From the NCBI GenBank assembly GCA_014804245.1, contig JAAVAE010000026.1, forward strand, positions 68,268 through 117,075: a DNA stretch of 48,808 nt, read 5' to 3'. This DNA comes from Lachnospiraceae bacterium. Its GTDB lineage: Bacteria; Bacillota; Clostridia; Lachnospirales; Lachnospiraceae. The translations under genes were made by a program, and so were the position numbers. Positions 1 through 48,808 of this stretch are shown in pieces. Numbering within the stretch: the stretch's first letter is position 1; each line of letters begins with the position of its first letter. The notes under the pieces were generated by a model. It had not been told where the DNA came from. It worked only from the letters and a program-made list of their open reading frames with translations, and did not search any database.

Positions 1-87
1 TATATAGAAGATATGAGTTTTTGGACAGACTTGAAAGTGATTTTGAAGACGATTCCGGCGGTGTTTGATAGTGAAGGGGCATATTAA
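1..87 (+). CDS. Priming sugar-phosphate transferase, C-terminal end (partial)
   Basis: Only the last 28 codons are present, because the gene begins before the window. The reading frame ends in a Y-I-E-D-x-S-F-W-x-D-L-K-x-I-L-K-T-I pattern followed by a short tail. This is the typical C-terminus of the bacterial sugar transferase family (WcaJ/RfbP/EpsL type). Such membrane enzymes load the first sugar-1-phosphate onto undecaprenyl phosphate and start exopolysaccharide repeat-unit assembly. Its place just upstream of glycosyltransferases, a polymerase and a flippase fits that role. The catalytic part lies outside the window, so the sugar cannot be told. Confidence 0.75.
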   Translation, partial: YIEDMSFWTDLKVILKTIPAVFDSEGAY

Positions 88-129
88 TAAAACTATAAAA
101 GCTGTTATAAGGGATGGTATGGAGACTAT

Positions 130-1248
130 ATGATAGAGATAGATGGAAAAATATATAAAACGGCAATTGTTCATGATTGGGTGTGCAATTATGGGGGCGC
201 GGACAGGGTACTGGAATGGCTGTTACAGATTATGCCAGATTCACCCATATACATAGGATGCTATATGGAAAATCAGCTTTCACCAATGTTAATGAAGGCT
301 GATTTAAGGCCATCCTCTTTGCAAAGAAGACAAAATCAAAAAAGGGATAATCATCAAAAGTTTTTACCTTTTATGCCAACTGCATTCGAGGAATTTGATT
401 TAAATGAGTATGACATAGTTGTCAGTGACAGTAGCTGTTGTGCAAAAGGAGTCATTACGAATCCCAATACGTTACATATCTGTTACTGTCATACCCCGAT
501 GCGATACGCTTATGAGTTTTATTATGAATATACAAAAAGTATGAATCCTTTGAAGAAAAAGTTAGTTAAATATTTCATGAATTATTTAAGGTTGTGGGAT
601 GTATTGTCAGCGAACAGAGTAGACTATTTTGTTGCTAATTCTGAAAATGTAGCGAATAGAATCCGAAAACATTACGCAAGGGAGTCAGAAGTGATTTATC
701 CGCCGGTGAATATTTCCTATTTCCACCCGCAGGAATCAGAAGCAGATTTTTATCTTTGTGTTTCACGGCTTATCAAGCATAAACGTATAGACTTGGTTGT
801 TGAAGCATTTAACGATTTGGGATTGGAATTATATGTTATAGGCGAAGGAGAGGAACTGAAAAATCTTAAAAAAAAGGCAAGAAATAATGTACATTTGATT
901 GGAAGACAACCGGATAGCGTTGTAAAAGATTATTATAGTAGGTGCAAAGCATTTATTTTTCCTACAGAAGAAGATTTTGGTATTACTCCAGTAGAGGCGC
1001 AGGCAAGCGGAAGACCTGTTATTGCATTTGGCAAGGGAGGAGCTTTAGAAACAGTAATAGATGGTATTACTGGTACTTTTTTTGATACTCAGTCGGTAGA
1101 AAGTTTGATAGATGCGGTTCAGAGGCTGGAAACAATGGACATAAAAAAGGAAAACTGCAGAAAGAATGCAGAGAAGTTTTCTGATGAAATATATTATAAC
1201 AAAATGAAAAATTTTATTGAAGATAAATGGAGAGAGTTTGTGAAATAA
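130..1248 (+). CDS. Glycosyltransferase family 4 (WbaZ-like)
   Basis: The 372-residue protein is a GT-B fold retaining glycosyltransferase. The N-terminal half starts with the A-I-V-H-D-W-x-x-x-Y-G-G-A-D-R-V-L-E pattern (residues 12-29), seen in WbaZ-like mannosyltransferases. The C-terminal nucleotide-sugar domain carries VSRL (211-214), G-E-G (238-240) and the E-x7-E region FPTEEDFGITPVEA (277-290). No signal peptide or membrane segment is visible, so it probably works at the cytoplasmic face on lipid-linked sugars. It is the first complete gene of the polysaccharide locus and lies 17 bases before the next glycosyltransferase. Donor and linkage are not predictable; mannose is a guess from family resemblance. 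Confidence 0.9.
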   Translation: MIEIDGKIYKTAIVHDWVCNYGGADRVLEWLLQIMPDSPIYIGCYMENQLSPMLMKADLRPSSLQRRQNQKRDNHQKFLPFMPTAFEEFDLNEYDIVVSDSSCCAKGVITNPNTLHICYCHTPMRYAYEFYYEYTKSMNPLKKKLVKYFMNYLRLWDVLSANRVDYFVANSENVANRIRKHYARESEVIYPPVNISYFHPQESEADFYLCVSRLIKHKRIDLVVEAFNDLGLELYVIGEGEELKNLKKKARNNVHLIGRQPDSVVKDYYSRCKAFIFPTEEDFGITPVEAQASGRPVIAFGKGGALETVIDGITGTFFDTQSVESLIDAVQRLETMDIKKENCRKNAEKFSDEIYYNKMKNFIEDKWREFVK

Positions 1249-1265
1249 AATAGTGGGAGAAGATA

Positions 1266-2486
1266 GTGGGTTATATGCAGATAGAAAATTTGATTGTTGT
1301 AAGCGATTTTGGATATGTAAATGGCGGAAATTCCAAGGTTGCGATTCAGACGGCGCTTGCAGTAAAAAATGATGGTCTAAATGTATGTTTTTTTTGCGGT
1401 GCAGGACCAACAGATGGCAAGCTTATAGAGAAATCTGTGAAAGTTGTTTGTTTGCAGCAGCAGGATTTTTATGAAGGAGATAGTCGAATTAAGGGCTTTT
1501 TTCAAGGTATTTGGAATATAAGAGCTAAAAAGAAATTCTATTATAGTTATAAAGACTTTGACAAAGATAAAACAGCAGTTCATTTTCACGGTTGGTCAAG
1601 AGTGCTTTCTCCATCAGTTATCTATATAGCTTCGAGAATGGGGTTTAGAATTTTTTTCACACTGCATGACTACAATTTGCTTTGTCCAAACGGTTCTTTG
1701 TTTGTATTTCCTAAAAATGAAGTATGTTGTTATCAGCCCTTATCCGGTAGATGCATATTGTGCAATTGTGATAGAAGAAAATATATACATAAACTATATA
1801 GAATATTAAGATTTTTAAGCCAGAAGTATGCACTTAAAAATATTGGAATGTGCAATTTGATTACGATATCACACCAGAATGATACAATTTGTAAAGAATA
1901 TTATGGTAAAGGTAAGCGGATAAAGCTCATTTATAATCCAACAGATACGGATTTGCCAGCAAGAGTTAAGGTAGAAAATAATGATACTTTCATGTTTATA
2001 GGACGAATCTCAGATGAAAAAGGAATTCGTTTGTTTTGTGAGGCTGTTACAATGGGAGGTTATTCTGGAATTGTATTAGGCGATGGCTATTTAGCAAAGG
2101 AATTAAAAAATAAATATGAGAATATTGCTTTTATGGGATGGTGTAAAAAGGAAGATGTCATAAGATATATTCAGAAAGTAAGAGCTCTGGTTTTTCCAAG
2201 CCTTTGGTATGAAGGAGCACCGCTTGTAATAATGGAAATGATGCAATATGGAATTCCTTGTATTGTATCTGATATATCATCTGCAGTGGAGAAAGTTGAC
2301 GATGGCAGAAATGGATATATTTTCAAAAGTAATGATGTAGGTGCACTTATGCAAGCAATGAACAAAATTATGGAGAATAGGCATTTAGAACAGTTTTCGA
2401 TAAATGCTCAAAATAGCTTTATGCAAAATAGTGTTAGCATGGAAATGTATGCGAATGAGTTGCTGAATTTTATACAATATGAATAA
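1266..2486 (+). CDS. Glycosyltransferase family 4
   Basis: A second GT-B glycosyltransferase (406 residues). The N-terminal domain has the G-G-N-S-K-V-A motif (about 21-27) and an FTLHDYNLLCP stretch (about 137-147) typical of GT4 enzymes. It also has a cluster of cysteines around 155-170 that may form a small metal site. The C-terminal domain shows F-I-G-R-I-S-D-E-K-G and FPSLWYEGAPLVIMEMM, the usual donor-binding E-x7-E region. The annotated start is a GTG placed just behind a GGGAGAAG ribosome site; the in-frame ATG at 1275 is an alternative. It probably adds one sugar of the repeat unit. Specificity is unknown. Confidence 0.88.
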   Translation: MGYMQIENLIVVSDFGYVNGGNSKVAIQTALAVKNDGLNVCFFCGAGPTDGKLIEKSVKVVCLQQQDFYEGDSRIKGFFQGIWNIRAKKKFYYSYKDFDKDKTAVHFHGWSRVLSPSVIYIASRMGFRIFFTLHDYNLLCPNGSLFVFPKNEVCCYQPLSGRCILCNCDRRKYIHKLYRILRFLSQKYALKNIGMCNLITISHQNDTICKEYYGKGKRIKLIYNPTDTDLPARVKVENNDTFMFIGRISDEKGIRLFCEAVTMGGYSGIVLGDGYLAKELKNKYENIAFMGWCKKEDVIRYIQKVRALVFPSLWYEGAPLVIMEMMQYGIPCIVSDISSAVEKVDDGRNGYIFKSNDVGALMQAMNKIMENRHLEQFSINAQNSFMQNSVSMEMYANELLNFIQYE

Positions 2487-2504
2487 GAAGGGACGATATA
2501 ATAT

Positions 2505-3446
2505 ATGATAGTTGCGCAACCTACTAATTTGTTGGCAAATCAGATGTTTACATATACTTCTGTTAAATCCATAGCGTTGGATAAACACCTTGAGTTTAAA
2601 TATGTTAACAAATATGCTTCATATGGCGAGAGAAGATATGGCGATATTGACCAAAGATATGGGCAGAATTTTGACACGATTTTTTCGATTCCGGTAGAAG
2701 AATGTATTCATGAATTGCCTTCAAATATATGTGTTGTCAAAGAAAATCAAACTAAACATGGAAACAAAGTATATCATGCATATCAAAAAGAAATGTTGGA
2801 TATGCATGATAATACTTTGGTGGATGGTTTGCTCGCTTCTCCCAAATATTTTGAACATAGATTAAAAGAGGTTCGGAAATGGTTTCAATTTAAAGCGGAT
2901 ATTGAAGAGTGGGCAAATTACAAAATGAAGAATTTAAGAGAAAAATATCCGGGAAAAAAAATAGTATCCATTCATTTCCGGGTTGGCAAGGATTACAGGG
3001 ATAGCGGTTATTTGCTTAAATATGCTTATTGGAAAGATGCAAGCTTATATATGATGGAACAGTACCATAATAATGTTGTATTCCTTATATTTTATGACAG
3101 ATGGATGAACTACCTGGATAGGTTTACGGCTATATTTCCGCATGAAATTTGTCATGGTTCATTGGCAGAAGATTTGTGCATGATGGCAAGATGCGATGGA
3201 AATATTATATCGAATAGTACCTTTTCAATTTGGGGAAGCATTTTGAATGAAAAATCAGAAATAACGATCAGACCCTCTCTTTATCCAATTCATTCTAATA
3301 TGGTTCAGGAAGATTCATTTTTGGATAGCTGGCACGTAATGAAGGCGGAGAGAAGTTTAATATCAGGATTTTTAGGGAAGCTGCATTATGGGGGTATTAA
3401 AAGGCGAGGAGTTAATTTTCTGTATAAGCTACGAAACATAAAGTGA
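2505..3446 (+). CDS. GT11 alpha-1,2-fucosyltransferase (H-antigen type)
   Basis: The 313-residue protein resembles family GT11 alpha-1,2-fucosyltransferases, which move fucose from GDP-fucose onto the 2-position of a terminal galactose. The N-terminal A-N-Q-M-F-T-Y (11-17) corresponds to the family G-N-Q-M-F-Q-Y. HFRVGKDY (157-164) corresponds to the GDP-fucose-binding H-x-R-R-G-D-Y motif, here with a one-residue insertion. VFLIFYDRWMNYL (192-204) matches the family F-S-D-D region, and SNSTFSIWGSIL (236-247) matches the conserved S-N-S-T-F-S-x-W block. Several glycines normal at the N-terminus are missing, so it is a divergent member. The next gene is a GT6 enzyme, which uses exactly this kind of fucosylated acceptor. 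Confidence 0.8.
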   Translation: MIVAQPTNLLANQMFTYTSVKSIALDKHLEFKYVNKYASYGERRYGDIDQRYGQNFDTIFSIPVEECIHELPSNICVVKENQTKHGNKVYHAYQKEMLDMHDNTLVDGLLASPKYFEHRLKEVRKWFQFKADIEEWANYKMKNLREKYPGKKIVSIHFRVGKDYRDSGYLLKYAYWKDASLYMMEQYHNNVVFLIFYDRWMNYLDRFTAIFPHEICHGSLAEDLCMMARCDGNIISNSTFSIWGSILNEKSEITIRPSLYPIHSNMVQEDSFLDSWHVMKAERSLISGFLGKLHYGGIKRRGVNFLYKLRNIK

Positions 3447-3471
3447 AATGTAGCATGGATATGAGGTCATA

Positions 3472-4296
3472 ATGGAAAATACAAAAATTGCAATTTTATA
3501 TATATGTACTGGTCAGTATACGGTATTTTGGGAAGAATTTTATAAATCTTTTCAGGAGCATTTCCTTCCAAATTGTAGGAAGGAATATTATGTTTTTACG
3601 GATAAGGATGATTTATGTGAGAAGGAGAATGTACATTTGACACATATAGACCATCTTGACTGGCCATATAATACATTGCTGCGATTTGAATTTTTTCTTA
3701 AAGTCAAAACGGAATTGGAGAAGTCTGATTATATTTATTTTTTTAATGCCAATATGAAGTGCAATAAGGTGATTTTTGAGCAGGAATTTTTGCCGGATAT
3801 TGCGAAAGGTGAAAAACTGGTTGCTGCGATACATCCATTATATGTAAATGTAAGAAGCAGACACTGCCCCTTTGAACGAGACGAAAGATCACTGGCATAT
3901 GTACCATATACAAGTGAAAGCAAATATATTATGGGAAGTCTTAGTGGAGGCGAAAAAGAAGCGTATTTATCATTGATTTTGGAACTTGCATTTAATGTAC
4001 AGAAAGATTTGCAGAATGGTTTCATTGCAAAGGTTCATGATGAATCCCATTTAAATGCATATGTTACAAAGCATTCTGAATATCAGGTTAAATATTTATC
4101 ACCATCATATATTTATCCGATGGAATTAAGGCCAGCCTATCAGGCATATATTTTGATGTTGGATAAAAAGTTGTATTTTGATGTGTATAAATTTAAAAAA
4201 TGTAAGAAGAAAAGTTTATTGATAAGAGCCATTAATAAAATAATACGGTATTTGCATGAAGATTTAGAATACATTGTATTTCTGCCAAATAGATGA
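3472..4296 (+). CDS. GT6 glycosyltransferase (ABO blood-group transferase family)
   Basis: The 274-residue protein matches family GT6, whose members include the human ABO transferases, mammalian alpha-1,3-galactosyltransferase and bacterial BoGT6a-like enzymes. ILYICTG (8-14), EYYVFTD (38-44) and W-P-x-N-T-L-x-R-F (64-72) are family blocks. FFNAN (90-94) replaces the animal metal-binding DxD with NxN, as known for bacterial GT6 enzymes that act without metal. YIMGSLSGG (152-160) matches the YYMGAFFGG donor region of human ABO enzymes, and HDESHLN (189-195) is the acceptor/catalytic block. It has no membrane anchor, unlike animal homologues. The Ser at the position equal to human 268, where A enzymes have Gly and B enzymes Ala, hints at UDP-Gal, but this is inference. 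Confidence 0.88.
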   Translation: MENTKIAILYICTGQYTVFWEEFYKSFQEHFLPNCRKEYYVFTDKDDLCEKENVHLTHIDHLDWPYNTLLRFEFFLKVKTELEKSDYIYFFNANMKCNKVIFEQEFLPDIAKGEKLVAAIHPLYVNVRSRHCPFERDERSLAYVPYTSESKYIMGSLSGGEKEAYLSLILELAFNVQKDLQNGFIAKVHDESHLNAYVTKHSEYQVKYLSPSYIYPMELRPAYQAYILMLDKKLYFDVYKFKKCKKKSLLIRAINKIIRYLHEDLEYIVFLPNR

Positions 4297-4309
4297 TGAG
4301 GAAAACAAT

Positions 4310-5425
4310 ATGGTTTATTTAGTGCTCTTGCTTTCGATTATTTTATTTCAGATTTTACCTGGAAAAAATATATATTTACATATTGAATCTAAGATGATAG
4401 TAGTGTCAACGAAACGCTTAACCGCGATTTTAACTGCAATAGAGCTAATATTCGTCACAATTTTTAGAAAAAAAACGGTAGGTGCAGACTTAAGTATGTA
4501 TACCAGACTGTTTGAAGCGATTAATAAGTATTCGTGGAGAAGTTTACTGGATAGTAAGTTTGAGCCGGGCTATATGTTCTTTTCTAAGCTTGTACGATGT
4601 TTTAGCGACAATGCACAGGTATTTATTGTTGTCACAGGAATGATAACAGTTGGCTTTTATTTATTAGAAATATTTCGTAAATCTTACAATCCTCTTCTAA
4701 TGATGTATCTGTCATTGACTTATGGCTTCTTTTTCTTTCAATATTCCATGATAAGACAAGTCATTGCAATGACGCTGTTTATGATTGCTGTGGATAAATT
4801 AGGAAAGAAGAAATGGCTGGAATATATTATTATTGTCCTAGTGGCTTCAACATTCCATGCATCTGTAAGTGTATGTCTGCCGCTGGTGTTTATTGTGTTT
4901 TTTCCATGGACGGATCATACGTTAAATTTAATATGGATGGTAGAAATAATAGCGAGTGTTACGTTAAGGGGAATATTGGAGATAATTGTACGTTATATAC
5001 CTAGATATGCATATATATTGAGTGAAAATACCAGTTATAAGGTTGGATATATGGCAAGAATTGCAATTATATGTGGTTTGTATTTAGCCAGCGTATTCTT
5101 CTGTAAAGTGGGATGGCAGGGGAATAAAATGTTTATAAAGAAAGAAGATGACAAGAAGAGTAATTTCGTGCTGATTCTTGGCAGCATAGGAATGATGCTT
5201 ATGCCTATGATTAATTATTTTGAGTCGGCACAAAGAATGACTTATTATTTTATCCCATATGTTTTTTGGTGTGTAGATCTGGCTGTAAATAGAAGTAAAT
5301 GGATGAAACGTATGTTGCCTGCTATATATATTTTACTTGGAATTTATTATTTGCTTTGTTTTACAGGATTTACTTCTGTGCATGATGCGTTTGGCACAAA
5401 TAATTATTTGTTTTTCTGGCAATAA
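4310..5425 (+). CDS. EpsG-family polysaccharide polymerase (Wzy-like)
   Basis: A hydrophobic protein of about 371 residues with roughly 9-11 membrane segments. Features of the EpsG family are visible: a long first cytoplasmic region with G-A-D-L-x-x-Y, an S-M-I-R-Q motif (about residue 145) and F-H-A-S (about 182). EpsG-type proteins polymerise lipid-linked repeat units on the outer face of the membrane. The start at 4310 is preferred over an in-frame ATG at 4274, because a GATGAGGA ribosome site sits 6-7 bases before it and the upstream codon would overlap the GT6 gene. It is the only polymerase candidate in the visible part of the locus. Confidence 0.85.
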   Translation: MVYLVLLLSIILFQILPGKNIYLHIESKMIVVSTKRLTAILTAIELIFVTIFRKKTVGADLSMYTRLFEAINKYSWRSLLDSKFEPGYMFFSKLVRCFSDNAQVFIVVTGMITVGFYLLEIFRKSYNPLLMMYLSLTYGFFFFQYSMIRQVIAMTLFMIAVDKLGKKKWLEYIIIVLVASTFHASVSVCLPLVFIVFFPWTDHTLNLIWMVEIIASVTLRGILEIIVRYIPRYAYILSENTSYKVGYMARIAIICGLYLASVFFCKVGWQGNKMFIKKEDDKKSNFVLILGSIGMMLMPMINYFESAQRMTYYFIPYVFWCVDLAVNRSKWMKRMLPAIYILLGIYYLLCFTGFTSVHDAFGTNNYLFFWQ

Positions 5426-5531
5426 GCCTTTAACAGGAGAAGGGGAAGATAAACAATAATCTGCGTTGTGTTTATCTTATGCAAAGAAAAATGAGATGAT
5501 TATGAGTTCTTATAGAAGGAATTACAAATAT

Positions 5532-6932
5532 ATGAAGAAATATGTTCAATTACTAAAAAATACAGGATTGTTCGCGATTTCTAATATAGCAACAAAATTT
5601 ATTCAGTTTGCATTTTTGCCATTATATACTGCTTACTTAACAACAGCCGATTATGCAATCGTAGATATGTCATTTGTTATACAATCTCTTTTTTGGCCGA
5701 TATTATCGCTTTCACTTACTGATGCCTTATTACGGTTTGCAATGGATCAAGAGTATGATACAAAAAAGGTGTTTACTACTTGCAGTGTGTTAATGCTACC
5801 AGGATTTGCCATTAGTGTATATATTTTTTCATTTGTAAACATAAATGATACTTTATTTTTATATAGGAAATATTTCCTTACTTATTATCTGGTAATTTCA
5901 ATAAATTCATATTTTTCAATATTTGCAAGGGCTATTAATAAAATAAAATTGGTGGTTATTAATTCTGTTCTATCTAGTCTGATGATAGCGGTGTTAAATA
6001 TAGTGTTTCTTCTGGTTCTTAATCTTGGCGTTGAAGGGTATTTCTATTCCTTAATTTTGGGAAATCTTGTAACAGCGTTAGTCTACTTCTATTACGGAAA
6101 ATATTTTTTATTCTTAATCAAAAGATTTTGGAATAAAAATCTCGTAAAGGAATTGTTGGTATATTCTATTCCGCTTATACCCAATTCTGTTTTTTGGTGG
6201 GTTAATTCAAGTTTGGACAAATTTTGTCTAACGACTATGGTTGGATTAAGTGAAGTTGGACTATATGCTGTTTCAGGGAAAATTTCATCGATGTTAAATA
6301 TAGTGACATCCATATTTAGTCAGGCGTGGAGCATATCTGTAATTAAGGAGTATAAAGATAGTGGTTCAGATAAATTTTTCACAATTATTTTCAACATTTT
6401 TAATATTTTAATTTTATTTATGTCATTTGTAGTTATCATATCAATTAAGCTCTTGGCGAAAGTATTATTTTCCAATGAATTTTATCTTGCTTGGAAATAT
6501 GTTCCGTATTTAGTAATTGCATTTTATTTTAATGCTCTAAATGTATATTTTGGATCAATTTTTACAGCGTATAAAAAAACAAATCTAATTTTTTGGACCA
6601 CGGGAGCAGGAGCAATCATCAATTTGTTTTTAAACGTATTAATGATCAAATCAATGGGAACCTTGGGAGCTGCAATTGCAACGATTATAAGCAATATGAT
6701 AGTATATATAGCACGTATAATTTTTGTTAGGAGATATGTGACAATAAGGAGTTCAGCTATAAGTAATTGCATTTTACCAATACTATTGATGATTTTATCA
6801 ATGTCAATGGTCAGTGAAATATCATTTTACATCTCGGCGATTATTTTTGGTGTAGCAATATTCATGATTGCTTATGAGGTAGTTGTTAGATTATTGATTC
6901 CATTTAAAAGAATAAGAAGGGAAGCAATATAG
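5532..6932 (+). CDS. Lipid-linked oligosaccharide flippase (Wzx/RfbX-like)
   Basis: A very hydrophobic protein of about 466 residues with 12-14 predicted membrane helices. It has the N-terminal pattern K-N-T-x-L-F-A-I-S-N-I-x-x-K-x-I-Q-F of polysaccharide biosynthesis (Polysacc_synt/MurJ-MATE-like) exporters. It would move undecaprenyl-linked repeat units across the membrane for polymerisation by the EpsG-like protein. The start is uncertain: ATG 5532 has an AGAAGGA site 11 bases upstream and gives the usual family N-terminus. ATG 5496, ATG 5502 and TTG 5466 are in frame. Base composition is strongly AT-rich, like the rest of the locus. Confidence 0.85.
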   Translation: MKKYVQLLKNTGLFAISNIATKFIQFAFLPLYTAYLTTADYAIVDMSFVIQSLFWPILSLSLTDALLRFAMDQEYDTKKVFTTCSVLMLPGFAISVYIFSFVNINDTLFLYRKYFLTYYLVISINSYFSIFARAINKIKLVVINSVLSSLMIAVLNIVFLLVLNLGVEGYFYSLILGNLVTALVYFYYGKYFLFLIKRFWNKNLVKELLVYSIPLIPNSVFWWVNSSLDKFCLTTMVGLSEVGLYAVSGKISSMLNIVTSIFSQAWSISVIKEYKDSGSDKFFTIIFNIFNILILFMSFVVIISIKLLAKVLFSNEFYLAWKYVPYLVIAFYFNALNVYFGSIFTAYKKTNLIFWTTGAGAIINLFLNVLMIKSMGTLGAAIATIISNMIVYIARIIFVRRYVTIRSSAISNCILPILLMILSMSMVSEISFYISAIIFGVAIFMIAYEVVVRLLIPFKRIRREAI

Positions 6933-7021
6933 ATGATAAATTAAAAAGCATTACATATCATTTTATATAAAATAATAAAGGGAAGGAATATGTGATTTTA
7001 TAAAATACCATATATGTTCAA

Positions 7022-8236
7022 ATGAAAATTATAATTACAAATGTTTATTGTTATCAAAATAAAGGTGATTCTGGGATAATTTTATCAATGATTGAAAATT
7101 TGCAAAAAATTTTTGATAATCCCGAGATAAAGCTGGTTAGTTTATATCCTAATGAAGATATGGGAAAGTATGGTAAAAATGTAGAAGTTTTAAGTCCGAT
7201 AATGTGGAATAATGGGGCTGTTAATAAGTACATTTTGGCGCTTAGAAATATAATGAAGCTTCTGATGAAGTGGGTTCAATATTCCATGGGGATTTTCATA
7301 TCTGAAACTGAGAAAGAGATTGCTTCGGCTGATTTAATTGTAAGTTGTGGCGGGGGCTATATGCAGTCAAGAGATATTAAGAAATTGGTAATGTGTTTTA
7401 GCTATCATTATATTCAATTACTTTGCGCAAAGAAAAGTAAAAGAAAATATGTGATTTTTGCACAAAGCATTGGACCATTTGATTTTATTTCAGCAAAAGT
7501 AGTTAGAGAAATTTTGCAAGAGGCCAGTTTGACTTTAGCAAGAGAATGTTACTCATATGAGTATGTTCAAAAAAAATTTAGATTGAAAAATCTACATTTA
7601 ACTGCCGATACGGCTTTTCTACTGAAGGCTCAAAAAAATTCCTATGAATTTGATAATGACAAAAAAAGGATAGGAATTACGGTTAGAAATTGGATATATC
7701 CAAATTCAAAAAACAAAGATAAAATGAACGAAAGATATATTAATGCATTTGCTCATTTTATTAATGTTTTAGTTGCACAATATGATATGCATGTATATAT
7801 AATGCCACAGTGTACAAGTTTTGGATTGGATAACGATTTGATAATCTCACAGTGCATATATGAAGAGGTAGAAAACCATGAACTATGTACTGTTATAGAA
7901 CAAGATTTTACACCGTATGAATTAAAACATATTTATTCTAAAATGGACTATTTTATAGGCACGCGTATGCATTCGAACATATTTTCACTAGCAGAATATG
8001 TACCTTGTATTGCGATTTCTTATGAGCATAAGACAGATGGTATTATGGAGTCAGTTGGACTTAAAGATTATGTAATAAATATTAATGATATTAGTTATGA
8101 AGTGCTGATTGAAAAGTTTAATGCACTTATAGAGGATAAAGAAATTAGCTTGAAACTTAAAGATTCTGTAGATAGAGTTAAAATTTTTGCAAAGAAGAAC
8201 TATGAATTAATAAAAGATATAGCAGATGAAGGGTAA
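7022..8236 (+). CDS. Polysaccharide pyruvyltransferase family protein
   Basis: The 404-residue protein belongs to the polysaccharide pyruvyltransferase family (WcaK/CsaB type). The N-terminal N-x-x-x-Y-Q-N-K-G-D-S-G region (7-18), the SCGGGYMQS block near residue 110, QSIGPF near 157 and the C-terminal G-T-R-M-H-S-N block (about 313-319) are the family signatures. Such enzymes transfer pyruvate from phosphoenolpyruvate to a sugar as a ketal and add negative charge to the polymer. It closes the visible part of the locus. After it the sequence changes to insertion-element debris. The in-frame start ATG has only a weak ribosome site. Confidence 0.85.
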   Translation: MKIIITNVYCYQNKGDSGIILSMIENLQKIFDNPEIKLVSLYPNEDMGKYGKNVEVLSPIMWNNGAVNKYILALRNIMKLLMKWVQYSMGIFISETEKEIASADLIVSCGGGYMQSRDIKKLVMCFSYHYIQLLCAKKSKRKYVIFAQSIGPFDFISAKVVREILQEASLTLARECYSYEYVQKKFRLKNLHLTADTAFLLKAQKNSYEFDNDKKRIGITVRNWIYPNSKNKDKMNERYINAFAHFINVLVAQYDMHVYIMPQCTSFGLDNDLIISQCIYEEVENHELCTVIEQDFTPYELKHIYSKMDYFIGTRMHSNIFSLAEYVPCIAISYEHKTDGIMESVGLKDYVININDISYEVLIEKFNALIEDKEISLKLKDSVDRVKIFAKKNYELIKDIADEG

Positions 8237-8262
8237 GCGCAGAATAGCAGGGTATACTTTGC

Positions 8263-8287
8263 GAAAAAATCCGGGGGTCCTCGGATT
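8263..8287 (-). terminator. Terminator-like hairpin, minus orientation
   Basis: AATCCG at 8269-8274 pairs with CGGATT at 8282-8287, with further G-C pairs inside. The A-run at 8264-8269 becomes a T-run directly after the stem when read on the minus strand. So it looks like an intrinsic terminator for leftward transcription. The only leftward gene trace nearby is the Rpn-like remnant at 8579-8806. Read on the plus strand it has no T-run and would stop the polysaccharide operon only weakly. Confidence 0.4.
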
Positions 8288-8441
8288 CTCAGCATAATTA
8301 TGATTTATTTGCACAGCGCCTCTGAACTTCTGATAACGTATAATAGATTTCGCAAATTAATTTCATAAAAATAGACATAGTCTATAGTCGTTTGGTAGAA
8401 TTAAGTCACCACAACAAAACCTACTAAAGGAGGCATAAACC

Positions 8442-8525
8442 ATGTCTGATAACATTAGACAACTAAACGAAGACTTAATAAAGGATAGTGTCAAGATTTT
8501 TTTCAGGGAGGCTGTAATTTCCTGA
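8442..8525 (+). pseudogene. IS256-family transposase, 5' stub
   Basis: A perfect AAAGGAGG ribosome site (8426-8432) precedes an ATG and about 18 codons reading M-S-D-N-I-x-Q-L-N-E-D-L-I-K. This is the usual N-terminus of clostridial IS256 (Mutator) transposases, which are normally about 400 residues long. The match stops after roughly codon 18 and the frame closes at a TGA after 27 residues. The rest of the element is missing. Just upstream, ATAGAC-ATA-GTCTAT (8371-8385) is a perfect short palindrome that may have belonged to the element's promoter region. A remnant only. Confidence 0.65.
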
Positions 8526-8578
8526 TAGATGGGACAAAGAATGGAAAAGCTTCAAGCAGTGATGCAATCGTTTCGACA

Positions 8579-8806
8579 TCAGTAACGCTTAACTCTGGGG
8601 CTCTTTTCCATGAGGATAATGCAGTATATTTTGTAGATGTTCTGGAAGGAAAAGAAGATTCCTTGTTCTGCTTTGATTTGTGCGTACTGGCGCATGGTAA
8701 TATCTGAAGCATAACAATCAGCTCTTGCCAGTGGAAAATTGTAACCAATCTTCTGCATTTCTACATTTGCATAAGAACCGTCATCAAGCTTGATGAGGAT
8801 ATCCAT
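8579..8806 (-). pseudogene. Rpn-like nuclease/putative transposase, fragment
   Basis: On the minus strand a 75-codon frame reads M-D-I-L-I-K-L-D-D-G-S-Y-A-N-V-E-M-Q-K-I-G-type sequence, then a R-Q-Y block and I-I-L-M-E-K-S. This matches the central part of PD-(D/E)XK Rpn-family proteins, including the catalytic E-x-Q (E-M-Q). The N-terminus and the whole C-terminal half are gone, and the frame runs out shortly after M-E-K-S. The fragment abuts the IS256 stub on one side and the radical SAM fragment on the other. Not functional as it stands. Confidence 0.6.
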
Positions 8807-8817
8807 GACGACGAAGC

Positions 8818-9420
8818 TTGCCCGTTCACTCAGACCTATATTCTAATGAATTGGACTATACATATATTATTGATTTATTGAAAGATTGTGACTTACATCG
8901 GGTTCGCATTTCTCTAACTGTACCGGATTTTTCATCATATGGAGATGTTAATGCTATTGAATATTTCAAAAAACGTAAGCCATTTTTATTAAAGTTCTTA
9001 CATGATATGCAGGAAAATAATATTCTTCCATATTATGATTGCAATAAACCACCATACTGTATCTGGACGGATGAAGAAAAAGAGTGGTTGGAGAATATGG
9101 TTGCACAATATCATGTTGAAAGTAATTTGATTGGTGATCATTCATTCTGTTATCCGGTAATAGATATTCTGCCAAATCTTCAGGCTGTTCGTTGTTTTGG
9201 TATGTCTGAATACAAAAAAGTAAAAGTAGAAGATTTTAGTGGTGTTTCAGAAATAGCTAGTTATTTTTTGAATCATATTGATTCTGCGAGCTATCAGATT
9301 CCAGCAATTGAAGAATGCAAAGAATGTAAAAAACGTCAAATTCGAAAGTGTACAGCGGGCTGTATTGGTTTTAAAAGTGGTGCAATTACAAAGTTAAATG
9401 ATTATGCAATGATATTGTAG
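8818..9420 (+). pseudogene. Radical SAM/SPASM protein, C-terminal part only
   Basis: About 200 codons remain of a larger protein. The final part has E-C-K-E-C-K-K-R-Q-I-R-K-C-T-A-G-C-I-G-F, a cysteine pattern typical of SPASM or twitch auxiliary iron-sulfur sites. Other cysteines lie in N-K-P-P-Y-C, S-F-C-Y-P and R-C-F-G. The upstream 80 residues look like the last strands of the radical SAM barrel. The N-terminal C-x3-C-x2-C that binds the catalytic cluster is absent, because the sequence joins the Rpn fragment near 8810. The listed TTG is simply the first possible start in the remaining frame. The parent was probably a peptide-modifying enzyme, but no substrate peptide is seen. Confidence 0.6.
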
Positions 9421-9432
9421 GGGTGTGAAGCT

Positions 9433-9582
9433 GTGAAGGATAGACTTTATAAAAAGATATCAATTGGTTTGAATCTTAATGAAAATGAAGATGATATCCT
9501 TACTTTTTTGGAAACATATCAAGATTATTTAAGCAGTATATTGTCAGACGGCACATTGTGGGAGGCGCAAACCGCACGTTGA
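9433..9582 (+). pseudogene. Small frame after the radical SAM fragment, truncated
   Basis: A GTG-started frame of 49 residues lies 12 bases after the radical SAM stop, with GGGGTGTG upstream as a possible ribosome site. The first 36 residues are acidic and helix-like (K-D-R-L-Y-K-K-I-S-I-G-L then an N-E-N-E-D-D stretch and F-L-E-T-Y-Q-D-Y-L). After about base 9550 composition jumps to GC-rich DNA of different origin, so the natural C-terminus is probably lost. I do not recognise it. It may be the start of the second gene of the former radical SAM operon. Confidence 0.35.
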
Positions 9583-9602
9583 TTTCGACGCTTCAGCCTC
9601 CC

Positions 9603-9693
9603 CGACTGCGCAGTCGTGTGGGTGACCGCAAACTTTCAGCGGGGCAGCCGCACGCTGTCGTAGTCTTGCTTGAAAAGCAGGAATCCTGCTTTT
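9603..9693. repeat. GC-rich segment with two perfect palindromes
   Basis: CGACTGCGCAGTCG (9603-9616) is a perfect 14-base palindrome. AAAAGCAGGA-A-TCCTGCTTTT (9673-9693) is a perfect hairpin with 10-base arms. The stretch from about 9550 to 9720 is clearly richer in GC than the DNA on both sides. The hairpin lies beyond the stop of the minus-strand ATPase remnant, so it could be its terminator or part of an element end. No gene is seen in this stretch. Confidence 0.4.
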
Positions 9694-9748
9694 GAAATAA
9701 GGTCATGACAGGAGTCACAGCCTTTGTATATGCACTTTGAAAACTTCA

Positions 9749-9968
9749 TCAGTAAAGCCCCTGGTTGTCAACCGCAGCCCGGATGGTTTCAGCATCAATC
9801 ATTTTTCTGTCCTGCTGGGAGCCGATGGTCAGGGCATCCGTCATCAGATTATCAATTAGATGGGGATTGCCCTGGGTAAAACTATGTACGGCAGCAAGGG
9901 CAGCAGTGTCAATGATGGATGTGGAAGCACCTGCCAGCTTTAGTTTATGCAGCCTGCTTGATTATCAT
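9749..9968 (-). pseudogene. IS-associated AAA ATPase (ExeA/TniB-like), C-terminal fragment
   Basis: The minus strand carries about 70 codons ending at a TGA (9749-9751). They read R-L-H-K-L-K-L-A-G-A-S, then A-V-H-S-F-T-Q-G-N-P-H-L-I-D-N-L-M-T-D-A-L and D-A-E-T-I-R-A-A-V-D. This is the helical C-terminal lid of ExeA-like ATPases that accompany transposases of some two-gene insertion elements. The Walker motifs are absent. A stop codon interrupts the frame directly upstream near 9966. A separate minus-strand scrap of about 30 residues at 9995-10090 may come from another gene. Confidence 0.55.
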
Positions 9969-10096
9969 TGATTTTAAAGGGATTTTGGAGTCAATGGGAT
10001 GCGTCAGCATCGGCACAAGCCTTTACCATTGCCACCGAAATTTCTTTAAAATACTGGTCGTTCAAAAATGCATCAGTGAACGCTGAGCTCCGCAGA

Positions 10097-10791
10097 ATGC
10101 ACACATTCTTTCCTAAAGATATGTTGCAAATAACAGAAGTTAATCAGAAAGAAAAAGCAACACACATTTACTTAAAATCGGAAACGAAAAGCTGTAACTG
10201 CCCGAAATGCGGACAACTTATGGAACAATATCATGGTACATATGTAAGGACTGTTCAGGACCTTCCTATCTTTGGGAAAACTGTCAAGCTGCATGTTAGG
10301 ACACATGAGTATAATTGTAAAAATGACGATTGTGATGTTGCTACATTTGCAGAGAGTTTCAATGGATTTTTGGTTTTATATAGCAGAATGACAGAGCGCT
10401 GCGCTGATTTTATCTGTTCTTTGGCATTAGAAACAAGCTGTGAAGGGTGCTCGCGGATATGTAAAGTATTGAGGATAAGAATCAGTGGCGATACGGTAAT
10501 ACGTCTTCTGTTGAAAAGGTATCAGTTTATGGAAGATACTCCTGTCGGAGAAAGAATCGGAATAGATAATTTTGCTTACAAAAAACGCCACACATATGGA
10601 ACTGTTATCGTGAACGGCGAAACACATAATCCCATCACGTTATTAGATGGACGGGACGGGAAGCCCTAAGAAAGTGGCTGCAAAATAATAAGCATGTTAA
10701 AGTGGTCACCCGTGACAGAGCCAGTGCATACGCAAAAGTCATAGCGGAAGAACTGCCGGATGCCATGCAGGTATCCGGATTATGCGTATAA
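10097..10791 (+). pseudogene. ISL3-family transposase, frameshifted and truncated
   Basis: The frame from ATG 10097 shows the ISL3 layout. There is a zinc-binding N-terminus with C-x-C-P-K-C-G-Q and C-K-N-D-D-C-D, then D-L-P-I-F-G-K, a helix-turn-helix region, and G-I-D-N-F-A-Y-K-K-R-H-T-Y-G-T, which contains the first catalytic Asp of the DDE domain. At about 10657 one base appears to be missing. The listed frame then stops at 10669, while the next frame continues with A-L-R-K-W-L and V-V-T-R-D-R-A-S-A-Y-A-K, the second catalytic region. Homology ends near 10770. The C-terminal half, with the catalytic Glu, is gone, so it is inactive. Confidence 0.75.
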
Positions 10792-11042
10792 TTCCTCGCT
10801 TTTCACAGAGAAAGTGATATCTTTATTTTTGAGGGATATCAAGAGAGACGACAGAATAGAGTTCCAAAACGATTGGAATGAAAAGAGAGACGTACATTTG
10901 AAGGTGAGTGGACTTATATAAAAACCAGATTGGAAAGATAGAAAAAGAAAATATTGAAGATGAGGTGTTGGCTTTCTCGAAGGGGAAGGCGGAAATTTAA
11001 CACAAGTTGATGACATGGACATGTAGAGAGGGGACAGAAGAA

Positions 11043-11468
11043 ATGGCAAAATACACTTTTAAGGTTTATCCGGCTGGTCAGGGCAGAACTATATATCGTA
11101 CTATGGAAATATCTGGAAAAGAAACGCTCGACAGATTATGTGAGTTTATTTTGGAATCGTTTGATTTTATCCATGAGCATTTATATGAATTCTGCATGGA
11201 TAATAGAATGTATAGCGATGACAATTATCAGTATGATCCCGAGGATGGTGGAGCGTCAACGGATATAGTGATAGACAAGATTGGTCTTGTAAAGGGACAA
11301 AACTTTTCGCTTCATTATGATTATGGTGATGACTGGATGTTTACGATTCATGTGCAAAAGATAGAAGATGAAACGAAAACGACATCGCCTAAACTGATTA
11401 AGTCAGTAGGGCATGTAGAACAGTATCCGAATTGGGATGAGTGGGATGATGAAGAGGACGAATTTTAA
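11043..11468 (+). CDS. pRiA4b ORF-3-like (IS1096 TnpR-type) protein
   Basis: The 141-residue protein has the PRiA4_ORF3 domain: an N-terminal F-K-V-Y-P-A, the central H-L-Y-E-F and D-x-x-Y block, then F-x-L-H-Y-D-Y-G-D-D-W-M-F and an acidic tail. The family is common as a passenger of transposons and plasmids; its biochemical role is not established. ATG 11043 is chosen because GAGGGGACAG lies just before it; an in-frame upstream ATG at 11007 lacks a site. It seems intact and stands alone among remnants. Confidence 0.7.
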   Translation: MAKYTFKVYPAGQGRTIYRTMEISGKETLDRLCEFILESFDFIHEHLYEFCMDNRMYSDDNYQYDPEDGGASTDIVIDKIGLVKGQNFSLHYDYGDDWMFTIHVQKIEDETKTTSPKLIKSVGHVEQYPNWDEWDDEEDEF

Positions 11469-11593
11469 ACAACGAGTGTTAATCTTGCAGGAAGTTCATA
11501 ATCAACAGATTCAACGCGCTGTTTTCAGCAGCCTATCGGACTGCTGGAAGCATTATTCGGCAACTGATTTATCATTTTTTAATAAATATTTTA

Positions 11594-11622
11594 TTGACGA
11601 GGCGGGTACGCTTTGATACAAT
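11594..11622 (+). promoter_or_regulatory. SigA-type promoter of Rpn-like copy 1
   Basis: TTGACG (11594-11599) and TACAAT (11617-11622) are separated by 17 bases, a strong housekeeping promoter about 195 bases before the start codon. The leader between it and the gene includes a hairpin formed by GCATTCCC and GGGGATGC near 11681-11699 and contains no recognisable gene. The rest of the 349-base gap at 11469-11817 shows nothing else I can name. Confidence 0.5.
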
Positions 11623-12555
11623 AAATTAAAGCATAGAAATTCTAACGGAAATTCGTTCTATTATCTCATTTTCTAATAGGCATTCCCACAGGGGATGCAT
11701 TATCTGTAGTAGAATCCTTGCTTTATTACCAATTCAAACCAAATAGGGCAGGGAACAGAGAAAATCACCTTTTGCAGAAGGAGACACAGTTCTGCCTGTC
11801 TGACAAAAGGAGGACGAATGGAAGAAACCAACGAAAAGAAAGACACGGTAGAGAAGGAGTTTGTAGCATTCCCGGATATTGCAGCAGATGTGATTAATGT
11901 ACTATTGTACCAGGGGGAGAAGGTAGCAAAAGCAGAAAATCTGCTGGCAGGTCCCACAGAGACCATCTATCAGGGCATGGAGAAACAGCGCAGCCAGTAC
12001 GAGGATTTGTGCAAATATGAGATGGCAGACGGAAAAGTGAACCTCATGTACTTGATTGCCAACCAGAGCAGGACAGATGGCAAGATGCTGCTGCGCAAGG
12101 CTGGCTATGTCGGAGGCGTTTATCGGGAACAATATGAAGAGAAAACGCAGAACATTTTTCCTGTTATTGAGTTTGTATTGTATTGGGGACATTCCAGATG
12201 GAAAAGCAGCCGCGGCATCCGCAGGTTGTTCAGAAAGAGGAAACTAAGCGGGAAGGCATGGGAATATATCGATGAATTGAATCTCCATGTGTTCGAGATG
12301 CGGTATCTGCCGGAAGAGACTAGAAAACTTTTTCAGAGCGATATGCGGATAGTGGCGGACTTCCTTGCAGAGGGAAATGGATACCGTTCCCAAAGAAAGA
12401 TTACACATAAAGCGGCATTGATTAGAATGATCAAGGTGCTTTCTGGTGAAACAGATCTAGAGGATATTGAAGCATGGATGGAAGAACAGGGTGTAAGAGA
12501 GGAGGATGAGGTTACAGTGTGTGAATTATTTGACCAGTATGTTAGACAAGGAAGA
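11613..12555 (+). repeat. Tandem duplication, copy 1
   Basis: This segment recurs at 12751-13693 with a constant offset of 1138 bases. It covers the promoter -10, the untranslated leader with the GCATTCCC hairpin, the ribosome site and about 245 codons of the Rpn-like gene. Similarity is very high and no net insertion or deletion is seen. It ends at the G-R codons just before the C-terminal tails. Confidence 0.85.
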
Positions 12556-12711
12556 GCAGAAGGATTAAGAGAGGGAAGAACTGAGGGCGAAAATCGATTT
12601 GCTGAACTTGTAAAGCTTCTTATTGATGGGGGAAGAAGTGAAGAACTGAGAAAAGCTGTTACTGATCCGGATTATCGAAAGCAGTTATATCTGAAAGCAG
12701 GTTTATCTTAG
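11818..12711 (+). CDS. Rpn-like PD-(D/E)XK family protein, copy 1
   Basis: The 297-residue protein has the layout of Lachnospiraceae Rpn-type recombination nuclease/putative transposase proteins: Q-Y-E-D-L-C-K-Y (60-67), a beta hairpin with Y-L-I-A-N-Q-S (78-84), V-Y-R-E-Q-Y (101-106), P-V-I-E-F-V-L-Y-W-G, and a helical C-terminal half ending in charged repeats of the A-E-G-x-R-E-G type. The family normally has E-N-Q-S where this protein has A-N-Q-S, so the likely metal-binding Glu is absent. AAAGGAGG seven bases before the ATG sets the start. It is one of two tandem copies. The tail reads L-V-K-L-L-I-D-G-G-R-S-E-E-L, unlike copy 2. Confidence 0.75.
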   Translation: MEETNEKKDTVEKEFVAFPDIAADVINVLLYQGEKVAKAENLLAGPTETIYQGMEKQRSQYEDLCKYEMADGKVNLMYLIANQSRTDGKMLLRKAGYVGGVYREQYEEKTQNIFPVIEFVLYWGHSRWKSSRGIRRLFRKRKLSGKAWEYIDELNLHVFEMRYLPEETRKLFQSDMRIVADFLAEGNGYRSQRKITHKAALIRMIKVLSGETDLEDIEAWMEEQGVREEDEVTVCELFDQYVRQGRAEGLREGRTEGENRFAELVKLLIDGGRSEELRKAVTDPDYRKQLYLKAGLS

Positions 12712-12750
12712 ATAATATTTTACCTGTATTACTGCATTTATGCGTATGCA

Positions 12751-13693
12751 TTGATACAATAAATAAAAGCATAGAAATTCTAACGAAAATTCGTTCTATT
12801 ATCTCATTTTCTAATGGGCATTCCCACCGGGGATGCATTATCTGTAGTAGAATCCTTGCTTTATTACCAATTCAAATCAAATAGGGCAGGGAACAGAGAA
12901 AAGCGCCTTTCGCGGAGGGAGACACTGTTCTGCCTGTCTGACAAAAGGAGGACGAATGGAAGAAACCAACGAAAAGAAAGACACGGTGGAGAAGGAGTTT
13001 GTAGCGTTCCCGGATATTGCGGCAGATGTGATTAATGTACTATTGTACCAGGGGGAGAAGGTAGCAAAAGCAGAAAATCTGCTGGCAGGCCCCACAGAGA
13101 CCATCTATCAGGGCATGGAGAAGCAGCGCAGCCAGTATGAGGACTTGTGCAAATATGAGCTGGAAGGCGGAAAGGTGAACATCATGTACCTGATTGCCAA
13201 CCAGAGCAGGACAGATGGCAAGATGCTGCTGCGCAAGGCCGGCTATGTCGGAGGCGTTTATCGGGAACAGTATGAAGGGAAAACACAGAATATTTTTCCT
13301 GTTATTGAGTTTGTGTTGTATTGGGGATATCCCAGATGGAAAAGCAGCCGCGGCATCCGCAGGCTGTTCAGAAAGAGGAAACTAAGCGGGAAGGCATGGG
13401 AATATATCGATGAATTGAATCTCCATGTGTTCGAGATGCGTTATCTGCCGGAGGAGACGAGGAAACTTTTTCAGAGTGATATGCGGATAGTGGTAGACTT
13501 TCTTGCAGAAGGAAATGGATATCGTTCCCAAAGAAGGATTGTGCATAAAGCGGCATTAATTAGGATGATCAAGGTGCTTTCGGGAGAAACAGATACGGAG
13601 AACATTGAAGCATGGATGGAAGAACAGGGAATCAGAGAGGAGGATGAGGTTACGGTGTGTGAATTATTTGACCAGTATGTTAGACAAGGAAGA
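12751..13693 (+). repeat. Tandem duplication, copy 2
   Basis: Second copy of the segment at 11613-12555. It keeps the TACAAT -10 (12755-12760), the leader hairpin and the ribosome site. The boundary cuts the promoter: the duplicated part begins between -35 and -10, and the hexamer at the -35 position is now CTGCAT instead of TTGACG. Downstream of 13693 the two copies diverge fully. Confidence 0.85.
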
Positions 13694-13822
13694 ACTGAAG
13701 GAAGAGCTGAAGAAAGAATCTTTATTATCCACCAACTGCAGAAGGAGGGTGTTGATGAAGCTTTTATCAGTAGGATCACGAACTGTACCAAAGAAGAACT
13801 TGCAATAGCGGCAGGAAGGTAG
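12956..13822 (+). CDS. Rpn-like PD-(D/E)XK family protein, copy 2
   Basis: The 288-residue paralogue is nearly identical to copy 1 over the first 245 residues, with roughly a dozen substitutions. These include E-M-A-D to E-L-E-G and G-H-S to G-Y-P. It also has A-N-Q-S in place of E-N-Q-S. After V-R-Q-G-R the C-terminus is different: a short R-T-E-G-R-A-E-E stretch, then I-I-H-Q-L-Q-K-E-G-V-D-E-A-F-I-S and T-K-E-E-L-A. This is another tail type common in the family. The start has the same AAAGGAGG site. The altered -35 may lower expression, or it may be read from the copy 1 promoter, since no clear terminator separates them. Confidence 0.75.
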   Translation: MEETNEKKDTVEKEFVAFPDIAADVINVLLYQGEKVAKAENLLAGPTETIYQGMEKQRSQYEDLCKYELEGGKVNIMYLIANQSRTDGKMLLRKAGYVGGVYREQYEGKTQNIFPVIEFVLYWGYPRWKSSRGIRRLFRKRKLSGKAWEYIDELNLHVFEMRYLPEETRKLFQSDMRIVVDFLAEGNGYRSQRRIVHKAALIRMIKVLSGETDTENIEAWMEEQGIREEDEVTVCELFDQYVRQGRTEGRAEERIFIIHQLQKEGVDEAFISRITNCTKEELAIAAGR

Positions 13823-13871
13823 TCTATAGCAGCATATTTCAGAAAATCAAAAATAAAGACGGGGAACATCT

Positions 13872-14804
13872 ATGGATACGAAATCAAGTAAAACACAGAT
13901 TCTGTTATTTTTATTTATTACCTTCATTCTGACATATGGGGTGGAAATTTTCTTGATTATGCCGATGGCGGGCAGTATGTATGTTGAGCAGGCGTATCTG
14001 GCGCAGCTCCTGGTGGCAGGTGTCATGTTCATACCGGCAATAGGGGCGCTTTTAACACGCCTTATAACGAAAGAAAAATTTGGCAAAGACAATCTGATGC
14101 TTTCATTAAATTTGAAAGGAAACCTGAAATATTATGGACTTGTCTGGTTTGGTTTTGCTTTGCTCATTATGTTAGGGGCTGTATTGTATTTTGCCATTTT
14201 CCCTAAACAGTTTGATGGTGATATGAGCTATGCCCAGGCGCTTTTTGCGGCACAGGTGCAGAATACAGGAATAGAAATGTCCTTGGAGCAGATAAAGCAG
14301 GTAGTGTTGGTACAGATTATTGTTGGGATTTTTTTATCACCAATTTTGAATTTTGTTACCTGTTTTGGCGAAGAGTGGGGCTGGCGCGGTTTCCTGCTGC
14401 CTAAGATGCTGAAATGTTTTCCGAAGATACCGGCACTTTTGCTTTGCGGAGTCATCTGGGGGCTGTGGCATGCGCCTCTTACAATTATGGGTCATAACTA
14501 TGGATTGGGATATAGAGGATTTCCGTTTGTAGGTATTCTGGCTATGTGCGTGTTCTGCATTGTGCTGGGAACCATTCTGTCCTATGTGACAATTAAGACA
14601 GGCAGCTGCGTGCCCGCTATCATAGGGCATGGAACCATAAATGGTCTTGCCTCCGCCAGTGTTTATTTCACATCCCTGCAAAATCCATATAATGTTTTTT
14701 TAGGACCGATGCCCACAGGACTGATAGGCGGAGCCGGATTCATTGCGCTGGCAGCAGTGCTTCTATATCACTTGTATAAAGAAGAAAAGCAAAAAAATAG
14801 CTAA
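13872..14804 (+). CDS. CPBP-family intramembrane metalloprotease (Abi/CAAX type)
   Basis: The 310-residue membrane protein has about eight helices and the CPBP motifs: E-E-W-G-W-R-G-F (167-174) with the paired Glu and the Arg, W-G-L-W-H-A-P-L with the His about 30 residues later, and a third block with H-G-T-I-N-G-L. Members cleave or modify substrates in the membrane; in Firmicutes many are linked to bacteriocin self-immunity. No bacteriocin gene is seen nearby, so the substrate is unknown. It sits between the Rpn-like copies and the rimP operon, with only six bases between its stop and the rimP promoter. Confidence 0.85.
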   Translation: MDTKSSKTQILLFLFITFILTYGVEIFLIMPMAGSMYVEQAYLAQLLVAGVMFIPAIGALLTRLITKEKFGKDNLMLSLNLKGNLKYYGLVWFGFALLIMLGAVLYFAIFPKQFDGDMSYAQALFAAQVQNTGIEMSLEQIKQVVLVQIIVGIFLSPILNFVTCFGEEWGWRGFLLPKMLKCFPKIPALLLCGVIWGLWHAPLTIMGHNYGLGYRGFPFVGILAMCVFCIVLGTILSYVTIKTGSCVPAIIGHGTINGLASASVYFTSLQNPYNVFLGPMPTGLIGGAGFIALAAVLLYHLYKEEKQKNS

Positions 14805-14810
14805 ACCCTA

Positions 14811-14839
14811 TTGCAATTTGGATAACAGGGTGCTAAAAT
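14811..14839 (+). promoter_or_regulatory. SigA-type promoter of the rimP-nusA-infB operon
   Basis: TTGCAA (14811-14816), a 17-base spacer and TAAAAT (14834-14839). Transcription would begin around 14846, giving an 85-base leader that contains the terminator-like hairpin at 14869-14897 before rimP. Confidence 0.6.
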
Positions 14840-14868
14840 ACAATAGAATTAAACATAATTACTAATCT

Positions 14869-14897
14869 AGAGTGGACTTCGCGGTCCACTCTTTTTT
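14869..14897 (+). terminator. Intrinsic terminator or attenuator in the rimP leader
   Basis: AGAGTGGAC (14869-14877) and GTCCACTCT (14884-14892) form a perfect 9-bp stem with loop TTCGCG, followed by a T-run (14892-14897). It would end transcripts of the upstream protease gene. It also lies downstream of the predicted rimP promoter, so it may set how much transcription enters the operon. Confidence 0.8.
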
Positions 14898-14930
14898 AAA
14901 GATAACAAGGTGGCAATAAGAGGTGAATGC

Positions 14931-15407
14931 ATGTCAAAGAGAGAAAATTACGAAACCAGAACGGAAGAACTTCTAAGGCCCATTGCGGAAGCTAATGGGG
15001 TAGAAATCTATGATGTTGAATACGTGAAGGAGGGGAGTGAGTGGTATCTTCGGTGTTATATCGACAAGGAAGAAGGCGTTAACATTAATGATTGTGAAGC
15101 CGTAAGCAGAGCATTGTCAGATGAACTTGACAAAGTAGATTTTATTGAGGATGCCTATATTTTAGAGGTGAGTTCTCCGGGGCTTGGGCGTCAGCTTAAG
15201 AAGGATAAGCACTTTCAAAAAAGCCTTTTAAGCGAAGTGGATGTAAAATGCTACAAGCCGATAAACGGGTCGAAGGACTTTACCGGAATTCTGAAAGCGT
15301 TTGATGAAAATACGCTTACGCTGGAAATGGATTCGGGAAAAGAAAAGGAAGATGTTACATTTAATAGAAAAGACATTGCGGCAGTAAAACTGACACTGGA
15401 TTTTTAG
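14931..15407 (+). CDS. rimP: Ribosome maturation factor RimP
   Basis: The 158-residue protein matches RimP, which helps mature the 30S subunit. It shows E-x-Y-D-V-E-Y-V-K-E-G-x-x-W-x-L-R-C-Y-I-D, N-D-C-E-A-V-S-R-A-L-S and L-E-V-S-S-P-G-L-x-R-x-L-K (the family signature, about residues 80-93), and then the SH3-like C-terminal domain with F-T-G. ATG 14931 is chosen, since AGAGGTGA stands 7 bases before it; a GTG at 14910 is in frame but lacks a site. It is the first gene of the operon continuing with nusA, as in many Firmicutes. Confidence 0.93.
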   Translation: MSKRENYETRTEELLRPIAEANGVEIYDVEYVKEGSEWYLRCYIDKEEGVNINDCEAVSRALSDELDKVDFIEDAYILEVSSPGLGRQLKKDKHFQKSLLSEVDVKCYKPINGSKDFTGILKAFDENTLTLEMDSGKEKEDVTFNRKDIAAVKLTLDF

Positions 15408-15445
15408 GCCTAAGAAAGATAAAGGGCAGAAAGGGATAAGGGAAA

Positions 15446-16630
15446 ATGAACAAAGAATTAATGGAAGCACTGGATATTTTAGAGAAGGAGAAAGAAATCA
15501 GTAAAGATACGCTTTTTGAAGCGATTGAGAATTCATTGATTACAGCCTGCAAAAACCACTTTGGCAAATCAGATAATGTAAAAGTGGAAATCGACAGGGA
15601 AACCTGTGATTTTTTATGCTATGCAGAAAAAGAAGTAGTGGAAGAGGTGGAAGATGAGTGCCTTCAGATTTCTCTTGAGGATGCGCAGGAAATCAAATCT
15701 GACGCGGCGCTTGGGGATATCATTCATGTAGAAATCAAGTCCAAGGAATTTGGCCGTATCGCAACTCAGAATGCTAAGAACGTCATTCTGCAGAAAATCC
15801 GCGAAGAAGAAAGAAGCGTTATCTATAATCAGTATTTTGAAAAAGAAAAGGATATCGTAACTGGTATCGTGCAGCGTTACATCGGCAAGAATATCAGCAT
15901 TAATCTCGGAAAGGCGGACGGCATTTTAAATGACAGTGAACAGGTAAAAGGAGAAATATTCAAGCCCACTGAGAGAATCAAGGTATATATACTAGAAGTT
16001 AAAAATACCCCTAAGGGACCGAGGATTTTAGTCAGCCGTACCCATCCGGAGCTGGTGAAGCGTCTCTTTGAAGCAGAAGTTACAGAGATCAAGGATGGAA
16101 CAGTTGAAATCATGAGTATTGCCAGAGAGGCAGGAAGCAGAACGAAAATGGCGGTAAGGTCCAATAATCCAAATGTAGATGCAGTAGGAGCATGCGTTGG
16201 TCTAAATGGAGCCAGAGTCAATTCCATAGTGGAAGAACTGCGTGGAGAAAAGATCGATATCATCAATTGGGATGAAAACCCCGGTAATCTGATTCAGAAT
16301 GCACTTTCTCCTGCTAAAATCGTTGCGGTGTTCGCAGATCCCGATGAAAAGACGGCAAAGGTAGTAGTTCCGGATTATCAGCTTTCTCTTGCAATCGGTA
16401 AGGAAGGGCAAAATGCAAGGCTGGCAGCAAGGCTGACCGGATATAAGATCGATATCAAGAGCGAGACACAGGCTAAGGATGCTCCGGGATTCCGCTATGA
16501 AGATTATATGGATGAATATGATGAGTATGATGAGTATGACGAGGAATACGAAGAGAGCGATTTACAGGAGTATGCCGAAGAAGGCGGCGAGGATGATTAT
16601 GATGAGCCCGCTCCTGATATGACGGAATAG
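15446..16630 (+). CDS. nusA: Transcription termination/antitermination factor NusA
   Basis: The 394-residue protein has the NusA layout: an RNA-polymerase-binding N-terminal domain (1-125), an S1 domain (about 135-200, E-K-D-I-V-T-G-I-V) and two KH domains. KH1 has P-x-R-x-K-M-A-V-R and G-A-C-V-G-x-x-G, and KH2 has L-A-I-G-K-E-G-Q-N-A-R-L-A-A-R-L-T-G. It ends in a very acidic tail rich in D-E-Y repeats (355-394). NusA modulates pausing and termination. In other bacteria it feeds back on its own operon; whether the leader hairpin upstream serves that purpose here is open. Confidence 0.97.
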   Translation: MNKELMEALDILEKEKEISKDTLFEAIENSLITACKNHFGKSDNVKVEIDRETCDFLCYAEKEVVEEVEDECLQISLEDAQEIKSDAALGDIIHVEIKSKEFGRIATQNAKNVILQKIREEERSVIYNQYFEKEKDIVTGIVQRYIGKNISINLGKADGILNDSEQVKGEIFKPTERIKVYILEVKNTPKGPRILVSRTHPELVKRLFEAEVTEIKDGTVEIMSIAREAGSRTKMAVRSNNPNVDAVGACVGLNGARVNSIVEELRGEKIDIINWDENPGNLIQNALSPAKIVAVFADPDEKTAKVVVPDYQLSLAIGKEGQNARLAARLTGYKIDIKSETQAKDAPGFRYEDYMDEYDEYDEYDEEYEESDLQEYAEEGGEDDYDEPAPDMTE

Positions 16631-16641
16631 GGAGGGATTTT

Positions 16642-16911
16642 ATGGCAAAAAAAATCCCAATGAGACAGTGCGTAGGATGTGGAGAGATGAAGAATAAGAA
16701 AGAAATGATGCGTGTTCTAAAGACTCCTGAGAATGAAATCGTGCTGGATGTAACCGGAAAAAAGAATGGAAGGGGCGCTTATCTTTGTAAGACGGGAGAA
16801 TGCCTGAAAAAAGCACATAAGAATAAAGGATTAGAGCGGTCTTTCAAAATGAGTATTCCAAATGAAGTTTATGATAACCTGGAAAAGGAGTTTGATGCTT
16901 TGCATGAATGA
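16642..16911 (+). CDS. ylxR: YlxR/RnpM family RNA-binding protein
   Basis: The 89-residue protein has the YlxR (DUF448) motifs M-R-Q-C-V-G-C-G (7-14) and G-R-G-A-Y-L-C (about 43-49). The family binds RNA and in Bacillus has been linked to RNase P modulation and to carbohydrate-dependent gene control. It lies 11 bases after nusA with GGGAGGG as ribosome site and overlaps the next gene by 8 bases, the standard order in Firmicutes. Confidence 0.93.
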   Translation: MAKKIPMRQCVGCGEMKNKKEMMRVLKTPENEIVLDVTGKKNGRGAYLCKTGECLKKAHKNKGLERSFKMSIPNEVYDNLEKEFDALHE

Positions 16912-17209
16912 TAAAATATTATCTCTTTTAGGGCTGGCGGCCAGAGGAAGAAATTTAGTCAGCGGTGAGTTTTCCACTGAAAAGGCGGTCAAGTCAGGCA
17001 CGGCGGCACTGGTAATTGTAAGTAGTGAGGCTTCTGATAATACAAGGAAGATGTTTACAAATATGTGTACCTTTTATAAGACGCCGATCTACTTTTACGG
17101 ATCGAAGGAAGCGCTTGGAAAAGCAATAGGCAAAGAAATGAGAGCATCGGTAGCAGTTACAGACCAGGGAATGGCAGAAAACATAATAAAACGTTTGGAA
17201 GAGGCATAG
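16904..17209 (+). CDS. ylxQ: YlxQ, L7Ae/L30e-like ribosomal-type protein
   Basis: About 101 residues with the L7Ae fold signature: L-S-L-L-G-L-A-A-R-G-R-N-L-V-S-G near the N-terminus, then G-T-A-A-L-V-I-V-S-S-E-A-S-D-N-T. Such proteins bind kink-turn RNA. The start at 16904 overlaps the ylxR stop and gives the family N-terminus; AAGGAG at 16886-16891 is its ribosome site. Upstream in-frame ATGs at 16862, 16871 and 16895 would lie deep in ylxR. Translational coupling to ylxR is likely. Confidence 0.9.
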   Translation: MNDKILSLLGLAARGRNLVSGEFSTEKAVKSGTAALVIVSSEASDNTRKMFTNMCTFYKTPIYFYGSKEALGKAIGKEMRASVAVTDQGMAENIIKRLEEA

Positions 17210-17231
17210 GAATTAAGACGGAGGTAATAGA

Positions 17232-20081
17232 ATGGCCAAAATAAAAGTGCATGAAATTGCAAAAGAATTGGAAAAGCAAAGTAAAGAGATTATTGCTTTT
17301 CTCCAAAATAAAGGAATTGAAGTAAAGGCACCACAGAGTTCTATAGAAGAAGACGTTGCTGATATGGTAAGGAAAGCTTTTGGAAAAGAAAAAGTATCCG
17401 GGACGGCAGATTCAGTTGCGCCGGCAGTCAGGACGGAAGAAAAAAAGGTGGAAAAATCAGCAGTGGAAGAGAAGAAGAATACAGACAAAGAAAATAGGGA
17501 AACTAAACCTGCTCAGAATGCAGGGGAGGCACCAAAGAAGAAAAAGAAAATCATATTTGTAAGTAATCCGCATAATAGTAATATCCCAGGACAGCGTCAG
17601 GGAAATGACAGACGTCCGGCGCAGGGAAACAACAGACCGGGGAATGGAAATCGACAGAATCAGAGCAGAGCGCAGGAGACGCATCATAAGATCATCCGTC
17701 CGCTTACAGCCCCTTCTATGCCGGAGACGACGCAGGTTGATTTCAAACAGAATGCAAGAAGGATGGAGAGCGAAAGACTGGCAGCAAAAAATGCGCAGGC
17801 AGCTTCGGCGAAGCCCCCTGTAGAAAATACAGAAAAGCAGGCGCCTGCTGTGAAGGAAAATAATGTGCGCCCGGCAGCTCCAAGAGATGAAAGGTATCAG
17901 AAAAATGAGAGAACTCAGGGAAATTCTGGAAACAATCAGGGCGAAAGGAATGAAAGAAACAACACCCGCAGATCTGAAGGCGCTAATCGTTCAGGCAATC
18001 AGGGTGGCAGGAACGATTTTAAAGGTAATAACGCTGACAGGAATCATAACAGACCTGGTAACAATAATAACCGCAATGAGAGAAGCGCTCAAGGGCAGGA
18101 TAATCGATTTAAACGGCCTGAAAAGCCAGGTAAGAGTTTCGCTCCGGAGGCCCCGATTAAGGACGAAAAGCGCAGGGATGATGAAAAGCGCAGAATGGGT
18201 CAGGAGAGAGATAAGAAATCGAAGAAAGACTTTATCTACGAGGATGATGAGGCAGCGGTAAAGAACAAAAATAAAGCGGGCAGATTCATCAAGCCTGAAA
18301 AGAAAGTGGAGGAAGTGGTGGAGGAACAGATTAAGGTCATCACAATCCCAGACTCTCTTACAATCAAGGAATTGGCAGATAAGATGAAGCTGCAGCCTTC
18401 TGTCATTATCAAGAAACTGTTTTTACAGGGACAGATTGTGACGGTCAACTCGGAAATTTCATTTGAAGAGGCAGAGAATATTGCCATTGAATATGAGATT
18501 ATCTGCGAAAAAGAAGAAAAGGTGGATGTTATTGAAGAACTGCTGCGGGAAGAGGAAGAGGAAGCAGAAAAAATGGAGAACAGACCTCCCGTTATCTGCG
18601 TTATGGGGCATGTTGACCATGGTAAAACTTCCCTTTTGGATGCCATCCGTAAAACAAATGTTACGGATAAAGAAGCAGGAGGTATTACACAGCACATAGG
18701 TGCGTATACTGTAAATGTTAATGGTCAGTCCATTACCTTCCTGGATACACCCGGACATGAGGCGTTTACGGCAATGCGTATGCGTGGTGCGAATTCTACA
18801 GATATCGCAATTTTAGTTGTAGCGGCGGATGATGGCGTTATGCCTCAGACTGTGGAGGCAATCAACCATGCCAAAGCGGCGGGGATTGAAATCATTGTTG
18901 CGGTAAACAAAATTGATAAGCCGGGAGCAAACATTGACAGAGTAAAGCAGGAAATGACGGAGTATGAGCTTATTCCGGTAGATTGGGGCGGAAGCACTGA
19001 ATTTGTACCGGTATCTGCCAAGTCGGGAGAAGGTATTGAAACGCTTCTTGAAACGATTCTGCTCACAGCAGAAATTCTGGAACTTAAGGCAAATCCTGAC
19101 AGAAGGGCAAGAGGTCTTGTGATAGAAGCGGAACTGGATAAAGGAAGAGGTCCTGTTGCCACTGTATTGGTACAGAAGGGTACTCTTCATGTGGGCGATT
19201 TTATTTCCGCAGGCGCCAGCCATGGTAAGGTAAGAGCCATGATAGACGATAAGGGAAGAAGGGTAAAGGAAGCGCTTCCGTCTACGCCAGTGGAAATTCT
19301 GGGACTTTCCGATGTGCCCAGTGCCGGAGAAGTATTCATTGCCCATGAAAATGACAAGACAGCGAAATCCTATGCGGAAACTTATCTTGCACAGAATAAG
19401 GAAAAGATGCTGGAAGAGACAAAGGCAAAGATGTCTCTTGATGACCTCTTCAGCCAGATCCAGGCAGGTAATCTGAAGGAACTGAACATTATCGTAAAAG
19501 CGGATGTACAGGGAAGTGTGGAGGCTGTTAAGCAGAGCCTTATGAAACTTTCCAATGAGGAAGTAGTTGTAAAATGCATTCATGGCGGCGTAGGCGCCAT
19601 CAACGAATCGGATGTATCGCTTGCCTCAGCATCAGCAGCAATTATCATTGGATTCAATGTCCGCCCTGACGCTATGGCGAAGGCTATTGCAGAGCGGGAA
19701 GGCGTTGATATCAGACTCTACAAGGTTATTTACCAGGCAATTGAGGATATCGAGGCAGCCATGAAGGGTATGCTGGATCCTGTTTTTGAAGAAAAGGTAA
19801 TCGGTCATGCGGAAGTAAGGCAGATCTTTAAGGCTTCAGCAGTAGGCAATATTGCAGGGTCTTATGTGCTTGACGGTGTGTTCCAGAGAGACTGTAAGGT
19901 ACGTATTACCAGAGAAGGAGATCAGATTTACGAAGGCGCACTTGCTTCCCTGAAACGTTTTAAAGATGATGTGAAGGAAGTGAAGGCCGGATTTGAATGC
20001 GGTCTTGTGTTCGAAGGATTCGATCAGATGCAGGAGCTTGACATTGTAGAGGCCTATATTATGGTGGAGGTTCCCAGGTGA
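17232..20081 (+). CDS. infB: Translation initiation factor IF-2
   Basis: The 949-residue GTPase places initiator tRNA on the ribosome. The N-terminus holds an IF2N domain (residues 1-55). A long low-complexity linker rich in N, R, G and Q follows (about 110-330), then a second IF2N domain near 375-425. The G domain begins at GHVDHGKT (about 459-466), with D-T-P-G-H and N-K-I-D-K-P. Domains II to IV continue to the end with the usual V-x-x-G-x-E-C-G-L near the C-terminus. GACGGAGGT precedes the ATG. Its stop overlaps the rbfA start as GTGA. Confidence 0.98.
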
Positions 20082-20440
20082 GAAAAAACAGTATGAAAAA
20101 TACCCGGATTAACGGGGAGGTGCAGAGAGTTTTAGCAGAAATCATAAGAGGAGATTTGAAGGATCCAAGAGTTGGTCCGCTCACCTCTGTGGTTTCTGTA
20201 GAAGTAGCGCCTGATTTAAAAACTTGTAAAGCATGGATCAGTGTTTATGGAGATGAAACCGTCCAGAAAGATACGCTGGAGGGACTGAAAAGTGCGGAAG
20301 GATATATCAGAAAAGAACTTGCAAGGCGGGTTAATTTGAGGAATACACCGGAAATCCGTTTCATTGTGGATCAGTCCATTGCTTACGGAGTAAAAATGTC
20401 CAGACTGATTGATGAAGTGAATCACAGTCAGGAAGAGTAA
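20078..20440 (+). CDS. rbfA: Ribosome-binding factor A
   Basis: The 120-residue protein matches RbfA, a KH-fold factor for late 30S maturation: [34 protein letters not shown] and P-E-I-R-F-I-V-D-x-S. The GTG at 20078 overlaps the infB stop (GTGA) and has GGAGG before it; an ATG five codons later is possible. Confidence 0.93.
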
Positions 20441-20473
20441 ACAACGAATGTCACGCTTCGCGAGGCATTCTTA

Positions 20474-20490
20474 TGTTAACAATGTTAACA
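20474..20490. promoter_or_regulatory. Perfect palindrome between rbfA and nrnA
   Basis: TGTTAACA-A-TGTTAACA has 8-base arms that are themselves self-complementary. It lies 34 bases after rbfA and 28 bases before nrnA. It could be a binding site or a small hairpin affecting the distal half of the operon. No protein can be named. Confidence 0.35.
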
Positions 20491-20517
20491 AAGAATTGAT
20501 AGCAATTGGAGAGTATG

Positions 20518-21471
20518 ATGGATATATATGAAGAAGTAAAAAGCGCTGCGACCATTGGTATCAGCGGCCACATAAGACCCGATGGAGACTGTGTCGGGTC
20601 TGTTATGGGGCTTTACCTGTATTTGAAAAAGGTATGCCCTGATGCAAAGATACAGGTGATGCTTGAAAAACCGGCGGATGTTTTTTCCTGTATCAAAGGA
20701 ATAGATGAGATACATACAGATTTTGTTTCGGATGTAAAGAATTTTGACGTTTTCTTTGCGCTGGATGCAGCAAAGGATCGTCTCGGAGAAGCAGAAAAAT
20801 ATTTTGACGAAGCAGAGAAAAAAATCAATATCGACCACCATATCAGCAACAAAGGGTGCGGGGATGTGAATTATATCATGCCAGAGGCTAGTTCTACCAG
20901 CGAGTTGGTTTATGATTTGATTACTGATAAATCCCTGCTGGACGAGGAGATCGCCAAAGCGCTGTATATAGGGATCATACATGATACAGGGGTGTTCCAA
21001 TATTCCAACACCTCACCGTCGACCCTGAAAGCAGCGGCGGAGCTTATTTCCTATGGATTCGATTTCCCAAGGCTGATAGATGAAACATTTTATGAGAAGA
21101 CTTATCTGCAGAACCAGATCCTCGGAAGATCGCTTCTGGAAAGTATCTTGTTCATGAATGGCAGATGTGTGGTCAGCATGGTAGATAAAAAGACTATGAA
21201 TTTTTATGGCGCAAATCCCCATGATCTGGAGGGAATCGTGAGCCAGCTGCGAAATACCAAAGGTGTTGAATGTGCAATCTTTATGTATCAGACCGATACC
21301 TTAGAGTATAAAGTAAGTCTGCGCTCTAATGGAAAGGTAGACGTGGCAAAAGTGGCAGCTTTCTTTGGAGGAGGCGGTCATGTAAGGGCAGCGGGAGCCA
21401 CCATGCGGGGAACTTTTCACGATATAGTCAATAATTTATCTGCGCAGATTGCAGAGCAGTTAAAAGCATAA
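20518..21471 (+). CDS. nrnA: DHH/DHHA1 phosphoesterase, NrnA-type oligoribonuclease/pAp phosphatase
   Basis: A protein of about 317 residues with the DHH metal-binding motifs: H-I-R-P-D-G-D-C-V-G-S, F-F-A-L-D-A, I-D-H-H-I-S-N, and the C-terminal DHHA1 domain with G-G-G-G-H-V-R-A-A-G. NrnA degrades very short RNA and removes phosphate from pAp. ATG 20518 fits a GGAG site 6 bases upstream; ATG 20515 and TTG 20506 are alternatives. Placement between rbfA and truB is the usual Firmicute order. Confidence 0.93.
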   Translation: MDIYEEVKSAATIGISGHIRPDGDCVGSVMGLYLYLKKVCPDAKIQVMLEKPADVFSCIKGIDEIHTDFVSDVKNFDVFFALDAAKDRLGEAEKYFDEAEKKINIDHHISNKGCGDVNYIMPEASSTSELVYDLITDKSLLDEEIAKALYIGIIHDTGVFQYSNTSPSTLKAAAELISYGFDFPRLIDETFYEKTYLQNQILGRSLLESILFMNGRCVVSMVDKKTMNFYGANPHDLEGIVSQLRNTKGVECAIFMYQTDTLEYKVSLRSNGKVDVAKVAAFFGGGGHVRAAGATMRGTFHDIVNNLSAQIAEQLKA

Positions 21472-21487
21472 AAGGAATGTTGATAAA

Positions 21488-22393
21488 ATGTACCATGGAA
21501 TAATAAATGTGTATAAAGAGGCCGGATATACCTCCCATGATGTGGTTGCAAGGCTTCGAGGCATTTGCGGACAAAAAAAGATTGGTCATACAGGAACCCT
21601 TGACCCGGATGCGGTAGGGGTTCTTCCTGTATGTCTGGGAAACGGCACCCGACTTTGTGATATGCTGACGGACAGGCGAAAGGAATATATTGCCACGCTC
21701 CGGCTTGGAATGATGACAGATACTCAGGATATTTCCGGAAAGGTATTGGAAGAGAGAGAAGTATTGGTTTCCCCTCCGGAAGTAAGGAAGGTCATCTTGT
21801 CTTTTCTTGGTGATTCCATGCAGATTCCGCCCATGTATTCTGCCTTAAAGGTAAATGGAAAAAAGCTTTATGAGCTCGCCAGAGAAGGAAAAGAGGTAGA
21901 GCGGGCGGCAAGGCCGATTACAGTGTATGGGATTGAAGTCTTACAGGAAGAGCATCCGGAATATGTTTTTAAAGTGAAATGTTCTAAAGGCACCTATATC
22001 AGAACCTTGTGTCATGATATCGGAGAGCAGCTTGGATGCGGCGGAGTGATGACGAAGCTGATACGGTCGAGAGTAGGTGAATTTGAGATTGAAAAGGCGC
22101 ATACATTAGACGAGCTGCAGCGTTTAGCTGACCAGGGGATTCTCTCAGAAGCAATTGTTCCGGTGGAAAAGATGTTTGAAGATTATCCGGCATTGGTTGT
22201 AAAAGAAAGTTCCCATAAAGTGATTCAAAATGGAAACCAGCTTAAAAAAGAGGATTTTATGGAGAACACAGAAGAAATTGCTGATGGAAAAGAAATACGG
22301 GTATATAGCCACCAGAACATTTTTTTCGGCATCTATCGTTACGAAAAGAGACGGAAACTTTTCTCTCCGGTTAAAATGTTCTTTGTCGGATAG
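21488..22393 (+). CDS. truB: tRNA pseudouridine(55) synthase TruB
   Basis: The 301-residue enzyme makes pseudouridine 55 in the T-loop of tRNAs. It shows the signature G-H-T-G-T-L-D-P-D-A-x-G-V-L-P (about 35-49) with the catalytic Asp in T-L-D-P, Q-I-P-P-M-Y-S-A-L-K, and a K-C-S-K-G-T-Y-I-R-T-L block. The C-terminal part continues to an F-V-G end like a small PUA-like tail. It follows nrnA by 16 bases. Confidence 0.96.
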   Translation: MYHGIINVYKEAGYTSHDVVARLRGICGQKKIGHTGTLDPDAVGVLPVCLGNGTRLCDMLTDRRKEYIATLRLGMMTDTQDISGKVLEEREVLVSPPEVRKVILSFLGDSMQIPPMYSALKVNGKKLYELAREGKEVERAARPITVYGIEVLQEEHPEYVFKVKCSKGTYIRTLCHDIGEQLGCGGVMTKLIRSRVGEFEIEKAHTLDELQRLADQGILSEAIVPVEKMFEDYPALVVKESSHKVIQNGNQLKKEDFMENTEEIADGKEIRVYSHQNIFFGIYRYEKRRKLFSPVKMFFVG

Positions 22394-22408
22394 AACAGGT
22401 AATGGATT

Positions 22409-23326
22409 ATGGAAATTATTCAAGATACGACTGAATTTTATATAGAGCAGAAGACTGCCGTTGCAATCGGAAAATTTGACGGTATTCATAAAGGACACAT
22501 ACAGCTGCTTTCCCACATTCTAGGACAAAAGGAAAGGGGAATGCTGGCGGTAGTGTTTACTTTTTACCCCTCTGCATCTGTTTTTTTCGGTCAGGGACCG
22601 AAAGCGGAGTTGACCACGCGGTATGAGAAAAGGAAACTGTTTGAGGCGCTGGGAATCGACATTTTAATTGAGTTTCCGTTAAATGTAGAAACTGCCGCCA
22701 CAGACCCGAAAGAATTTGTGGAGAAAATTCTTGTGAGGCAGATGCATGCGGGCTATATTGCGGCAGGAGAAGATCTGTCCTTTGGGTACAAAGGAATGGG
22801 AAACAAGGAACTGCTTATCAAAATGACAGAAGCGTCTGGTTATAAAGTGCAGATCATCGATAAGGTTTATCATGAAAACAGAGAAATCAGCTCTACTTTT
22901 GTAAGAGAAGCGGTGGAAAAAGGAGATATGGTCCTTGCCTGTGAACTTCTTGGCAGATATTATAGTTTTGAAGGAAAGGTAGAGGCAGGAAACCGGTTAG
23001 GGAGAAGGCTTGGTATGCCCACCTTAAATCTTTACCCGGTAACAGAAAAGTTGTTGCCGCCCAAAGGCGTTTATTACTCCAGGGTACTTTACGAAAATTG
23101 TATTTATCCGGGAATCACCAATATCGGGTACAAGCCCACGGTCAATGCAACCAGTGAAATAAGTGTGGAGACCTATCTGTACGATTTTGACAGGGATATG
23201 TATGGAAAACAAATTGTGACGGAATTGTTACAATTTAAAAGACCGGAGCAAAAATTTGAAAATGTGCAGGAACTAAAAAGGCAGATGGAAAGGGACATTG
23301 CGGAGGGAAGACAATTCCATAGTTGA
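22409..23326 (+). CDS. ribF: Bifunctional riboflavin kinase/FAD synthetase
   Basis: The 305-residue protein has an N-terminal FAD synthetase domain, with A-I-G-K-F-D-G-I-H-K-G-H (nucleotidyltransferase H-x-G-H, about 20-31) and S-S-T-F-V-R (about 160). The C-terminal riboflavin kinase domain has G-x-x-L-G-R-R-L-G-M-P-T-L-N and V-N-A-T-S-E-I-S-V-E-T-Y. It makes FMN and FAD. It is the last gene of the rimP operon; its TGA overlaps the -35 box of the next promoter, and no terminator separates them. Confidence 0.96.
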   Translation: MEIIQDTTEFYIEQKTAVAIGKFDGIHKGHIQLLSHILGQKERGMLAVVFTFYPSASVFFGQGPKAELTTRYEKRKLFEALGIDILIEFPLNVETAATDPKEFVEKILVRQMHAGYIAAGEDLSFGYKGMGNKELLIKMTEASGYKVQIIDKVYHENREISSTFVREAVEKGDMVLACELLGRYYSFEGKVEAGNRLGRRLGMPTLNLYPVTEKLLPPKGVYYSRVLYENCIYPGITNIGYKPTVNATSEISVETYLYDFDRDMYGKQIVTELLQFKRPEQKFENVQELKRQMERDIAEGRQFHS

Positions 23327-23351
23327 CATCCAAAGGCTTGCTTGTTATAAT
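23323..23351 (+). promoter_or_regulatory. Consensus SigA promoter of the NlpC/P60 gene
   Basis: TTGACA (23323-23328), a spacer of 17 bases and TATAAT (23346-23351): a full match to the housekeeping consensus. Transcription should start near 23358, about 40 bases before the start codon. Confidence 0.85.
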
Positions 23352-23365
23352 GACCATGTTGGGTT

Positions 23366-23382
23366 TGTAACAAATTTGTAAC
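23366..23382 (+). promoter_or_regulatory. WalR (YycF)-type box
   Basis: TGTAAC, five bases, TGTAAC is an exact match to the WalR direct-repeat consensus TGTWAH-N5-TGTWAH known from Bacillus and Staphylococcus. It lies just downstream of the predicted transcription start of a wall hydrolase gene, the usual target class. From its position it would more likely block than assist the promoter. Confidence 0.6.
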
Positions 23383-23400
23383 AACTTTGGGAGGATCAAT

Positions 23401-24462
23401 ATGAAAAGACAGATGATATGCGGTGTCTGCATTCTCACATCCTTAATGACACTGGGGAAACCTTTCAATACATTTGCATCAGAAATCAATGATAAGAATA
23501 CATTGACGACAATAGATGACACAGACGGATTATTGACAGCCGGGGTGGGGGATTTATTTATCTCGCCGCTCACGGAAGTGGAATATATGGAGATTGCAAA
23601 GAATGCGGAAGGCGCGCTTTGGGGATATACTCATCTTGGAATCTGTAATGTGGAAGAAAATAATTTAAACATAAGACAGGAGCCTGATGAATCGGGTAAA
23701 TTGGTGGGCAAGCTGCCGAAGAATGCGGCCTGTGAAATTATAAGCAGTGAAGATGGATGGGCATATATCACTTCCGGAAAAGTGGAAGGATATGTAAAGG
23801 AAGAATATCTGCTCACCGGATTTGATGCAAAAAAGAAAGGCGAGGAACTGGCATCTGCGCTGGCAGTGGCAACTGCGGATGGACTGAATATCAGAGAATA
23901 TCCCAGTACAGATGCAGAGATCGTTACCCAGGTGGCTTCAGGAGAGGCGCTTGATATCGTAGAGATTCAGGATGATGGATGGATTAAAGTTTATCTGGAT
24001 GATGAAGAGGTTTATGTGTCCGCCGATTACGCGGAAGTGAAGTCAGATCTGGAAACGGCAATTACCATGACGGAACTGTTGTATGGTCAGGGTGTTTCCG
24101 ATGTCCGGGTAGATATATGCCAGTATGCAAAGCAGTTTCTGGGGAACCCCTATGTATGGGGAGGTACCAGTCTGACGAACGGTGCTGATTGTTCCGGTTT
24201 TGTCCTCAGTGTATTTGCAAAGTATGGGGTTTCGCTGCCTCATTCTTCCAGAGCACAGGCAAATATGGGGACAAGCATCAGTGCATCGCAGCTTCAGCCG
24301 GGAGATCTGGTATTTTATGCAAAGGGCGGTACGGTCAATCACGTGGCGCTGTATATCGGCGGCGGACAGGTGATCCATGCCAGCAGTCCCAAGACAGGAA
24401 TTAAGATTTCATCTTACAATTACAGAACTCCTTACAGGATGGTACGTATTTTGCAGGATTAA
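23401..24462 (+). CDS. Secreted NlpC/P60 peptidoglycan endopeptidase with two SH3 domains
   Basis: The 353-residue protein has an N-terminal signal region (about 1-27, F-A-S-A-like cut near F-A-S). Two bacterial SH3 domains follow (about 82-140 and 156-213, each with the N-I-R and D-G-W pattern), then a C-terminal NlpC/P60 domain (237-353). The catalytic Cys is 264 in N-G-A-D-C-S-G-F, and the His is 314 in V-N-H-V-A-L-Y. Such enzymes cut peptide crosslinks or stems in peptidoglycan. A full-consensus promoter and a WalR-type box precede it, which fits wall-stress control. GGGAGGA is the ribosome site. Confidence 0.93.
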   Translation: MKRQMICGVCILTSLMTLGKPFNTFASEINDKNTLTTIDDTDGLLTAGVGDLFISPLTEVEYMEIAKNAEGALWGYTHLGICNVEENNLNIRQEPDESGKLVGKLPKNAACEIISSEDGWAYITSGKVEGYVKEEYLLTGFDAKKKGEELASALAVATADGLNIREYPSTDAEIVTQVASGEALDIVEIQDDGWIKVYLDDEEVYVSADYAEVKSDLETAITMTELLYGQGVSDVRVDICQYAKQFLGNPYVWGGTSLTNGADCSGFVLSVFAKYGVSLPHSSRAQANMGTSISASQLQPGDLVFYAKGGTVNHVALYIGGGQVIHASSPKTGIKISSYNYRTPYRMVRILQD

Positions 24463-24471
24463 AAATATTTC

Positions 24472-24500
24472 TTTACAAGCAGTATGAGCTGTGATATCAT
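24472..24500 (+). promoter_or_regulatory. SigA-type promoter of rpsO
   Basis: TTTACA (24472-24477), 17 bases, TATCAT (24495-24500). It begins ten bases after the NlpC/P60 stop and gives an rpsO leader of about 85 bases. Confidence 0.6.
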
Positions 24501-24506
24501 GTTTTA

Positions 24507-24591
24507 GTATGAGATTTAGCCGTTGCTCAGAACTCTGGACACTCCGACCGGTTCTTAGTATCAGGCGTTTGAAAAAGAAGGAGGAAACACA
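24507..24591 (+). ncRNA. rpsO 5' leader, candidate S15 autoregulatory RNA
   Basis: In the leader AGAA (24529-24532) pairs with TTCT (24552-24555), and CTGG (24535-24538) pairs with CCGG (24548-24551), with a two-base CT bulge between and a nine-base loop. The inner stem contains a U-G pair beside a G-C pair, the feature S15 recognises in 16S rRNA and in known rpsO leaders. S15 feedback leaders exist in several bacterial groups. The fold here was drawn by eye. Confidence 0.4.
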
Positions 24592-24858
24592 ATGATTTCT
24601 AAAGAAAAGAAAACAGCAATTATGAAAGAATATGCAAGATGCGAGGGTGATACAGGTTCACCGGAAGTACAGATTGCAGTTTTGTCAGCAAGGATTCAGG
24701 AACTTACAGCACATTTGAAAGAGCATCCCAAGGACAATCATTCCAGAAGAGGTATGTTCAAGATGGTTGGTCAGAGACGTGGTCTTCTTAATTATCTGAA
24801 AGAGAAAGATATTGAAAGATATCGTGCTTTGATTGAGAAACTGGGACTTAGAAAGTAA
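24592..24858 (+). CDS. rpsO: 30S ribosomal protein S15
   Basis: The 88-residue protein has the standard S15 length and sequence: [11 protein letters not shown] (20-30), L[16 protein letters not shown] (40-56) and the R-R-G-L-L-N-Y-L-K region. S15 binds 16S rRNA early in 30S assembly. The ribosome site is AAGGAGGA. Promoter upstream and terminator downstream suggest a single-gene unit, next to pnp as in most bacteria. Confidence 0.98.
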
Positions 24859-24871
24859 AGATGGCAGTTTT

Positions 24872-24909
24872 AAGGCGGAGCATACCGGTTTATCGGACTC
24901 CGTCTTTTT
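24872..24909 (+). terminator. Intrinsic terminator after rpsO
   Basis: AAGGCGGAG (24872-24880) pairs with CTCCGTCTT (24898-24906, one G-T pair), with an inner ACCGG/TCGG-type helix and a T-run to 24909. It separates rpsO from pnp. Confidence 0.8.
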
Positions 24910-24973
24910 AATTCAATGAGCCATCCCGAAGAGAAGGGGAAATGGCTGGTAAGATAAGAAAAGGAGAGAGATT

Positions 24974-27064
24974 ATGTACAAGACGTTTTCAATGGAACTT
25001 GCAGGCCGTACGCTCAAGGTTGATGTGAACAGAGTGGGCAAGCAGGCAAATGGATGCGCGTTCATGCATTATGGTGATACCACTGTATTATCCACAGCAA
25101 CCGCATCAGACAAGCCGAGAGAGGGAATCGACTTTTTCCCCCTTAGTGTAGAGTATGAAGAAAAGTTATACGCAGTAGGTAAAATCCCTGGTGGATTCAA
25201 TAAAAGAGAGGGCAAGGCTTCCGAAAATGCGATTTTGACGAGCCGTGTCATTGACAGACCTATGCGTCCTTTATTTCCTAAAGATTACAGAAATGATGTG
25301 ACCTTAAACAATATGGTCATGAGTGTGGATCCGGAGTGCCGTCCTGAATTAGTTGCTATGCTGGGAGCAGCAATCGCAACCTGCATTTCAGATATTCCTT
25401 TTGACGGTCCTTGTGCCATGACACAGATGGGCATGGTGGATGGAGAATTGGTGGTTAATCCTTCTCAGGAACAGTGGAAGAACGGCGACCTTAACCTTAC
25501 GGTAGCATCGACTTCGGAGAAAGTCATCATGATCGAAGCAGGTGCCAATGAAATCCCTGAAGATAAAATGATTGAAGCAATTTATAAGGCACATGAAATC
25601 AATCAGACCATCATTGCATTTATCAATCAGATCGTGGCAGAGGTTGGCAAGCAGAAACACGAGTATATAAGCTGTGCAGTTCCGGAGGAACTTTTTGCAG
25701 CCATTAAAGAAATCGTACCCCCGGCTGAAATGGAAGAAGCTGTTTTTACAGATGAAAAGCAGGTTCGTGAAGAGAATATTAAGAATATTACTGAAAAACT
25801 GGAAGAGGCATTTGCGGAAAACGAAGAATGGCTGGCTGTTCTCGGAGAAGCTATTTATCAGTACCAGAAGAAGACCGTGCGTAAGATGATCTTAAAGGAT
25901 CATAAGCGTCCTGACGGCCGTGAAATCACACAGATCCGTCCTCTTGCAGCAGAGGTTGACATTATTCCCAGAGTACATGGTTCTGCAATGTTCACCCGTG
26001 GACAGACCCAGATCTGTAATGTATGTACGCTGGCACCTTTGTCTGAGCAGCAGAGAATTGACGGTCTGGATGAAAATGAAGTGAGCAAGCGTTACATGCA
26101 TCATTATAATTTCCCGTCCTATTCTGTAGGCGAGACAAAGCCCTCAAGAGGACCGGGAAGAAGAGAAATCGGTCATGGTGCATTGGCTGAAAGAGCATTG
26201 ATTCCTGTTTTGCCTTCAGAAGAGGAATTCCCTTATGCAATCCGTACCGTATCCGAGACTTTTGAGTCTAACGGTTCCACCTCCATGGCATCTACCTGTG
26301 CATCCTGTATGTCACTTATGGCGGCAGGTGTGCCCATTAAGAAGATGGTTGCAGGTATTTCCTGCGGTCTTGTTACGGGAGATACGGATGATGATTTTGT
26401 TCTCCTTACGGACATCCAGGGACTGGAAGATTTCTTCGGAGATATGGACTTTAAGGTGACAGGTACCACAGAGGGTATTACCGCAATCCAGATGGATATC
26501 AAGATCCATGGTCTTACCAGACCCATCGTGGAAGGCGCTATTGCAAGATGCCGTGAGGCAAGATTGTTCATTATGGACAATTGTATGAAGAAAGCAATCG
26601 ATGCGCCCAGACCGGAAGTAGGACCTTACGCACCGAAGATTATTTCTATTCAGATCGATCCTGAAAAGATTGGCGATGTAGTGGGACAGCGCGGAAAGAC
26701 AATCAATGAGATTATTGCTCGTACCGGCGTGAAGATTGACATTACAGATGATGGAAATGTATCTGTATGCGGTACAGATGCTGCTATGATGGACAAGGCG
26801 GTAGAATATATCAAGACCATTGTCACCGATTACCAGGAAGGACAGGTTTTCCAGGGAATCGTGGTAAGCATCAAAGAATTTGGGGCATTTGTTGAGTTTG
26901 CACCAGGTAAAGAAGGAATGGTTCATATTTCCAAGATTGCAAAGGAGAGAATCAACCGTGTGGAAGATGTGCTTACACTTGGCGACAAGGTAAGGGTTGT
27001 ATGTCTTGGCAAGGATAAGATGGGAAGAATGAGCTTCTCCATGAAAGATGTTGCACAAATCTAA
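24974..27064 (+). CDS. pnp: Polyribonucleotide nucleotidyltransferase (PNPase)
   Basis: The 696-residue enzyme degrades RNA from the 3' end with phosphate. It has two RNase PH domains (about 1-215 and 310-540), the second with T-R-G-Q-T-Q and F-P-S-Y-S-V-G-E-T. A helical linker lies between them. A KH domain (555-615, G-x-x-G as V-G-Q-R-G-K-T-I) and an S1 domain (620-695, G-I-V-V-S-I-K-E-F-G-A-F-V-E-F) follow. AAAGGAGAG precedes the ATG. A strong terminator follows. Confidence 0.98.
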   Translation: MYKTFSMELAGRTLKVDVNRVGKQANGCAFMHYGDTTVLSTATASDKPREGIDFFPLSVEYEEKLYAVGKIPGGFNKREGKASENAILTSRVIDRPMRPLFPKDYRNDVTLNNMVMSVDPECRPELVAMLGAAIATCISDIPFDGPCAMTQMGMVDGELVVNPSQEQWKNGDLNLTVASTSEKVIMIEAGANEIPEDKMIEAIYKAHEINQTIIAFINQIVAEVGKQKHEYISCAVPEELFAAIKEIVPPAEMEEAVFTDEKQVREENIKNITEKLEEAFAENEEWLAVLGEAIYQYQKKTVRKMILKDHKRPDGREITQIRPLAAEVDIIPRVHGSAMFTRGQTQICNVCTLAPLSEQQRIDGLDENEVSKRYMHHYNFPSYSVGETKPSRGPGRREIGHGALAERALIPVLPSEEEFPYAIRTVSETFESNGSTSMASTCASCMSLMAAGVPIKKMVAGISCGLVTGDTDDDFVLLTDIQGLEDFFGDMDFKVTGTTEGITAIQMDIKIHGLTRPIVEGAIARCREARLFIMDNCMKKAIDAPRPEVGPYAPKIISIQIDPEKIGDVVGQRGKTINEIIARTGVKIDITDDGNVSVCGTDAAMMDKAVEYIKTIVTDYQEGQVFQGIVVSIKEFGAFVEFAPGKEGMVHISKIAKERINRVEDVLTLGDKVRVVCLGKDKMGRMSFSMKDVAQI

Positions 27065-27095
27065 TCATTAATAAAATCAGTTTTTATAATGGAAT

Positions 27096-27136
27096 AAAAA
27101 ACCGGAATTTCCGTAACAGGAAGTTCCGGTTTTTTT
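27096..27136 (+). terminator. Strong terminator after pnp
   Basis: An A-run, ACCGGAA..TTCC, a GTAACA loop, GGAA..TTCCGGT and a run of seven or more T. The symmetry with A on one side and T on the other would allow use in both directions. It separates pnp from the sporulation operon. Confidence 0.85.
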
Positions 27137-27140
27137 ATAG

Positions 27141-27168
27141 GCATAACTTGGCCAAATCATCATATATT
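27141..27168 (+). promoter_or_regulatory. Candidate SigE promoter of spoIIIA operon
   Basis: GCATAAC (27141-27147) and CATATATT (27161-27168), 13 bases apart, resemble the mother-cell SigE promoter form (ATA-type -35, CATA-x-x-x-T -10). The spoIIIA operon is controlled by SigE in Bacillus and Clostridium. The space between terminator and ribosome site leaves little room for another promoter. Confidence 0.4.
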
Positions 27169-27187
27169 GGGATAAGAGGTGAATGCA

Positions 27188-28192
27188 ATGACAAAGAGAG
27201 AAGAGATAGTACGGATATTTCCAGAAAATATGAAGGCAAAATGGGAACAGGCACTTTTACAGGTGGACAAACTTCAAGAGATACGGCTTGGCATTGGCAG
27301 GCCGGTCAGACTTATAACAGCCGGAGGAGAAAAATTCCTGTCGGGAAAGGGGAATGTGAACGGTAATTGTCAGGATGCCTGGTATATGACAGAGCGGGAT
27401 ATGGATGCAATTATCAAAAATATATGCCGTTATTCTATGTATGCCTTTGAAAATGAAATAAGACAGGGATTTCTTACGGTATCCGGAGGACACCGTATTG
27501 GAATGGCAGGTCAGGTCGTATTAAATGAGAATGGTATGATTCGGAATATGACCCATATCCGTTTTATGAACATAAGAATTTCCCACGAAGTGATTGGGGC
27601 AGCAGACGAAGCTATGCCTTACCTTTATGATGGCAATCGCTTTTTAAATACACTCTTAATTTCCCCGCCGGGCTGCGGGAAGACAACCTTGCTGAGGGAT
27701 ATCATCAGGCAGGTGTCGGAAGGAAATGCTTACGCCCAAGGAAGACAGGTGGGAGTGGTGGACGAGCGGTCTGAAATTGCAGGAAGTTTTATGGGGATTC
27801 CGCAGAACAATGTGGGATTTAGGACAGATGTGCTGGACGGCAGTCCCAAAGTCCAGGGGATGATGCTGCTCATGCGTTCCATGGCGCCTGCCGTGGTTGC
27901 GGTAGATGAGGTGGGCGGGTATGAGGATATAAAGGCATTGCTGCAGGTGCTGCAAAGCGGGAGCAGCGTGGTGGCGACCATGCATGGAGATTCTATGGAG
28001 GATGTGCGCAGCCATATGAATATAGAAAAATACGGTCAGAGTAATCAACATGTGCAGTATTGTCCGGAAATGCTTTTCCAGAGATATCTCTTTTTGGAAA
28101 AGAAGGAAGGAGTCTGTCAAATCAGAGAAATTTTTGATCAGGATCAAAGAAGAATGTCTGATGTAAGAGGTGCTGAGAAATGTTTCGCATAG
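27188..28192 (+). CDS. spoIIIAA: Stage III sporulation protein AA, ATPase
   Basis: A protein of about 334 residues related to secretion-type ATPases. Walker A is P-P-G-C-G-K-T-T-L-L (about 159-168), and Walker B is V-V-A-V-D-E-V-G. SpoIIIAA is thought to power the channel between mother cell and forespore. ATG 27188 is preferred to GTG 27179, as the AAGAGGTG ribosome site overlaps the GTG. It is the first of eight spoIIIA genes and overlaps spoIIIAB by 13 bases. Confidence 0.95.
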   Translation: MTKREEIVRIFPENMKAKWEQALLQVDKLQEIRLGIGRPVRLITAGGEKFLSGKGNVNGNCQDAWYMTERDMDAIIKNICRYSMYAFENEIRQGFLTVSGGHRIGMAGQVVLNENGMIRNMTHIRFMNIRISHEVIGAADEAMPYLYDGNRFLNTLLISPPGCGKTTLLRDIIRQVSEGNAYAQGRQVGVVDERSEIAGSFMGIPQNNVGFRTDVLDGSPKVQGMMLLMRSMAPAVVAVDEVGGYEDIKALLQVLQSGSSVVATMHGDSMEDVRSHMNIEKYGQSNQHVQYCPEMLFQRYLFLEKKEGVCQIREIFDQDQRRMSDVRGAEKCFA

Positions 28193-28695
28193 CAGGATGT
28201 ATACTGGCGGTCATAGGATGCGCCGGTTTTGCAGGAAATATATGTATGGATGCAGCCAGGCGCCTTGCGCTGCTTAAAAAAGTCAGGGGCATTTACGAGA
28301 ATATGAAATACTATATCGCTTATCAGAAGGCAACTATACCGGAAACCTTGCGAATACTGGCAGAAAAGGGGAGTGAGCCGTTTGCGGAGGCGTTTCGGGA
28401 AATCGATATAAGGGTATGCGAAATGGGTGAAAACCTTCCAGCGGCATGGAAGCAATGCATGGAAAAGGTGCTGGATACCCTTCCCCTGACAAGAAAAGAA
28501 AAAAGACTGATCATGGATTTTCCCTCAAGTCTGGGATTTATGGAAGAGAATGCGCAGGCAGGGGCATTGGACGAATTGCTGAGAGAGATTGATTTACATA
28601 TAGAAGAAATGGAAAAAGAGCAGAAGAATAAAAATAAAATGATTATGAGTCTTGGAGTGGCAGCTGGAATATTCATATCCATTCTGCTTCTGTAG
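28180..28695 (+). CDS. spoIIIAB: Stage III sporulation protein AB
   Basis: The 171-residue protein has an N-terminal membrane helix (about 3-20), a helical soluble part with K-Y-Y-I-A-Y-Q-K-A-T-I-P-E-T-L, and a C-terminal hydrophobic helix (about 153-171). This layout matches SpoIIIAB, a GspF-like membrane part of the SpoIIIA complex. It starts inside the end of spoIIIAA, which suggests translational coupling. Confidence 0.92.
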   Translation: MFRIAGCILAVIGCAGFAGNICMDAARRLALLKKVRGIYENMKYYIAYQKATIPETLRILAEKGSEPFAEAFREIDIRVCEMGENLPAAWKQCMEKVLDTLPLTRKEKRLIMDFPSSLGFMEENAQAGALDELLREIDLHIEEMEKEQKNKNKMIMSLGVAAGIFISILLL

Positions 28696-28715
28696 CGAAA
28701 ATTCGTGGAGGGAAT

Positions 28716-28910
28716 ATGGAGATAAGTCTGATTTTTAAGATAGCGGCAGTTGGCATTCTGATAACCATTTTAAGTCAGATATTAAAACACAGCGGAAGGG
28801 AAGAGCATGCTTTTCTTATTTCTCTGGCAGGATTGATTTTGGTCCTCACCTGGATTTTACCCTATATTTATGATTTGTTTGTTATGATACAGGATTTGTT
28901 CAGTTTATAG
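28716..28910 (+). CDS. spoIIIAC: Stage III sporulation protein AC
   Basis: The 64-residue protein has two membrane helices (about 6-22 and 35-60) with the family G-I-L-I-T-I-L-S-Q-I-L-K-H-S-G-R-E-E-H-type loop between them. SpoIIIAC is a small membrane subunit of the SpoIIIA channel. GGAGGGA precedes the ATG. Confidence 0.92.
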   Translation: MEISLIFKIAAVGILITILSQILKHSGREEHAFLISLAGLILVLTWILPYIYDLFVMIQDLFSL

Positions 28911-28925
28911 CGGGAGGCATGTATC

Positions 28926-29312
28926 ATGGGAATCGTTAAGATCGGAATACTCGGAGTGGCAGGAGTGATGCTTGCCCTTCAATTTAAGTCAAATCGGCAG
29001 GAGTATGGGGTGTATATAGGGGCGGCACTTTGTCTTGTGATTTTCACCATTTCGCTTAGCGGACTGGAGACGCTATTAGGAAGGGTAAAAGAACTTCAAA
29101 AATATTTAAGCGGAAGCGGCGATTATATTGGTTTCCTATTTAAGGCAGTAGGTATTACATATGTTTGCGAATTCTGTGCATCCATTTGTAAAGATGCGGG
29201 ATATGGGGCAGTTGCAGGTCAGATTGAGATATTTGGGAAGCTTTCCGTACTGCTTATGGGAATTCCGGTTCTCACAGCGGTCATTGAAAATATCAATGCC
29301 ATAGCCGGGTGA
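28926..29312 (+). CDS. spoIIIAD: Stage III sporulation protein AD
   Basis: The 128-residue protein has about four membrane helices and resembles a longer relative of SpoIIIAC, with L-K-Y-L-S-G-like loop, V-G-I-T-Y-V-C-E-F-C-A-S-I-C-K-D-A-G-Y and G-K-L-S-V-L-L-M-G-I-P-V-L motifs of the family. It is a membrane subunit of the channel. Twelve bases separate its stop from the next start. Confidence 0.92.
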   Translation: MGIVKIGILGVAGVMLALQFKSNRQEYGVYIGAALCLVIFTISLSGLETLLGRVKELQKYLSGSGDYIGFLFKAVGITYVCEFCASICKDAGYGAVAGQIEIFGKLSVLLMGIPVLTAVIENINAIAG

Positions 29313-29324
29313 GTGGAGGGGAGA

Positions 29325-30488
29325 ATGAAAAAGAATTACATTAGACTGCTCCTTTTCATGGAAATCATCGTATTCTTCATTTTGCCGCCAATGCAGGTAC
29401 ATGCCGGAGAAAATACAGATGTGACATCAGAGTTTGAATATATAGACAGCTGGTTTTCCACCAGTGATCTGGATTCTATTAATGAAGGAATGGACAGCCT
29501 TTTTCCGGGAATGAATCTGGATGCGAAGCAGCTTCTTTCCATGATTATGAACGGTCAAGTCATTGAAGCTTTCAAAATGTTGACCGGTCAGATAAAAGAC
29601 AGCTTGTGGGGAGAATTATCCGGATTGAGGCAGATTTTTTTATACATTTTAATTCTGGGTGTGGTATCGGCGCTTTTTTCAGAATTTTCGGATTTGTTTG
29701 CGGGTCAGCAGATTGCCCAGACCGGGTTTTACTTCCTATATCTTTTCCTTATGGTCATTTTGACGAAGGTCTTTCTTTTTGTATCTGAAATTGCTTCTGA
29801 CACGATGGAGAGCATTGTGCTGTTCGTCAAGCTGTTTATTCCAACTTACAGTATTGTGGTGGGGACAGCGCAGGGGAGTGCATCAGGCGTATATTATTAT
29901 CAGCTGATGCTGGTAGTCGCTTATCTGGTGGAAAGTTTTCTGAATGCGGTGTTGATACCGTTTATTTACAGTTATGTTGTGCTGGCGCTCTTAAACGGAT
30001 TGTGGACGGAAGAGAAACTGACGCTTTTGTTGGAGTTTATCGAAAAAGGAATTTTACTGGCGCTAAAAATATCCATGGGAGCAGTTACCGGACTTAGTCT
30101 GGTGCAGGCGGTAATCGTACCGGTGGCATCGGGACTTAAGATTTCCGCCATGCGAAAAGCGATAGCGGCTATTCCGGGGATAGGCGGCGTGACGGAAGGG
30201 GTGGCGGAACTTGTGCTGGGATCAGCAGTTCTGATTAAAAACAGTATGGGAGTACTGCTGCTGATTTTATTGTTTGGCGCCTGTCTCATGCCGCTTCTTA
30301 AGATCTTGATCGTGACAGGGACTGTAAAAATTGGGGCAGCTATTACGGGAATCGTCAGTGATAAAAGAGTATCTTTGTGTGCAGACAGGGTGGGAGGGGG
30401 ATGCCTTCTGCTTTTAAGATGTGTTTTTACCTCTGTTATTTTGTTTATCATCGTAATTGCGGTGGTATCCTATACGGTTTCATATTAG
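29325..30488 (+). CDS. spoIIIAE: Stage III sporulation protein AE
   Basis: A protein of about 387 residues with an N-terminal signal-like helix, a soluble part of roughly 80 residues, and then six to eight membrane helices. SpoIIIAE is the large polytopic subunit of the channel. The later part has P-x-x-S-G-L-K and G-I-G-G-V-T-E-G-V-A-E-L-V-L-G-S-A-V, typical for the family. ATG 29325 follows GGAGGGG; a GTG at 29313 is in frame but lies on the ribosome site. Confidence 0.92.
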   Translation: MKKNYIRLLLFMEIIVFFILPPMQVHAGENTDVTSEFEYIDSWFSTSDLDSINEGMDSLFPGMNLDAKQLLSMIMNGQVIEAFKMLTGQIKDSLWGELSGLRQIFLYILILGVVSALFSEFSDLFAGQQIAQTGFYFLYLFLMVILTKVFLFVSEIASDTMESIVLFVKLFIPTYSIVVGTAQGSASGVYYYQLMLVVAYLVESFLNAVLIPFIYSYVVLALLNGLWTEEKLTLLLEFIEKGILLALKISMGAVTGLSLVQAVIVPVASGLKISAMRKAIAAIPGIGGVTEGVAELVLGSAVLIKNSMGVLLLILLFGACLMPLLKILIVTGTVKIGAAITGIVSDKRVSLCADRVGGGCLLLLRCVFTSVILFIIVIAVVSYTVSY

Positions 30489-30498
30489 GAGGCGAAGG

Positions 30499-31059
30499 AT
30501 GGTTGGCGTAATAAAGGAAATATGTATTTTTATCATTATAGCACAGGCAATTTTATTTTTCGTGCCGGGCAAATCTTATGTCAAATATGTCAGGATATTG
30601 GTAGGAATCATTATGATTCTGCGGATGACGGAGCCCATATTCGCCTTAGTGCTCAGTGATGACAGGCAGCAGGAAATCAGAGAGAGAATCCAGATGTTGG
30701 AGGATAAAATGGATATGGAAAGTGAAAAAACGGAGTTGGGGGAAAGTGAGATGGGAATTTACGAAAGCCTTGAAAAAGAGTTGAAAAATAGGCTTGATCA
30801 TTGTGAAAGTGATTATGAGATTCTGCGGGTTAATTTTTCGGAGGATATTTATTCGGGGACGGAATACAGCGGTGATGAAGAAATTATCATCACTGTAGCG
30901 GAAAAAAGTGTTTCGTCAGAAGACCTGATACGAATCGATCCAATAACATTGGATGAGAGAGAAGAATCTGATTTCGAGAAAGAAGAAGAACTTAAAAGCA
31001 TGTATGGAAATTGCATCGGTGTAGACACGGACAGGATCAGAATCATTCTTGAACAATAA
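30499..31059 (+). CDS. spoIIIAF: Stage III sporulation protein AF
   Basis: A protein of about 186 residues. Two N-terminal membrane helices (about 5-20 and 30-50, with P-G-K-S-Y-x-K-Y-V-R between) are followed by a soluble C-terminal domain with a coiled-coil start. ATG 30499 has GGAGGCGAAGG before it; an upstream ATG at 30457 lies inside spoIIIAE. In Bacillus SpoIIIAF may form a ring of the complex. Confidence 0.9.
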   Translation: MVGVIKEICIFIIIAQAILFFVPGKSYVKYVRILVGIIMILRMTEPIFALVLSDDRQQEIRERIQMLEDKMDMESEKTELGESEMGIYESLEKELKNRLDHCESDYEILRVNFSEDIYSGTEYSGDEEIIITVAEKSVSSEDLIRIDPITLDEREESDFEKEEELKSMYGNCIGVDTDRIRIILEQ

Positions 31060-31092
31060 AGTGCCGGGTGATAAGCGGTCACAAAGCGGCGC

Positions 31093-31758
31093 ATGGAAAG
31101 GCATGGGTTTTGTATGCAGGAAAAAGGCACAGAAAAGAAATTAAAAATGAAATTAACAAAGGATCATTTTTTGATTGCAGTCCTTATGGGGATACTGCTC
31201 ATGGTGATTGTCTGGCCTGTGGAAGATAAAAATGAAAACAGGGAGACGAAGTCCGGTCAATGGGACAGTGAAAGTGCTATACTGAATGAACAATCCAATC
31301 TCATTCAGAATGCTGGTACAGGACAGAGCAACGGTCAGGAGGAAGATGCCCTGCTTGCCTATGCGTCCAGCCTGGAACGATCGCTGGAGGAACTGCTTTG
31401 TACCATGGACGGAGTCGGACAGGTCAGGGTTATGGTTACCTTGGAGAGCTCCGGGGAGGCTGTAGTGGAGAAGGATGTAAGTACAGTAAGAGAGGGAACG
31501 ACGGAGGTAGATTCAGCCGGAGGAAGCCGAAACACTACGAATATCAGTGATAGTGAGCAGACGATATGCCAAGGCGGGCAGCAGGGCAGCGGTGCACCTT
31601 ATATAAAGAAGGTATTATCGCCTCGGGTGGAAGGTGTTGTGGTGTCTGCCCAAGGAGGGGGAAATGCCAGAACAGTTCAAAATATAACAGAAGCAATTCA
31701 GGCATTATTTGGTATAGAGGCACATAAAATTAAAGTAGTTAAAATGATATCACAATAA
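31093..31758 (+). CDS. spoIIIAG: Stage III sporulation protein AG
   Basis: The 221-residue protein has one N-terminal membrane helix (about 27-45) and a C-terminal EscJ/FliF-like ring-building domain with V-R-V-M-V-T-L-E-S-S-G-E and G-V-V-V-S-A-Q-G-G-G-N-A. SpoIIIAG forms a large ring in the mother-cell membrane. A glycine and serine rich insert (about 145-180) sits in the domain, as is usual. ATG 31093 or 31114 could be the start; neither has a strong ribosome site. Confidence 0.92.
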   Translation: MERHGFCMQEKGTEKKLKMKLTKDHFLIAVLMGILLMVIVWPVEDKNENRETKSGQWDSESAILNEQSNLIQNAGTGQSNGQEEDALLAYASSLERSLEELLCTMDGVGQVRVMVTLESSGEAVVEKDVSTVREGTTEVDSAGGSRNTTNISDSEQTICQGGQQGSGAPYIKKVLSPRVEGVVVSAQGGGNARTVQNITEAIQALFGIEAHKIKVVKMISQ

Positions 31759-31773
31759 GAAGGAGAAACGGAT

Positions 31774-32526
31774 TTGAAGAATATGGTGAAGAAGAATCAG
31801 ATTATGATCACGGCGCTGGCAATCATGATTGCAGTTGCGGGATACCTGAATTTTGCCGGCAGCAAGATTACGGAAGAGGAGATAATGACAGCAGGATCGG
31901 ATACAGTAATAGCAAATGAACAGGCAATCACAGAAACGGACACGGATGTAGCGGCACTATTTGAAATATCCGATGAGGACATGGAGCAGGCGGGATATAG
32001 TGAAATTGAAAGTCTGGACTCGGATGTGGTATTGCAGCAGGAAAACTATCTGGATGAGACGATGGACGAAGTCATGGCGGAAAATATGTCCATTGATATG
32101 GCGCAGAACGTGGATAATCAGTTGTCGGATGGAGAAACACCGGGAGAAGCAGTATTTACTTCTTCTACAAGTTTAAATACGCTTTCAGGGGCAAGACTAT
32201 TAAAAGAGCAGACCAGAGCTAAAAACAAAGAGACGCTGCTGGAAATCATCAATAATGTAAATATCAGCGAGGAACAAAAGCAGGAAGCGGTAGACAATAT
32301 GATTGCAATAACGGATGTGGCAGAAAAGGAAACAGCGGCAGAAATCTTACTGGAAAGCAAAGGATTTAATGATGTGGTCGTAAGCATAACGGACGGCACG
32401 GTTGATGTTGTGGTCAACGCTGCAGAACTGACTGAGGCACAGCGTGCGCAGATAGAAGATATTATTATCCGTAAAACCGGCGTTTCAGCGGATTCGATTA
32501 TTATCAGTACTTTAAGTGACAAGTAA
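31774..32526 (+). CDS. spoIIIAH: Stage III sporulation protein AH
   Basis: The 250-residue protein has one membrane helix (about 9-26), an acidic linker and a C-terminal YscJ/FliF-like domain (about 145-248) with the D-V-V-V-S-I-T-D-G-T-V-D-V-V-V region. SpoIIIAH meets SpoIIQ from the forespore to form the channel. The start is TTG 31774, eight bases after AAGGAG. It is the last gene of the spoIIIA operon. Confidence 0.93.
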   Translation: MKNMVKKNQIMITALAIMIAVAGYLNFAGSKITEEEIMTAGSDTVIANEQAITETDTDVAALFEISDEDMEQAGYSEIESLDSDVVLQQENYLDETMDEVMAENMSIDMAQNVDNQLSDGETPGEAVFTSSTSLNTLSGARLLKEQTRAKNKETLLEIINNVNISEEQKQEAVDNMIAITDVAEKETAAEILLESKGFNDVVVSITDGTVDVVVNAAELTEAQRAQIEDIIIRKTGVSADSIIISTLSDK

Positions 32527-32592
32527 GAATAAATAGATGCTATATTTTAAAAAATGTGGTATCCTATTACAGGAGAATAGGGAGATACCCTG

Positions 32593-32709
32593 ATGAAAAG
32601 AGCTTTTATATTTATTTTAGACAGTGTGGGAACAGACACGATAGATGAAGCAGAAGGCATTCTGTTCCCACAAGTCATAAAATCAGTTCTTGAAGATACA
32701 ATGGAATGA
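32593..32709 (+). pseudogene. Short frame resembling the start of phosphopentomutase (deoB stub)
   Basis: An ATG behind AGGAGAATAGGGAG opens 38 codons beginning M-K-R-A-F-I-F-I-L-D-S-V-G, close to the N-terminus of phosphopentomutase DeoB, including the metal-binding D-S-x-G. The similarity ends after about 14-20 codons and a TGA closes the frame just before the prfC ribosome site. The full enzyme is about 390 residues. It may be a leftover stub now acting as a short upstream frame for prfC. Chance resemblance is possible. Confidence 0.35.
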
Positions 32710-32725
32710 TTTGGAGGAAGAATAC

Positions 32726-34318
32726 GTGAATAATTATGAACAGGAGATAAACAGAAGAAGGACATTTGCTATCATATCCCATCCGGATGCAGGAAAAACA
32801 ACGCTTACGGAAAAGTTTCTTTTATATGGAGGAGCGATCAATCTGGCAGGAAGCGTAAAGGGGAAGGCGACTGCAAGACATGCCGTTTCTGACTGGATGG
32901 AGATTGAAAAGGAGAGGGGTATTTCTGTCACTTCTTCCGTCCTGCAGTTTGAGTATGATGGCTTTTGCATTAATATTCTTGACACACCGGGACATCAGGA
33001 CTTCTCAGAGGATACCTACCGTACCTTGATGGCGGCAGACTCCGCAGTAATGGTAATTGACGCATCTAAAGGTGTGGAGGCGCAGACGCGTAAGCTGTTT
33101 AAGGTGTGTGTGATGCGAAAGATTCCTATTTTTACATTTATCAATAAAATGGACAGGGATGCCAATGATACTTTTGAACTTCTGGATGAAATAGAAAAAG
33201 AGTTGGGCATTGCAACCTGCCCCATCAACTGGCCGATTGGATCGGGAAAGAGATTTAAAGGCGTTTATGACAGAGACAGGCAGTGCGTCATCACTTATTC
33301 CGATACAGAGAAGGGAACCAAAGAAGGAGAAACAAAGGAAATTTCTGCCAAAGACAGGCAGACCCTTTCTTCTGTGATTGGGGAAGAGGCGGCAGATACG
33401 CTGCTGGATGAAATAGAACTTTTAGATGGCGCCAGTGCGGAATTTGATCTGGATCTGGTACGCGCAGGAGAATTGACGCCTGTATTTTTCGGTTCTGCAC
33501 TTACAAACTTTGGTGTGGAATTCTTTTTGCAGCATTTCCTTGAAATGACAACAACACCTCTGCCCAGAAGAGCAGATATCGGTCTGGTATCTCCCACTGA
33601 GCAGGAATTTTCAGCATTTGTATTTAAAATACAGGCGAATATGAACAAGGCGCACAGGGACAGGATTGCATTTATGAGAATTTGTTCCGGCAAATATGAG
33701 GCAAGCATGGAGGTAAAGCATGTGCAGGGCGGAAAGGTCATGCGTCTTTCCCAGCCTCAGCAGATTATGGCAAGTGAGAGAAAGATTCTGGACGAAGCTT
33801 ATGCAGGCGATATAATCGGTGTATTTGATCCTGGTATCTTTTCTATTGGAGATACTTTGTGTATGCCAAAGGAGGCATTTGCCTACGAGGGGATTCCCAC
33901 CTTTGCACCGGAGCATTTTGCAAGGGTGAGACAGGTAGATACCATGAAGAGAAAGCAATTTGTAAAAGGGATTACACAGATTGCGCAGGAAGGCGCCATT
34001 CAGATTTTTCAGGAATTTAACACAGGTATGGAAGAAATTATCGTGGGAGTGGTAGGCGTGCTCCAGTTCGATGTACTGAAATACCGTCTGGAAAATGAGT
34101 ACAATGTGGAAATCAAACTGGAAAATCTGCCTTATGAACATATCCGATGGATTGAAAATAAGGAAATTGATTTGAATAAACTCATAGGTACATCTGATAT
34201 GAAGAAAATAAGAGACCTTAAGGGAAATCCGCTGCTCTTGTTTATCAATGCCTGGAGTGTAGGAATGACGCTGGATAGAAACGAAGGATTAATATTATCA
34301 GAGTTTGGACGTGATTAA
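32726..34318 (+). CDS. prfC: Peptide chain release factor 3
   Basis: A GTPase of about 530 residues that removes RF1 and RF2 from the ribosome. P-loop S-H-P-D-A-G-K-T-T-L-T-E (about 16-27), switch II D-T-P-G-H-Q-D-F-S-E-D-T-Y, and I-N-K-M-D-R match RF3, and the length equals the usual 529. GTG 32726 is chosen as start from a GGAGGA site 7-8 bases upstream; TTG 32690 is in frame. The next gene starts one base after its stop. Confidence 0.95.
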   Translation: MNNYEQEINRRRTFAIISHPDAGKTTLTEKFLLYGGAINLAGSVKGKATARHAVSDWMEIEKERGISVTSSVLQFEYDGFCINILDTPGHQDFSEDTYRTLMAADSAVMVIDASKGVEAQTRKLFKVCVMRKIPIFTFINKMDRDANDTFELLDEIEKELGIATCPINWPIGSGKRFKGVYDRDRQCVITYSDTEKGTKEGETKEISAKDRQTLSSVIGEEAADTLLDEIELLDGASAEFDLDLVRAGELTPVFFGSALTNFGVEFFLQHFLEMTTTPLPRRADIGLVSPTEQEFSAFVFKIQANMNKAHRDRIAFMRICSGKYEASMEVKHVQGGKVMRLSQPQQIMASERKILDEAYAGDIIGVFDPGIFSIGDTLCMPKEAFAYEGIPTFAPEHFARVRQVDTMKRKQFVKGITQIAQEGAIQIFQEFNTGMEEIIVGVVGVLQFDVLKYRLENEYNVEIKLENLPYEHIRWIENKEIDLNKLIGTSDMKKIRDLKGNPLLLFINAWSVGMTLDRNEGLILSEFGRD

Positions 34319-35572
34319 ATGAAAATGAAAAGATGTATATTGCTGGTTCTTATTTGTTTTCTGCTGGTTGAAGGATGCAGTTATCCGGTAAATCAGGACA
34401 AGCCGGAAGGCGGCAGGATCGAATCAGACAGCCGGGAAGAGGAAGCAGAAGACGCAAAAGAGACCGAAACCGTCAAAGAGGAAATACAAGGGACTAGTGC
34501 AGATGAAGTGGAAAGCATTTCCGGCATTTCTGTGGAGGAAACTGCTTTCATCAGAAAGCAGCAGACGGGACTTTTCCACTATGAAAAGCTGAACGAAGCA
34601 GAGCAGATCATTTATGCTGAAATCTTAAAGATTCTGCAGGAATTTGACGAGGGTGTTGCCTTATCCTGTATAGAAACGGATAAAATTGAAAAAGTTTTCC
34701 AGTGTGTGTTAAATGATCATCCTGAAATTTTCTACGTGGATGGCTATACCTTTACCAGATATACGTTGGGGGATGTGGTGAAAAAAATCACTTTTTCAGG
34801 CACTTACAACGTATCCAGGCAGGAGGCGGCGCTCAAGGAAGAACAGATTGCGCATTATGTACAGGAATGTCTCCAAGGGATGGACGAGGGGCTGGATGAA
34901 TACGGAAGAGTAAAATACATTTATGAGTATATTATCAATCAAACAGAGTATGATGCCGAAGCACCGGACAATCAAAATATCTGTTCTGTATTTATTACGC
35001 GCAAAAGCGTCTGCCAGGGGTATGCCAAAGCAACACAATATCTGCTAAGAAGAGCAGGGATTGAGGCAGCGCTGATTATGGGCAGGGTTTCAGGTGGAGA
35101 AGGACATGCATGGAATCTGGTGAAGCTGGATGGAAATTATTATTATGTAGATACTACATGGGGAGATGCATCTTATCAGATTGTGGAAGGAAGCAGTGAA
35201 CAGATGATAGAGAGTATTCCTCCGATTAATTATGATTATCTGTGTGTCACGACCAGTCAGCTGGAGAAGACACATGTCATTGATTCTATTGTGGAAGTTC
35301 CGGTATGTGATTCCATGGAGGATAATTATTATGTCAGGGAGGGACGGTACTTTACTGAAGTTGATGGGGAAAAGCTTACGGGTGTATTTTCATCAGCGTA
35401 TGAGCAGGGAAGCACTTATGTAACGCTTAAATGTGCAGATGATGCTGTTTATGAGGAGATGATAAGGCATCTGATTGAGGAACAGGGAATATTCTCATAT
35501 TTGAATGCCCGGGAAGGAACCGTATCTTATGCAGAAAATGAGGAACAACTGAGCCTTAGCTTCTGGCTATAG
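34319..35572 (+). CDS. Transglutaminase-domain lipoprotein
   Basis: The 417-residue protein starts with a short hydrophobic stretch and L-V-E-G-C at Cys 20, an approximate lipobox. A charged linker (about 30-75) and a transglutaminase-like domain follow. The triad is visible: Cys about 232 in S-V-C-Q-G-Y-A, His about 263 in G-H-A-W-N-L, and Asp about 278 in Y-Y-V-D-T-T-W-G-D. Such proteins occur at clostridial surfaces; activity may be cysteine protease or crosslinking. It begins directly after the prfC stop and is probably co-transcribed. No specific substrate is suggested. Confidence 0.82.
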
Positions 35573-35602
35573 AGAAAGTAAGGATTTTATTTTTGACGGG
35601 GC

Positions 35603-35631
35603 TATGCAAAAAGAGTATTTTTTGATATGAT
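35603..35631 (+). promoter_or_regulatory. Extended -10 promoter upstream of asp23
   Basis: TGATATGAT (35623-35631) is an extended -10 (TG-N-TATGAT). The -35 position, 17 bases upstream, is TATGCA, a weak match. It would drive asp23 and probably the long downstream operon. Confidence 0.45.
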
Positions 35632-35676
35632 AAACATTAACAGGCTTGCAATAAAAGGAGAGAAAGGAACGTTATT

Positions 35677-36063
35677 ATGGAAAAAACTATTGAACAGAAC
35701 ACATATGTATTACAGGAAGACGAGAATCTTGGCACAGTTAAAATTGCTGATGATGTAGTGGCAATGATTGCAGGTCTTGCTGCAACAGAAGTAGAAGGTG
35801 TTGCTGCTATGGCTGGAAATATCACCAATGACCTTATGAGCAAAATGGGAGTCAAGAATCTTGCAAAAGGTGTTAAGGTAGAGGTGTTTGGCAAGCGTGT
35901 AAAGGCTGAACTGGCACTGATCGTTGAATATGGTCATAATATCCCGGCTGTATCCCAGAGAGTCCAGGAAAGAGTGAAATCAACCATAGAGAACATGACA
36001 GGTCTTGAAGTCTCAGATGTAGATATCCGCATTGCCGGTGTTAATATGCAGAAAGATAAATAA
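35677..36063 (+). CDS. Asp23/Gls24 family envelope stress protein
   Basis: The 128-residue protein belongs to the Asp23/Gls24 (DUF322, YqhY/AmaP partner) family. It shows G-T-V-K-I-A-D-D-V-V-A-M-I-A-G-L-A-A-T-E-V-E-G-V, then G-V-K-V-E-V-F-G-K-R-V and the C-terminal V-x-D-V-x-I-A-G-V. In Bacillus yqhY sits beside acc genes and nusB; here it also precedes nusB. The function is likely in the envelope or lipid balance but is not settled. Confidence 0.92.
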   Translation: MEKTIEQNTYVLQEDENLGTVKIADDVVAMIAGLAATEVEGVAAMAGNITNDLMSKMGVKNLAKGVKVEVFGKRVKAELALIVEYGHNIPAVSQRVQERVKSTIENMTGLEVSDVDIRIAGVNMQKDK

Positions 36064-36080
36064 GCACAGGGTGGATTTAT

Positions 36081-36479
36081 ATGAGCAGAAGAGAAATGAG
36101 GGAGCAGATTTTTAAACTGCTGTTCCGTGTGGAATTTAATTCGAAGGAAGAACTGGCACAGCAGGAGGCGTTTTTCTTTGAGGATGAAGAAAATGCTGCG
36201 ACAGAGGAAAACAGTGCTCAGATTAGTGAGAAATTCAACAAAATCATAGAAAAAATCGATTTAATCGATCAGGCTTTAAACGATAAAGTGCAGGGTTGGA
36301 ATACAGAGCGTATGGGGAAAGTGGATCTTACCATTTTAAGACTTGCGGTTTATGAAATCATGTATGATCAGGAAATCCCTACTGGTGTCGCAATCAATGA
36401 GGCAGTTGAACTTGCCAAAAAATTTGGTCAGGAGTCTTCACCATCCTTTGTCAATGGAGTGTTGGCAAAATTCGCTTAG
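36081..36479 (+). CDS. nusB: Transcription antitermination factor NusB
   Basis: The 132-residue all-helical protein has the NusB pattern: R-E-x-x-F-K-L-L-F-R-V-E-F near the start, R-x-x-K-V-D-L-T-I-L-R-L-A-V-Y-E-I in the middle, and G-V-A-I-N-E-A-V-E-L-A-K-K-F near the end, closing with F-V-N-G-V-L. It binds boxA RNA with NusE in rRNA antitermination. It is followed 11 bases later by xseA; folD, found between them in Bacillus, is missing. Confidence 0.95.
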   Translation: MSRREMREQIFKLLFRVEFNSKEELAQQEAFFFEDEENAATEENSAQISEKFNKIIEKIDLIDQALNDKVQGWNTERMGKVDLTILRLAVYEIMYDQEIPTGVAINEAVELAKKFGQESSPSFVNGVLAKFA

Positions 36480-36490
36480 GTGAGCATAAG

Positions 36491-37717
36491 ATGCAGAATG
36501 TTTATACGGTTGGACAAATAAATTCATATATCAAGAATATGTTCGCGCAGGATTTCCTGCTGAATGAACTGTCTGTCAAAGGTGAGGTCAGCAACTGCAA
36601 ATATCATTCTTCCGGACATATTTATTTTACTTTAAAGGACAAAAAAGGAACGATTTCCTGCGTTATGTTTGCAGGGAACCGTTCCGGTCTTGCATTTCGG
36701 ATGATGGAAGGAATGCAGGTGGTGGTAAAAGGCACCATTGATGTATATGAGAGAGACGGCAAGTATCAGATGTATGCGAAGAGCATCACGCAGGATGGAG
36801 CAGGTGAGCTCTATGAGCGGTTCGAACGGTTAAAGCAGGAACTGCTCGAACGCGGAATGTTTGCACCCGAGTACAAAAAGCCGATACCCAGATTCATAAA
36901 GACGCTTGGGGTTGTAACTGCACCTACAGGAGCGGCGGTCAGGGACATTATCAATATAGCATCCAGAAGAAATCCTTATGTGCAGATTATTTTATATCCC
37001 GCTATTGTTCAGGGAGAATCGGCGGCAGAAAGCATTGTCAGGGGAATACAGGCTCTGGAGAAAAGACAGGTGGACGTGGTCATTGTAGGGCGGGGAGGCG
37101 GCTCTATAGAAGATTTGTGGGCATTTAATGAAGAGATAGTAGCCCAGGCGGTCTTTGATTGTAACATACCTGTTATTTCGGCAGTAGGGCATGAGACAGA
37201 TACAACCATTATTGATTATGTGTCTGATATGCGTGCGCCAACCCCTTCGGCGGCAGCGGAACTGGCTGTCTATGATGTAACGCTTTTGCTGGGGCAGATG
37301 GAGGGAATCAGACTTTCCCTTAACCGGCAGATACAGGCACGGATTAAACTTGCCCGTATGAAGCAGCAGACTCTTGAAACAAAGTTGAAAATGAATAGTC
37401 CCATGGGGAAAATTAGAGAGAAGCGGACCTATGCTGTCAGTTTAGAGGAACGTTTATCGATGTCCATAAAGAACCGGATCATGAAAGACAGGCACCGGAT
37501 GGCGATTTATATAGAAAAATTAAAGGGACTTTCTCCCCTTGATAAGCTGAATCAGGGATATTCTTATGTTTCAGATGAGAAGGGAAGAACCATAACAGAT
37601 ATAAATAAGGTGTCCATTGGCGATCAGCTTCAGATTTATGTGAAAAACGGCAGAATAAATACTGTGGTGAAGGAAAAGTATCAGATGGACAATATGAGTG
37701 TGATGGAAGGAGAATAG
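36491..37717 (+). CDS. xseA: Exodeoxyribonuclease VII large subunit
   Basis: The 408-residue protein has an N-terminal OB fold (about 1-105, V-K-G-E-V-S-N-C-K and S-G-H-I-Y-F-T-L-K-D), then the catalytic part with V-T-A-P-T-G-A-A-V-R-D-I, G-R-G-G-G-S-I-E-D-L-W-A-F-N-E-E and S-A-V-G-H-E-T-D-T-T-I. The coiled C-terminal part follows. With XseB it degrades single-stranded DNA. Confidence 0.96.
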   Translation: MQNVYTVGQINSYIKNMFAQDFLLNELSVKGEVSNCKYHSSGHIYFTLKDKKGTISCVMFAGNRSGLAFRMMEGMQVVVKGTIDVYERDGKYQMYAKSITQDGAGELYERFERLKQELLERGMFAPEYKKPIPRFIKTLGVVTAPTGAAVRDIINIASRRNPYVQIILYPAIVQGESAAESIVRGIQALEKRQVDVVIVGRGGGSIEDLWAFNEEIVAQAVFDCNIPVISAVGHETDTTIIDYVSDMRAPTPSAAAELAVYDVTLLLGQMEGIRLSLNRQIQARIKLARMKQQTLETKLKMNSPMGKIREKRTYAVSLEERLSMSIKNRIMKDRHRMAIYIEKLKGLSPLDKLNQGYSYVSDEKGRTITDINKVSIGDQLQIYVKNGRINTVVKEKYQMDNMSVMEGE

Positions 37718-37719
37718 GT

Positions 37720-37938
37720 ATGCAGGAACAGGAAGAGAAAGAACTGGAGCTGGAGAGAGCATTTGAAATGCTTGAAGAGACTGTTTCGGCATTGGAACAG
37801 GAGGATATTTCACTGGAAGAATCCTTTCAGATATATAAACAGGGTATGGAATTACTGAAAAAATGCAATCAGGCAATTGACCAGGTAGAAAAAAAGGTGA
37901 TGGCACTGAATGAAGATGGAGAAACCTATGAATTTTAA
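37720..37938 (+). CDS. xseB: Exodeoxyribonuclease VII small subunit
   Basis: The 72-residue helical protein has the usual F-E-x-x-L-E-x-L-E-x-x-V-x-x-L-E pattern (about 10-30) and L-E-E-S-F-x-x-Y-x-x-G. It pairs with XseA. The start comes two bases after the xseA stop, and the C-terminus overlaps ispA by 11 bases. Confidence 0.93.
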   Translation: MQEQEEKELELERAFEMLEETVSALEQEDISLEESFQIYKQGMELLKKCNQAIDQVEKKVMALNEDGETYEF

Positions 37939-38827
37939 TGAAATGCTGGAAGCAAAAACAAAGCATGCGCAGGAGATTCTTACAAAATATCTGCCGGAGG
38001 AAAAGGGATTTCAGCGCAGGGTGTTAGAGGCGATGAACTATAGCGCCTTAGCAGGAGGAAAGCGTCTTCGTCCCATATTGATGGAAGAGAGTTTCCGTTT
38101 ATTCGGCGGCAGCGGTACGCTGGTAGAACCTTTTATGGCAGCGCTTGAAATGATTCACAATTATTCACTGGTACATGATGATCTTCCTGCGATGGATAAT
38201 GATGAATACCGGAGAGGACGTAAGACAACATGGAATGTCTATGGGGATGGCATGGCGGTTCTTGCCGGTGACGGGCTGCTGAATCTTGCATTTGAAACGG
38301 CGTCCTTGGCATTTGATTTGACAGAAGATCCGGAATCTTTAAAGAGGATTGCGTCGGCGATTCAAATTCTTGGAAAAAAAGCAGGCATTTATGGAATGAT
38401 TGGCGGACAGGCAGCGGATATTGAAGCAGAGTCCGAAAGACAGGTGACGGAAGAGCTACTCTTATTCATACACGAAAACAAGACTGCGGCGCTCATACAG
38501 GCGGCAATGATGATCGGAGCCATTTTAGCAGGCGCAGATCAAAAATCCGTTTCTTCCATGGAGAAAGCGGCATATAATATCGGAATTGCATTCCAGATTC
38601 AGGATGATATACTGGACGTGACCAGTACATCAGAAGTTTTGGGAAAGCCTATTGGAAGTGATGAGAAAAATCATAAGCTGACCTATGTGACGCTTCACGG
38701 TCTGGAGGAATCCAGGGAGGAAGTAAGAATGCTGTCAGAGGAAGCGCTTTCCATTCTTCGTTCCTTTGATGGAAGAAACAGGTTTCTGGAGGAACTTGTA
38801 GATTCGCTGATTACCAGAGAAAAATAA
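37928..38827 (+). CDS. ispA: Polyprenyl synthase (farnesyl/geranylgeranyl diphosphate synthase)
   Basis: A protein of about 299 residues that condenses isoprenoid diphosphates. It has G-G-K-R-L-R-P, the first Asp-rich motif D-D-L-P-A-M-D-N-D, and the second Q-D-D-I-L-D. This is an IspA-type enzyme by length and by its neighbours xseB and dxs. ATG 37928 has GGAG 7 bases upstream; ATG 37910 and 37916 would overlap xseB further. It uses precursors made by the next gene's pathway. Confidence 0.94.
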   Translation: MNFNEMLEAKTKHAQEILTKYLPEEKGFQRRVLEAMNYSALAGGKRLRPILMEESFRLFGGSGTLVEPFMAALEMIHNYSLVHDDLPAMDNDEYRRGRKTTWNVYGDGMAVLAGDGLLNLAFETASLAFDLTEDPESLKRIASAIQILGKKAGIYGMIGGQAADIEAESERQVTEELLLFIHENKTAALIQAAMMIGAILAGADQKSVSSMEKAAYNIGIAFQIQDDILDVTSTSEVLGKPIGSDEKNHKLTYVTLHGLEESREEVRMLSEEALSILRSFDGRNRFLEELVDSLITREK

Positions 38828-38865
38828 AAATAGGCCATAGGACAGAAGAAAAGAAGGTTGAGAAT

Positions 38866-40731
38866 ATGTTGCTTGATAATATTAAGGGTGCGAATGACAT
38901 CAAGAATATAAATCCATCAGACTATCAGGAACTGGCGCAGGAAATACGGGAATTTCTGATTGAGAAAATATCCCATACCGGAGGTCATCTGGGTTCCAAT
39001 CTGGGCGCAGTGGAGCTTACTATGGCTCTGCATCTTTTTTTGAACCTGCCAGAGGACAAGCTGATTTGGGATGTGGGACATCAATCTTATACCCATAAGC
39101 TTTTGACAGGCAGAAGGGATGGGTTTGAATCATTACGCAAATTCGGCGGTATGAGCGGATTTCCTAAGAGAAAAGAAAGCGATTGTGACTGCTTTGATAC
39201 AGGTCATAGTTCTACCTCTATTTCAGCTGGTTTGGGGCTTGTAAAAGCAAGGGATATTCAGGGAAAGAATAACACCGTGGTCTCCGTGATCGGTGACGGG
39301 TCTCTCACAGGCGGCATGGCTTATGAGGCTTTAAATAATGCAGCCAAGTTGGAAACGAATTTTATCATTGTTCTCAATGACAATAATATGTCCATCTCAG
39401 AGAATGTGGGAGGAGTATCCAAATACCTGAACAATGTAAGAACAGCCAACGCTTATCTGGACATAAAAGAAGGCGTATACAATACATTAAAGGAAATTCC
39501 CAAAGGAGAGAAGGTTGTAGAAGGCATCCGGAAAGCGAAAAGCAGTTTTAAACAGCTGGTGGTACCCGGGATGTTTTTTGAGGATATGGGGGTCACTTAT
39601 TTAGGACCCGTAGATGGTCATAACATTTCCGCTATGCTGCGGGTATTCCAAGAGGCAAGGCGCACAAGGAATGCTGTGATCGTACATGTGATTACCCAGA
39701 AGGGAAAGGGATTTGCGCCGGCGGAGCGCCATCCGGCAAGATTTCATGGGGCAGAGCCTTTTGATATTGAAACCGGTATTCCGACAAAGCCCAGAACGAC
39801 TGCTAATTATACGGATATTTTTTCTACCGTTATGACAAAACTGGGGGCAAGAGACGAAAAAGTGGTTGCAATCACCGCAGCCATGCCGGATGGAACAGGA
39901 TTAAAGCGTTTCCGGAATATGTATCCTGAGAGATTTTTTGACGTAGGAATTGCTGAGGAACACGCAGTCACCTTTGCGGCTGGTCTGGCGGCAGGAGGAC
40001 TGAAACCTGTAGTTGCTATTTATTCTTCATTCCTGCAAAGAGCATATGACCAGATTCTGCATGATGTATGTATCCAGAATCTTCCCGTGGTATTTGCCAT
40101 TGACAGGGCAGGACTTGTGGGCAGCGATGGAGAGACACATCAGGGAATTTTTGATTTATCCTTTTTGTCTTCGATTCCGGGAATGCATATAATGGCGCCG
40201 AAGAATAAGTGGGAACTTTCCGATATGATGAAATATGCGGTTGCCTTTGACGGACCTATTGCGATCCGATATCCCAGAGGAGAAGCCTATTCCGGATTAA
40301 AAGAGTTCCGTGCACCGATTGAATTCGGAAAGGCAGAGCTTCTTTATGCAGAGGGGGAAATCTGTCTGTTGGCGGTCGGAAGTATGGTGAAGACGGCAGA
40401 AGAAGTGAAAGGAATGCTGAATCAGGCAGGATATAGGTGCAGTGTGATCAATGCCAGATTCGTAAAGCCTATTGATGCTAAGGCAGTAGAATGGGCGGTA
40501 ACGCACCATGAACTGGTGGTTTCCATGGAAGAAAATGTTTCAAGCGGCGGTTATGGTGAAAAGGTCAGAGAGATGATGGGTAAATTTGCAGGAAATGCAA
40601 AGTTCTTACAGATTGCTATACCGGATGAATATGTGGAACATGGCAATGTGGATTTATTAAAGCATGAGATTGGAATTGATGCTGAAACAATCACAGAGAG
40701 AATCAGGAAAGAAATGGAAGGCAATGGATGA
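38866..40731 (+). CDS. dxs: 1-deoxy-D-xylulose-5-phosphate synthase
   Basis: The 621-residue thiamine enzyme starts the MEP isoprenoid pathway from pyruvate and glyceraldehyde 3-phosphate. It has S-H-T-G-G-H-L-G-S-N-L-G, G-H-Q-S-Y-x-H-K-L-L-T-G-R, the thiamine motif G-D-G-S-L-T-G-G-M-A with N-D-N-N, and the C-terminal part with A-E-E-H-A-V-T-F-A-A-G and D-R-A-G-L-V-G. The stop overlaps the tlyA start (ATGA). Confidence 0.97.
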   Translation: MLLDNIKGANDIKNINPSDYQELAQEIREFLIEKISHTGGHLGSNLGAVELTMALHLFLNLPEDKLIWDVGHQSYTHKLLTGRRDGFESLRKFGGMSGFPKRKESDCDCFDTGHSSTSISAGLGLVKARDIQGKNNTVVSVIGDGSLTGGMAYEALNNAAKLETNFIIVLNDNNMSISENVGGVSKYLNNVRTANAYLDIKEGVYNTLKEIPKGEKVVEGIRKAKSSFKQLVVPGMFFEDMGVTYLGPVDGHNISAMLRVFQEARRTRNAVIVHVITQKGKGFAPAERHPARFHGAEPFDIETGIPTKPRTTANYTDIFSTVMTKLGARDEKVVAITAAMPDGTGLKRFRNMYPERFFDVGIAEEHAVTFAAGLAAGGLKPVVAIYSSFLQRAYDQILHDVCIQNLPVVFAIDRAGLVGSDGETHQGIFDLSFLSSIPGMHIMAPKNKWELSDMMKYAVAFDGPIAIRYPRGEAYSGLKEFRAPIEFGKAELLYAEGEICLLAVGSMVKTAEEVKGMLNQAGYRCSVINARFVKPIDAKAVEWAVTHHELVVSMEENVSSGGYGEKVREMMGKFAGNAKFLQIAIPDEYVEHGNVDLLKHEIGIDAETITERIRKEMEGNG

Positions 40732-41618
40732 AAGAGCGGCTTGATATATTGCTGGTAAAGGAAGGTCATGCACCTTCAAGGGAAAAGGCAAAAGCAATCA
40801 TTATGGCAGGCAGCGTATTCGTAGACGGACAAAGAGAGGACAAGGCGGGGGTCTTGTTTGATGCCGATAAGATACATATAGAAGTAAAAGGTAATACGCA
40901 GAAATATGTCAGCAGAGGCGGGCTTAAATTAGAAAAGGCCGTTGAACAGTTTGGTGTTGTATTAGAAAAATGTGTCTGCATGGATATAGGATCTTCAACC
41001 GGCGGATTTACTGATTGTATGCTCCAGAACGGTGCACAGAAGGTATATGCCGTTGATGTAGGACATGGGCAGTTAGACTGGAAGCTTAGAAATGACGAAA
41101 GAGTCGTCTGCATGGAAAAGACAAATTTCAGGTTTATGGTTCCGGGAGATATTAAGGAAGAACTGGACTTTGCCTCTGTGGATGTTTCATTTATTTCACT
41201 GACCAAAATCTTACTGCCTGCAAGGGCACTTCTTTCTTCAAGCGGAGAAATGGTTTGTCTGATTAAGCCGCAGTTTGAAGCAGGACGCGACAAGGTGGGC
41301 AAAAAGGGCGTTGTAAGAGATGCGAAGATCCATGAAGAAGTGATAAGAAAAATCATAGACTATTCAGATTTTATTGGATTTGATATCTTACATCTTGATT
41401 TTTCACCGATTAAGGGACCAGAAGGGAATATTGAATATCTGGTTCATCTCAGAAAAAATCCGGAAAAGATGGAAAACACCGCAGAAATTACGGAAGCACA
41501 GGCGGAAGGAAGATTGCGGAATATTATAGAAGAAAAGATAGGATATTCATGGGAAAAGGAAATTTCCGACCTGATCACGATCACGGTAGATAAAGCGCAT
41601 GGCAGCTTGGACTTATAG
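40728..41618 (+). CDS. tlyA: TlyA-family rRNA (cytidine-2'-O)-methyltransferase
   Basis: The 296-residue protein has an N-terminal S4 RNA-binding domain (1-60, R-L-D-I-L-L-V-K-E-G and S-R-E-K-A-K) and an FtsJ-like methyltransferase domain, with D-I-G-S-S-T-G-G-F-T-D as the SAM-binding loop (about 86-96). K-P-Q-F-E-A-G is also present. In other bacteria TlyA methylates ribosomal RNA; Bacillus calls it YqxC. ATGA overlap with dxs. Confidence 0.93.
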   Translation: MKERLDILLVKEGHAPSREKAKAIIMAGSVFVDGQREDKAGVLFDADKIHIEVKGNTQKYVSRGGLKLEKAVEQFGVVLEKCVCMDIGSSTGGFTDCMLQNGAQKVYAVDVGHGQLDWKLRNDERVVCMEKTNFRFMVPGDIKEELDFASVDVSFISLTKILLPARALLSSSGEMVCLIKPQFEAGRDKVGKKGVVRDAKIHEEVIRKIIDYSDFIGFDILHLDFSPIKGPEGNIEYLVHLRKNPEKMENTAEITEAQAEGRLRNIIEEKIGYSWEKEISDLITITVDKAHGSLDL

Positions 41619-41636
41619 GAAATGAGGAAGAATGGT

Positions 41637-42491
41637 ATGGAGCATTTTTATGTGATAACCAATCCAACCAAGGATGCGGAATTGAAGACGGCATGCTCTA
41701 TTAAGGAATATCTCACAAGTCATGGCAAAACCTGCATTGTAGATGAAGGTACCAAAAACCCCCACAGGGAAGGATATACTTACAAAGAGCAAGTGAGCGG
41801 TGATATAGACTGCGTCATTGTGCTGGGGGGAGATGGAACACTTTTGCAGGCAGCAATAGATTTAGCTGACAGGGATATCCCCTTTTTGGGAATCAACTTA
41901 GGTACCTTGGGTTTTTTGGCAGAGGTAAACAGGACAGGAATAGAAGATGCGCTTGACAAGCTGACCAGAAATAAATATGATATTGAAAAACGTATGATGC
42001 TGTGTGGAAAAAGCTATCATGCGGAAGGAATTAAGGATGAGGCAAGAGCGCTCAACGATATTGTAATAACCAGAAAAGGATCCTTGCAGATTATTAATTT
42101 TAATATTTATGTCAATGGACAGTTTCTTCACCGCTATCATGCAGATGGCATGATCATATCTACGCCCACAGGTTCGACGGGATATAACTTGTCCGCCGGA
42201 GGACCTATCGTGGAACCGAAAGCAGAGTTGATCCTGCTTTCTCCAATTTGTCCCCATTCCATGCAAAACAGAAGTATCGTGCTTTCCTCTGAGGATGTAG
42301 TAGTGGTAGAGATAGAGAGCAGCAGAGATGGGGAAAGTCAGGAAGTAGAAGCCATATTTGACGGATGTCATAAGGTCAGTCTCTGTACAGGTGAAAGAAT
42401 AGAAATTAAAAGGTCAGAAAAGACTACCGGAATTGTGAAGCTTAATCAAGTCAGCTTTTTGGAAGTGCTTCATAGAAAGATGAGTGATTAA
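41637..42491 (+). CDS. nadK: NAD kinase
   Basis: A protein of about 284 residues that makes NADP from NAD. It shows the catalytic G-G-D-G-T-L-L-Q-A, L-G-F-L-A-E-V, and N-D-I-V-I-T-R plus S-T-P-T-G-S-T-G-Y-N-L-S-A-G-G-P-I motifs. ATG 41637 is preferred because GAGGAAG lies about 7 bases before it; ATG 41622 is five codons upstream. Confidence 0.95.
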   Translation: MEHFYVITNPTKDAELKTACSIKEYLTSHGKTCIVDEGTKNPHREGYTYKEQVSGDIDCVIVLGGDGTLLQAAIDLADRDIPFLGINLGTLGFLAEVNRTGIEDALDKLTRNKYDIEKRMMLCGKSYHAEGIKDEARALNDIVITRKGSLQIINFNIYVNGQFLHRYHADGMIISTPTGSTGYNLSAGGPIVEPKAELILLSPICPHSMQNRSIVLSSEDVVVVEIESSRDGESQEVEAIFDGCHKVSLCTGERIEIKRSEKTTGIVKLNQVSFLEVLHRKMSD

Positions 42492-42531
42492 ATAGACAGC
42501 AGTTCATTAGGCTGCATGATGGAGTGAGCGT

Positions 42532-42984
42532 ATGAAAAAGAGCAGGCATCAAAAGATAAAGGAACTTGTTGAACAGTTTGAAATCGAAACCCAGGAGGAA
42601 CTTGCGGATAAGCTGAAAGAAGCGGGGTATGCGGTCACTCAGGCTACGGTATCACGAGATATCCGGGAACTGAAGCTATCCAAAATTCCAATGGGAGATG
42701 GAAGACAGAAATATACGATTTTAATTCACAGCGATCATTATCTTGGAGATAAGTATATACGGGTGCTTAAGGATGGATTTGTGTCCATGGATATGGCACA
42801 GAATATTCTTGTTGTTAAGACCGTATCAGGGATGGCAATGGCGGTAGCAGCAGCCATAGATGCCATGAAGCTTAAGGAAATTGTAGGGTCCATTGCCGGA
42901 GATGATACGATCATGATGGCTGTGCGCACCGTAGAAGATACACAGGCGGTTATGGAAAAAATCCGTAACGTATTAGAGGAATAA
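42532..42984 (+). CDS. argR: Arginine repressor ArgR/AhrC
   Basis: The 150-residue regulator has an N-terminal winged helix (R-H-Q-K-I-K-E-L, T-Q-A-T-V-S-R-D-I-R-E-L) and a C-terminal arginine-binding hexamer domain (G-S-I-A-G-D-D-T-I-M). It senses arginine and controls arginine synthesis and breakdown. Its site between nadK and recN is conserved in Firmicutes. Confidence 0.95.
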   Translation: MKKSRHQKIKELVEQFEIETQEELADKLKEAGYAVTQATVSRDIRELKLSKIPMGDGRQKYTILIHSDHYLGDKYIRVLKDGFVSMDMAQNILVVKTVSGMAMAVAAAIDAMKLKEIVGSIAGDDTIMMAVRTVEDTQAVMEKIRNVLEE

Positions 42985-43025
42985 CCGACTATGCGCTTGA
43001 GAGAAGAGCATAAGGAGGAAGCGAT

Positions 43026-44711
43026 ATGCTTGAAAGTTTACACGTAAAAAATCTGGCGCTGATTGATGAGCAGGAGGTAACCTTTGCAGAAGGAATGAAC
43101 ATTCTGACCGGTGAGACCGGTGCAGGGAAATCCATTATCATTGGCTCTATTAATCTTGCGCTTGGGGCAAAGGCGGATAAGGAATATATCCGGACAGGGG
43201 CAGACCATGCACTAGTGGAGCTGATCTTTACATTGAATGAGCAGCAATGTGAAAAAGTACGTGCAATGGATCTGCCGGTGGAAGAGGATCATGTACTGAT
43301 TCTGCAGAGAAAAATTATGGCAGGCAGAAGCATCTGCCGTGCAAATGGAGAAAGCATCAGTGCCGGGCAATTAAAGAATCTGGCAGGCTGTCTTTTGGAT
43401 ATGTATGGTCAACATGAGCACCAGTCACTGCTTAAGCCATCTGCCTACAAGAAAATGCTGGATGATTATATTGGCGGAGAAATCACAGAATGTAAAGCCC
43501 AGTTGAAAAGCAAGTTGGCAGATTACAGAAAATGCGAGGAAGAACTTGAAAACCAGAATTCTGACGAGGCAGTCAGAATGCGGGAGGCGAAACTTCTGGA
43601 ATTTGAAATCAATGAGATTGAGGCTGCCTGCTTAGATCCTGTGGAGGATGAGAAGGTAGAAAAGAAATATCGAAAACTTGCAAATGCCAGAAAAATGAAG
43701 GAAGCTGTATATGCGGTGCATGGACTTACCGGATATGATGAGGAGGGAAGTGCAGGTCTTGCTGTGGGACATGCCCTTCGCGAGCTTAAACCCCTTGCTG
43801 AGTTTGATGCGGAAGCAGAGCCGCTTATAGAGCAACTCACAGACATTGATGATCTGTTGAATGATTTTAATCGTTCGATGGCACAATATAGAGACAGCCT
43901 TGAGTTCGATGAAGAAGAATTTGTCCATCTTGAGGAGCGGCTTAATGTTTTAAATCACTTAAAAGATAAATATGGTGAGAGTATACCAGATATTTTAAGG
44001 GCACAGGAAGAGAAGCAGCAGGCGCTTGATAAATTGAATCATTATGAAGCCTATATGGAGCAGCTTCGGAGCAGAATGCAGGAACAGAAAGAAGAGATTC
44101 TTCTTTTATGCGGACAGATCTCAGAGTTGAGAAAGAAAGCAGCCAAGCCGCTTACAGAAAAACTGAAAGAGGCTATGATAGATTTGAATTTCCTGGACGT
44201 GGAGTTTTCTATTTCAGTTATCTCCGAGGAGGAATCCTTTGCGGCTGATGGGTATGATAAAGTAGAATTCCTGATTTCCACTAATCCGGGGGAAGCATTA
44301 AAACCCATGTGGCAGATTGCCAGCGGAGGGGAACTTTCCCGTATTATGCTTGCATTTAAAACCGTTTTTGCGGATAAGGATGAGACAGACACGCTTGTTT
44401 TTGATGAAATCGATACAGGAATCAGCGGAAAGACGGCATGGAAAGTTTCTGAAAAGCTGGGAAGACTTTCCAAAAATCATCAGATCATCTGCATTACACA
44501 TCTTGCTCAGATCGCTGCCATGGCGGATGCACATTTTATGATAGAAAAAAATGTGATAAATGAGCGGACAGTGACAAACATCAGGGAAATTGCGGATGAT
44601 GAGAGCCTTAGTGAGCTGGCAAGACTATTGGGAAGCGGGGAATTGACAGAAGCAGTTTTAAGCAATGCCCGTGAGATGAGAGAAGCAGCAAAGAAAGCAA
44701 AAGAAAATTAG
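43026..44711 (+). CDS. recN: DNA repair protein RecN
   Basis: The 561-residue SMC-like ATPase acts in double-strand break repair. Walker A is G-E-T-G-A-G-K-S-I-I (about 30-39). Long coiled coils fill the middle. The signature A-S-G-G-E-L-S-R-I-M-L-A and Walker B T-L-V-F-D-E-I-D-T-G-I-S-G are near the end. AAGGAGG precedes the ATG. A terminator follows. Confidence 0.97.
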   Translation: MLESLHVKNLALIDEQEVTFAEGMNILTGETGAGKSIIIGSINLALGAKADKEYIRTGADHALVELIFTLNEQQCEKVRAMDLPVEEDHVLILQRKIMAGRSICRANGESISAGQLKNLAGCLLDMYGQHEHQSLLKPSAYKKMLDDYIGGEITECKAQLKSKLADYRKCEEELENQNSDEAVRMREAKLLEFEINEIEAACLDPVEDEKVEKKYRKLANARKMKEAVYAVHGLTGYDEEGSAGLAVGHALRELKPLAEFDAEAEPLIEQLTDIDDLLNDFNRSMAQYRDSLEFDEEEFVHLEERLNVLNHLKDKYGESIPDILRAQEEKQQALDKLNHYEAYMEQLRSRMQEQKEEILLLCGQISELRKKAAKPLTEKLKEAMIDLNFLDVEFSISVISEEESFAADGYDKVEFLISTNPGEALKPMWQIASGGELSRIMLAFKTVFADKDETDTLVFDEIDTGISGKTAWKVSEKLGRLSKNHQIICITHLAQIAAMADAHFMIEKNVINERTVTNIREIADDESLSELARLLGSGELTEAVLSNAREMREAAKKAKEN

Positions 44712-44777
44712 TAATAGAAACATTTGGAAGCAAAAAAATAAAATTTAGAAAGTAAAATTTCAAGTTTTTCACATACT

Positions 44778-44809
44778 AAAAAAGGCATACAGGCTGTATG
44801 TCTTTTTTT
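44778..44809 (+). terminator. Terminator between recN and spoIVB
   Basis: AAAGGCATAC (44781-44790) pairs with GTATGTCTTT (with one G-T pair) over an AGGCT loop, followed by a T-run to 44809. It separates the housekeeping operon from the sporulation gene. Confidence 0.8.
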
Positions 44810-44840
44810 CTATAATTTTTAAGATAAAGGATGTGAAAAC

Positions 44841-46142
44841 TTGAACCATTTAAATGAACCAACTCATGGAAGGGTTGTGATTTATAGAAGATTTTTATAT
44901 ACTATGCTGGCATTCGGAGTCGTTGCCGTTATGCTGTCTATATATTATTTTATGTGGCTCAGTGTTCCATCCACCATCATGATTAAAGCGGGGGTGGATC
45001 AGGAATTGGACTTTAAAGTACCTGCCACAGGAGAATTATATAAGGAAGCCGTTGAGGTGAGCGGCGGAACAAATACAAGCACAGACAATAACAGCATATA
45101 TATTGATTTAGGGCGGCAGATCACAGTCAAAGCAAATCAAGTGGATCAGTATAAACTTCAGCTTAAAATCTTCGGTATCATACCTTTAAAAGAGGTTGAC
45201 GTAGAAGTCATTCAGGATATCCGCCTAAAACCGGCGGGAATACCAATCGGCATTTATGTCAAGACCCAGGGAGTTTTAATTGTTGGAATTGGAGAGTTTG
45301 AGGGAGAAGACGGTCAAATCGTAAGTCCGGGAAAATATGTCTTTCAGGTAGGAGACTATGTACTGGAAATCAATGATGAAGAAATCAATGAAAAAAAAGA
45401 ATTAATTGAAAGAATCAGCCACTGTGAAGGACAGGAACTGGTCTTTAAAATACAGAGAGGAGACATGATCCTTGATGTAAAAGCGCGCCCGGAGGCAAAT
45501 CAGAATGGGGAATATAAGATGGGAATATGGGTCAGGGACAATGCACAGGGAGTTGGCACTATGACTTATATAGATGAAAACGGCTGTTTCGGCGCATTGG
45601 GTCACGGTATCAATGATGTAGATACCAGCGCCCTGATGACGTTATCTACAGGAACCCTCTATCATACAGAAATCATAGGAATCACAAAAGGAACGACAGG
45701 TTCGCCGGGCGAACTGACAGGATTTATCGAATATGATGATAAAAATATTATGGGTTCCATAACTGCCAACACGCCTAGAGGTATTTTTGGAATCTGCACA
45801 CCGGAAACAATGGCGGATGCTTACTATGATTATCTTACCCTAGGCTTAAAACAGGAAATCAAAAAGGGACCTGCCCAGATCATCTGTTCTTTAGGAAACG
45901 GAACGCAAATATATGATGTAGAGATCACTGATATCAACTTGGAAAACGATAACATCAATAGGGGAATTGTCTTGGAAATAACTGACCCGGAACTGCTCAT
46001 GACTACCGGGGGAATCGTCCAGGGAATGAGCGGCAGCCCCATCATTCAGGACAACAAACTAATCGGCGCCGTCACCCACGTCCTAGTCCAGGAACCGACT
46101 AAAGGATATGGGATATTTATTGAAAACATGCTCGTGCATTAA
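44841..46142 (+). CDS. spoIVB: SpoIVB serine peptidase (sporulation signalling)
   Basis: The 433-residue protein has an N-terminal membrane helix (about 19-40), a PDZ domain (about 150-215, with V-G-D-Y-V-L-E-I-N-D-E-E-I) and an S55 peptidase domain. The catalytic His is probably 255 in L-G-H-G-I, and the Ser 399 in G-M-S-G-S-P-I. In Bacillus SpoIVB leaves the forespore and triggers pro-SigK processing; in clostridia the target can differ. The start is TTG 44841 with AAAGG upstream. Confidence 0.94.
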   Translation: MNHLNEPTHGRVVIYRRFLYTMLAFGVVAVMLSIYYFMWLSVPSTIMIKAGVDQELDFKVPATGELYKEAVEVSGGTNTSTDNNSIYIDLGRQITVKANQVDQYKLQLKIFGIIPLKEVDVEVIQDIRLKPAGIPIGIYVKTQGVLIVGIGEFEGEDGQIVSPGKYVFQVGDYVLEINDEEINEKKELIERISHCEGQELVFKIQRGDMILDVKARPEANQNGEYKMGIWVRDNAQGVGTMTYIDENGCFGALGHGINDVDTSALMTLSTGTLYHTEIIGITKGTTGSPGELTGFIEYDDKNIMGSITANTPRGIFGICTPETMADAYYDYLTLGLKQEIKKGPAQIICSLGNGTQIYDVEITDINLENDNINRGIVLEITDPELLMTTGGIVQGMSGSPIIQDNKLIGAVTHVLVQEPTKGYGIFIENMLVH

Positions 46143-46145
46143 GTC

Positions 46146-46266
46146 CGGGCAGTTCAACAGCAGGAGACACATTTTACAAGCTTGCTTGATAAAATGTGTC
46201 CCCTGCTGTTGAAATATCCGGCGCAAGCCGGACATGAGCGAAACGAAGTGGAGCGAATGCTGCCCG
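46146..46266. repeat. Multi-hairpin element after spoIVB
   Basis: Three nested or adjacent stems are visible. An outer CGGGCAG (46146-46152) pairs with CTGCCCG (46260-46266). A 24-base arm (46153-46176) pairs with 46190-46213 with one mismatch and a 13-base loop. TCCGGC-GCAA-GCCGGA (46217-46232) has a GNRA-type loop. Two GAGCGA repeats (46236-46241, 46251-46256) follow. No T-run is present. It starts four bases after the spoIVB stop and may be a small mobile palindromic unit or a structured RNA. Confidence 0.6.
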
Positions 46267-46304
46267 TCCCTCGAAGATTTCAATTAATAAACCAAAGTAT
46301 TACT

Positions 46305-47675
46305 TTAGTTTTCGTAACGAGTAGAGCTTTCTGCCGCAGTCAGTTCCCTGTGAAGCTGTAATGCCATAAAAAGTGTTATAATTGCAGAAATGATATCAGC
46401 AATTGGCGCAGCATAAAGGATTCCTTTTATTCCGCAGATTTTTGGAAGAAGCAAAATGACAGGAACAAAGCAAATGCCTTGTCTGCAAGCCCCAAGAATA
46501 AAGCCTTTTGTTCCTTTACCAAGAGCAAGAAACAAAGAGGAATATACCGTATAAAAGCCGAACAGAAAGAACGAAAACCCATTTGCAAAAAGAGATTTCT
46601 TACCGATGGAAATCATTTCTATATTGCCGTTTGCAAACTGCGAAATGATCTGTGCAGAAAACAGAGCCATTAACAAGCCTGTTGCTACACAAAAAATAGT
46701 TGACCACAAAAGAGAGATTTTAATTGCTTCGCGCAGGCGCTTAAAGTGCTTTGCACCGTAACTGAATCCGGCAATCGGTTGAAATCCCTTTAGAAAACCA
46801 AAGACAATTAAAGTTCCCATAGATGTAACTCTTGTAACAGCCCCCATTCCGGCAATGACAGCGTCGCCGTATTCGCTTGATGCCCGATTGATTAACGCAA
46901 TTGAAAGACTGGTAAGAAGTTGGAATGTTAGTGTTGGAACACCGATTTTCAAAATTTCTGCGTATATTTGCTTCGATGGTTTAAAAGCATGAATACAAAA
47001 TGAAAAGGCACTCTTTTTGCGAAGTATGTAGATCAAGTAAACCAGTGTAGAGACAAATTGAGAAATAGCAGTGGCGATTGCCGCGCCCGCAACACCCATA
47101 TCAAGTACATAAATGAAAACCGGGTCTAAACCAATATTCAATACTGCCCCAAACAGTAGAGCACACATGGTTGTTTTAGCTGCTCCTTCACTTGCCGCAA
47201 TATTATTCATGGTTACATTAAACACATTGAAAATACATGAAACTATATAAATTCTTGCATAGATCAGCGCATAAGGCATAATGGTATCTGTTGCTCCAAG
47301 TAAGGTTAGAATCGGCTTGAGAAAAATAGTGGTGAAGAAAATGATGATCACGCCGATTATAACGCTGCTATACAATGCTGTAGTGGCTGCTTTGTCTGCG
47401 GTATCTCTGTCACCTTGTCCTAACAACCTTGAAAGATAAGATGCAGCGCCGTTGCCGAACATCAGCCCCAATCCTACTACTACCTGCCCTAATGGAAACA
47501 CAATAGAAATTGCGCCCATAGGACGCTCACCTAGTCCTCCTACAAAGTAAGCGTCTACCAGATTATAAAGGGCATTTATTAACATGCCAATCATAATAGG
47601 GATGCCAAGAGCTATGAGAGCCTTTGGAATTGGGGCACTTTTTAACAGTTTCATTTTATTGTTGCGTTCATTCAT
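46305..47675 (-). CDS. MATE-family efflux transporter
   Basis: The 456-residue membrane protein has 12 predicted helices in two MatE halves, with P-K-A-L-I-A-L-G-I-P-I-M at the start and G-N-G-A-A-S-Y-L-S-R-L-L-G-Q-G in helix 2. MATE proteins export drugs or metabolites using sodium or proton gradients. AAAGGAGT stands before its ATG on the minus strand. It diverges from a PadR regulator with palindromic sites between, so the regulator probably controls it. The natural substrate is not predictable. Confidence 0.93.
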   Translation of the reverse strand: MNERNNKMKLLKSAPIPKALIALGIPIMIGMLINALYNLVDAYFVGGLGERPMGAISIVFPLGQVVVGLGLMFGNGAASYLSRLLGQGDRDTADKAATTALYSSVIIGVIIIFFTTIFLKPILTLLGATDTIMPYALIYARIYIVSCIFNVFNVTMNNIAASEGAAKTTMCALLFGAVLNIGLDPVFIYVLDMGVAGAAIATAISQFVSTLVYLIYILRKKSAFSFCIHAFKPSKQIYAEILKIGVPTLTFQLLTSLSIALINRASSEYGDAVIAGMGAVTRVTSMGTLIVFGFLKGFQPIAGFSYGAKHFKRLREAIKISLLWSTIFCVATGLLMALFSAQIISQFANGNIEMISIGKKSLFANGFSFFLFGFYTVYSSLFLALGKGTKGFILGACRQGICFVPVILLLPKICGIKGILYAAPIADIISAIITLFMALQLHRELTAAESSTRYEN

Positions 47676-47717
47676 TTTAAATACTCCTTTCTTTTATCAA
47701 TTAATATAATTTATATT

Positions 47718-47740
47718 AGTATAATTTATAGCATTATACT
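47718..47740. promoter_or_regulatory. Palindromic operator 1 in the MATE-padR gap
   Basis: AGTATAAT-N7-ATTATACT is a perfect inverted repeat with 8-base arms, located in the leader of the MATE gene. Its shape, AT-rich arms with ACT/AGT ends, fits sites bound by PadR-family dimers. Confidence 0.5.
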
Positions 47741-47753
47741 GTGGTAAAAACAT

Positions 47754-47770
47754 TACTATAATTTATAGTA
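47754..47770. promoter_or_regulatory. Palindromic operator 2, overlapping the MATE promoter
   Basis: TACTATA-ATT-TATAGTA is a perfect inverted repeat. On the minus strand it lies between TTGACA (47778-47773) and a weak TAATGT at the -10 position, so a bound repressor would block the transporter promoter. A degenerate third copy occurs at 47828-47842 over the padR -10. Confidence 0.55.
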
Positions 47771-47804
47771 GTTGTCAAGAGAGTACAAAAATCTTTTTTC
47801 ATTA

Positions 47805-47833
47805 TTGACAGTAACTATAAAATTAAATACTAT
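47805..47833 (+). promoter_or_regulatory. SigA promoter of padR
   Basis: TTGACA (47805-47810), 17 bases, TACTAT (47828-47833). The -10 is part of a sequence like operator 2 (TACTATA-AAT-TACAG), which suggests that the regulator represses itself. Confidence 0.7.
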
Positions 47834-47899
47834 AAATTACAGCATAGATTTACAGCAAAATGTCCTGTTTATCAGAAAAAGGCAGAAAGGTGGAGAATT

Positions 47900-48433
47900 A
47901 TGGCTGCGATTGACTTAATTGTATTGGGAATGCTAAAAAAGGAGCCTATGAGTGCCTATGATATTCAGAAGTTGGTAGAATATCGCAATATATCCAAGTG
48001 GGTAAAAATCAGTACCCCTTCGATTTACAAAAAGACAATTCAGTTGGAAGAAAAAGGACTTATCAAGGGTGATATAGTAAAAGAGGGAAAAATGCCGGAA
48101 AAAGCAGTCTATTCTCTCACAGATGCAGGAGAAAAAGAATTTGAAAGACTGATGTTAGAGATTTCTTCTAATCCAATCCATATTTTTTTGGATTTTAATG
48201 CTGTAATTGTAAATTTAGACAGTCTTCCAGTTGAAATGCAAAAATCGTGCATAGCAGGTATTGAAAGAAATATTGAAATACTAAAATCTTATATAAAAGA
48301 AAATATTAGTGAAAAAGAGGACATGTCGGAAATCCCCGAAACTGGTATGGCTGTTTTGCGGCAACAGCTTATTTTAGTAGAAGCAATTGAAAAATGGATT
48401 GTTTCGATAAGGGAAAAATTTCCCAGGGAGTAA
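47900..48433 (+). CDS. PadR-family transcriptional regulator
   Basis: The 177-residue protein has the PadR winged helix: L-G-M-L-K-K-E-P-M-S-A-Y-D-I-Q-K (10-25), S-T-P-S-I-Y-K-K-T-I-Q-L-E-E-K-G-L-I (about 39-56), and Y-S-L-T-D-A-G-E-K-E-F (about 73-83). A helical C-terminal dimer domain of the longer (PadR-s1/Vir_act) type follows. AAAGGTGGAG precedes the ATG. PadR proteins usually repress a neighbouring transporter until an inducer binds; the divergent MATE gene is the evident target. Confidence 0.92.
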   Translation: MAAIDLIVLGMLKKEPMSAYDIQKLVEYRNISKWVKISTPSIYKKTIQLEEKGLIKGDIVKEGKMPEKAVYSLTDAGEKEFERLMLEISSNPIHIFLDFNAVIVNLDSLPVEMQKSCIAGIERNIEILKSYIKENISEKEDMSEIPETGMAVLRQQLILVEAIEKWIVSIREKFPRE

Positions 48434-48493
48434 TTATAGGATTGTAATTGTGGATTCAGAGCGGTGGAAATATTATAGATCAGAGGAGAAATT

Positions 48494-48808
48494 ATGCTTG
48501 AAACAGAAAGATTATTTGTACGCAATTTTGCAATAGAAGATACATATTCCTGTTTTAGAGGTTGGGGAAAAGACAAAAACCTTGGAAAATATATACTTGG
48601 TTATCCAATGGAAGAAAAGCAGATGGCATCATTTGTATCTGTTTTGGCTGAAAACGAAAATGCATGGGTTATTGTAGAGAAAGAGAGCCAAAATTGTATT
48701 GGATATGTCACAATTGATATACCATATATACAACTTGGAATTGGAGAAATAGGATATTTAATTGGTGAACGGTATCAACATAAGGGTTATGCACATGAGG
48801 CAATAAGT
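48494..48808 (+). CDS. GNAT-family N-acetyltransferase (partial)
   Basis: The first 105 codons of a protein cut by the window end. M-L-E-T-E-R-L-F-V-R-N-F at the start, then C-I-G-Y-V-T-I-D, E-I-G-Y-L-I and R-Y-Q-H-K-G-Y-A-H-E-A form the RimJ/RimL-like GNAT acetyl-CoA site (R-x-x-G-x-A). AGAGGAG precedes the ATG. Substrate unknown. Confidence 0.88.
   Translation, partial: MLETERLFVRNFAIEDTYSCFRGWGKDKNLGKYILGYPMEEKQMASFVSVLAENENAWVIVEKESQNCIGYVTIDIPYIQLGIGEIGYLIGERYQHKGYAHEAIS

Follow-up and report, generated by a model that had tools for sequence, protein, structure and literature searches.

A GT6 glycosyltransferase beside a divergent GT11 in a Lachnospiraceae exopolysaccharide locus: a plausible blood-group-like sugar branch

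In E. coli O86 a GT11 enzyme (WbnK) and a GT6 enzyme (WbnI) serve one repeat unit, and the available excerpts of PMC4202792 and PMC4506291 describe a B-type branch for this strain; the former lists A/B-type epitopes for both E. coli O86 and H. mustelae. Another point of reference is BoGT6a of Bacteroides ovatus (structures 4ayj and 4cj8), a GT6 that transfers GalNAc and has NXN in the place of DXD, together with a catalytic Glu and Lys. Its substrate-contact residues are tabulated in the excerpts of PMC3961637, where this 2014 paper also describes the bacterial GT6 as all Gram-negative, save for a single exception. We found no paper in open-access text that describes the pairing of GT6 and GT11 as a general feature, the O86 pair itself being known.

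The window, by which we mean the whole stretch of 48,808 nucleotides analysed here, spans 68268-117075 on contig C26 (140 kb) of a Lachnospiraceae genome that has 2.93 Mb in 59 contigs and is 59.7% complete. A GT11 and a GT6 gene, both on the forward strand and separated by 25 bases (3447-3471), belong to a Wzx/Wzy-type exopolysaccharide locus (Table 1). Upstream, outside the window (in the stretch L002), there are genes for CpsB, Wzz, a ParA-like kinase, LytR-CpsA-Psr and a priming sugar transferase, and the polymerase and flippase genes come directly after the pair. As in an O86-type module, GT11 and GT6 are neighbours within one polysaccharide locus. A preliminary description of this DNA had already pointed out a GT11-like gene followed after 25 bases by a GT6 with the blocks YIMGSLSGG and HDESHLN, both within one polysaccharide locus, and this is confirmed by the reading frames, by the motifs and by scores over the cut-offs of PF01531 and PF03414, as well as by the genes on either side. 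The longest reading frame of the EpsG-type gene begins at a TTG (4274), the ATG at 4310 being the likelier start. The G+C content is 32% over positions 1-9500 against 43% over 15000-48000, and the low value on the exopolysaccharide side is as might be expected for an acquired locus. Mobile-element remnants and broken reading frames occupy 8440-10700, just 3' of the locus. No convincing inverted repeats that could mark an invertible promoter were found near the exopolysaccharide loci.

Table 1. Polysaccharide genes of the window, in positions of the window, with the evidence for each assignment
Feature	Position	Strand	Evidence
GT4 glycosyltransferase	130..1248	+	PF00534 110.6 bits
GT4 glycosyltransferase	1266..2486	+	PF00534 87 bits
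Divergent v-type GT11, putative fucosyltransferase	2505..3446	+	PF01531 38.8 bits; alignments; tree
GT6 glycosyltransferase, bacterial type	3472..4296	+	PF03414, NF041524; BoGT6a alignment
EpsG-type polymerase (Wzy role)	4310..5425	+	PF14897 134.7 bits
Wzx-type flippase	5466..6932	+	PF01943 78.3 bits
Polysaccharide pyruvyl transferase	7022..8236	+	PF04230 126.9 bits

The GT6 protein scores 72.2 bits against PF03414 (E 4e-20, cut-off 25) and 261.8 bits against the NCBIfam model NF041524 (cut-off 250). Its best relative of solved structure is BoGT6a (4ayj, E 6.6e-43), human ABO coming next at about 2e-15. The active-site residues are kept and of the bacterial NXN type: N92-A-N94 replaces DXD, and E191 in HDES and the C-terminal K232 are kept, with N92, E191 and K232 common to all 55 other GT6 rows of our alignment (A4, which holds 55 of 80 GT6). 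Among the BoGT6a substrate contacts given in the excerpts of PMC3961637, Y16, W64, N67, T68, R71, N92, H121, D190, E191 and K232 are identical in the window GT6, within an aligned part that ends before Arg243 and His239. BoGT6a differs in having Trp189, Gly157 and Thr134 where the window protein has Val188, Ser156 and Pro133; column 188 holds Trp in 49, Tyr in 3 and Val in 3 of the 55 other rows, and position 123, a Gly in 42 of them, is Leu in the window. At the column of ABO residue 266 the window protein carries Met (position 154; also Met in 21/55 rows), and Ser at that of residue 268. In human GTB a Met at 266 is tied to Gal (excerpts of PMC4202792), which favours Gal as the candidate donor, a preference that the Ser at the 268 column tempers; the GalNAc of BoGT6a would be less likely, and the transfer would be alpha1,3.

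GT6 is rare around this genome: 4 of the 397 family genomes have one over the cut-off, as do 2 of the 398 phylum genomes, the own genome being counted both times, and a search of genome contigs with the window GT6 sequence alone found no relative. Several Lachnospiraceae and other Clostridia do hold a GT6 among the best 80 of 218 GT6 loci, the set kept from contigs of named genomes for the comparisons below. Several of these loci run into a contig end within 8 kb, and their GT11, GT2 and GT4 labels come from small self-made profiles, with Pfam applied to a subset that includes the window, L002 and the fusion proteins.

The association of the two families goes well beyond this locus. Among these best 80 of 218 loci a GT11-like gene was present in the fetched stretch of 63, and within 50 bp of the GT6 in 34 (overlaps, opposite strands and fusions counted). 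Where the two are separate genes they were adjacent in 34/60 loci, 31 of them on the same strand, against a mean of 11.0 (s.d. 3.0) and a maximum of 22 in 2000 shufflings; L009 and L042 were left out of this gene-order set, their contigs being already represented by L104 and L074. By Pfam, some proteins are outright fusions, with GT6 first in L073 and L117 and GT11 first in L110. The distances between partners are correlated (r 0.53 over 33 pairs, shuffled maximum 0.24), a value to which shared species history contributes. Pairs were found in Chitinophaga, in Patescibacteria and in marine cyanophages; the GT11 of Synechococcus phage B23 overlaps by 4 bases the gene that matches the window GT6, and in cyanophage P-SSM2 two genes lie between GT11 and GT6. 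With both family profiles above threshold and the pair found again in other loci, chance is not the explanation, and the GT6-GT11 pair is a widespread bacterial and phage module. The idea that both enzymes act on the same glycan gains from the adjacency far above the shuffled expectation and from the gene fusions. The view of the preliminary description that such a pair is notable in a Gram-positive locus is weakened, as nine other loci titled Lachnospiraceae, Clostridia or Clostridiales among the best 80 of 218 have a tight pair (L052, L059, L064, L067, L070, L071, L072, L078 and L104).

Along these lines, a blood-group-like sugar branch appears plausible for the window locus, the pair being the presumptive branch-making step of a Wzx/Wzy exopolysaccharide. 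The primed, lipid-linked sugar would be extended by the two GT4 enzymes; a hexose of the repeat would then receive a fucose from the GT11, probably in alpha1,2 linkage, and after it, in alpha1,3 linkage from the GT6, a Gal or less likely a GalNAc. The product would be a Hex-alpha1,3(Fuc-alpha1,2)Gal-like branch resembling a B or A determinant, whose core would differ from the usual beta1,3-Gal one. To this sequential addition of both sugars to one hexose, giving an A/B-like branch on an unusual core, we assign an even chance of being right. The pair would work like the bacterial module of the E. coli O86 type, with a divergent fucosyltransferase swapped in. By its description, on which (rather than on sequence) this comparison rests, O86 is a Gram-negative that has WbnH and WbnJ, whereas in the window locus two GT4 and a divergent GT11 were found but no GT2.

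The GT11 is indeed the more deviant of the two proteins. Its match to PF01531 (E 8e-10, cut-off 23.9) covers only profile positions 117-295; no NCBIfam model matched it, nor did any PDB sequence at E up to 1. Identity to the GT11 of five other pairs is 19-22%, and 15-27% to the 52 (out of 57) GT11-like partners of GT6 that were aligned with it in A3. The profile of this wider alignment reaches human FUT8 (6tkv, E 5e-4, profile positions 137-242); no solved structure matched the v-type profile (A5), and a comparison of A5 with A2 was set aside as circular, the window protein being in both. Motif I, HxRRxD, reads HFRVGKDY, with the first Arg kept, the second replaced by Val and one residue inserted. 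The N-terminal GxGNQ motif is altered too, LLANQMF standing where GLGNQMF is usual, and the C-terminal NS(S/T)(F/Y)S block is present as NSTFS (237-241). Altered motif I had escaped the preliminary description, as had the GT2-less locus and the commonness of such pairs in bacteria, Gram-positives included.

Two proteins from the genomes G015 and G266 (L158 and L159; 38 and 34% identity to the window GT11) share HFRVGKDY and the NSTFS block, but they keep LGNQ and no GT6 match was found in either genome. Together with the window protein they form the v-type clade, with support of 100/100 and a stem of 1.95 changes per column, its nearest neighbours being GT11 of the family Lachnospiraceae, in a tree built without L101 and L116 and in which 3/13 unpaired controls gave no usable reading frame. 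Close full-length matches occur in 3 of 397 family genomes, the own genome included, and at E 1e-20 among 371 genomes of the class in the own genome alone; GT11 of any kind was over the cut-off in 66/397 family genomes. The window GT11 is, by these comparisons, best described as a divergent member of a rare, fast-evolved clade.

What such a protein transfers is the point on which our reading is most exposed to an alternative, namely that the v-type GT11 makes another fucose linkage or uses another GDP-sugar, and that the branched acceptor of the GT6 is a different one, resulting in a novel branch without any likeness to blood groups. This is a serious rival, if less likely than not. The long stem of the clade and the altered motif I and N-terminal motif of the GT11 speak for it, and GT11 are not always alpha1,2 enzymes, HhFT2 being alpha1,3 (excerpts of PMC4202792). 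The same excerpts describe the first Arg of HxRRxD as critical, and this residue is kept in all 3 v-type rows. Loss of the GDP-fucose site, named in the preliminary description as what would undo its reading, is thus only half the case: the first Arg stands and the second has become Val. We do not take the loss of the second as refuting the use of GDP-fucose, given that Ile, Leu, Met or Lys occupies this place in other partners of GT6, which likewise counts against the novel branch.

G266 (98% complete) has both gmd and fcl and would, by this gene content, make GDP-fucose. Its v-type gene is the one GT11 found (4/4 candidates scored) and no GT10 was found in it, which leaves no GT10/GT11 candidate there besides the v-type gene; this favours GDP-fucose as the v-type donor and argues against the novel branch. 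G015 has gmd and fcl too, at a distance of 16-17 kb from its v-type gene, but two GT10 matches and another GT11 are present as well, so only G266 argues by exclusion. It is thus the gene content of G266, and less that of G015, that suggests the use of GDP-fucose by the v-type GT11. In the window genome no fcl was found and no gmd was over the cut-off, the best gmd-like match there being a CDP-glucose 4,6-dehydratase. Since this genome is only 59.7% complete, the missing genes are weak evidence against fucose; five other GT11 matches are over the cut-off there (5/11 candidates scored, the window gene not among these), and G264, a genome of the same genus, has both gmd and fcl.

The novel branch draws further strength from the GT6 side. 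In the GT6 tree (85 rows) the window protein groups with L049 and L099 (Synergistaceae), L050 (Treponema) and L051 and L052 (Lachnospiraceae), with support of 98/92. A transfer from Prevotella, considered on account of a shared Met-Ser-(Val/Tyr) set, was rejected, the tree placing the window GT6 elsewhere. The GT11 nearest to the GT6 has SVKVEHN or SIKVEHN in the place of HxRRGDY in L050, L051 and L052, and no GT11 was found in the fetched stretch of L049 and L099. A strict HxRxxD was thus present in the nearest GT11 of 0/5 other members of the subclade against 56/75 elsewhere among the best 80 of 218 loci, a contrast between related loci for which the Fisher value was set aside, and in which the classing by the nearest GT11 of each locus misses L101 and L116, although they carry HVRRGD. 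Because of this contrast, the acceptor of the subclade may differ. On the other hand, L052 has a second, farther GT11-like reading frame with HARRGD, 4.5 kb from its GT6. The Val that stands in the column of BoGT6a Trp189 would fit an altered acceptor too, but we rejected it as a decisive change, for L123 and L126 also have Val there and their GT11 neighbours carry HIRRGDY.

A further difference between the window and other loci bears on the core sugar. For comparison we took the tight pairs of other loci that have both genes on one strand, 34 in number: 31 belong to the best 80 of 218, and L008, L043 and L044 were added. A GT2 lies directly beside the pair in 24/34 and within the fetched stretch in 32/34, L058 and L118 being the exceptions, and at least one GT2 with DxDD is present in 31/34. 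On the window side no GT2 was found, either with our own profile at E 1e-3 (L002 and window positions 1-12000) or by Pfam (L002 reading frames 9479-16355 and window reading frames 130-8236), where two GT4 and the priming enzyme were the only such genes. The spot next to the pair that a GT2 mostly occupies in other Lachnospiraceae pairs is taken by the second GT4 gene. The window shares its GT11-GT6 order with a series of mostly Lachnospiraceae GT2-GT11-GT6 cassettes (L059, L070, L072, L060, L064, L071, L067 and L104), but in these the GT11 carries an H-x-R-x-GDY motif and is directly preceded by a GT2, unlike in the window. L050 and L052, from its own GT6 subclade, do have a GT2 with DADD. The excerpts of PMC4202792 connect DxDD in GT2 with the addition of Gal or Glc in beta1,3 linkage. 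It occurs in 27/31 GT2 within 400 bp of a pair against 33/57 farther off, and the latter figure led us to reject it as proof of a beta1,3-Gal transferase. WbnJ of O86 is a GT2 beta-Gal transferase, and a GT2 that could provide a beta-Gal acceptor is a feature of the O86-type module for which no counterpart was found in the window locus. GT4 enzymes are retaining and keep the anomer of the donor, so a Gal added by a window GT4 would be alpha-linked; a beta-linked Gal is required for the classic H plus A/B epitope, which is weakened accordingly by a locus without GT2.

This bears directly on the claim of the preliminary description that the polysaccharide carries H plus A- or B-like epitopes, possibly for immune evasion or as a source of natural anti-A/B antibodies. 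Its foundation, the identity and linkage of the GT6 and GT11 genes, stands; the human-type epitope itself fares worse, a GT2 being absent from the locus and the GT11 not being of the canonical H type. A true H antigen (Fuc-alpha1,2-Gal-beta) turned into human-type A or B, acting against host immunity or eliciting anti-A/B, would agree with the membership of both proteins in their families, with the ABO-like blocks of the GT6 and with the reports of such epitopes in E. coli O86 and H. mustelae, but we regard it as unlikely. Besides the missing GT2, both window enzymes are off the usual pattern and nothing in the sequence asks for such a reading. Moreover, the pair recurs so widely, in free-living bacteria and cyanophages among others, that it does not imply host contact and is not in itself a sign of host mimicry, and immune evasion does not follow from it. 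Finally, that one gene is inactive or the locus a decayed remnant making no such epitope is very unlikely: the broken frames and mobile-element remnants at its 3' side and the loss in the window GT11 of the LGNQ kept by both v-type relatives could be so read, but all seven polysaccharide reading frames from 130 to 8236 are open, the GT6 gene is intact with its active-site residues kept, and there are no N letters anywhere in the window.

Returning to the A/B-like branch on an unusual core, the divergent partner may be part of a broader pattern. The GT11 of L050-L052 and that of the window fall in different parts of the GT11 tree, which indicates that the partners within this GT6 subclade have different origins. 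We tentatively put forward that GT6-GT11 is a portable cassette with an exchangeable fucosyltransferase half, and that in the subclade of the window, Treponema, Lachnospiraceae and Synergistaceae GT6 the canonical H-type partner may, on at least two independent occasions, have been lost or have given way to GT11 with altered donor motifs, leading to a branched epitope of ABO chemistry that would not be a human blood-group antigen.

More generally, genes of the ABO family and of the fucosyltransferase family form a linked and sometimes fused unit in many phyla and even in cyanophages, and the presence of the pair in a gut bacterium alone is not evidence of host mimicry. The canonical cassettes would be a better place than the window locus to look for Gram-positive candidate sources of natural anti-A/B antibodies, and the divergent partner in this locus allows a concrete test of the extent to which a GT11 may drift while still feeding a GT6.

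The part of contig C26 that lies upstream of the window carries two consecutive EPS regulatory cassettes, whose DNA identity is 74-75%. An integrase-like ORF, recognized by eye, stands ahead of the first of them. The two window copies of a three-copy gene are 93% identical to each other, and the upstream copy shows 87-89% identity to them. Behind the EPS locus of the window are remnants (8440-9700): a short broken reading frame is followed by an ORF at 8818-9420, which is rich in cysteine at one end and matches nothing in Pfam; an IS-like zinc-ribbon gene is found at 9968.

The stretch immediately upstream (L002) contains 118 ambiguous bases in 108 runs (5503-16268), clustered from 5503 to the last base before the window starts, 46 of the runs lying past 9000. 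They look as if strains had been mixed in the assembly. Inside the window there are none.

Coordinates of the features (local to each stretch)
Feature	Locus	Positions	Remark
EPS regulatory cassette (CpsB, Wzz, kinase, LytR and more)	L007	10126-16019	upstream of window
Same	L002	9509-15346	upstream of window
Three-copy gene	window	11606-12564
Same	window	12744-13702
Same	L002	7252-8271
GT11 without HxRRGDY, near or adjoining GT6	L050	11717-12667
Same	L051	877-1824
Same	L052	7025-7999
GT11 overlapping GT6	L172	3210-4720	Synechococcus phage B23
GT11 near GT6	L173	1737-4693	P-SSM2
GT6 and GT11 domains in one ORF	L073	1226-2803	titled Magasanikbacteria
Same	L110	3870-5363	titled Gastranaerophilales
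Same	L117	7647-9587	titled Hoeflea

The genome of the window has at least five other GT11 matches above the cut-off, on contigs C58 and C22 (five of 11 candidates scored), and four of these share a 37-kb span of C58 (3191-39485). At three other loci SVKVEHN or SIKVEHN replaces HxRRGDY, the usual GT11 motif I, in proteins that score 82-94 bits, above the Pfam cut-off. A rumen Synergistaceae locus (L049:7189-8855) has a tandem pair of GT6-like genes adjoining genes that, judged by eye, resemble efflux genes, with no evident polysaccharide cluster around the pair.

The association of both families extends to cyanophages, and the window GT6 as a tblastn query gave matches in 71 phage records. At three further loci the two domains are joined in single ORFs, in which both domain orders occur. 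These fusions are candidate bifunctional synthases of blood-group-like structures.
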